This document shows, one piece after another, positions 1 through 32,905 of a stretch of DNA of 32,905 bases (position 1 is the first letter of the stretch; every line of letters starts with the position of its first letter). Location: positions 1 through 32,905 of the forward strand of contig RXJV01000152.1 of assembly GCA_003963075.1 (NCBI GenBank), given 5' to 3'. The position numbers and the translations under genes are program-made. The notes beneath the pieces were generated by a model. That model was given only the letters and a program-made list of their open reading frames with translations. It was not told the origin of the DNA and made no database searches. This DNA comes from Burkholderiales bacterium (GTDB lineage Bacteria; Pseudomonadota; Gammaproteobacteria; Burkholderiales; Burkholderiaceae_C).

Positions 1-74
1 CGAACAGGACAGTGAAACGAGTCAGCGCCGATGATAGTGCGGATTCCCGTGTGAAAGTAGGTCATCGTCAGGCT
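1..74 (+). rRNA. rrf: 5S ribosomal RNA, 3' part (5' end outside window)
   Basis: The first 74 bases match the 3' two thirds of a betaproteobacterial 5S rRNA as I know it: the GAACAGGACAGTGAAACG stretch, then GCGCCGATGATAGTGCGG, and the closing helix strand ending GTCATCGTCAGGCT. The 5' third lies outside the window. The exact 3' end could be one or two bases further. The window therefore starts at the end of an rRNA operon, and no 23S or tRNA sequence is seen here. Confidence 0.93.
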
Positions 75-85
75 ATTTATCCTGC

Positions 86-123
86 AGCCCCCACCATCTC
101 ATCGATGGTGGGGGCTTTGCTTT
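86..123 (+). terminator. Rho-independent terminator of the rRNA operon
   Basis: A perfect 13-bp stem (86-98 AGCCCCCACCATC pairs with 104-116) closes a 5-nt loop and is followed by TTTGCTTT. It lies 12 bases after the 5S 3' end, the expected place for the rRNA operon terminator. The roughly 190 bases from here to the LysR stop hold nothing I can recognise. Confidence 0.93.
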
Positions 124-313
124 GCAAGCGACCAATCAACAGCCGGGCTCGGGTGCCAATCGCCGGGGATCTCCTGTGTGTACCGACTCTCAGGGGCAGA
201 CATCCACGCTTCGCGCCGAATATCGACAAGGCGTTATTCGCAGTCGCGCGCCGTCGCCATGTCGAACGCTTGCATCATTCGATGGGTCAGGCAGACCAGT
301 CTGCATCACCAGA

Positions 314-1294
314 TCACGCCAGCGCGTCCCTGACAAACCTCACCAAGGTTCTGGCCGCTTCGGACCCCGCCGGCATCGGCAAGGTCAGTGCGTGCACAGT
401 ATCCAAGCCGATTTGCAAACGCCATCCGGGCAACACGTCTTGCAACTTTGGCCAAGGCCCAGCAACGTTGCACTGATCGACAACGGGGTTCGCTAAGCCC
501 ACAGGTGTCGCGACGCAATAGTCCGGTGCGATCACGACGCCACTCCCATGGCGGGCGAGTGCAATCAATCCATCCAGATCGCTCCCCCATGCCGATGGTT
601 GGAGCATCACTTCGTCTCGACGTCCATCCTCGTGCTGCCAAACGCTCACGAAGGGTTCCTCGCCCTGCCCAAGCAGCAGCGTCGGCTGATCTACTAGCGC
701 TGAAGGCGCTGGAAAAGGATGGCTTGACATCGAATAGGCGCGTACCGCAAACCGCAACACCGGTTGCGCGACCCAAACCTCGGGCGGATGGTTTGTGACC
801 CGAAAGGCAATATCCAGCCCCTCCCGTAGCAGGTCGACGCGCCGGTCCGTGAAGAACAACTCGTACCGAACTGCCGGGTGAAGCATTTGAAACCGCGCGA
901 GCAGCGGGGCCAGCACGTGGCGGCCAAAGCCAGCCGAAGCACTGATCCGCAGCGTGCCGTCCAACTGATCCCGGGTGTGCCGCAGGGCAAGCCGTGCGCT
1001 CTCCGCCGCATCACGGACGGCTCGCGCGCGGGCGTGAAGGCGTCGTCCCGCCTCGGTCAAGCCGAGGCTACGTGTGCTTCTCGCAAACAGCGAGAGCCCA
1101 ACGGCCGCCTCGATCGACGCGATGCGGCGGCTGACCGCTGCACGCGTCAGACCCAGATCTCGGGCTGCTTGCGCGAAGCTGCCGGCCTGTGCGATCCGCG
1201 CGAACAGTTCCAACGCGTTGGCGTCGAGTGCGGCTTCGGCTGGCGTTTGCCGGGAACGCGGGCCTCTGGAGAAACGGCTCTCTTTTGTATTCAT
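314..1294 (-). CDS. LysR-family transcriptional regulator
   Basis: 326 aa. The N-terminal winged helix-turn-helix covers about residues 25-85, with the typical LysR pattern of AGSFAQAARDLGLTRAAVSR followed by LFARSTRSLGLTEAG. The rest is a periplasmic-binding-protein-like effector domain (about 110-310) with the FFTDRRVDLLREGLDIAFRV segment common in this family. The gene is divergent from the alpha/beta hydrolase, with about 100 nt between start codons, and LysR proteins commonly control the divergent neighbour. The regulated gene is therefore probably the hydrolase, but the effector is unknown. The ATG at 1294 gives a family-typical length; a short basic extension precedes the HTH. Confidence 0.9.
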   Translation of the reverse strand: MNTKESRFSRGPRSRQTPAEAALDANALELFARIAQAGSFAQAARDLGLTRAAVSRRIASIEAAVGLSLFARSTRSLGLTEAGRRLHARARAVRDAAESARLALRHTRDQLDGTLRISASAGFGRHVLAPLLARFQMLHPAVRYELFFTDRRVDLLREGLDIAFRVTNHPPEVWVAQPVLRFAVRAYSMSSHPFPAPSALVDQPTLLLGQGEEPFVSVWQHEDGRRDEVMLQPSAWGSDLDGLIALARHGSGVVIAPDYCVATPVGLANPVVDQCNVAGPWPKLQDVLPGWRLQIGLDTVHALTLPMPAGSEAARTLVRFVRDALA

Positions 1295-1335
1295 TGAGTT
1301 GACGAAGTGGCAACCGGAGAACGACTTATCTGTAT

Positions 1336-1346
1336 TTGGTCACCAA
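1336..1346. promoter_or_regulatory. Small inverted repeat between LysR gene and hydrolase, possible regulator site
   Basis: TTGGT-C-ACCAA is a perfect 5-bp inverted repeat with a one-base centre in the divergent intergenic region. LysR proteins usually bind interrupted palindromes in such places, so this is a candidate site. It is short and no clear -35/-10 pair could be assigned, so this is weak. Confidence 0.3.
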
Positions 1347-1394
1347 TCTAGACTTCCACAACGCCTACCGCAAGCGACGTCTTCAGCACGAAAA

Positions 1395-2411
1395 ATGACT
1401 GCACTGTCACCGTCGGATCACCAGCAACGTCGCACCCGTACCCGCACCGGCAACGCCACCGAGGCAGGGCAGACTGTCGACATGCCTCGCGCCCTATCAG
1501 CACAGCTGCGATGCAGCGATGGCCGGCAACTCGCAGCGACTTGGCACGAGCCACCGCTGGGATCCGCAGTGAAAGCCGTCGCTGTGGTGGGCTCAGCGAC
1601 CGCCGTCCCTGCCAGCTACTACCGCCACTTCGCGGCATGGCTGTCGGCGCGCGGCTACGCGGTACTGACGTTCGACTACCGCGGCATCGCGGCCTCGCGC
1701 GCGGCGCTGATACCGGGCGAAGACGTTCGCTTGCGTGACTGGGCGCGCGTCGATATGGCAGCAGCCCTCCATGCCGCGGACCAACGTCGCGTTCGCGAGG
1801 CCCAACTGCAACAGCGCGAGCTGGGGCTGCTTTGGGTGGGGCACTCGCTGGGTGGCAATGCGGTCGGTCTGGTGCCCGGGTTCAACGACAAGGCGGATGC
1901 ACTCCTCGGCGTCGCCGCGCAGGTTGCATACTTCGGGCACTGGAAAGGACTTGCGCGTTCGCAGGCGTGGTTGTTCTTCCATGCGGTGCTGCCCGCCGCC
2001 GTCCGGCTTTTCGGCCGCGCACCCGGGCGCCTGCTCGGGCCGCGCGCCGAGGATCTTCCCGCAGCGGCTGCGCTCGAATGGGCGGCCTGGGGGCGCACCC
2101 CGGGCTTTCTATTCGGCGACCCGACCCTGTCGGCGGAGCGCGCCTACCACCGCTTTGCTGGCACGGCCCACCTCTGGAACATCTCCGATGATCACCTCTT
2201 CGGCCCTGCCGGGGCCGTCGACGCGCTGGCGCTGGAATTCCGCGATGCGAAGGTGCAGAGGCACACCGTGGCGCCTGCAGACCTGGGCGTGGATCGCATC
2301 GAACATTTCGGGCCGTTCCGCCGTGAACTCGGGCTTCAGCTCTGGCCTCGGCTGCTGGCGCCGATCGAGGCCGCGACGCCTCGCCTCGCGTCTGCCTTCG
2401 GCCCCTCTTAG
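1395..2411 (+). CDS. Alpha/beta hydrolase (COG4757-like)
   Basis: 338 aa from the ATG at 1395. The nucleophile elbow is GHSLGG, with the Ser at about residue 151. Upstream is a strand and turn reading AVLTFDYRGIAAS, typical of alpha/beta hydrolases. A late acidic segment (NISDDHLFGP) and a late His (DRIEHFGPF) could complete the triad. The pattern resembles uncharacterised COG4757 hydrolases, and the substrate is unknown. The ATG at 1482 is an alternative start: residues 1-29 are Arg/Thr-rich and lie outside the fold. Neither start has a convincing ribosome binding site. The gene is divergent from the LysR gene, so it probably belongs to that regulator. Confidence 0.8.
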   Translation: MTALSPSDHQQRRTRTRTGNATEAGQTVDMPRALSAQLRCSDGRQLAATWHEPPLGSAVKAVAVVGSATAVPASYYRHFAAWLSARGYAVLTFDYRGIAASRAALIPGEDVRLRDWARVDMAAALHAADQRRVREAQLQQRELGLLWVGHSLGGNAVGLVPGFNDKADALLGVAAQVAYFGHWKGLARSQAWLFFHAVLPAAVRLFGRAPGRLLGPRAEDLPAAAALEWAAWGRTPGFLFGDPTLSAERAYHRFAGTAHLWNISDDHLFGPAGAVDALALEFRDAKVQRHTVAPADLGVDRIEHFGPFRRELGLQLWPRLLAPIEAATPRLASAFGPS

Positions 2412-2497
2412 CCCTCCGGCGCCGCCGGGCGTTGCCCCGCAGCCACGGCCCGGGCGGCTCGCAGACGTTCACGCTCGCGTCATGACCGCCGGGCAGC

Positions 2498-3403
2498 ATG
2501 ACCGCCATGCCGACGCCTCAAGATCTCCAATCCGAAGTCGGAGTCGCCGCCGACGTGCCAACGCTGTCTGTGCGTACGGTCTGGATTTCGGACCTGCACC
2601 TGGGCACGCCGGGTTGCCAGGCCAAGGCATTGCTCGACTTCCTCCGTGATGTCGAATGCGAAACGCTCTACCTGGTCGGCGACATCATCGATGGCTGGCA
2701 GCTCAAGCGTTCCTGGTATTGGCCGCAGGCCCACAACGACGTGGTGCAAAAGCTGCTGCGCAAGGCGCGCAAGGGCACCCGCGTGATCTTCATCCCGGGC
2801 AATCACGACGAGTTTGCGCGCAAGTATCTTGCGCACAACTTTGGCGGTGTCGACGTGATGGAAGAGGCCGTGCACGTGACGGCGGACGGCAAGCGCCTGT
2901 GGATCACGCATGGAGACCTGTACGACGGCGTCATCCAGTGCGCGCGCTGGCTGGCCATTGCCGGTGACCTGGCCTACGAATTCACACTCAAGGTCAACCG
3001 CTGGTTCAACCACATCCGCGCCAAGCTCGGCCTGCCGTACTGGAGCCTTTCGCGTTACCTCAAGCACAAGGTCAAACGGGCCGTCAGTTACATCAACGAA
3101 TTCGAAAACGCCGTCGCTCGCGAGGCCAAGAAGCGCGGCGCGCACGGCGTCGTCTGTGGCCACATCCATCACGCCGAGATCCGCGAAATCGATGGGGTGC
3201 TCTATTGCAACGACGGCGACTGGGTCGAGAGCCTGACCGCACTGGTGGAGCATTTCGACGGCCGGCTTGAGATCATCGATCGCGGCGATCAGGCCGCTTT
3301 GCCTGGCATGCTGCCGGCGCCGAAGTCCCAGCCCGTGCCGCTCACGCTGCCTGTGCCGGTGCCCGCAGCGGCCCAGGCGGTGGCGCCGGATACGGTGACC
3401 TGA
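2498..3403 (+). CDS. plcP: Metallophosphoesterase, PlcP-type phospholipase C / LpxH-like
   Basis: 301 aa calcineurin-like phosphoesterase. Metal-binding motifs run in order: SDLHLG (D32, H34), GDIIDGW (D62), GNHDE (N102, H103), THGDLYD (H138), CGHIHH (H222, H224), then NDGDWVES. Databases often name this group UDP-2,3-diacylglucosamine pyrophosphatase, but true LpxH has GNRDF where this protein has GNHDE, and is shorter. The closest characterised relative I know is PlcP of Sinorhizobium meliloti and marine bacteria, which cleaves phosphatidylcholine/phosphatidylethanolamine to diacylglycerol under phosphate shortage. PlcP is usually encoded beside a GT4 glycosyltransferase, and one lies 3.4 kb downstream. 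The Pro/Val-rich C-terminal 40 residues are outside the domain. The stop codon directly abuts the stop of convergent psd. The ATG at 2507 is a possible alternative start. Confidence 0.68.
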   Translation: MTAMPTPQDLQSEVGVAADVPTLSVRTVWISDLHLGTPGCQAKALLDFLRDVECETLYLVGDIIDGWQLKRSWYWPQAHNDVVQKLLRKARKGTRVIFIPGNHDEFARKYLAHNFGGVDVMEEAVHVTADGKRLWITHGDLYDGVIQCARWLAIAGDLAYEFTLKVNRWFNHIRAKLGLPYWSLSRYLKHKVKRAVSYINEFENAVAREAKKRGAHGVVCGHIHHAEIREIDGVLYCNDGDWVESLTALVEHFDGRLEIIDRGDQAALPGMLPAPKSQPVPLTLPVPVPAAAQAVAPDTVT

Positions 3404-4291
3404 TCAGGCCCGTTTCAACAGCGCTTGGCCAGCGCGCAATTGCACGCCCGGTGCAATGCCCTCGGCCAGCGCGAAGCCCCGCGGCACAAAAACGATGATG
3501 GTCGAGCCATGCTCGAACCAGCCCATCTCCTGCCCCTTGGTTTGCCCTGCCGAGCAGGGCATCTCGTTCGGCCCCTTGCGACCGAGATGCAGCAGCACGT
3601 CAAGAAAATGCAGCCGGATGCTTGCAACCAGGATCGCCGCCACGGGCACCAGGGCGATGGGCTCACCGCTCTCCAGCCGCATGCGCACGACGGCTCTCTC
3701 GTTGCGGCAGAACAGGCGCTCAACCCTCTGCAGCGCAATCGGATTCACGTTCCAGGTGTCACCGCTGAGATAGGTCACATGTTCCACCGTCGCGTCGGCC
3801 GGCGCGTGAAATCGGTGATACATCGCGGACGTCAGCCGCAGCGTGATGAACCGGCCGCCCTCGAAGATGCTGGCGTCCTGACTCGGGCCGAACAGTTCCG
3901 CGGTTGAATACGGGAAGCCCTTGGCCTGGTAAACCTGCCCGCGTTCCACGTGGCCGCAGGCGCCCACGATGCCGTCGCTCGGGCTGCAGAGGATCTCCGG
4001 CCGGCCGTCGAATACGCGCGACCCCGGCTTGAGTTCGCGCGTGAAGCAGTCCTTCAGCGAGCGGAATCGGGTGTGCTTGGCTTCGCTCAGATCCAGCGGG
4101 GTGAAGCAGCGCCAGACCGCGATCGATAGGCGAGTCAGCCAGGGGCTCTCGATGCGGGAGAAGCGCCCCATCAGCTTGGTCAATGCGATCCGTGGTACAC
4201 GATTGGTCAGCAAAAAGTTCAGGTCTTCCTGGGCGACGAGTCGCTGGAACCATCCGCGGTCAGAAACAGTGGTCATGGCTTTGTCATTCAT
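3404..4291 (-). CDS. psd: Phosphatidylserine decarboxylase proenzyme
   Basis: 295 aa, the usual length for the membrane-associated bacterial enzyme, which makes phosphatidylethanolamine. Signature segments include SPSDG (D106), MYHRFHAP (H159, H162) and the self-cleavage site HGST (G262-S263). By family knowledge, cleavage before this Ser creates the pyruvoyl cofactor on the small alpha chain. The family site is usually LGST, so His replaces Leu here. The Asp-His-Ser set for autoendoproteolysis is complete. The gene is convergent with plcP (stop codons adjacent) and divergent from the aminotransferase across 57 nt. The ATG at 4276 is an alternative start. Confidence 0.93.
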   Translation of the reverse strand: MNDKAMTTVSDRGWFQRLVAQEDLNFLLTNRVPRIALTKLMGRFSRIESPWLTRLSIAVWRCFTPLDLSEAKHTRFRSLKDCFTRELKPGSRVFDGRPEILCSPSDGIVGACGHVERGQVYQAKGFPYSTAELFGPSQDASIFEGGRFITLRLTSAMYHRFHAPADATVEHVTYLSGDTWNVNPIALQRVERLFCRNERAVVRMRLESGEPIALVPVAAILVASIRLHFLDVLLHLGRKGPNEMPCSAGQTKGQEMGWFEHGSTIIVFVPRGFALAEGIAPGVQLRAGQALLKRA

Positions 4292-4348
4292 TCCACTGTC
4301 AAGCGTCGCAGGTACATCTGAAACCTTCGTGAATTTCCCGAGACTGCG

Positions 4349-5995
4349 ATGGACGAAACCCTGACCCTTTCGGCACTGGCCCTTGCGGTCGTCGCCTTGC
4401 TGCCGGCCGCCAAGCGGCGGCTCGAGCTTTCACGGGCCAAGCACCGTTCGCTGGCCGGTCATTCGCGCATGGCCAAGCGTCTCGCGCGCTGGGTGCCCGG
4501 CTATGCCTATGACGAGACGCAGTTTTTCAGCGCCGATGGCGCCCCCGCCGACGTGGTTGCGCGCCGTCGTGCGGCGCTGCAGCGCCTGGGGGCGGAGTTC
4601 GACACCCGCTTCGCGAAAACGCTGGCCGCCACCGAGCAGGCGCGCGACACCATCTCGGACCTGCGCTTCACCGGCCGCTACCGGGTGCCCTTCCAGTTCA
4701 GCCCGGTGCTGCGCGAGCACGTCAAGGTGGGCGCATTCCTGCAGCACAGCGAAGGCGTGCAGGTCGAGGACCTGGATGGCAACCGCTTCTACGACCTGAC
4801 CGGCTCCTATGGTGTCAACCTGCTCGGGTACGACGCCTACAAGGAATGCATTGCCGAAGCCGTCAAGACGGCCCAGGACCTTGGCCCGGTGCTCGGTGCT
4901 TACCACCCCTGCGTGCTGGATGTTTTGGCGCGGCTGAGGACCATTTCCGGCCAGGACGAGGTCAGCTTTCACATGTCCGGCACCGAGGCCGTCATGCAGG
5001 CCGTTCGGCTGGCGCGCTATCACACCGGCAAAAAGCGGCTGGTGCGGTTCGCCGGCGCCTATCACGGCTGGTGGGAGGACGTTCAGCCTGGCCCCGGCAA
5101 CCCGCTCCCGCCGCGCGAGACCTTCACATTGCAGGACATGGCCGAGCGCTCACTGAAGGTGCTGGCAACGCGCCGCGACATCGCCTGCGTGCTGATCAAC
5201 CCGATCCAGGCCCTGCACCCGAACGCCAACGCACCGGGTGACTCGGGCCTGATCGACGGCAGCCGCCGTGCCAGCTACGACCGCGGGGCCTACACGGCCT
5301 GGCTCAAGAAGCTGCGCGAGGTCTGCACCGCGCGCGGCATCGTCTTGATCTTCGACGAGGTGTTCGTCGGTTTTCGCCTCGCTCCGGGAGGCGCGCAGGA
5401 GTATTTCGGCGTCAAGGCGGACCTGGTCACCTATGGCAAGACCCTGGGCGGCGGGCTGCCGGTCGGCGTCGTCTGCGGCAGCCGTGCGCTGATGCAGCGC
5501 TACCGCGAAGACCGCCCGGCCGATATCTGCTTTGCACGGGGCACTTTCAACGCCCACCCCTATGTGGTTGCCGCGATGGCTGCCTTCCTGAAGCGACTCG
5601 ACCGGCCCGAGGTGCGGTCGCTCTACGACGGGCTTGAACAGCGCTGGAATGACCGTTGTGCACAGTTCAACTCACGCCTGCAGGCGGCAGGCGTTCCGGT
5701 GCAGGTTGGCAATATGTCGAGCATCTGGACCGTGCTCTACACCCAGCCGGGCCGCTACCACTGGATGTTGCAGTTCTACCTGCGCAAGCACGGGCTGGCG
5801 CTCAGCTGGATCGGCACGGGCCGGCTGATCTTCAGCCTGAATTACGGCGATGCCGAGTTCGCGCAGGTGCTGGAACGATTTGTCGCCGCCTGTGCTGAGA
5901 TGGCCGCCGACGGCTGGTGGTGGGCGGCGCCCGAGCTGACCGCCAAGTCGATCCGGCGTGGCGTGTTCCGCGAGATGCTCGCGAAGAAGTTTTGA
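4349..5995 (+). CDS. Membrane-anchored class III PLP aminotransferase (glutamate-1-semialdehyde aminomutase-like)
   Basis: 548 aa. About 110 residues precede the catalytic domain. The first 20 (LTLSALALAVVALLPAA) form one membrane segment followed by a basic stretch, so the enzyme is probably anchored facing the cytoplasm. The class III fold is clear: SYGVNLLGY, MSGTEAVMQAVRLAR, FAGAYHGWW, IFDEVFVGFR (D336, PLP ring nitrogen) and TYGKTLGGGLPVG (K364, Schiff base). It is longer than glutamate-1-semialdehyde aminomutase (about 430 aa), which has no anchor. With psd, plcP, a glycosyltransferase and lplT around it, a role on a lipid or lipid-linked substrate is plausible but unproven. A terminator follows the gene. 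Confidence 0.85.
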   Translation: MDETLTLSALALAVVALLPAAKRRLELSRAKHRSLAGHSRMAKRLARWVPGYAYDETQFFSADGAPADVVARRRAALQRLGAEFDTRFAKTLAATEQARDTISDLRFTGRYRVPFQFSPVLREHVKVGAFLQHSEGVQVEDLDGNRFYDLTGSYGVNLLGYDAYKECIAEAVKTAQDLGPVLGAYHPCVLDVLARLRTISGQDEVSFHMSGTEAVMQAVRLARYHTGKKRLVRFAGAYHGWWEDVQPGPGNPLPPRETFTLQDMAERSLKVLATRRDIACVLINPIQALHPNANAPGDSGLIDGSRRASYDRGAYTAWLKKLREVCTARGIVLIFDEVFVGFRLAPGGAQEYFGVKADLVTYGKTLGGGLPVGVVCGSRALMQRYREDRPADICFARGTFNAHPYVVAAMAAFLKRLDRPEVRSLYDGLEQRWNDRCAQFNSRLQAAGVPVQVGNMSSIWTVLYTQPGRYHWMLQFYLRKHGLALSWIGTGRLIFSLNYGDAEFAQVLERFVAACAEMAADGWWWAAPELTAKSIRRGVFREMLAKKF

Positions 5996-6012
5996 ACCCA
6001 GTCCTGAATGGG

Positions 6013-6042
6013 ACAAGGGCCGCGAGAGCGGCCCTTGTTGTT
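6013..6042. terminator. Bidirectional hairpin between convergent aminotransferase and Mpo1-like genes
   Basis: Perfect 11-bp stem ACAAGGGCCGC / GCGGCCCTTGT with a GAGA tetraloop, followed by a short T/G tail (TGTTTG). It sits 18 bases after the aminotransferase stop. Good for the plus strand; weaker for the minus strand, which lacks a T run. Confidence 0.75.
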
Positions 6043-6129
6043 TGTGAATGCGCGAAGCTTGAAACCGGCTGAACCGGATGCTCACGCCTCGCGCTGACGG
6101 CCGACCGCGCTGGCGCGCGCTCGCTCCGC

Positions 6130-6744
6130 TCAGTGGGCCTGGCTGCCCACGTGCTCCATCGGGTCGATCAACTGGCCGCGCATCAGGTACAGCGGGGCCT
6201 TGTGGTACAGCATCACGTCGTGGAAGGGGTCGGTCAGGATCTTGGTCATCCAGGCGAAGCCCTGCAGCGCGCCTTGCGTCGCCCACAGCTGGCCGACGCG
6301 GAACAACAGGCCGACGATGCCCAGGCAGAACCAGGCCATGCCCACGTCTTCCAGATAGCCCTTCAGGCCGACGGCCGGCTCGATCAGGCCGCCCAGCGAC
6401 GGGAAGAACCACAGCACCGCGGGCAGCGCCACCCAGACGGCCATCAGCACGATCTTGCGGCGGATGTTGTAGCCCACCTTGATCTCTTCCTTGTACTCGT
6501 CCGTCGCCTGGTTGACCTCGTCATAGCCCCGCGGCTCGAAGAAGAAGTGGCCTGCCTGGCGGGTCGTCATCGACACGCACCAGGCCAGCAGCGCGGCCCA
6601 GGCCGGATTCACGAACACAAGACCGTAGGCGACCAGGAAGCTCAGCGCGCTGATCAGGTGCAGGCTCTGATTGATGCGGCTGTGGTGGTAATAGCGGTGG
6701 TCATCCCAGCGCTGGGTCTTCAGAATTTGGAAGAACTCGTTCAC
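6130..6744 (-). CDS. Mpo1/DUF962-like membrane protein
   Basis: 204 aa with about four hydrophobic segments. The pattern H-x3-N-x3-H (in YHHSRINQSLH, residues about 20-29) followed by RQAGHFFFE (Q-x2-H-x3-E type, about 62-70) resembles the Mpo1/DUF962 family. Yeast Mpo1 in that family is an Fe(II)-dependent dioxygenase that alpha-oxidises 2-hydroxy fatty acids. The assignment rests on motif spacing only, and a different membrane fatty-acid enzyme is possible. The start is GTG at 6744, with GAGGA about 8 nt upstream. It is divergent from the glycosyltransferase and convergent with the aminotransferase, which supports a lipid role. Confidence 0.55.
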   Translation of the reverse strand: MNEFFQILKTQRWDDHRYYHHSRINQSLHLISALSFLVAYGLVFVNPAWAALLAWCVSMTTRQAGHFFFEPRGYDEVNQATDEYKEEIKVGYNIRRKIVLMAVWVALPAVLWFFPSLGGLIEPAVGLKGYLEDVGMAWFCLGIVGLLFRVGQLWATQGALQGFAWMTKILTDPFHDVMLYHKAPLYLMRGQLIDPMEHVGSQAH

Positions 6745-6857
6745 GTCCCGTCCTCGTTTGGGTGGAAATTGGGGCGCATGGTGCGGTGCTTGCGTGAAAT
6801 CGGCGTGACGGTTCGGTTGTCATCGTGCTGTTGCATGAACTGCTGACCATTCCCGAC

Positions 6858-8102
6858 ATGAACACCGCACACGATGCCGACGACATTCTGGTCGACGATC
6901 TGCCCGCGCCGCGCCATTCCCGCCGGCTCGCGGTGGTCACCGAGACCTACCCCCCCGAAGTCAACGGCGTCGCGATGTCGATGGCCCGTGTAGTCGACGG
7001 CTTGAACCGCCGCAACCACGATGTTCAGCTGATCCGCCCGCGCCAGCCGGCCAAGATGTCGGCCCTGGCGGGGTTTGGCAAGCCCGAGGTCGATGAGGTG
7101 CTGACCAAGGGGCTGCCGGTTCCGCTGTATCCGAATCTGCGCATGGGTGTGCCCAGCAAGCGGGCGCTGGTCAAGCTGTGGTCGCTGCGCCGGCCCGATG
7201 TCGTGCACATCGCGACCGAGGGCCCCCTGGGCTGGTCGGCCCTGCAGGCGGCCCAGCATCTGGCGCTGCCGGTCACGTCCGACTACCGGACCAATTTCCA
7301 TGCCTACGGCAAGCATTACCGCCTGGGCCTGTTCTCCAAGCCCATCATGGGCTATCTGCGCAAGTTCCATAACCGTTGCGCCGCGACCATGGTGCCGACC
7401 GAGGCGATGCGCGTGTTGTTGGCCGAACGCGGCTTCGAGCGGCTGAGCGTGGTGGGCCGCGGGGTGGATGCGCAGCGTTTCGACCCGGCACGGCGCAGCG
7501 AGGCCATGCGTGCCAGCTGGGGCGCCTCCCCGGACGATCTGGTGCTCGGCTATGTCGGCCGGCTGGCACCGGAAAAGAACCTCGGCGTGGTGCTCGCGGC
7601 CTACGAGGCGGTCAAGGCAGTCCAGCCGCGGGCGCGCCTGGTCTTCGTTGGCGACGGCCCGATGCGCGCCGAACTCGCCGCACGAGCGCCCGACGCCGTG
7701 TTCGCCGGCCAGCGCAGCGGTGATGACCTGGCGGCGCATTACGCCGGCCTCGACCTGTTCCTGTTCGCGAGCCTGACCGAGACCTTCGGCAATGTCACGA
7801 CCGAAGCCATGGCCAGCGGCTGCGCCGTGGTGGCCTTTGAAAGCGCAGCGGCAGGCGAGCTGATCCGCAGTGGCATGAACGGCTGGCTGGCGGGGGCGGG
7901 CAAGGAGTCTGACTTCGTCGCGGCCGTGAGGACGGCAGCGCTCGACCCGGTGTCCCGCCGTGCGGTCGCCGAAGCCGCCCGCGCGACCGCGCGCCGCCTG
8001 GACTGGGGCGACATCACCGCGAGGTTCGAGTCGGTGCTTGAGAGCGCCATTGCCCGCGGCGAACCCGCCTACACGGTGCCCGGGCTGCAACCGGTCGCCT
8101 GA
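6858..8102 (+). CDS. GT4-family glycosyltransferase, Agt/SqdX-like
   Basis: 414 aa GT-B glycosyltransferase. The N-terminal acceptor domain begins VVTETYPPEVNGVAMSMARV, the glycine-loop style seen in diacylglycerol glycosyltransferases (SqdX, PimC-type, Agt). The donor domain has GYVGRLAPEKN and the E-x7-E motif of GT4 enzymes (E308 and E316 in LTETFGNVTTEAMASG). PlcP and an Agt-type glycosyltransferase form the known phospholipid-to-glycolipid pathway, in which PlcP releases diacylglycerol and this enzyme would glycosylate it. The sugar donor cannot be read from sequence. I chose the ATG at 6858 because the GTG at 6825 adds 11 unrelated residues. It is convergent with lplT across 22 nt. Confidence 0.82.
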   Translation: MNTAHDADDILVDDLPAPRHSRRLAVVTETYPPEVNGVAMSMARVVDGLNRRNHDVQLIRPRQPAKMSALAGFGKPEVDEVLTKGLPVPLYPNLRMGVPSKRALVKLWSLRRPDVVHIATEGPLGWSALQAAQHLALPVTSDYRTNFHAYGKHYRLGLFSKPIMGYLRKFHNRCAATMVPTEAMRVLLAERGFERLSVVGRGVDAQRFDPARRSEAMRASWGASPDDLVLGYVGRLAPEKNLGVVLAAYEAVKAVQPRARLVFVGDGPMRAELAARAPDAVFAGQRSGDDLAAHYAGLDLFLFASLTETFGNVTTEAMASGCAVVAFESAAAGELIRSGMNGWLAGAGKESDFVAAVRTAALDPVSRRAVAEAARATARRLDWGDITARFESVLESAIARGEPAYTVPGLQPVA

Positions 8103-8124
8103 CGCCGCAGCGCCGGGGGCTGGG

Positions 8125-9396
8125 TTAGCGGCGGCGGCGCAGTGCGCGGTCGACGCCGATCAGAATCGCGATGGTGGCCGCCACGAACAGGCCGAGGCCG
8201 CTTAGCGTGACGCCGATCGGCACGCCCGCCGCCTCGCAGCCGGCATAGGCTGCAAGCATCACCAGCACGCTGAGGTTCTCGTTGAAGCCCTGAACGGCGA
8301 CCGAGCGTCCGGAGCTCAGCAGGGTTGCGCCGCGGTGTTGCAGCAGGGCGTTCAGCGGCACGACCATCGCGCCACCCACCGCGCCCACGACGGCGAGCAC
8401 GACCGCTGCCACCATCACGTCATTCACCTGGGCCACGACGGGCATCAGCAGGCCCAGCATCACGCCGGCCCAGAGGCCGTGCCGGGCCTGGTGCAGCGCC
8501 ACCCAGCGGCCAGCCGCCGCGGCGCCGCCGATGACGCCGACCGCCACGGCGGCCTGCAGGTAGGCCGCCTGGCTCAGCGGCAGGGCCAGCGCCACATCGG
8601 CCCAGCGCAGCACCGCGAATTGCAGCGTGGCGCCGACGCCCCAGAACAGCGTTGTCGCGGCCAGCGACAGCCCGCCATCGCGGTCCGCCCACAGCGTGCG
8701 GTTGGCGGCGCGGAACTCGCGCAGCAGGGTCAACGGGTCGTGGGCGACGCTGCGCTGGCGCTGACCACTGTCCGGAATTCCGGCGTTCAACAGGCTGGAC
8801 AGCGCGTAGATCAACAGCAGGGCCGCGAGTGAGCCGGTCAGCTTGTCGGCTGGCAGGTCGAAACCATCGCAGAAGTCGGCCAGCCCGGACGCCAACCACT
8901 GCGGGCTGACGAGAGCGCCGCCCAGTACCGCGCCGAGCAGGGCGGCCGACACCACGCTGATCTCGATCCAACCGTTCGCGGCGACCAGGGCCTCGGGCTC
9001 TGCCATTTCGGTGATCAGGCCGTACTTCGCCGGCGCATACGCCGCGGCGCCCAGGCCGATCACGGCCAGCGCCGCGACCGGGTTCAGGCCGAAGGCCATC
9101 ATCAGCAGCCCGACGATCTTGACGAGATTCATGGCCGCCATCACGCGGCCCTTGGCAAACGCATCCGCCAGCGGCCCCACCCACGGGGCGAGCACGACAT
9201 AGGCGGCCATGAAGCCCACCTTCAGCAGCGGCGCCCACCAGGGCGCATAGCCTTGCTGGGCCAGCAGGGCGATCGCGACGATCAACAGCGCGTTGTCGGC
9301 CAGGGCCGATGCGAACTGCGCGCCGATGACGAGACTGAAGCCCTGCGGCAGCGCAGGACGGCGGATGGGGTAGGTAGGCGGCAGGATGGCGGACAT
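8125..9396 (-). CDS. lplT: Lysophospholipid transporter LplT (MFS)
   Basis: 423 aa, about 12 transmembrane helices of the major facilitator superfamily. LplT hallmarks include the N-terminal ALADNALLIVAIALL, the PWVGPLADAFAKGRVMAAMN loop between helices 2 and 3, and AAYAPAKYGLITEM. The family flips lysophospholipids inward across the inner membrane for re-acylation. In E. coli it is paired with the acyltransferase Aas, which is not found here. It is probably co-transcribed with the TPR-GAF gene 42 nt upstream. Its place next to plcP and psd supports lipid turnover as the theme of the region. Confidence 0.9.
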   Translation of the reverse strand: MSAILPPTYPIRRPALPQGFSLVIGAQFASALADNALLIVAIALLAQQGYAPWWAPLLKVGFMAAYVVLAPWVGPLADAFAKGRVMAAMNLVKIVGLLMMAFGLNPVAALAVIGLGAAAYAPAKYGLITEMAEPEALVAANGWIEISVVSAALLGAVLGGALVSPQWLASGLADFCDGFDLPADKLTGSLAALLLIYALSSLLNAGIPDSGQRQRSVAHDPLTLLREFRAANRTLWADRDGGLSLAATTLFWGVGATLQFAVLRWADVALALPLSQAAYLQAAVAVGVIGGAAAAGRWVALHQARHGLWAGVMLGLLMPVVAQVNDVMVAAVVLAVVGAVGGAMVVPLNALLQHRGATLLSSGRSVAVQGFNENLSVLVMLAAYAGCEAAGVPIGVTLSGLGLFVAATIAILIGVDRALRRRR

Positions 9397-9438
9397 CTCC
9401 GTCGCCAGCTTGTCATGCTGGCGTGAAATGGCCGTGAC

Positions 9439-10929
9439 TCAGCGCCCGACGATTTCGAACAGCAGTGACAACTGGCTGGCGATCAGCAGCTCCTGGCGCG
9501 TCCACGGTCGGGTCGCGCGCGCGTCGATCAACCAGAGCGCACCGCTCAGTTCCGTGCCGGCGTACAGCGGCACCTCGATGCGCGCCTCGGCCGCGCCGGG
9601 CAGGCCGGCGAGCTCGGCGTGACAGGGGTGGAGGGCCGCATCCGGCAGCGCCAGCGGGGCACCGTGCCGGTTCAGCAGGCTCAGGTAGCGGGGGTGCGCG
9701 TCGGCATTGAGCCCGCCGGGCCCGAGCTGCCAGCGCATCACGCTGCCCAGGCCGAGGATGCGGGCGGCAGCGGACTTCAGTTCGGCCAGCGCCTCCAGTG
9801 GCGGCGCGCCGGCCAGCCGCTGGCGCTGGCCGCACAGCTGCACCAATTGCTCCTCGGGCGTCAGTGGCGCGCCGCCCTCGTCGGCCGGCGGCGCCGCCAG
9901 CGTGGCGCGCGCCGGCAGGCTCAGCCGCACGATCTCGGACTGCAGTGCCAGGTGCTGCCACAGATGATCCAGTGCCCCGGCCGCATCACCCTGCGCCTGC
10001 AGCAGCTCGGCCAGCTGCAGATGGGCCTGGCGCGCCTGCGCGCGGGCCTGGATGCGCTGCGCCAGCGCCAGGCCATGGCGGGTGGAGCGCACCGCGCCGG
10101 CGTTGTCGCCGCGGGCCAGCGCGATCTCGGTCCAGGTGCGGCTGGCCGCGGCCTCCAGCCAGGGGTAGCCCTGGCGAACCGCGATGTCGAGGGCCAGCCG
10201 GCAGTCCGCCACGGCCCAGTCCATGCGCTGACGGGCCAGCGCCGCGCGGGCGAGATGCCAATGGGCCTCGGCTTCGAACACGTGGTGAGCACCGCGTCGC
10301 GCGGCGGCGAGGCCGTGGCTGAAATGCCGTTCGGCCGCGGGCAGATCGCCGAGCTCGAAGCTGCCAACGCCGATGTTCAACGCCAGTTTGGCTGCCAGAT
10401 AGCTGTCGTCCACGCCGGCGAGTTGCTCGCCCGCATCGCGCATCTGCCGCAAGCCGCGGGCCCAATCCGCCTGCGCGTAATGAATCTGGCCCAGGCCGAT
10501 GCGCGCGGCGACGTCGGCCTGCAGATTGCCGCTGACCTCGGCCAGGTCCAGCGCGCGCGACCACTGCTCACCCGCGAGCTGGTACTCGCCCTGCTGATAG
10601 GCGATGCGCCCAAGCGCTTCGCAGACCCGCGCGGCCTGCACCGGGAAATGCCCGGCGGCCGCCAGCGCGCCGGCCTGCTCCAGCGCGGGCAGCAACTCCA
10701 GCGCGCGGCCGCGCGGCTCCAGCAGTCCGAAGCGCGCATACAGTGCGTCCACGCCGGCCGCCGTCTCGCCGGCCGCGAAAGCCTGCTGGCTCAATGCGGC
10801 CAGCAGCCGGTCCGCCAGCGCGGGATGGCGTTGCGCGACGCGGGCGATGCGGGACAGCAGCTCGGCCAGGCCCTCGGGCTCGGCAGGTTGGAGGGTGAAC
10901 ACGGCGGCGTTTCTGGCTTGGTTTCGCAC
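9439..10929 (-). CDS. TPR-repeat protein with C-terminal GAF-like domain
   Basis: 496 aa. Residues about 40-330 are helical repeats of TPR type (ALGRIAYQQGEYQLAGEQWS, NIGVGSFELGDLPAAERHFS, HLARAALARQRMDWAVADC). The last 140 residues (AARILGLGSVM to SQLSLLFEIVGR) look like a GAF sensor domain. In many proteobacterial proteins this TPR-GAF layout precedes a GGDEF or other output domain, but here the protein ends at the GAF. No catalytic motif is seen, so signal sensing or scaffolding is a guess. The start is GTG at 10929 with a weak ribosome site; a GTG at 10902 is possible. The upstream direct-repeat site (10919-10932) overlaps this start. Confidence 0.7.
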   Translation of the reverse strand: MRNQARNAAVFTLQPAEPEGLAELLSRIARVAQRHPALADRLLAALSQQAFAAGETAAGVDALYARFGLLEPRGRALELLPALEQAGALAAAGHFPVQAARVCEALGRIAYQQGEYQLAGEQWSRALDLAEVSGNLQADVAARIGLGQIHYAQADWARGLRQMRDAGEQLAGVDDSYLAAKLALNIGVGSFELGDLPAAERHFSHGLAAARRGAHHVFEAEAHWHLARAALARQRMDWAVADCRLALDIAVRQGYPWLEAAASRTWTEIALARGDNAGAVRSTRHGLALAQRIQARAQARQAHLQLAELLQAQGDAAGALDHLWQHLALQSEIVRLSLPARATLAAPPADEGGAPLTPEEQLVQLCGQRQRLAGAPPLEALAELKSAAARILGLGSVMRWQLGPGGLNADAHPRYLSLLNRHGAPLALPDAALHPCHAELAGLPGAAEARIEVPLYAGTELSGALWLIDARATRPWTRQELLIASQLSLLFEIVGR

Positions 10930-10932
10930 TGG
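10919..10932 (+). promoter_or_regulatory. Candidate NagQ operator A
   Basis: TGGTTTCGCACTGG fits the pattern TGGTW-N4-A-N-TGG found at all nag and receptor promoters here: two TGG half-sites, 11 bp apart in direct orientation. It overlaps the GTG start of the minus-strand TPR gene and lies 87 nt upstream of the nag -35 hexamer. This could allow looping with sites B and C or control of the TPR gene. The regulator assignment is inference. Confidence 0.5.
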
Positions 10933-11005
10933 TATTCTTGTCGATGGCGACGTCCTGCCATGCCCTCATCGCGCCTCGCGGGGCAGCAATTTCCGCGGCG
11001 GTAGA

Positions 11006-11019
11006 CCAGTTTAAAACCA
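11006..11019 (-). promoter_or_regulatory. Candidate NagQ operator B (just upstream of the nag -35)
   Basis: On the minus strand this reads TGGTTTTAAACTGG, the same 11-bp-spaced direct repeat as sites A and C but inverted in orientation. It ends one base before the -35 hexamer of the nag operon promoter at 11021. Confidence 0.55.
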
Positions 11020-11020
11020 A

Positions 11021-11049
11021 TTGACGCCCTGGGGTGTTGGTATTAGAGT
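11021..11049 (+). promoter_or_regulatory. Sigma70-type promoter of the chitin/GlcNAc operon
   Basis: TTGACG (11021-11026), 17-nt spacer, TAGAGT (11044-11049): a near-consensus -35 and a moderate -10 at ideal spacing. Transcription would start near 11056, leaving a leader of about 18 nt before the nagK ATG at 11074. Candidate operator C (11038-11051) covers the -10, consistent with repression by bound regulator and induction by a GlcNAc-derived metabolite. Confidence 0.65.
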
Positions 11050-11051
11050 GG
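11038..11051 (+). promoter_or_regulatory. Candidate NagQ operator C (overlaps nag -10)
   Basis: TGGTATTAGAGTGG, extended to a perfect TGGTAT direct repeat (11038-11043 and 11049-11054) with an 11-bp period. Of the three sites at this promoter it is the best placed to block RNA polymerase, because it covers the -10 hexamer. GntR/HutC-type regulators of GlcNAc genes are known to use TGGT half-sites (for example DasR), though usually as inverted repeats. Confidence 0.6.
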
Positions 11052-11073
11052 TATCGACAGATTCCCGTCGACC

Positions 11074-11982
11074 ATGCCGCCAGTTCTCGATCCCTCCCTG
11101 ATGACTCACCGCGATTCTGGCCGGCCTGCACGCTGGTGGGTCGGCATCGATGGTGGCGGTACCAGCACCCGGGCCTTGGTGGCCGACGCCGAGGGGCGCA
11201 TCCTCGGCCGTGGTGAGTCCGGCGCGTCGGCGCTGGGGCAGGGGGCCGAACAGGCCTGGCGGCATATCGCCGACGCGATCTCGCGCGCCGAGGTGCCGGG
11301 CTTGCTGCTGCAAGACTGCGCCTTGGGGCTTGGTCTCTCCGGAACGGGTGTCGGCTCGCAACTGCAGGCCTTTGTGGCTGCCGATCCCGGCGTGGCCCGT
11401 TTCAGCCTCGTCACCGACGGGCTCGCCGCGCTGCTCGGGGCGCATGGCGGTGAGCCGGGCGCATTGCTGATCTCTGGCACCGGCTCGGTCGCCGAGGCGC
11501 TGCTGCCAGACGGCAGCCGGCGCATGACCGGTGGCTGGGGCTGGCAGATCGGCGACGAAGGCAGTGGTGCCTGGCTCGGCCAGCAGGCCATGAAGCTGGC
11601 GCATGCCGCCTACGACGACCGCACAGAGGCGGGGCCGCTGGTGCAGGCCGTCTGGCGGCAAGCCGGTTCGACACGCGAGGCCCTGCTCGAATTTTGCGCA
11701 CATGCCGGCCAGGCCGGTTATGCCGGTCTCGCGCCGCTCGTGTTCGAGCACGAGGCCGCTGACCCGGCCGCTGCCCGGCTGCTGGACGAGGCCGCGCGTG
11801 CGCTGGAGGCCCTGGCCGCCGCGGTGCATCCGACCCTGCCGGTGGTCCTGGCGGGCAGCATCGCACTGCGCCTGGCGGGGCGCTTCCAGCCCGCGCTGCT
11901 GGCACGTCGCGTCGAGCCGCGTGCCGACGCGGCGCGCGGTGCGCTCTGGCTGATTCAACAGCAGGGAACAAGGTCCGCATGA
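11074..11982 (+). CDS. nagK: N-acetylglucosamine kinase (BadF/BadG/BcrA/BcrD ATPase family)
   Basis: 302 aa, an ASKHA-fold sugar kinase. The phosphate-1 loop is GIDGGGTSTRALVAD (D26 to T30), followed by ALGLGLSGTG, VTDGLAALLGA, LISGTGSVAEAL (phosphate-2) and GGWGWQIGDEGSGAWLG, the pattern of glucosamine/GlcNAc kinases of this family. It would phosphorylate imported GlcNAc at O6, giving the NagA substrate. No PTS gene is present, so a kinase is needed. It is first in the operon, and its stop overlaps the nagQ start (ATGA). The start is uncertain: the ATG at 11074 and at 11101 both lack a clear ribosome binding site. Confidence 0.88.
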   Translation: MPPVLDPSLMTHRDSGRPARWWVGIDGGGTSTRALVADAEGRILGRGESGASALGQGAEQAWRHIADAISRAEVPGLLLQDCALGLGLSGTGVGSQLQAFVAADPGVARFSLVTDGLAALLGAHGGEPGALLISGTGSVAEALLPDGSRRMTGGWGWQIGDEGSGAWLGQQAMKLAHAAYDDRTEAGPLVQAVWRQAGSTREALLEFCAHAGQAGYAGLAPLVFEHEAADPAAARLLDEAARALEALAAAVHPTLPVVLAGSIALRLAGRFQPALLARRVEPRADAARGALWLIQQQGTRSA

Positions 11983-12707
11983 GCGACGTCTTTGATTTCA
12001 AGCCCGACCCGAACGCTGCATCGCCGCTGTACATGCAGCTGGCCCAGGCCCTGGCGCAGGCCATCCGCGAGGCCGTGTTCCACGCCGACGAGGCGCTGCC
12101 GAGCGAGCGTGTGCTGGCCGAGCAGTTGGGGCTGTCACGCGTCACCGCGCGCAAGGCCATCGACCGCCTCGTCGAGCAGGGGCTGATCATCCGCAAGCGC
12201 GGTTCGGGCAACTACATCGCGCCCAAGCTCGAGCAGCCGCTGACCCGGCTGACCAGCTTCTCCGAGGAGCTGCAGCAGCGCGGCTTCGTGCCCAGCTCGC
12301 GCTGGCTGCTGCGCGGCTTCACGCCGGCGGCGCCTGACGAGCAGCTGTCGCTCGAACTGAAGAGCGGCGAGCGCGTCGCGCGGCTGGAGCGGCTGCGGCT
12401 GGCCGACTCGGTCGTCATGGCCTACGAGGTGTCGGTGCTGCCGCAGAGCGTGCTGGCCGACCCGCAGCGGGTCGAGTCCTCGCTGTACACCCACCTCGGC
12501 GAGCGCGCGCCGGTGCGCGCTCTGCAGCACATCCGCGCGCTGAACGCCGATGCCAAGCTCGCCGGTCTGCTGGAAGTGCCGCTGGGCGCCGCGGTGCTGT
12601 TCATCACCCGCGTCGGTTACCTGGCCACGGGCCAGGCGGTCGAGCTGACGCACTCCTACTGCCGCAGCGACTACTACGATTTCGTCGCCGAAATGAGGCG
12701 CGATTGA
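11979..12707 (+). CDS. nagQ: GntR/HutC-family regulator of GlcNAc genes (NagQ-type)
   Basis: 242 aa. The winged HTH covers residues about 14-82 (LPSERVLAEQLGLSRVTARK then GLIIRKRGSGNYI). The C-terminal UTRA effector domain of the HutC subfamily covers about 95-240, including LERLRLADSVVMAYE and ending VELTHSYCRSDYYDF. Relatives (NagQ, DasR, NagR/YvoA) respond to GlcN-6-P or GlcNAc-6-P. It lies inside the operon it probably represses. Candidate sites with TGGT direct repeats occur at the nag promoter and at both TonB-receptor promoters. It starts in the nagK stop and ends in the nagA start (TGATG), so translation is coupled on both sides. Confidence 0.9.
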   Translation: MSDVFDFKPDPNAASPLYMQLAQALAQAIREAVFHADEALPSERVLAEQLGLSRVTARKAIDRLVEQGLIIRKRGSGNYIAPKLEQPLTRLTSFSEELQQRGFVPSSRWLLRGFTPAAPDEQLSLELKSGERVARLERLRLADSVVMAYEVSVLPQSVLADPQRVESSLYTHLGERAPVRALQHIRALNADAKLAGLLEVPLGAAVLFITRVGYLATGQAVELTHSYCRSDYYDFVAEMRRD

Positions 12708-13831
12708 TGCGGCTCAAAGGCGACATCGTCACGCCGCAGGGCGTGATCTCCGGCCACCTGGACATCGAGGACGGCCGCATCGCCGCGCTCGCTGGCGCGC
12801 CCATCGACGCCTCGCGGGCCGGTGAAGGCGGCCGTGCCGTGCTGCTTCCTGGCTTCATCGACACCCATGTGCACGGCGGCGGCGGCCGCGACACGATGGA
12901 GGCGGGCGACGCCATCGCCACCATCGCGCGCCGCCATGCCCGGCATGGCACCACCGCGCTGCTGGCCACGACGATGACCGCACCGCTGGCCGACATCGAG
13001 GCCGCGCTGCAGGCCCTGGGCCCGGTCTGCCGCGAGCGGGCCGCGCAGTCGGCGCGCGTGCTCGGCGTGCATCTGGAAGGCCCCTACATCAACCCGGGGC
13101 GCCTGGGTGCCCAGCCGGCGCATGCCATCACCGCGACGCTGGAGGAGGTGCTGCACCTGCACGCGCTGGCACCGATTCGCGTGTTGACGCTGGCGCCCGA
13201 AGTGCCCGGCCACCTGGCGCTGATCGGCCCGCTGCGCGATGCGGGCATCCGCGTGCAGATCGGCCACAGCAACGGCAGCTATGACGACGGCGTCGCCGCG
13301 CTGAAGGCCGGCGCGGCCGGTTTCACCCACCTCTTCAACGCGATGAGCGCGCTGCACCATCGCGAGCCCGGCATGGTCGGCGCGGCGCTGGCCCACGGCG
13401 AGCATGCCGAGCTCATCCCGGACCTGCTGCATGTTCACCCCGGCGCGATCCGCGCGGCGCTGCGCTGCATCCCGGGCCTGTTCTGCGTGACCGACTCGAC
13501 CGCTGCCGCCGGCATGCCCGACGGCGAGTACCGCCTCGGCGAGCACAAGGTGCAGAAATGCCTGGGCGGCGTGCGCCTGCCCGACGGCACGCTCGCCGGC
13601 AGCGCCCTGACGATGGACCAGGCCCTGCGCAACCTCGTGCACAGCCTGGGCCTGCCGCTGACCGACGCCGCACGGCGTGTGTCCACGGCCGCTGCCGAAT
13701 ACCTGGGCCTGACGGACCGCGGGCGCCTCGCCACCGGCGCCTGGGCCGACGTGGTCGTGATGGATGCCGAGCTTCAGCTGCGGCGCGTGTTTGTGGAAGG
13801 TGAAGAGATCGATGTCGTCGCTGATGCTTGA
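12707..13831 (+). CDS. nagA: N-acetylglucosamine-6-phosphate deacetylase
   Basis: 374 aa amidohydrolase converting GlcNAc-6-P to GlcN-6-P and acetate. Metal and catalytic motifs are complete: FIDTHVHGGGG (H54, H56), HLEGPYINP (E124), QIGHSNGSYDDG (H187), FTHLFNAMSALHHREPG (H208) and VTDSTAAAGMPDGEYRLG (D263, general base). The ATG at 12707 overlaps the nagQ stop by one base; the TTG one codon earlier is less likely. The 3' end overlaps the nagB-II start region by 20 nt. Confidence 0.95.
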   Translation: MRLKGDIVTPQGVISGHLDIEDGRIAALAGAPIDASRAGEGGRAVLLPGFIDTHVHGGGGRDTMEAGDAIATIARRHARHGTTALLATTMTAPLADIEAALQALGPVCRERAAQSARVLGVHLEGPYINPGRLGAQPAHAITATLEEVLHLHALAPIRVLTLAPEVPGHLALIGPLRDAGIRVQIGHSNGSYDDGVAALKAGAAGFTHLFNAMSALHHREPGMVGAALAHGEHAELIPDLLHVHPGAIRAALRCIPGLFCVTDSTAAAGMPDGEYRLGEHKVQKCLGGVRLPDGTLAGSALTMDQALRNLVHSLGLPLTDAARRVSTAAAEYLGLTDRGRLATGAWADVVVMDAELQLRRVFVEGEEIDVVADA

Positions 13832-14846
13832 AGAGGCGCTGAGCGCGCCGGACGTGGTGGCCCGCCAACTGGCCGCCGACCCGCTCAGTTATGCCCGCCT
13901 GGGCCAGTCGCTGCAGGACCAGCCGCCGACCAGCGTGCTGACCATCGCCCGCGGCAGCTCCGACCATGCGGCGCATTACCTGGCCTATCTGGTGATGGCG
14001 CGCCTGGGCCGGCTGGTGACTTCGCTGCCGATGTCGCTGATCACGCTCTACCAGAGCCGCATCCACTGCGAGGGCCTGCTGTCGCTGGCGTTTTCGCAGT
14101 CCGGCCAGAGCCCCGACCTGATCGCGCCGACCCAATTTTTCCGCGAAGGCGGCGCCCGCACGGTGGCCTTCGTCAATGCCGGCGGCTCGCCGCTGGCAGC
14201 CGCGGCCGAGCATGTGTTCGAGCTGCACGCCGGCCCGGAGAAGAGCGTGGCCGCCACCAAGAGCTATATCGCCCAGCTCGTGGCGGGGGCCCGCGTCGTG
14301 GCGGCGTGGCAGCAGGACGATGCGCTGCGGGCCGCGCTCAATGTGCTGCCCGCCGCGCTGCAACAGGCGAGCCAACTCGACTGGAGCCCAGCGCTGCCGG
14401 TGCTGCAGGGCGCCGAGCGCCTGTTCGTGCTGGGCCGCGGCACCGGCCTGGCCGTCGCGATGGAAGCGGCGCTCAAGCTCAAGGAGACCTGTGGCATCCA
14501 GGCCGAGGCCTTCTCCGGCGCCGAGGTCAAGCATGGCCCGATGGCCCTGGTGCGCGATGGCTACCCGCTGCTGGTCTTCGCGCCGCGTGGCCCGGCACAG
14601 GCGGGCCTGCTGGCCATCGCCGCCGAGATGAGTACCCGCGGTGGCCGTGTGCTGCTGGCCGCGCCCATCGGCACGCCGGCGCCCGAGGGCGTCCAGATGC
14701 TGCCGCTGGCAACCACCGGCAATGAAGACCTCGACCCGATCGCGCTGGTGCAGAGCTTCTACCCGATGGTCGAAGCGCTGGCGCGGGCGCGCGGCTTCAA
14801 CCCGGACGTGCCGCCGAACCTCGCCAAAGTGACCAAGACCCATTGA
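13812..14846 (+). CDS. nagB-II: SIS-type glucosamine-6-phosphate deaminase (NagB-II)
   Basis: 344 aa with two SIS domains and no glutamine amidotransferase domain, so it is a GlmS-like deaminase rather than a synthase. Domain 1: IARGSSDHAAHYLAYLVMAR and LAFSQSGQSPDLI, then ATKSYIAQ. Domain 2: FVLGRGTGLAVAMEAALKLK, then AEAFSGAEVKHGP. It would convert GlcN-6-P to fructose-6-P and ammonia. In operons with nagK, nagA and nagQ this type replaces the unrelated classical NagB. The ATG at 13812 has GAAGAG upstream and overlaps nagA by 20 nt; the ATG at 13824 is a second option. Confidence 0.92.
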   Translation: MSSLMLEEALSAPDVVARQLAADPLSYARLGQSLQDQPPTSVLTIARGSSDHAAHYLAYLVMARLGRLVTSLPMSLITLYQSRIHCEGLLSLAFSQSGQSPDLIAPTQFFREGGARTVAFVNAGGSPLAAAAEHVFELHAGPEKSVAATKSYIAQLVAGARVVAAWQQDDALRAALNVLPAALQQASQLDWSPALPVLQGAERLFVLGRGTGLAVAMEAALKLKETCGIQAEAFSGAEVKHGPMALVRDGYPLLVFAPRGPAQAGLLAIAAEMSTRGGRVLLAAPIGTPAPEGVQMLPLATTGNEDLDPIALVQSFYPMVEALARARGFNPDVPPNLAKVTKTH

Positions 14847-14853
14847 GAGCGCC

Positions 14854-16326
14854 ATGAGCACCTTTGATCCTGGCCATCTGGTGATGGTCGACATCCCCGG
14901 CAAATCGCTGGACGCTGAGACCGCGGCCTTTCTGCGCGAGCAGAACATCCGTTCCGTGTGCCTGTTCCGCAAGAACCTGGGTACCGAGGACGAGGTCCGG
15001 GCGCTGGTGCGCGACCTGATCGAGGTGCTCGGCCCGCAGGCGCTGATCGGCGTCGACCAGGAGGGCGGGGCCGTCGTGCGCGCCACCTTCCTGCCGCAGC
15101 CGCCGTCGGCCATGGCCCTGGGCGCGAGTGGCGATGCGGCGCGTGCCGAGGCGGTGGGCGCGGCGGTCGCGCGCGGCCTGAAGTCGCTGGGCATCAACTG
15201 GAACTTCGCGCCGGTGCTGGACGTCAACAACAACCCGGCCAACCCGGTCATCGGCGAGCGCAGCTTCTCCAACGACCCGGTCGAGGTCAGCCGCCTGGCC
15301 GCCGCCTGGATGCGCGGCTCGCTGGCGGAGGGCGTGGCCTGCTGCGTCAAGCACTTCCCCGGCCATGGCGACACGCATGTCGACTCCCACCATGCGTTGC
15401 CCACGGTCGACAAGAGCCGTGCCGAGCTGAACGCGTTGGAGCTCGTGCCCTTCAAGGCCCTGGCCTCGCAGGCACCGGCCATGATGACGGCCCACATCGT
15501 CTACCCGCAGATCGACCCCGACCGTCCGGCCACGCTGTCGCCGCAGCTGATCGGCGGCATCCTGCGCCAGGACTGGGGCTATGACGGCGTCGTCATCACC
15601 GACGCGCTGATGATGAAGGCCGTGGCCGAGCGCTTCGGCTATGCCAAGAGCGCCGTGATGGCCATCGAGGCCGGTGCCGACATGGTGCTCGCCCAGGGCT
15701 CGCTGGCCGAGCAGCTCGTGGCCATCAACGCGCTGCGCCAGGCCTTCGCCAGCGGCCGGCTGACGCCCGAGCAGGGCGAGACCGCCGCCCGCCGACTGAA
15801 CCGCCTGGCCGCCGCCTACCCCGCGCGGACCGTGGACGACAGCGCTGCCCGGGCGGCCGACCACGCGTTGATGGCCGAGGCCTGGGCCGCCGGCCTGACC
15901 GCCCTGCGCGGCGCCACGCCACCCGCCTTGAGCACCCCCATCCGGGTCATCGTGCAGGGCGACGTGCCGACCGACATGGTCTCCGAGGCCGGCCCCACCG
16001 GCGCCCAGGCTGTGGCGCTGTTCGAGGCCTTCGGCGATGCCCAGGTGCAGATGGTCGACGACATCGCCGCGCTGGACTGGGCCACGGTGCCGCGCGACGG
16101 TCGTTTCAACATCGTCGTCTCGACCCGCCGCGCCCGCTATGGCCTGGCCGCGGCTGAGTGGCGGCCCGACCTGCACCTGTCGCTGTGGAACCCCTACCAG
16201 GCGCTCGACGTGCACGGTCCCACGGTGCTGACCTGGGGCTTCGCGCCCGGCGCGCTGGCCGGCCTCAAGGCCTGGCTGGAAGGCCGCTCGCAGGCCGCCG
16301 GCCGCGCACCGCAGGGGCTGCAGTGA
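14854..16326 (+). CDS. nagZ: Beta-N-acetylhexosaminidase, GH3 (NagZ-like)
   Basis: 490 aa family 3 glycosidase. Family motifs: IGVDQEGGAVVR, INWNFAPVLDVNNNP, ERSFSNDP, and KHFPGHGDTHVDSH carrying the Asp-Ser-His dyad (D177, H179) that acts as acid/base in GH3 hexosaminidases. The nucleophile is D250 in VVITDALMMKA. It is longer than E. coli NagZ (about 340 aa), with an extra C-terminal domain (about 330-490) as in Bacillus-type enzymes. No signal peptide is seen, so it acts in the cytoplasm. In this operon it most likely splits chitobiose and longer chitooligosaccharides into GlcNAc rather than muropeptides. It starts 7 nt after nagB-II; its stop overlaps the next ATG. Confidence 0.9.
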   Translation: MSTFDPGHLVMVDIPGKSLDAETAAFLREQNIRSVCLFRKNLGTEDEVRALVRDLIEVLGPQALIGVDQEGGAVVRATFLPQPPSAMALGASGDAARAEAVGAAVARGLKSLGINWNFAPVLDVNNNPANPVIGERSFSNDPVEVSRLAAAWMRGSLAEGVACCVKHFPGHGDTHVDSHHALPTVDKSRAELNALELVPFKALASQAPAMMTAHIVYPQIDPDRPATLSPQLIGGILRQDWGYDGVVITDALMMKAVAERFGYAKSAVMAIEAGADMVLAQGSLAEQLVAINALRQAFASGRLTPEQGETAARRLNRLAAAYPARTVDDSAARAADHALMAEAWAAGLTALRGATPPALSTPIRVIVQGDVPTDMVSEAGPTGAQAVALFEAFGDAQVQMVDDIAALDWATVPRDGRFNIVVSTRRARYGLAAAEWRPDLHLSLWNPYQALDVHGPTVLTWGFAPGALAGLKAWLEGRSQAAGRAPQGLQ

Positions 16327-17606
16327 TGGAGCAGGCCAAGACCCCGATGCGCTGGGTCCCGACCCTGTACTTCGTGCAGGGCATGCAGTTCTTCGTCGTC
16401 ATGCTGATTGCCGGCCTGATGTTCAAGAACATGGGGGTCGAGAACGACCAGATCGCGCGCTGGACCGCCGTGCTCGGCCTGGCCTGGGCGATCAAGCCGC
16501 TGTGGAGCCCCTTCCTGGAGCTGGCACGCAGCAAGAAGCTTGTCGTCGTCGCCATGCAATACCTCGGCGCGGTCGGCCTCGGGCTGATGGCACTGGCCTT
16601 GCACCTGCCGCATTGGTTCGGCGCGGCCATCGTCGTGCTGTTCCTGATCGCCTACGCCTCGGCCACCCACGACATCGCCTGCGACGGCCTCTACATGGCC
16701 TCGCTCGACAGCAAGCGGCAGGCGGCCTACGCGGGCTGGCAGGGCGCCTTCTTCAATGGGGCGCGCTTCTTCGTCACCGGTTTCGTGCTGAAGCTGGCCG
16801 GCCATCTGGAAACCGAAATGGGCGTGTTCAACGCCTGGAGCACGGTGTTTGCGCTGCTGTGCGTGCTGGTGGGCGTGCTGGCGACCTACAACGCGCGCTT
16901 CCTGCCGGGCACGCTGAGCAGCGAGCATGGCGACATGACCGCCGGCGGCGTCGCCACGCTGCTGAAGGAGGTCGTCGTCGACTTCTTCAAGAAGCCCGGC
17001 ATCTGGCTGGCCGTGCTGTTCATCGTGATGTTCCGCTTCGCCGAGGGCCAGGTGCAGACCATCGGCCCGCTGTTCCTGCTGGAGTCGCGCGACAAGGGCG
17101 GGCTGGGCCTGACCACCGGCCAGGTCGCCGATGTGTATGGCTGGGTGGGCACGGGCGCCTTCCTGGTGGGCTCGGTGCTGGGCGGCTTTGTCACCAGCCG
17201 CCTTGGCCTGAAGCGTGCGATGCCGCTGCTCATCGTCGCGATGGCCGTGCCCAATGCGACCTTCTACTACCTCTCCAGCGCGCTGCCCCAGGACATGCTG
17301 CATATCGGCGCGGCCGTGGGCGTTGAAATGCTGGGCTATGGCTTCGGCTTCGTCGGCATGATCCTCTACATCATGCAAGCCGTCGCGCCGGGCCGCTTCC
17401 AGACCGCCCACTATGCGTTGGGGTCGGGCGTCATGCAGCTGGGCTTTATCTTCGCCAAGTCCATCAGCGGCGACATCCAGCTGGCCATGGGCTACCAGCA
17501 TTTCTTTGCCTGGACCATCGCCTGCGGCCTGCCGGCGCTGCTGCTGCTGCTGTGGGTGCCGATGCCAAACAGCACGGCGCCCCGGGCGGAGACGGCAACG
17601 GCATGA
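16326..17606 (+). CDS. AmpG-like MFS permease, probable GlcNAc/chitobiose transporter
   Basis: 426 aa with about 12 membrane helices. AmpG-like features are the N-terminal LYFVQGMQFFVVMLIAGLMF and the ATHDIACDGLYMASLD segment after helix 4 (AmpG family: ATQDIA.DA). AmpG imports anhydro-muropeptides, and AmpG-like permeases are recurrent in GlcNAc operons, where they are thought to carry GlcNAc or chitooligosaccharides across the inner membrane. It follows directly on nagZ (ATG overlaps its stop by one base), so imported chitobiose could be hydrolysed in the cytoplasm. The exact substrate is inferred from context. Its 3' end overlaps the GH16 start (ATGA). Confidence 0.82.
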   Translation: MEQAKTPMRWVPTLYFVQGMQFFVVMLIAGLMFKNMGVENDQIARWTAVLGLAWAIKPLWSPFLELARSKKLVVVAMQYLGAVGLGLMALALHLPHWFGAAIVVLFLIAYASATHDIACDGLYMASLDSKRQAAYAGWQGAFFNGARFFVTGFVLKLAGHLETEMGVFNAWSTVFALLCVLVGVLATYNARFLPGTLSSEHGDMTAGGVATLLKEVVVDFFKKPGIWLAVLFIVMFRFAEGQVQTIGPLFLLESRDKGGLGLTTGQVADVYGWVGTGAFLVGSVLGGFVTSRLGLKRAMPLLIVAMAVPNATFYYLSSALPQDMLHIGAAVGVEMLGYGFGFVGMILYIMQAVAPGRFQTAHYALGSGVMQLGFIFAKSISGDIQLAMGYQHFFAWTIACGLPALLLLLWVPMPNSTAPRAETATA

Positions 17607-18451
17607 GGACCGGGCTGCTTCTTTTGGGGCTGGTGGCCCTGCCCGCTTGGGCGGCCGGCGGCGAATTCTTCGACGACTTCTCGCAGCCCGACCTCGACGC
17701 GCTGCGCGCCAGCGGCTGGGTGCTGCGCGATGGCACCGGCCACCCCGGCCTGGCGGGCTCGCGCTTCGCGCCTGGCCAGCTGTCGCTGGCGGGCGGCCTG
17801 CTGAAACTCTCGCTCTCGACCGACGGCCGGCCCGCGAACACGACGCTGGCCCAGCTCTGCGCGCCGCGCAAATTCCTGATCGGCACGACGACGGCGCGTG
17901 TGCGCCTGCGCGACACGCCGGGCTCGCGCGATCCCATCGTGCAGAGCTTCTTCCTGGCCAGCCCGTTGAAGCACGACTACGACCCCGACTTCAGCGAGGT
18001 CGACTTCGAATACCTGCCGCACGGCGGCTGGGGCGAGGCCGAGACGCGGCTCTATGGCGTGAGCTGGCACACGGTGCGCATCGAGCCCTGGGAGTCGTTC
18101 AACCAGGCCTCGATCCGCCAAGGCAGCTTCGATGGCTGGCAACTGCTGACGGTGCAGGTCGAGCCCACGCGGACGCGGCACTACGTGAACGGCCGCCTGC
18201 TCGGCGAGCACACCGGCCGCAACGTGCCGAGCCAGCCCATGGCCATCAGCTTCAACCACTGGCTGGCCGCCGGCGCGCCCGAGGGCGAGCCGCGCCGGTA
18301 CAGCTTCGAGGTCGACTGGGTGCTGCACGAGGCCGGCCGCACGCTGAGCCCGGCCGCCATGCAGGCCCGCGCCACCCAACTGCAGCGCCGCGGCGTGGCG
18401 CGCGTCGACACCGTGCCCGACTCGGGGCTGACCAGCGAGTGCAACCTATGA
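17603..18451 (+). CDS. Secreted GH16-family glycoside hydrolase
   Basis: 282 aa with a short signal peptide (MRTGLLLLGLVALPAWA, cleavage after about residue 18). The GH16 catalytic motif E-x-D-x-E is present as SEVDFEYLP: nucleophile E132, D134, acid/base E136. The flanks YDPDFSEVDFEY and SWHTVRIEPWESFN followed by YVNGRLLGEH fit the concanavalin-like fold. GH16 enzymes cleave beta-1,3/1,4-glucans, galactans and, in fungal Crh enzymes, transfer chitin chains. Placement inside a chitin operon, overlapping by 4 nt at both ends, suggests a chitin- or fungal-wall-related polymer as substrate. No carbohydrate-binding module is present. Substrate unresolved. Confidence 0.8.
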   Translation: MRTGLLLLGLVALPAWAAGGEFFDDFSQPDLDALRASGWVLRDGTGHPGLAGSRFAPGQLSLAGGLLKLSLSTDGRPANTTLAQLCAPRKFLIGTTTARVRLRDTPGSRDPIVQSFFLASPLKHDYDPDFSEVDFEYLPHGGWGEAETRLYGVSWHTVRIEPWESFNQASIRQGSFDGWQLLTVQVEPTRTRHYVNGRLLGEHTGRNVPSQPMAISFNHWLAAGAPEGEPRRYSFEVDWVLHEAGRTLSPAAMQARATQLQRRGVARVDTVPDSGLTSECNL

Positions 18452-19590
18452 AGCCGCTTTTGATGGCCGCGCTGGCCCTGGCCGCCGCGCTGGCCCAGGC
18501 CCAGACCCCACCGGCCCAGCGCCCGGTCGTCGGCAGCTATGTGCTGGCCGAACGCGGCGTCGACGTCGTCGAACAACTGGCGCCGGGCCGCGTGACCCAC
18601 CTGCTGTATGCCTTCCTGCTGATCTGCGGCGAGGGGCAGCGCCCGCAGGACGCCCAGGCCTGCCAGGGGCAGCCGCCGTTCGGCATCGCACCCCACGCCG
18701 ACCAGGCGACGTTCTCGGCTGCGTTCGAGCGCCTGAAGCAGCGTGACCCGCAGGTGCAGGTGCTGGCCTCGGTGGGCGGCTGGGGTGGGTCGGACCCCTT
18801 CTTCCATCTCGCCGCCAGCGCGGCGGGCCGTGCGGCCTTCACGAAGCAGGCCACCGACTGGTTGCGCGCCCACCCGGTGTTCGACGGCCTGGACATCGAC
18901 TGGGAGCACCCCGGCAACAACGGCGCATCCAACGGCGTCCAGCTCGGCAGCCCGGCCGATGCCGAGCATTACGTGCTGCTGATGCAGAACCTGCGTGCGG
19001 GCCTGGACGCCTTGGGCCGCGAGACAGGCAAGCGCTATGCGTTGACCACTGCGATCGCGACCACCCGCGAGCAGATGGCCCGCATGGCCATGGGCCGCGC
19101 CGCGCCGTCGCTGGACCTGGTGTTCATGATGACCTACGACTTCTACGGCCCCTGGACGAAGAAGGCCGCGAACCATGCCGCGCTGCGCGGTGCGCGGCCC
19201 GGCGACGACGACAACCTGGAAGCCTCGGTGGCCAACCTGCGCCGCGCCGGCGTGCCGGCCTCCAAGCTGGTGGCCGGCGTGGCGATGTACGGCCGCGGCT
19301 TCGACGGCGTAAAGCGCGATGGTCGCTACGCCAAGCCCTGGCCCAACGAGGACGGCTCGGTGGCCTTCAAGGACATCGATGGCCTCAGCGGGATGAAGGC
19401 CCATTTCGACAAGCGCACCCAGTCCTGGGCCATGGTCGGCGGTGGCCGCTTTGTCGGCTACGACGACCCGCGCGCGGTGCGGGCCAAGGTGGCGTTCGCG
19501 AAGAAGCAGGGGCTGGCCGGTGTGTTCGCCTGGGAACTCAGCCAGGACAACGGCGAGATCCTCGGTGCGATGGGCACGATGCTGCCGTGA
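18448..19590 (+). CDS. Secreted GH18 chitinase
   Basis: 380 aa. Signal peptide MKPLLMAALALAAALAQA; catalytic domain from about residue 25. The GH18 signature D-x2-D-x-D-x-E is FDGLDIDWEHPG (D146, D149, D151, proton donor E153). SVGGWGGSDPF (strand 3), FMMTYDFYGPW (strand 6) and FAWELSQDNGE (strand 8) are also typical of family 18. A single catalytic domain with no chitin-binding module suggests action on soluble or amorphous chitin and chitooligosaccharides. The start ATG overlaps the GH16 stop; the stop overlaps the GTG of nagX. Confidence 0.93.
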   Translation: MKPLLMAALALAAALAQAQTPPAQRPVVGSYVLAERGVDVVEQLAPGRVTHLLYAFLLICGEGQRPQDAQACQGQPPFGIAPHADQATFSAAFERLKQRDPQVQVLASVGGWGGSDPFFHLAASAAGRAAFTKQATDWLRAHPVFDGLDIDWEHPGNNGASNGVQLGSPADAEHYVLLMQNLRAGLDALGRETGKRYALTTAIATTREQMARMAMGRAAPSLDLVFMMTYDFYGPWTKKAANHAALRGARPGDDDNLEASVANLRRAGVPASKLVAGVAMYGRGFDGVKRDGRYAKPWPNEDGSVAFKDIDGLSGMKAHFDKRTQSWAMVGGGRFVGYDDPRAVRAKVAFAKKQGLAGVFAWELSQDNGEILGAMGTMLP

Positions 19591-20663
19591 GCGGCGGGCT
19601 GGCGACGAAGCGCATCGCGTCGGTCGACGCGCTGCGCGGGCTGACGGTGGCGGCCATGCTGCTCGTCAACAACCCGGGCGACTGGGGCCATGTCTATGGG
19701 CCGCTGGAACACTCGGACTGGCATGGCTGCACGCCGACCGACCTGATCTTCCCGTTCTTCCTGTTCATCGTCGGGGTGTCGGCAGCACTCGCCCTGGGGC
19801 CGCGTGTCGACGCCGGTGCGGCGGCGGGCCCGCTGCGCGCCGCGGTGCTCAAGCGTGGGCTGCGCATCATCGGCCTGGGCCTGGTGCTGCATGCGCTGGC
19901 CTGGTGGCTGATGCACAAACCCGAGTTCCGCGTCATGGGCGTGCTGCAGCGCATCGGCATCTGCTTTGTCGTCGCAGGCTGGGCAGCCATTGAGCTGCGC
20001 TGGCGGGGCCGGCTGCTGCTGCTGTTGTCGCTGCTGCTGGGCTACGGTGCGCTGCTGCATGTCGGCCCGACGCTGGACAAGCTGGGCAGCCTGAACCAGC
20101 GCTTGGACACCGCGCTGCTGGGCCGCTTCGCCTACGAATGGAACCCGGCCAGCGGCGTCGCCTTCGACCCCGAAGGCCTGTTGTCCACGCTGGGGGCTCT
20201 CGCGACGACCGTGCTCGGCCTGCTGTGCGGCGGCCTGCTCAGGCGTGGCCGCAGCGTGAGGCTGCTCGGCGTGGGCGTGTTGGCGGCGCTGGCCGGTTTG
20301 GCCTGGTCGGCCTGGCTGCCCTGGAACAAGCAGTTGTGGACACCCAGCTTCGTGTTGTGGACCGGAGGCCTTGCGGCGCTGGCTCTGGCGGCGGCGCATG
20401 GGTGGATCGACCGGCGCGGCCATCCCGCGATCGGCCGCGCGTTCGGGCTGAACGCGATCGGCGCCTATGCGGGGGCCTGGATGTGCACGGTGCTGCTGGA
20501 GGGCTTGGGCTGGATGGGGCCGCTGTACCGCACGGTGTTCGGGCCTTTGGGGCCGTGGCTGGGGCCGCAGGGGCAGTCGCTGGCCTTTGCGGTCGCCTTT
20601 GTCGCTGTCTGGGCGGCCATCGTCCACTGGCTGGACCGGCGGGGCTGGTACTGGAAGGTCTGA
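19587..20663 (+). CDS. nagX: NagX, HGSNAT-like membrane acyltransferase family (DUF5009)
   Basis: 358 aa with about 10-11 membrane helices. The N-terminal ASVDALRGLTVAAMLLVNNP and the loop LEHSDWHGCTPTDLIFPFFLF (H42) match the family of lysosomal heparan-alpha-glucosaminide N-acetyltransferase, whose active His sits in the equivalent loop. Bacterial members called NagX are found in GlcNAc and chitin regulons. Their activity is not settled; acetylation of glucosamine or glucosaminides across the membrane is the natural hypothesis. The start is GTG overlapping the chitinase stop by four bases, so translation is coupled. Confidence 0.88.
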   Translation: MSGGLATKRIASVDALRGLTVAAMLLVNNPGDWGHVYGPLEHSDWHGCTPTDLIFPFFLFIVGVSAALALGPRVDAGAAAGPLRAAVLKRGLRIIGLGLVLHALAWWLMHKPEFRVMGVLQRIGICFVVAGWAAIELRWRGRLLLLLSLLLGYGALLHVGPTLDKLGSLNQRLDTALLGRFAYEWNPASGVAFDPEGLLSTLGALATTVLGLLCGGLLRRGRSVRLLGVGVLAALAGLAWSAWLPWNKQLWTPSFVLWTGGLAALALAAAHGWIDRRGHPAIGRAFGLNAIGAYAGAWMCTVLLEGLGWMGPLYRTVFGPLGPWLGPQGQSLAFAVAFVAVWAAIVHWLDRRGWYWKV

Positions 20664-20668
20664 CAGCG

Positions 20669-21376
20669 ATGCAGGGCCGTGAGTTCGCGGTGAGGATGCC
20701 GCCGGATGTCTGCGCCGCGCAGGTCGGCGAACATGCGGTGGTCTTCATCGACGACTTTCTCGAAGAGCCTCAGGCCCTGGTCGAAGCGGCCTGCCAATCG
20801 AGCTTCGCGCCCTGTGCGGGCTTTGACGAGCGGCGGGGCTACCCCGGCCTGCGCGCGCCCGTGCCGCCCGGCTATTCGGAACGCCTGACGGAGCTGCTGG
20901 ACCCGCTGATCCGCGTCAACTTCGGCGTGCCGCAGGCGCTGGCCCTGAAGAAGACGCCCTGCGCCTTCTCGCTCACCACGGTGGCGCCGCAGGCCTTGGG
21001 GCCGCTGCAGCGTGTACCGCACTTCGATGCCAGCACGCCGCACTACATCGCCGCGCTGCTCTACCTCTGCGACGAGAACCACGGCGGCACGGCCTTCTAT
21101 CGCCACCGTGCCACCGGCTTGCAGCGGATCAGCGCCGACGCCTGCGAGCGCTATGGCGAGGCTGTCGCCGCCGAACTGGAGCGCCAGCCGGCGCCGCCAC
21201 GCTACTTCGGCGAGTCCGACGCGCATTTCGAGTTGCTGGGCGTGATGCGGGCCCGCTTCAACCGGCTGGTCCTGTACCGCGGCAGCCTGCTGCACACCGC
21301 CATCGTCAATCCGCGCAGGCTGAGTGCCGACCCGCGTGCCGGACGCTTGACCGTCAACAGCTTCTACGATTTCTAG
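20669..21376 (+). CDS. DUF6445 protein, probable 2-oxoglutarate/Fe(II) oxygenase
   Basis: 235 aa. I recognise the family (DUF6445) by the ending RLTVNSFYDF and the segment YRHRATGLQRI. The residues of a prolyl-4-hydroxylase-type 2OG oxygenase are all in place: H118-x-D120 in VPHFDAS, distal H209 in RGSLLHTA, and R226 in GRLTVNSFY, which would hold 2-oxoglutarate. No signal peptide. The start ATG at 20669 has GGAAGG upstream, 5 nt after nagX. It is the last gene of the chitin operon. Family members are commonly near TonB receptors and tryptophan-halogenase-like genes, as here. Substrate unknown; the oxygenase reading is inference from motifs. Confidence 0.78.
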   Translation: MQGREFAVRMPPDVCAAQVGEHAVVFIDDFLEEPQALVEAACQSSFAPCAGFDERRGYPGLRAPVPPGYSERLTELLDPLIRVNFGVPQALALKKTPCAFSLTTVAPQALGPLQRVPHFDASTPHYIAALLYLCDENHGGTAFYRHRATGLQRISADACERYGEAVAAELERQPAPPRYFGESDAHFELLGVMRARFNRLVLYRGSLLHTAIVNPRRLSADPRAGRLTVNSFYDF

Positions 21377-21387
21377 CCCCAAAAAAA

Positions 21388-21409
21388 GGTTCTTCACGCC
21401 TTTCCGGGG
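21388..21409. repeat. Left terminal inverted repeat of the ISL3 element
   Basis: GGTTCTTCACGCCTTTCCGGGG followed by the transposase stop codon region; 17 of 22 bases match the complement of the right end. The transposase stop (21394-21396) lies inside this repeat. Mismatches are clustered in the middle (positions 9 and 12-15). Confidence 0.85.
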
Positions 21410-22596
21410 AAAGCCGCGCGGATCTTGAGGAAGAAGAAGGCGGTGTCGCGGTAGCCGTAGGCCATGCGCTTGATGAGCTTGATACGGTTGTTGATGCCTT
21501 CGAGCTTGCCGGTGTGCATGGGCCAGCGGACTCGGGCGAGGATGCCTCGCCAGTAGGGGCGCAGGGTTCGCGCGAAGCGCTGCAGCGCCGGTATCTCGCT
21601 GTCGTGGGCGTGAGCGAGCCACTGCTTCCAGCGCCGGCGCCACTCCCAGGCGTCGGGAGCCGTCCATAGCGCCTTGAGCTGCTCGTTCATGACGTAAGTG
21701 GTCATGAGCGGTTGGTTGGCAGCCAGCACCTCGCCCAGGCGCACCTGCTGAACGTCGCTCAGCGAGCTGCGGTTGCGCAGCAACAACCAGTGCGCCTGCT
21801 TGACCACACGACGCGCCGGCTTGTCCTGACGCAGCTTGTTGGCGGCATCGACACGGACTCGGGAGATGACCTCGCGCGCGTACTTGGCCACAACGTGGAA
21901 GAGGTCGTAGACGATGCGCGCGCTTGCGCAATGGTGCCGCACCTCCAGGTCGAAGGCGCTGTTCATGTCCATGGCCACCGCTTCGATACGCGCACAGCCC
22001 TTGGCGCCCAGCGCTTTGAAGAAGGGCCGTACCGACTGGCGGCTGCGTCCCTCGGCCACCCACAGCACCCGCCCGCTGTCGGCGTCGAGGATGACGCTGG
22101 CATAGCGATGGCCCTTGAACAGTGCGAACTCGTCCATGATGAGTCGCCGGGGTTCAATGACTGGCAGCGCCGCCACCTCAGCCAGCAGGCGTCGCTTGTC
22201 CAGCGCTCGCACTGTGCTCCAGTGCAGTCCCAGCCATTGCGCCACATGCGCCACCGCCATCTGGGAGCACGCCTGCGCTGCAGCTTGCTCCAGGCGCCGC
22301 GTCAGCCGGGAGTGCCTGGCCAGCCACGGCACATGCTGAAGCCGCTGACCGCAGCTCGTGCAGGCCAGGCGGTACAGCACCACCTCCAGCCTCACGGGGT
22401 GGCCCACCATGGGCAAATCCCGCACCCGCCGCGTGAGCTGTTCATGGATGCGCGAACACTGGGCCAGGCAATGCCCACAGCGCAGTGGCACGGTCGGATC
22501 CGGCTGGAGCCGGACCTCCACCTCCTGGCCCTGGGCCTTCAGTTCAGCAACGCGAAAGCCCGGCCAGAACGGCAGGGCGTCTGTATCCTTGTGCAT
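21394..22596 (-). CDS. ISL3-family transposase
   Basis: 400 aa from the ATG at 22596; a TTG at 22635 would give 413 aa. The N-terminal zinc-binding pair C-x2-C ... C-x2-C (RCGHC, CTSCGQ) is followed by a helix-turn-helix (VAQWLGLHWSTVRALDK). The DDE catalytic core has D in IMDEFALFKGHRYASVILD, D in VAMDMNSAF, then RIVYDLFHVVAKYA, and E in HTGKLEGINNRIKLIKRMAYG. All three regions are typical of ISL3. The frame is uninterrupted, so the element may still move. It is on the minus strand, as is the adjacent TonB receptor upstream. Confidence 0.95.
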   Translation of the reverse strand: MHKDTDALPFWPGFRVAELKAQGQEVEVRLQPDPTVPLRCGHCLAQCSRIHEQLTRRVRDLPMVGHPVRLEVVLYRLACTSCGQRLQHVPWLARHSRLTRRLEQAAAQACSQMAVAHVAQWLGLHWSTVRALDKRRLLAEVAALPVIEPRRLIMDEFALFKGHRYASVILDADSGRVLWVAEGRSRQSVRPFFKALGAKGCARIEAVAMDMNSAFDLEVRHHCASARIVYDLFHVVAKYAREVISRVRVDAANKLRQDKPARRVVKQAHWLLLRNRSSLSDVQQVRLGEVLAANQPLMTTYVMNEQLKALWTAPDAWEWRRRWKQWLAHAHDSEIPALQRFARTLRPYWRGILARVRWPMHTGKLEGINNRIKLIKRMAYGYRDTAFFFLKIRAAFPGKA

Positions 22597-22672
22597 TGGA
22601 GCGGTGCTCTCGGAGCTTGATGTTTGGTCGCACAACCATCTTCCCCGAGCGTCACCGCTCTACTCATTTGCG

Positions 22673-22694
22673 CCCCGGACTTCCGCGAAGAACC
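22673..22694. repeat. Right terminal inverted repeat of the ISL3 element
   Basis: Complement reads GGTTCTTCGCGGAAGTCCGGGG; outer 8 and inner 7 bases agree with the left end. The promoter of the transposase must lie between here and 22596. Confidence 0.85.
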
Positions 22695-22721
22695 AAAAAA
22701 AAGCCCGGCATCGGCCGGGCT
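22695..22721 (-). terminator. Rho-independent terminator of the first TonB receptor, split from its original flank by the IS
   Basis: On the minus strand: stem AGCCCGGC/GCCGGGCT with a CGAT loop, then eight T. It lies 29 nt after the receptor stop. The T tract is directly joined to the right inverted repeat of the ISL3 element, so the insertion used this T tract as target while the duplication kept the terminator working. Confidence 0.85.
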
Positions 22722-22749
22722 GAAGAGGGGAGACAAGGGGTCGTCGGGC

Positions 22750-25401
22750 TCAGAACTTCGCGCTCAGGCCCAGTCGGTAGGTGCGCTCGCCGTCGAAGCC
22801 CCAGACCGGGAAGCCGGCCTTGAGCGAGGGCCGCACCGTGCTGGAGGCCGCGGCGGCGCCGTATTGCAGGTCGTCGGACCGGAGCAGGTTGGTCACGTCC
22901 AGCGACAGGCGCAGCTCCTTGGTGATGTTCCAGCCCAGGCTCAGGTCCAGGCTGCCAAAGGCGTCGTGCATGCGATTGCCGTACCAGCCGCTCTCGCGCA
23001 CCATGTATTTGGAGCGCCAGCTGTAGGCCAGGCGGGCCGTGTAGCTTTCGTTCTCGAAGTAGCCGACGGCGTTGATGTTGTGCTTGGAGGACAGCGTGAA
23101 CAGGTTCAGCTGGTCCTCGTAGGAGCTGGACGGCGCCCGGGCGTCGGCATAGGTGTAGTTGGCCTGCACGCCGAAGCCATTGCCGAAACCGTGGTTGACC
23201 TGCAGCTCGGTGCCCTGGATCCGGCCGCCGCCCGCATTGACGTAGCGGTTGATGATCCAGTCATCCACACCGGTGTCGGGACTGACGACGCCCACCTTCT
23301 GGTGGTACTGCGTGGTGGTGGTGATGAAGTTGCTGATCTTCTTGTAGAACAGCGCGGCCGACACCAGGTTGCCACGCCCGTAGTAGTACTCGATGCCGAG
23401 GTCGAACTGGTTGGAGGTTTGCGGCTTCAGGCTGGGCGTGCCGTAGTTGAAGGCGTCGTTCTGCAGGTTCTTGTCGTTGAAGCCGACCACCTGGGTCAGG
23501 AACATGTTGGCGAAGTTGGGCCGGGTCATGGCCTGGGCCGCGGCGAAACGCAGGATGGTGTCTTTCTGCAGGTCATAGGCCAGGTTGAAGCTGGGCAGAA
23601 CCTTGCTGTAGCTTGCGCTCTGCCGGGTCAGGCTCTTGCTCCAGCCGTCGTTGTTGCTGATGTAGTTCGGGTCGGCGGCGGGCCACAGCGTGCCGTCGAA
23701 CGCATAGCCCGTGGCTGCAGCCTGGGTGTGGACATAGCGCAGGCCGACGTTGCCGCGCAAGCGCTCGGCTTCGAAATCGAGCATGCCGTAGGCGGCGGTG
23801 TTCTTCTCGTTGAGCTCGCCATAGGCCGAGCGGTCGTCCACCCAGCCGGACAGGTTCCCGCTTGCGGCCGCCAGCATCGCACCGATGTCCGGCTTGGCCA
23901 CGTTCCAGCCGCCCAGCGACACGCTGCCGCTGAACAAGGACGAGGTGGCCACGGTCTTGGGGCTGGCTGCATACAGGCCCACCTGGCCCGACTTCGAGAA
24001 GGTGTGGTTGGTGCTGCGCAGCCCGGTCTTGAAGGCCGTCAGGAAGCCGCTGTTCAGGTCGATGTTTGCATCGAGCTGCAGGAAGTCCTCCTTGTCGCGG
24101 TTGGGGCCGCGGCCGTTGGCCCAGCTTTCCGATTGCGACTGCGCCGGCAGGTTGGCCAGCGTGATGCTCTGGTTGGACGATGGCGACAGCTTCAGCTTCT
24201 TGCCGGTGGCGTCGATGGTGCCCGTCCACAGCGGCAGCGGCGCGAACGCATTCGCCGTGCCCCAGCCGTTGGGGTCGGTCGGCGGCGCGTTCACGTAGGC
24301 GAAGTTGGCGGTCTGGTCCGTGCCGCCGTCGGCCTTGGTGGAGCCGCCGACGGCGGAGAGCTTGTAGCCCTCACCGCGCCAGCTGCCATTGAGCACCAGG
24401 CTGTCGGAGCTCATCGATGCGCGGCGCACCCAGTTCTGGAAGAACACATGCTGCGTGCTCGGGTCGGCGGCCGTGCGCACATGCAGCGTGCAGGTGCCAT
24501 TGTCCGGGTTGGTCTGCTTGCAGTTCTGCGGGTCCTCGCCGGTGTAGATGTACTGGCTGGTGTTGGAGTTGTTCGCGTCGTAGTTCAGGTGCAGATAGTT
24601 CAGGCTCAGCTCCAGCCCCTGCACGGGACGCGCCTGCAGGGTCAGGTTGATGGCCTGGCGCTTGCGGTCCTGCACGAACACGGTGGGCTCGACGTCGCCG
24701 CTCCAGCGGTTGTCGGCCTCGATGCCACGGCGGATGTAGTTGCCCTTCTCGACCGTGCCCGCGACAAGCAGGCCCAGGGTCTTGGCCTCATTGCGCCAGC
24801 TGTACAGGCCCGACGCCTCACGGCTCGCGCCGCTGATGCTGCCCTTGCCGAACTTGACGCTGACGAAGCTGGTGTGAGCGGCCTGGTCCAGCGGCAAGCG
24901 CGTCTTCACGATCACGGTGCCGCCGATGCCACCTTCGGTCAGGTCGGCCTGCGAGGACTTGTAGACCTCCATGCCGCCGATCAGCTGGGGCGGCAGCAGC
25001 GAGTAGTTGAAGGAGCGGTCCACGTCCTTCTGGTCGTACCAGCCGGTGGAAGCGACCGTCTGTCCGTTCAGCGTCGTGTAAGTCATTTGCGGGTCGGTGC
25101 CGCGGATCGACACCGACGCTCCGACGCCGAAGTCGCGGCCGACCGAAATCCCCGGGATGCGTCCCAGCGACTGCCCGACGTCGGAGTCGGGCAGCTTGCC
25201 CACGTCTTCCGCCGACACCGCGTCGACCACGGCGTTGGCGTTCTTCTTGATGTTGGCAGCCGACTGCAGCGATGCACGGATGCCGGTGATGACCACCTGT
25301 TCGAGCTGCGCGGGTGCGGCGTCCTGGGCCCGGCTGGCCAGCGGCAGGGCCAGCAGGGCCAGCGACACGGCGGACGCGATGGGGGTGGGTCTGATCTGCA
25401 T
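22750..25401 (-). CDS. TonB-dependent receptor, chitooligosaccharide-type (receptor 1)
   Basis: 883 aa. Signal peptide MQIRPTPIASAVSLALLALP ending near A25; TonB box LEQVVITG at about 33-40; plug domain (VSAEDVGKLPDSDVGQSLGRIPGISV, then VSIRGTDPQMTYTTLNGQ) and a 22-strand barrel ending in YRLGLSAKF with terminal Phe. The pattern is that of large proteobacterial receptors for saccharides (TIGR01782-like). No STN domain, so no sigma/anti-sigma signalling. The ATG at 25401 has AAGGAA upstream; the longer frame to 25461 is not needed. Adjacency to the chitin operon and a shared promoter motif point to chitooligosaccharide import, but the substrate is inferred. Confidence 0.9.
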   Translation of the reverse strand: MQIRPTPIASAVSLALLALPLASRAQDAAPAQLEQVVITGIRASLQSAANIKKNANAVVDAVSAEDVGKLPDSDVGQSLGRIPGISVGRDFGVGASVSIRGTDPQMTYTTLNGQTVASTGWYDQKDVDRSFNYSLLPPQLIGGMEVYKSSQADLTEGGIGGTVIVKTRLPLDQAAHTSFVSVKFGKGSISGASREASGLYSWRNEAKTLGLLVAGTVEKGNYIRRGIEADNRWSGDVEPTVFVQDRKRQAINLTLQARPVQGLELSLNYLHLNYDANNSNTSQYIYTGEDPQNCKQTNPDNGTCTLHVRTAADPSTQHVFFQNWVRRASMSSDSLVLNGSWRGEGYKLSAVGGSTKADGGTDQTANFAYVNAPPTDPNGWGTANAFAPLPLWTGTIDATGKKLKLSPSSNQSITLANLPAQSQSESWANGRGPNRDKEDFLQLDANIDLNSGFLTAFKTGLRSTNHTFSKSGQVGLYAASPKTVATSSLFSGSVSLGGWNVAKPDIGAMLAAASGNLSGWVDDRSAYGELNEKNTAAYGMLDFEAERLRGNVGLRYVHTQAAATGYAFDGTLWPAADPNYISNNDGWSKSLTRQSASYSKVLPSFNLAYDLQKDTILRFAAAQAMTRPNFANMFLTQVVGFNDKNLQNDAFNYGTPSLKPQTSNQFDLGIEYYYGRGNLVSAALFYKKISNFITTTTQYHQKVGVVSPDTGVDDWIINRYVNAGGGRIQGTELQVNHGFGNGFGVQANYTYADARAPSSSYEDQLNLFTLSSKHNINAVGYFENESYTARLAYSWRSKYMVRESGWYGNRMHDAFGSLDLSLGWNITKELRLSLDVTNLLRSDDLQYGAAAASSTVRPSLKAGFPVWGFDGERTYRLGLSAKF

Positions 25402-25462
25402 TCTTTGTTCCTTGTCAGCGGCTTTTGCGGGTGGGCGGGCGGGCACTTGGCTGGTGTGCATG

Positions 25463-25476
25463 CCACTACCAGTCCA
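25463..25476 (-). promoter_or_regulatory. Degenerate direct-repeat site in the leader of receptor 1
   Basis: Minus strand reads TGGACTGGTAGTGG: two TGG half-sites 11 bp apart and the conserved A at position 10, but the base pairs after the first TGG differ from the main motif. It lies about 45 bases downstream of the predicted -10. It may be a second operator or chance. Confidence 0.35.
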
Positions 25477-25521
25477 ATTGCGCCCTCAATCTCCGAGAGT
25501 GGCGCAACCGGCATGGGCCAG

Positions 25522-25554
25522 AATGTAGATATCAATAGGTCCACTTTGCTACCA
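25522..25554 (-). promoter_or_regulatory. Promoter region of receptor 1 with candidate NagQ operator
   Basis: Operator-like TGGTAGCAAAGTGG (minus strand, 25541-25554) is identical to that of receptor 2, and a -10-like TACATT (25522-25527) lies at the same distance from it as TACAGT does in receptor 2. The leader to the start codon at 25401 would be about 115 nt. A canonical -35 is not evident, so an activator or a weak -35 is possible. The two-promoter alignment is the main support. Confidence 0.55.
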
Positions 25555-25641
25555 CTTTGCACTGGGTAGTTTTCCGGGTGGCTTCTCCAGGCCCCCTGCC
25601 AAAGGTCATGAGGTCCCCAGGGGCCGCCACCGCGCGACCTC

Positions 25642-25751
25642 AGACTGGTATTGAAGGTGGGCGGTGCTGGTCTGCTCGGCGCGTTGCGAATTGGCGATCC
25701 GGCGCCGGCGAATTGGTCGGCTTTTGCGGCCCGGCCGGGGTGCGCTGTTAG
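25642..25751. promoter_or_regulatory. Probable upstream region of the JmjC pair with repeated TGG/ATTGG half-sites
   Basis: The receptor 1/JmjC divergent region (25402-25815, 414 nt, no gene) holds, on the plus strand, TGGTATTGAAGGTGG at 25646 (one base longer than the nag motif), TGGTCT 22 bp further on, and two copies of GCGAATTGG (25686 and 25708), also 22 bp apart. A weak promoter TTGCGG-N16-TGTTAG (25724-25751) follows. Spacing by two helical turns suggests protein binding but the sequence match is poor. Confidence 0.35.
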
Positions 25752-25815
25752 CGTGGCGGGCGTCAGCGGGCCGTAACCCGCGCGGCAGCGATGACCTTCA
25801 AACCGAGTGGCAGAC

Positions 25816-26775
25816 ATGAAGCTGGTGGAGACCTGGACGGCCGCGGATGGGCCGCGACTCAAGGAGATGCTTGAACAGCGGGCCGAGCCCGTGCTTCTTC
25901 GAGGCGCCGTGTCCTATTGGCCTGCCGTGCGGGCCGGTCTGGGCAGCCCGCTGGGCATCTGCGGCTACCTGGCCCGTTTCGATCGCGGCGTTGAAGTGAT
26001 CGCCACCAAGACCCGTGCCGCCGCCCGCGGCGTGATGGGCTACAACGACGACCTGACCGACTTCGCCTTCGTCAAGGCGCGCATGCCGCTGGCCGAGTTC
26101 ATGGCGCACCTGGACGCCTACAGGTCGGCCGACAACGCGCCCGCCATCGCCGCGCAGTGCGCCAAGGTCAGCGAGGTCATTCCGGGCTTTCTGGACGAGA
26201 ACCCGATGCCGGCTCTGCCCGGCGTGGTGCCCAACTTCTGGCTCGGCAATGCGCTGACGGTGCCGGTGCACCACGACCACCCTTACAACCTGGCCTGCGT
26301 GGTGGCCGGGCGGCGGCGCTTCACGCTGTTCCCGCCCGCGCAGGTGGGCAACCTCTACATTGGCCCGCTGGAGCACACGCCGTCGGGCGCACCGATCTCG
26401 GTTGTCCATCCACAGGCGCCGGATTTCGAGCGCTACCCGCGCTATCGCCTGGCGCTGGCTGCAGCCCAGGTGGCCGAGATGGGGCCGGGCGATGCGCTGT
26501 ACATCCCGCCGTTGTGGTTTCACCAGGTCGAGGCACTGGAGAAGGTCAACCTGCTGGTGAACTACTGGTGGCCGGTCGTCGGCGCGCCGGCCGAGGCACT
26601 GCTGCCCAGCCCGGCGCAGGCGCTGATGCAGGCCATCCAGGTGATGAACGCGCTGCCGCCGGCGCAGCGCGACGCCTGGGCGGCGATGTTCTCGCACTAT
26701 GTGGTGCAGCGCGAGCAGGACCCGGGCGCCCACATCCCGGCGCCCTGGCAGGGCGCGCTGGCGCGGCGGCCCTGA
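25816..26775 (+). CDS. JmjC/cupin_8-like putative Fe(II) oxygenase 1
   Basis: 319 aa, cupin-8/JmjC fold. After an N-terminal part with a proline- and tryptophan-rich helix pair (EPVLLRGAVSYWPAV), the metal site is H152-H153-D154 in VPVHHDHPYN, then VVAGRRRFTLFPP, and the distal H236 in YIPPLWFHQVEAL. The remainder is helical. The arrangement is that of the TonB-receptor-associated cupin-like proteins; the natural substrate is not known. No signal peptide, so cytoplasmic. The ATG at 25816 is preceded by GAGTGG; a GTG at 25807 is an alternative. It is paralogous to the next gene, with the intervening sequence only 11 nt. Confidence 0.82.
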   Translation: MKLVETWTAADGPRLKEMLEQRAEPVLLRGAVSYWPAVRAGLGSPLGICGYLARFDRGVEVIATKTRAAARGVMGYNDDLTDFAFVKARMPLAEFMAHLDAYRSADNAPAIAAQCAKVSEVIPGFLDENPMPALPGVVPNFWLGNALTVPVHHDHPYNLACVVAGRRRFTLFPPAQVGNLYIGPLEHTPSGAPISVVHPQAPDFERYPRYRLALAAAQVAEMGPGDALYIPPLWFHQVEALEKVNLLVNYWWPVVGAPAEALLPSPAQALMQAIQVMNALPPAQRDAWAAMFSHYVVQREQDPGAHIPAPWQGALARRP

Positions 26776-26786
26776 GGAGACGGCGG

Positions 26787-27803
26787 ATGCAAGCGATGAA
26801 GGAACTCAGCGGCGTCACGCGCGAGCGCTTCGAGCGCGAGGTGTTGGCGGGCTACGAGCCGGTGGTGATGCGAGGGGTGGTGGCGCACTGGCCGTTGGTG
26901 GCCCAGGCGCAGGCCGGGTTGGAGGCCTGCCTGCACTACCTGATGGGCTTTGACCGCGGCGAGGCGGTCGATGCACTGCTGGCCCGGCCCGAGCCAACCC
27001 GTGCCTTCAGCTACAAGCCGGGCCTGGACGGCTTCAACTTCTCGCGCGACAAGCGTCCCTATGCGGCGCTTTTCGAGCAGCTCTGGCGCTACAGCCATTT
27101 CCCGGATCCACCCGCGCTGGCGGCGCAGAGCGCACTGGTGGCCACCGTGTTGCCGGGGCTGGAGCTGGCGAATCCGCTGCCTTTGCTGGGTGCGGAGGTG
27201 GCGCCGCGTTTGTGGATAGGCAATCGCGCAACGGTGCCGGCGCATTTCGACGATTCCCACAACATCGCCTGTGTCGCGGCCGGCCGGCGTCGGTTCACGC
27301 TGCTGCCCCCGGCCTGCGCGCCACTGCTCTACCTGGGGCCGCCCGACCATGCGCCGACGCCCGCGCCGATGTCCGTGGTGCCGGATCTGCACCGGGCCGA
27401 CCCGGCGCAGTTCCCGCTGGTGGCCGAGGCTTTGGCGTGCGCTGTGGAGGCCGAGCTGGAACCTGGCGATGCGATCTACATCCCGCCGCTGTGGTTCCAT
27501 CAGGTCGAGGCCCTGGCTCCGCATCTGAACATCCTGATGAACTACTGGTGGCGGCCAGACCCGGCCCCGGGCCGGCGCGACGACCTGCACCTGGCCGCAA
27601 TGCGGCTGGCGATGCTGGCGCTGCGCCACCTGCCGGACGGCGAGCGCGAGGGCTGGCGGGCGCTGTTCGACCACTATGTGTTCGGCGCGCGTGGCGAGGC
27701 GCTGGCGCACATCCCCGAAGGCCAGCGTCATCTGTTCGGCGCGCTGGATGCCGAGCAGGACGCGGCCCTGCGCCGGGACCTGGTGGCCCGGCTGGGCCCC
27801 TGA
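26787..27803 (+). CDS. JmjC/cupin_8-like putative Fe(II) oxygenase 2
   Basis: 338 aa, clear paralogue of the preceding gene: both read RRRFTL and IPPLWFHQVEAL, and LLVNYWW versus ILMNYWW follows. Metal ligands are H153-x-D155 in AHFDDSH and H238 in WFHQVEAL. The preceding LWIGNRATVP also matches FWLGNALTVP of gene 1. Start ATG with GAGGAG at 26774-26779, a good ribosome site. Its stop is one base from the convergent halogenase stop. The central part differs from gene 1 (SYKPGLDGFNFSRDKRPYAA versus the GYNDDLTDFAF region), so the two copies probably act on different residues or partners. Confidence 0.82.
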   Translation: MQAMKELSGVTRERFEREVLAGYEPVVMRGVVAHWPLVAQAQAGLEACLHYLMGFDRGEAVDALLARPEPTRAFSYKPGLDGFNFSRDKRPYAALFEQLWRYSHFPDPPALAAQSALVATVLPGLELANPLPLLGAEVAPRLWIGNRATVPAHFDDSHNIACVAAGRRRFTLLPPACAPLLYLGPPDHAPTPAPMSVVPDLHRADPAQFPLVAEALACAVEAELEPGDAIYIPPLWFHQVEALAPHLNILMNYWWRPDPAPGRRDDLHLAAMRLAMLALRHLPDGEREGWRALFDHYVFGARGEALAHIPEGQRHLFGALDAEQDAALRRDLVARLGP

Positions 27804-27804
27804 G

Positions 27805-29415
27805 TTACCAGAGGTAGATCTGCAGGGTCTTGTCGCCGACGCGCGGCGGGATGTGGGCCAGCAGGTCGCGATGGTCCGGAAAATTCCGGGCGCTGCGGGC
27901 GACGAAGTCGTCCACCGCGTCCAGCCGGTGACGGGCTTCGTGGGGCGTCGGCGGCCGCATCTCGCTGGCGTCGGGGAAGATGCCCATGCCCGCCAACAGC
28001 GCGTACCAGGACACGATGGGGTAGCCGGCGCCGAAGCGCCCAGCCTTGAGGCCGGCGGCCAGCGGCTTGCGGGACAGCCAGGTCATCAGCACGCCCTCCA
28101 GCGAGTCCGACAGCTGCATGTTGTCGGCATTGGCCCGCCAGTACTCGGTGTCGGTGCGCGAGTTGGTCTTGTAGTGCGCCACGATGTAGTCGCGCGTGTT
28201 CTCGAAGCGGGTGGCCATCTCATCGTTGAAGCGCTGCCGGGCAGCCGGGCCGAGGTTGCCCTGCTCCAGTGCGTTGACGAATGCGGCGGCGGTGCGCTGC
28301 ACGAACAGCAGGGCGGTGGCTTCCAGCGGCTCGATGAAGCCCTGCGACAGCCCCACCGCGACGCAATTGCGGTTCCAGATCTGCGTCATGCGGCCGACGC
28401 GCATCTTCAGATGCCTTGCCGGCACGTCGGCGTCCAGCAAGCCCAGGTGGCGCCGCAGCTCGGTCTCGGCCTCGTCCGCCGAGCAGTGGGCGCTGCTGTA
28501 GACATAGCCGTTGCCGCAGCGCGTGGTCAGCGGGATCTTCCACGCCCAGCCATGGCGTAGCGCGGTGGACACGGTCTGCGAGGGGATCGGGCCGTCCAGC
28601 GGTGTGGGCATCGCGATCGCCGCGTCATTGAACAGGTTCTCGGCAAACGGGATGAACGGCGTGCCCAGGGCCTCGCCGATCAGCAGCGACGAAAAGCCGG
28701 TGCAGTCGATGAAGAAGTCGGCGGACAGGGCCTGCCCGTCGTCAAGCAACAGGCTGGCGATGTCGCCCGCCTCGTTCAGCTGGACCCGGTGGACATGGCG
28801 CTGCAGGTGGCGGACGCCCCGTTCGACGGCCTTGCGAGCGAGGAACTGCCCGAGCAGGGTCGCATCGAAGTGATAGCCATACCAGACGTCGAACGGAAAG
28901 TCAGCCCGCGCGCGCGGGCCACGTCCCTGGCGGGCGAGGGCGGCCGCGACGAAGAAGCGGTCAGGGTGGGCGTACACGTCGGCGCCGTCGAGCCGCGCAT
29001 GCACGTTGTCCACGAACGGGTGCATGGTCATGTTGTCCAGCATCGACGCGAACGGATGGAAGTAGCGCTCGAAGCCCGGCCGGGTGGACCAGCCTTCGAA
29101 GGTGATGCCGGCCTTGTAGGTGGCGTTGCAGGCGGGCATCCATTCCGACTCCTCAATGCCCAGCCCATCGAAGAAACCGCGCAGCCAGGGCGTTGAACCC
29201 TCACCAACGCCGATGATGCCGACCTGCGGCGACTCCAGCACGCTGACCTTCAGACGTGGTCCGTAGGCCGAGGTGGCCAGCATCAGCGCCGTCATCCAGC
29301 CGGCGGTGCCGCCACCGACGACACAGACATGCTGGATGGGTGGCGGCGCCAGCGACGTGCCGCTGGCCGGGCGCGCGGCAACGTGCTGGTTGAAGACGGT
29401 GGCGGTGTCGGTCAT
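27805..29415 (-). CDS. Flavin-dependent tryptophan-halogenase-like protein
   Basis: 536 aa. FAD-binding VVGGGTAGWM (residues 32-41), the halogenase Lys at K101 (CNATYKAGITF), and the halogenase signature W-x-W-x-I-P as WAWKIP (290-295). The active-site loop reads IEPLEATALLF with E365; characterised tryptophan halogenases read PLESTG there, so the Ser and Gly are replaced by Ala. Such proteins are common beside TonB receptors and their substrate is unknown. Start ATG at 29415 follows 14 nt after a terminator T tract; the upstream frame would run through that hairpin. It lies downstream of receptor 2 on the same strand. Confidence 0.82.
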   Translation of the reverse strand: MTDTATVFNQHVAARPASGTSLAPPPIQHVCVVGGGTAGWMTALMLATSAYGPRLKVSVLESPQVGIIGVGEGSTPWLRGFFDGLGIEESEWMPACNATYKAGITFEGWSTRPGFERYFHPFASMLDNMTMHPFVDNVHARLDGADVYAHPDRFFVAAALARQGRGPRARADFPFDVWYGYHFDATLLGQFLARKAVERGVRHLQRHVHRVQLNEAGDIASLLLDDGQALSADFFIDCTGFSSLLIGEALGTPFIPFAENLFNDAAIAMPTPLDGPIPSQTVSTALRHGWAWKIPLTTRCGNGYVYSSAHCSADEAETELRRHLGLLDADVPARHLKMRVGRMTQIWNRNCVAVGLSQGFIEPLEATALLFVQRTAAAFVNALEQGNLGPAARQRFNDEMATRFENTRDYIVAHYKTNSRTDTEYWRANADNMQLSDSLEGVLMTWLSRKPLAAGLKAGRFGAGYPIVSWYALLAGMGIFPDASEMRPPTPHEARHRLDAVDDFVARSARNFPDHRDLLAHIPPRVGDKTLQIYLW

Positions 29416-29428
29416 GGGGATCGGCAAG

Positions 29429-29457
29429 AAAAAAGGGAGCGTGTCTCCACGCTCCCT
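29429..29457 (-). terminator. Strong intrinsic terminator between receptor 2 and halogenase
   Basis: Minus strand: 10-bp perfect stem (AGGGAGCGTG / CACGCTCCCT) with a GAGA loop, then six T. It ends 14 nt before the halogenase ATG, leaving no room for an independent promoter. The halogenase is therefore probably expressed by partial read-through of the receptor transcript. Confidence 0.85.
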
Positions 29458-29519
29458 CTGCATTGTGGTCAACCCGCGGGGACGCTGGAACCGGTGGGTT
29501 CCAGCGCTCCGGATCGGCG

Positions 29520-32303
29520 TCAGAACTTGACGCGGGCGGTCAGGTAGAACTGGCGGCCGTTCTTGTAGATCGCGCGGGGCTGGGACTTGAAGTCGCCGTA
29601 GTACTTCAGAACCGGGTCATTCAGGTTCTGAGCGTCCAGGCTGAAGGCGAGGTTGTCGCTGAACTTGTAGCCCAGCGACGCGGACAGCACGCCAACACCG
29701 CGTTGGAAGTAGTCGGTGCCACGGTCACGGCCCAGGAAGTTGTCTGAGTTGTAGCCGTAGTTGATCCGCGCTGAGAACTGGTCGTTCTCGAAGAAGCCGT
29801 TCAGGTTTGCAGAGTGCTCGACAGCACCGCGCAGCACGTGACCCGATTCGTCGTGGGCGTCGGCATAGGTGTAGTTGGCACCAATGCCGAAGTTGTTCCA
29901 GACAGGCGTCTCAAAGGCGAACTCCAGCCCAGTGACGTTGGCCTTCTTGTTGATCTGAGTGGTCAGATCGAAAGGTGCCGTGACACGCTGGTTGGTGATC
30001 GAACCCGGTTGGCCGCCGGCAGGCGTCACGTCCGTCGGGGCTGTCACACGGCGGACGCCATCGATGACATAGCTGTTCAGGCTCATATGGAACGCACCGA
30101 CCGACACGAAAGCTCGCGGGGCGAAGTACCACTCGAGGTTGGCGTCGAAGTTGGTCGAGCGGATTGGGTTGAGGTCGGGATTGCCGCTCGTGCCGGTGCC
30201 CACCGACTTGCCGGTCGGGTCCGAATACCCCCCAAGCAACTGGGCAGCCGACAGCGCCGTGTAGTCGGGGCGCGTCAGCGTGCGCGACAGTGCGAGACGG
30301 GCGACGACCTTCGGTGTGACGTCGATGCGGATACTGGCGCTGGGCAGAGCGTCCGTATAGCTGCGCTCGCGGAACGTCTGGTAGTAGCCGGTCGGGTCGG
30401 TCCACTTTGGTCCGACCGCTGCAAAGGCTGAGTCGACATAGCCCGGCAGGGTCTTGTCGCTGGTCGGCACCCAAATCAGCGAACTGGTCTTGGTGCGCAC
30501 CACGCGCAGACCGACATTGCCGCTCCAGCCGTCGCCCTCTAGGTTGCCCTGCAGGTAGCCCGCCGTGTTGGTTTCCTTGACCGAGTACTCGTGGGTGGCT
30601 TGACGGCGTGCGATGCTGCGGTTGGCGTATTTGGCGTTGTAGGCTGCCAGCGTTTCGGGCGTCGGGTATGGCACCCCGGTCGGGAAGCCGCTGCCCAGGC
30701 CGTTGCCGAAGTTGCTCGGATAGGTTTCGGTGTAGGCGGAGGCCGGCAAGGGGTTAGCAAACGGATCAGCAGCCCAGTTCGGACCCTGGCCGACGATGGG
30801 GCCGTCCGTGTAGCGGTCGTGCTTGGAGCCGCGCAGACCGAACTTGAGGCTGCGCAGCATGCCGGCGTCTAGCGCGTACTCAGCGTCCAGCTGCGCCCAG
30901 GTGTCCTTGTCCCGCACGATGACGTTCTGATCACCGAAGATCCAGTCGGTGCCGGAAGGTTTGAGAGCAGCGCCATTTGCATTGCCGATATTGAAGGCCG
31001 GGGCCTCACCGCTTCCCTTGAGCTGGTAGCCACCGCTGGACGCGGTGATGTCACCCTCGTAGACGTCCTGGCTGAGCGTCTTGCCCGCGCCGCGCGATGT
31101 TCCGACGGTGCTCGACAACTTCAGCGCGTTGTTTACCTTCCAAGAACCTTCGAGATTGAGGAAGTTGGTCTCGGCCGACGCCTTGCGCGAGATCATGTCG
31201 TAGACGCCGAAGATCGTTGGGGTGGCGAACGTGTAGTTGGCGGATGTCAGGATGTTGGTTGACGGGTCAATCGTGAAGTTCGTGACCGTTGGCTTACGGC
31301 TCAGAGCCCACTGATTGGCCAGCAGGTAGTTGCGGTTGTAGTTGTCCGCATCCATCTTGGAGGAGAAGCCAGTCAGCGTGACATCAATGTCCTGCGTCGG
31401 CTTGATTTGTGCGCTGATCAGGCCGCCTTTGCGCTCGCGCTGCTGCGTGAACAGTGCCGAGCCCAACAGGTTGGGCAGGAGGGTGCCGACCGGGATGCCG
31501 GCGGCAACCGCATCGGGATGGGTGGCCAATGTGATCGGGGTCAGCGACTGTTGGCCATCGAGTGCAAAGGTCTCGACACCGTCACGGCGCAGGTGGCGCT
31601 TCTCATCGAAGGCTTGGATCAACACGCCGAACGTTTTGGCCTCATTCTTCCAGGCGAGCAGTGCGCTCAGTTGGGGGTCACTCTTCTTGGCCAGGTCGGC
31701 GTAGACAACGCCCAGGTTGGCTTCGAACGTGAGCGCCTTGGTGAATTCCAGCGGCTTGCGGGTGATGATGTTTACCGAGCCGGCCGTGCCGCCCTCGATG
31801 TCGGATGCCGACGCGTTTTTGTGGACCTCGACACGGCTCACGAGTTCCGACGGCAGCAGTGAGAAGCTGACGCTGCGTCCAACACCGGCGCCGGTCTGGT
31901 CCAGCACGAACCAGTCGCCATTGGCGACCGGGTGGCTGTCGAGCAGGGTCTGGGTCAGGCTGGGGTTGGTACCTCGGAGGCCGACGCGGTCGCGTTCATC
32001 GAAGCCACCGGAACCGCCAGACGGGCTGTTGAGGATGGTGACGCCCGGAATGCGTGCTAGCGAGTCGGCCACGTTCTTGTCGGGCATCTTGCCGATGTCT
32101 TCGGCGGAGATGACGTCGATGTGGGTGTCGGCGTTGCGTTTGACGCTCAGCGATTTCTCCTGAGCGGCGCGAATGCCGGTCACGACGACCGTCTCAAGTT
32201 GCTGTTGGGCCGGTGCCGGCGCTTGTTGCGCCGTGGCGGCGCCACCGATACCGAGCAGGGCGATGAAAACCGCCTGCGAGATGGGGGTCTGCTTGACCTT
32301 CAT
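29520..32303 (-). CDS. TonB-dependent receptor, oligosaccharide-type (receptor 2)
   Basis: 927 aa. Signal peptide MKVKQTPISQAVFIALLGIG to about A25; TonB box LETVVVTG at about 36-43; plug domain with ISAEDIGKMPDKNVADSLARIPGV and a GLRGTNPSLTQTLLDSHPV segment; barrel ends YLTARVKF with terminal Phe. No STN domain. The ATG at 32303 has GAGGAA upstream, as for receptor 1. It and receptor 1 share the plug style but differ in loops, so they may prefer different chain lengths or substrates. By eye its codon choice is somewhat less GC-rich than that of its neighbours. Upstream sits the shared operator. Confidence 0.9.
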   Translation of the reverse strand: MKVKQTPISQAVFIALLGIGGAATAQQAPAPAQQQLETVVVTGIRAAQEKSLSVKRNADTHIDVISAEDIGKMPDKNVADSLARIPGVTILNSPSGGSGGFDERDRVGLRGTNPSLTQTLLDSHPVANGDWFVLDQTGAGVGRSVSFSLLPSELVSRVEVHKNASASDIEGGTAGSVNIITRKPLEFTKALTFEANLGVVYADLAKKSDPQLSALLAWKNEAKTFGVLIQAFDEKRHLRRDGVETFALDGQQSLTPITLATHPDAVAAGIPVGTLLPNLLGSALFTQQRERKGGLISAQIKPTQDIDVTLTGFSSKMDADNYNRNYLLANQWALSRKPTVTNFTIDPSTNILTSANYTFATPTIFGVYDMISRKASAETNFLNLEGSWKVNNALKLSSTVGTSRGAGKTLSQDVYEGDITASSGGYQLKGSGEAPAFNIGNANGAALKPSGTDWIFGDQNVIVRDKDTWAQLDAEYALDAGMLRSLKFGLRGSKHDRYTDGPIVGQGPNWAADPFANPLPASAYTETYPSNFGNGLGSGFPTGVPYPTPETLAAYNAKYANRSIARRQATHEYSVKETNTAGYLQGNLEGDGWSGNVGLRVVRTKTSSLIWVPTSDKTLPGYVDSAFAAVGPKWTDPTGYYQTFRERSYTDALPSASIRIDVTPKVVARLALSRTLTRPDYTALSAAQLLGGYSDPTGKSVGTGTSGNPDLNPIRSTNFDANLEWYFAPRAFVSVGAFHMSLNSYVIDGVRRVTAPTDVTPAGGQPGSITNQRVTAPFDLTTQINKKANVTGLEFAFETPVWNNFGIGANYTYADAHDESGHVLRGAVEHSANLNGFFENDQFSARINYGYNSDNFLGRDRGTDYFQRGVGVLSASLGYKFSDNLAFSLDAQNLNDPVLKYYGDFKSQPRAIYKNGRQFYLTARVKF

Positions 32304-32421
32304 GTGCTGTTCCTCGTTGTGGCCATGGAAACCGGGTGGGCGGGCGGTGGCGGCTTCCGTTGGATCGCATACCACCTTCAGTCCTGTTGCTGCTCGGGCT
32401 GTCCTCGATATCGGTGTGCAG

Positions 32422-32435
32422 CCAGTGCAATGCCA
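32422..32435 (-). promoter_or_regulatory. Second candidate operator at receptor 2 promoter
   Basis: Minus strand TGGCATTGCACTGG: half-sites 11 bp apart and the conserved A at position 10, one deviation (C for T at position 4). Its nearest half-site is 21 bp from that of the main operator at 32454, so all four half-sites lie on roughly one face of the helix. Confidence 0.45.
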
Positions 32436-32467
32436 CTGTAACGAGTGATAACGCCACTTTGCTACCA
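32435..32467 (-). promoter_or_regulatory. Promoter region of receptor 2 with candidate NagQ operator
   Basis: Minus strand TGGTAGCAAAGTGG (32454-32467), identical to receptor 1, with TACAGT (32435-32440) as -10-like element at the same distance (13 nt between operator and -10). The leader to the start codon at 32303 would be about 125 nt. Confidence 0.55.
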
Positions 32468-32559
32468 GTATGAATCAGGGACTTACCCGAATGGGTCCCT
32501 TGGCGACACGATGGGCACTCAGCTTTCCCAGGGAAGGGCTCGGTGAACGCGTCTTCAGC

Positions 32560-32573
32560 TGGTTCCTAATTGG
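32560..32573 (+). promoter_or_regulatory. Candidate NagQ operator F
   Basis: TGGTTCCTAATTGG followed by TATT: fits TGGTW-N4-A-N-TGG with an 11-bp period. It lies about 95 nt upstream of the receptor 2 main operator, in the opposite orientation, much as site A relates to sites B and C at the nag promoter. No gene starts nearby on the plus strand, so auxiliary-site function is the likeliest. Confidence 0.4.
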
Positions 32574-32795
32574 TATTGATTTGTGCAGCACATGTTGTGT
32601 CTGGGCGACGTCGTGTGGGCGTCGGCGACGTGGCCGGCGTGCCTTGGCTTGTGGCTCGCCGTCTCGCGCGGCTCTTCAGGTGCGGAACTGGTTGTGCCGA
32701 ACTGGTGGAGCAGCAGGTGGCTGAGGCGCCGATGGACGCATGCGCGCCGAGGTGTGTGACGGGCGTGTGTCCGAGGCGTTGCGAGGCGCCCGCTG

Positions 32796-32823
32796 TTGCG
32801 GCCGCAGAAGCCTGTGCTATAGT
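32796..32823 (+). promoter_or_regulatory. Promoter of tRNA-Tyr
   Basis: TTGCGG (32796-32801), 16-nt spacer, TATAGT (32818-32823), then about 15 nt to the 5' end of the tRNA: a good sigma70 promoter for a stable RNA. Confidence 0.65.
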
Positions 32824-32838
32824 TGCGGGCTTGCCTCA

Positions 32839-32905
32839 GGAGGGGTGGCCGAGTGGTTAAAGGCAGCAGACTGTAAATCTGCCCGCATTGCGTACGCTGG
32901 TTCGA
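32839..32905 (+). tRNA. tRNA-Tyr (anticodon GTA), truncated by the window end
   Basis: Acceptor strand GGAGGGG, D arm GCCGAGTGG...GGC, anticodon stem GCAGA/TCTGC with loop CTGTAAA (anticodon GTA at 32873-32875), a long variable arm as expected for bacterial tRNA-Tyr, and the T-loop start TGGTTCGA. The 3' acceptor strand lies outside the window. Confidence 0.95.

Follow-up and report, generated by a model that had tools for sequence, protein, structure and literature searches.

Two TonB-dependent receptors of a GlcNAc/chitin locus are each linked to their own set of predicted oxygen-using enzymes

Genes for predicted oxygen-using enzymes are associated with TonB-dependent receptor genes beyond chance, and similar pairings in many bacteria suggest, from sequence comparison, that such enzymes service the receptors. 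In the window analysed here (the whole 32,905-nucleotide stretch of Burkholderiales contig RXJV01000152.1), a first-pass annotation had placed four oxidative enzymes around two receptors and a chitin operon. Profile scores far above curated cut-offs confirm this layout, and DUF6445 does close the operon, directly after a nagX-like gene (Table 1). The four enzymes, previously taken as a single set, instead form two modules, DUF6445 with the receptor TBDR1 on the one hand and a Cupin_8 pair and halogenase-type protein with TBDR2 on the other, and these modules are found apart from each other in relatives. The association gives orphan halogenases, whose structures are solved but for which no natural substrate is known, a link to a specific receptor family. 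It also takes the unexplained CciT-CciO partnership beyond iron receptors to those of the sugar type; if the receptors are modified, outer-membrane proteins would be matured in a new way.

Table 1. Features of the window discussed in the text
Feature	Position	Strand	Remarks
Region upstream of nagK	10929..11050	+	NagQ-like CTGGTATT 10929-10936, TTGGTATT 11037-11044
GlcNAc/chitin operon	11074..20663	+	Pfam and NCBIfam
DUF6445 (PF20043), last operon gene, TBDR1 partner	20669..21376	+	Pfam, fold, linkage
ISL3-family insertion element	21388..22694	-	Transposase 21394-22635; Pfam/NCBIfam
TBDR1, TIGR01782 TonB-dependent receptor	22750..25461	-	T1 clade (DUF6445-linked)
NagQ-like site CTGGTATT	25645..25652	+	Divergent TBDR1/cupin region 25462-25806
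Cupin_8 protein 1 (FIH/JMJD7/JMJD5-like)	25807..26775	+	
Cupin_8 protein 2	26781..27803	+	5 bp past protein 1
Flavin-dependent halogenase-type protein (PF04820)	27805..29472	-	Same strand as, and downstream of, TBDR2
TBDR2, TIGR01782 TonB-dependent receptor	29520..32375	-	T2 clade (Cupin_8-linked)
NagQ-like site TTGGTATT	32570..32577	+	Upstream of TBDR2

The operon encodes a BadF-type kinase (nagK-like), a GntR/UTRA regulator (NagQ-like), nagA and a NagB-II-type SIS protein, followed by GH3, an AmpG-like MFS protein, the protein at 17582-18451, GH18 and the nagX-like product. nagA scores above its NCBIfam cut-off and NagB-II and NagX below theirs, nagK and NagQ-like are putative names, and the protein at 17582-18451 has no Pfam match, its "GH16" label being unsupported by Pfam. 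Both receptors match TIGR01782 (553 and 562 bits; curated cut-off 310). DUF6445 and TBDR1, separated by a gap of ~100-200 bp in most relatives, are kept apart here by the ISL3 element, which the first-pass annotation lacked and which has inverted repeats at 21388-21409 and 22673-22694 and A7/A8 flanks.

Motif alignments bear out the earlier statement that active-site residues are visible in DUF6445, both Cupin_8 proteins and the halogenase. DUF6445 (236.9 bits to PF20043; Pfam gathering 24 bits) has the HxD...H triad plus Arg of the 2OG-Fe(II) oxygenase superfamily, and the residues originally named, H118, D120, H209 and R226, lie exactly where stated and do not vary among the 12 aligned sequences. 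Its structural model is a 2OG-Fe(II) oxygenase fold, a double-stranded beta-helix, for which 2OG-dependent turnover is predicted. The top Foldseek matches are PolD and HygX, which act on small molecules, and the nearest solved relatives of the model include OGFOD1, LH3, Tpa1 and P4H:EF-Tu. DUF6445 also occurs in nine distinct fusions with halogenases (ten frames, two from one genome); no paper on it was found in a literature search covering papers outside subscription.

The JmjC/cupin_8 call stands as Cupin_8 for both proteins of the pair (214.3 bits for protein 1, 180.7 bits for protein 2), with the JmjC_2 cut-off passed only by the second. HxD...H is present in all 129 distinct high-scoring Cupin_8 sequences collected, both window proteins included. 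Protein 1 has as its nearest solved relatives the protein hydroxylases FIH, JMJD7 and JMJD5 (E 6e-17 and weaker), a remote kinship in which the HxD...H is shared and an Arg aligns with the 2OG lysine of FIH.

The window halogenase (437.2 bits to PF04820) contains GGGTAG, GWAWKIP, K120 and E384 (555-aa ORF numbering), corresponding to the GxGxxG and WxWxIP motifs, Lys and Glu that are functional in flavin-dependent halogenases, and halogenation activity is predicted. The Lys is conserved throughout the 216 distinct sequences collected and the second EPLE Glu in all but two of them (214/216); the accessible text of published halogenase work likewise assigns both a catalytic role. By its closest solved relative this protein falls outside the open-site Xcc4156/BrvH subgroup: it is nearest to the Trp 6-halogenase 5HY5 (329 bits, against 246 bits to 6Y1W) and closer to Trp 5/6-halogenases than to 6Y1W or 6FRL. 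That likeness belongs to a paralogue in the same genome, the L041 halogenase-DUF6445 fusion, which groups with Xcc4156 (6Y1W, 697 bits) and BrvH (6FRL, 461 bits), the window halogenase being a different subtype. As far as the accessible structural reports go, no native substrate is assigned to Xcc4156 or BrvH, a peptide has been suggested, and the open site of Xcc4156 may accept peptides (PMC7336383). The window halogenase also matches the QhpG NCBIfam model weakly (37 bits; cut-off 240). According to the available part of the source, QhpG is a flavoprotein monooxygenase that acts in the cytoplasm, where it dihydroxylates a peptidyl Trp ahead of export (PMC7876137); the likeness is that of flavoproteins, and QhpG's operon and substrate differ.

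The expectation that these enzymes co-occur statistically with TonB receptors was tested within one family and upheld, linkage being strong in both directions. With TIGR01782-type receptors scored by a purpose-built profile, Cupin_8 proteins of at least 170 bits have a receptor in 35/40 loci, never more than 5 kb away, versus none of 20 loci sampled at 116-156 bits (67 matches reach 170 bits: 45 in the 40 counted loci, 18 in uncounted loci and 4 left out). Close DUF6445 homologues have a receptor in 45 of 53 loci (39 within 5 kb), against 0/7 for distant ones, in a set of 60 of the 75 PF20043 matches that leaves out two own-genome places, G452 and the 12 weakest. Xcc4156/BrvH-type halogenases, spread over Alpha-, Beta- and Gammaproteobacteria, have a receptor in 67/80 loci, which is not an unbiased rate because the scan was seeded with receptor-linked sequences and these are the best 80 of at least 590; three of the 80 are the same loci as others (L202=L127, L211=L148, L219=L169). 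Most of these best 80 are ordered receptor-halogenase-SapC-Cupin_8-halogenase, and 9 of their 13 receptor-less members end <6 kb upstream. Receptor-less loci amount to 5/40 for Cupin_8, 8/53 for DUF6445 and 13/80 for the halogenase, some of them at contig ends.

Viewed from the receptors, DUF6445 lies within 1.5 kb of 26/33 TBDR1 orthologues and Cupin_8 within 3.4 kb of 11/11 TBDR2 orthologues (at least 60% identity), in scans limited to two candidates per genome, by which receptors may therefore be missed. At the genome level the TBDR1-DUF6445 linkage is significant (Fisher 1.4e-25; counts and tests are phylogenetically non-independent), with G437 and G393 (122-128 bits) left out of the DUF6445-positive genomes and G204 counted as positive although its two genes sit on different contigs. 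Of the six T1 loci that lack DUF6445, two have a halogenase adjoining the receptor, in one case exactly between receptor and nagX, and four T1 receptors have neither enzyme within ~2 kb on each side. Across nag loci and LacI/GH3/GH16 loci, the receptor is the commonest common factor. Of the 25 families shared most often by the flanks of the 80 halogenase loci, the five scanned are GH3, GH16, a regulator of the LacI type and two transporters of the MFS type; several other commonly shared flanking families look like shadow reading frames.

The chitin link drawn in the first-pass annotation gains support from predicted NagQ-type sites at three promoters. YTGGTATT occurs five times in the window, against 0.20 expected, and TGGTATT is present at all three window promoters (nagK, TBDR1/cupin and TBDR2). 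This word surfaced first in the promoter comparison, and the published NagQ motif, given as direct repeats of TGGTATT in the accessible text (PMC4494728), then agreed. As a single word, not in the direct-repeat arrangement, YTGGTAT is found in 17/21 nagK, 20/26 T1 and 8/12 T2 promoters versus 7/53 promoters of other receptors, the latter also exceeding shuffles (mean 1.5). The palindrome TGGTCTAGACCA, a site of DasR-type regulators, was discarded: it has 15 matches, all with 3 mismatches, versus 6.2 expected, none upstream of nagK or TBDR2 and one at 25823, inside the cupin 1 start region.

We tentatively propose, with somewhat less than even confidence, that the halogenase, the Cupin_8 pair and DUF6445 work in the cytoplasm, each dedicated to the adjoining receptor, whose precursor it oxidises. 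Each receptor clade travels with its own enzyme set, as the comparison shows; both receptors and their enzymes would belong to the GlcNAc/chitin regulon under the NagQ-like repressor, as the predicted sites suggest; and the enzymes, with complete active sites and no signal peptide visible by eye, would act in the cytosol with 2OG/Fe(II)/O2 or FADH2/O2. Taken jointly, these three steps are very probable. Less assuredly, and somewhat short of an even chance, the unfolded receptor precursor would be oxidised in the cytosol before Sec export, gaining a hydroxyl or, on an aromatic side chain, a halogen/hydroxyl group, and would require this for full receptor function.

Precursor modification draws support from the fact that some nearest solved relatives of Cupin_8 protein 1 and of the DUF6445 model act on proteins, and from QhpG and CciT-CciO as precedents. 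By analogy, CciT-CciO is the nearest studied precedent, its mechanism itself being unexplained. In the accessible text of the reports, the Caulobacter iron receptor CciT strictly and specifically requires the adjacent cytoplasmic dioxygenase CciO for its function, CciT still being made without it (PMC12004947), and in CciT-CciO, PiuA-PiuC and Fiu-YbiX alike the receptor has a cytoplasmic Fe(II)/2OG dioxygenase as its neighbour, the pairs being co-conserved in Proteobacteria (PMC12004947, PMC12004943). The window too pairs a TonB receptor with an Fe(II)/2OG-type oxygenase gene, with the ISL3 element between. Whereas the receptors of those systems are iron receptors, controlled by Fur and paired with an oxygenase of the PiuC type, the window has TIGR01782 receptors, NagQ-like sites, DUF6445 and Cupin_8 replacing PiuC, and added halogenases; its matches are to PF20043 only in Pfam and TIGR01782 in NCBIfam, not to the PiuC family or iron receptors. 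Among the titles and abstract openings found outside subscription papers, none joined a halogenase to a TonB, SapC or cupin cassette. The word halogenase is absent from the accessible text of the Shewanella sugar encyclopedia and of the Xanthomonas receptor, proteobacterial regulon, Jeongeupia chitin-response and Stenotrophomonas GlcNAc papers, as is the word TonB from that of the halogenase structure papers.

The idea that all these receptors carry one conserved target for halogenation was rejected. The three receptor classes, SapC-cassette, halogenase-only and cupin-pair (87, 11 and 7 rows; 84 of the 87 distinct), have no Trp in common, which argues against precursor modification; Trps are only class-specific (e.g. 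W383 and W685 of the L204 receptor) and may equally be sugar-stacking residues. In sequence comparison R252 of TBDR1, one of 310 columns, appears to track DUF6445 weakly, being the only residue changed (to G) in 6/6 DUF6445-less orthologues from three lineages. It is a lead only, because one or more columns of this kind also turn up in 16/300 triples drawn at random from DUF6445-bearing cases; in other receptors linked to DUF6445, G is the usual residue at this position. A widespread receptor-licensing system, with cytosolic halogenases, FIH-like cupins and DUF6445 hydroxylating or halogenating side chains on TIGR01782 glycan receptors ahead of export and coupling glycan uptake to the supply of oxygen/2-oxoglutarate, is rather doubtful; if true, it would supply the missing natural role of Xcc4156/BrvH-type halogenases.

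A close rival to modification of the precursor, and a real possibility, is that the enzymes act on receptor cargo, oxidising or halogenating an imported aromatic or amino-sugar derivative (e.g. aryl-glycosides) or removing a transport inhibitor. Genome association alone cannot tell cargo from receptor. In the accessible text, the CciT-CciO authors suggest that the substrate of the receptor is synthesised, degraded or oxidised, and similar action has been proposed for PiuC/YbiX/CciO; this preference for substrate-related models counts against precursor modification, as do PolD and HygX as best Foldseek matches of DUF6445 and the closeness of the window halogenase to tryptophan halogenases, both of which favour cargo. 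The same enzyme families nevertheless accompany receptors among differing sugar genes (GlcNAc versus LacI/GH3/GH16), and therefore no common cargo is evident. GlcNAc and chitin, moreover, contain no aromatic ring for the halogenase, and BrvH and Xcc4156, in the available parts of the reports, refuse free tryptophan.

It is unlikely that the genes form a biosynthetic cluster around their own receptor, which would bind the product, a small signal or a ligand held at the surface. Halogenases and 2OG oxygenases are typical tailoring enzymes and the fusions suggest that the two share one pathway, but the five flanking families scanned are those named above. Ordinary clustering, with oxidative genes hitch-hiking in TonB-receptor loci without functional dependence, is very unlikely: gene clusters are inherited together, and there are receptors without the enzymes and enzyme loci without a receptor (the latter and the four T1 cases above also count against precursor modification), but gene order is preserved across three classes, the fusions are nine and distinct, each receptor clade retains its own enzyme at the same operon, and low-scoring subfamilies are unlinked. 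An envelope protein other than the receptor, such as SapC, is highly improbable as the target. SapC is present in 64/80 halogenase loci (65 genes; best 80 of at least 590), has an invariant Trp80 (29/29), and its AlphaFold model matches nothing in the PDB, but the contig of the window lacks it, as do many loci that pair a receptor with a halogenase, DUF6445 or Cupin_8.

The control genome of Caulobacter vibrioides matches the TIGR01782, PF04820, PF13621 and PF07277 profiles, the PF04820 match being unspecific because E. coli and three archaea match too. The receptor-Cupin_8-halogenase arrangement recurs in Roseateles chitinivorans (L206).

Within the family, DUF6445 (PF20043) was found in 59 of 399 genomes and Cupin_8 (PF13621) in 91 of 399. 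Comparison of their genomic neighborhoods upheld the co-occurrence with TonB receptors claimed in the first-pass annotation. Using profiles built from the window and its own genome, on loci that are mutually related, a TIGR01782-type receptor was detected at 45 of 53 close DUF6445 loci (39 within 5 kb) versus 0 of 7 distant ones (Fisher P = 1.7e-5), and at 35 of 40 high-scoring Cupin_8 loci (all 35 within 5 kb) versus 0 of 20 low-scoring ones (P = 1.3e-11), with low-scoring subfamilies as the contrast group. Part of the receptor-free loci (eight close DUF6445, five high-scoring Cupin_8) lie at contig ends.

The genome harboring the window encodes six TIGR01782 receptors above cut-off. A receptor of this kind is no more than 3.5 kb away from all four of its Cupin_8 genes, both DUF6445 genes and four of five long Trp_halogenase (PF04820) matches, a count that excludes two partial matches scoring 21 bits. 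Two of three SapC (PF07277) genes fall inside the same receptor/enzyme cassettes. The fifth halogenase, close to a contig end, had no receptor in the preceding 9 kb, and neither DUF6445, Cupin_8 nor a halogenase was present in the stretch examined around the receptors on contigs C151 and C126.

Features of the window surrounding the two TIGR01782 receptors, TBDR1 and TBDR2
Feature	Coordinates	Strand	Description
GlcNAc/chitin operon	11074-20663		BadF-type kinase, GntR/UTRA regulator, nagA, NagB-II-type SIS protein, GH3, MFS, protein without Pfam match, GH18, nagX-like
DUF6445	20669-21376		terminal gene of the GlcNAc/chitin operon
ISL3 insertion element	21388-22694		between DUF6445 and TBDR1
TBDR1	22750-25461	opposite to DUF6445 operon	TIGR01782 receptor
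Two Cupin_8 genes	25807-27803		
Flavin-halogenase-type gene	27805-29472	minus	
TBDR2	29520-32375	minus	second TIGR01782 receptor

As had been proposed, DUF6445 is the last gene of the chitin operon, and its active-site residues had been named exactly: H118, D120, H209 and R226 are invariant in 12 sequences. In alignments, the Cupin_8 HxD...H motif is present in 129/129 distinct high-scoring sequences and the catalytic-position lysine of the halogenase in 216/216. The operon protein at 17582-18451, between the MFS and GH18 genes, has no Pfam match at 1e-5. The ISL3 element, which carries 22-nt inverted repeats (77% complementary), is flanked by A-tracts (A7/A8) and starts 11 bp past the DUF6445 stop, parts DUF6445 from TBDR1 and leaves both genes intact; it occupies the place of a DUF6445-receptor gap of roughly 100-200 bp in most relatives.

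Counted from the receptors, with an E-value limit of 1e-150 and no more than two candidates considered in each genome, TBDR1 orthologues were detected in 33 of 399 genomes, with DUF6445 within 1.5 kb of 26 of the 33 and, in genome G204, on a separate contig. Six orthologues lack DUF6445, two of them with a Trp halogenase beside the receptor: at locus L287 it lies exactly between receptor and nagX (Pfam match), and at L283 at the receptor 3' end, the nagX side being outside the view. For the remaining four, a halogenase was also not found in the flanking stretch examined. Cupin_8 lies within 3.4 kb of all 11 TBDR2 orthologues at ≥60% identity (one a partial match), and comparison of match lists revealed no Cupin_8 neighbor for six receptors at 53-57% identity; more distant receptors, which are mixed for Cupin_8, were left out of this count. 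Residues 252-253 of TBDR1 are R-W in 25 of 26 T1 receptors linked to DUF6445 (N-W in one) and G-W in 6/6 orthologues lacking DUF6445, which is statistically only a lead.

The first-pass annotation had treated the four enzymes as one set; the receptor phylogeny and operon positions resolve them instead into two modules. On a FastTree phylogeny of 89 receptors, whose labels were partly set by the way loci were found, the DUF6445-linked T1 clade (26 receptors, 26/26 at DUF6445 loci, nag genes in view for 24) is apart from the Cupin_8-linked T2 clade (19 receptors, 18 adjoining Cupin_8 or Cupin_8 plus halogenase, nag genes in view for 12). Most T1 loci present nagX followed by DUF6445, a cupin pair directly follows nagX in genomes G347 and G253, and one cupin follows GH18 in G447; both modules are found together in the window, G172 and G379. 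Clade-specific enzymes occupying the same nag-operon places in relatives indicate that each receptor type retains its own enzymes, with the operon unchanged.

A wider scan of named genomes used an alignment of Xcc4156-type flavin-dependent halogenases taken from receptor loci; the best 80 of at least 590 matches were analyzed, and their loci come from Alpha-, Beta- and Gammaproteobacteria. A receptor is present in 67 of these 80, always within 5 kb; among the 13 receptor-free loci, sequence ends within 6 kb upstream in nine, but not in L226, L244, L270 and L278. The commonest order, receptor-halogenase-SapC-Cupin_8-halogenase, is exact in 39 of the 80. Flanking sequence clusters, with one representative of each confirmed, include a LacI-type regulator (38 loci), GH3 (37) and GH16 (23), and what the different contexts most often have in common is the receptor. 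The cassette SapC, absent from the window, yielded a confident AlphaFold model (L204:8253-8960, pLDDT 96.0) for which no PDB match was found; its H12 and W80 are invariant in 29 sequences. A second halogenase subtype, the first halogenase of the cassette in L203-L281, replaces WxWxIP with WxWxIG (73/216 distinct aligned sequences), retains Lys and Glu, and may have a different chemistry.

The window contains five instances of YTGGTATT against 0.20 expected: two before nagK, one in the TBDR1/cupin divergent region and one before TBDR2. The fifth, CTGGTATT at 2713-2720, falls within the coding region of an unrelated gene. Among the promoters compared, YTGGTAT occurs in 17/21 nagK (shuffle mean 0.8), 20/26 T1 (1.7), 8/12 T2 (0.6) and 7/53 other receptor promoters (1.5). 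TGGTATT direct repeats are the NagQ motif printed in PMC4494728, and the presence of the TGGTATT word at these promoters makes it probable that TBDR1, TBDR2 and their partner genes respond to GlcNAc together with the operon.

In our best reading, DUF6445, the cupins and the halogenase would be cytoplasmic partner enzymes of the receptor next door. The pairing of a TonB receptor with a cytosolic oxygenase is already known for iron receptors. According to PMC12004947 (see also PMC12004943), experiments on Caulobacter CciT-CciO demonstrated that one TonB receptor, although its protein continues to be produced, strictly and specifically needs such a partner; the authors of that work propose that the oxygenase makes the receptor substrate, degrades an inhibitor or oxidizes the substrate. 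Extending this idea, the partner enzymes may modify the receptor precursor itself, with a precedent in QhpG, a cytoplasmic flavoprotein that oxidizes peptidyl Trp ahead of export (PMC7876137). A Trp conserved in all halogenase-linked receptors was looked for and not found, which counts against precursor modification, and R252 of TBDR1 (beside W253), the single receptor residue tracking DUF6445, is only a lead; for these reasons, action of the enzymes on the receptor's cargo is kept as a close rival. Whereas CciT-CciO couples an iron receptor to a cytosolic oxygenase, the putative partnership described here joins TIGR01782 receptors to DUF6445, FIH-like cupins and halogenases, a pairing not found in the literature searched. 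This receptor link allows the natural role of DUF6445 and of Xcc4156/BrvH-type halogenases to be tested directly. Halogenase and DUF6445 also occur fused, as a single 743-aa reading frame on contig C164 of the window's own genome (L041:6157-8388, minus strand) and, counting that one, as nine distinct proteins across all examined loci, encoded by ten frames of which two belong to a single genome.
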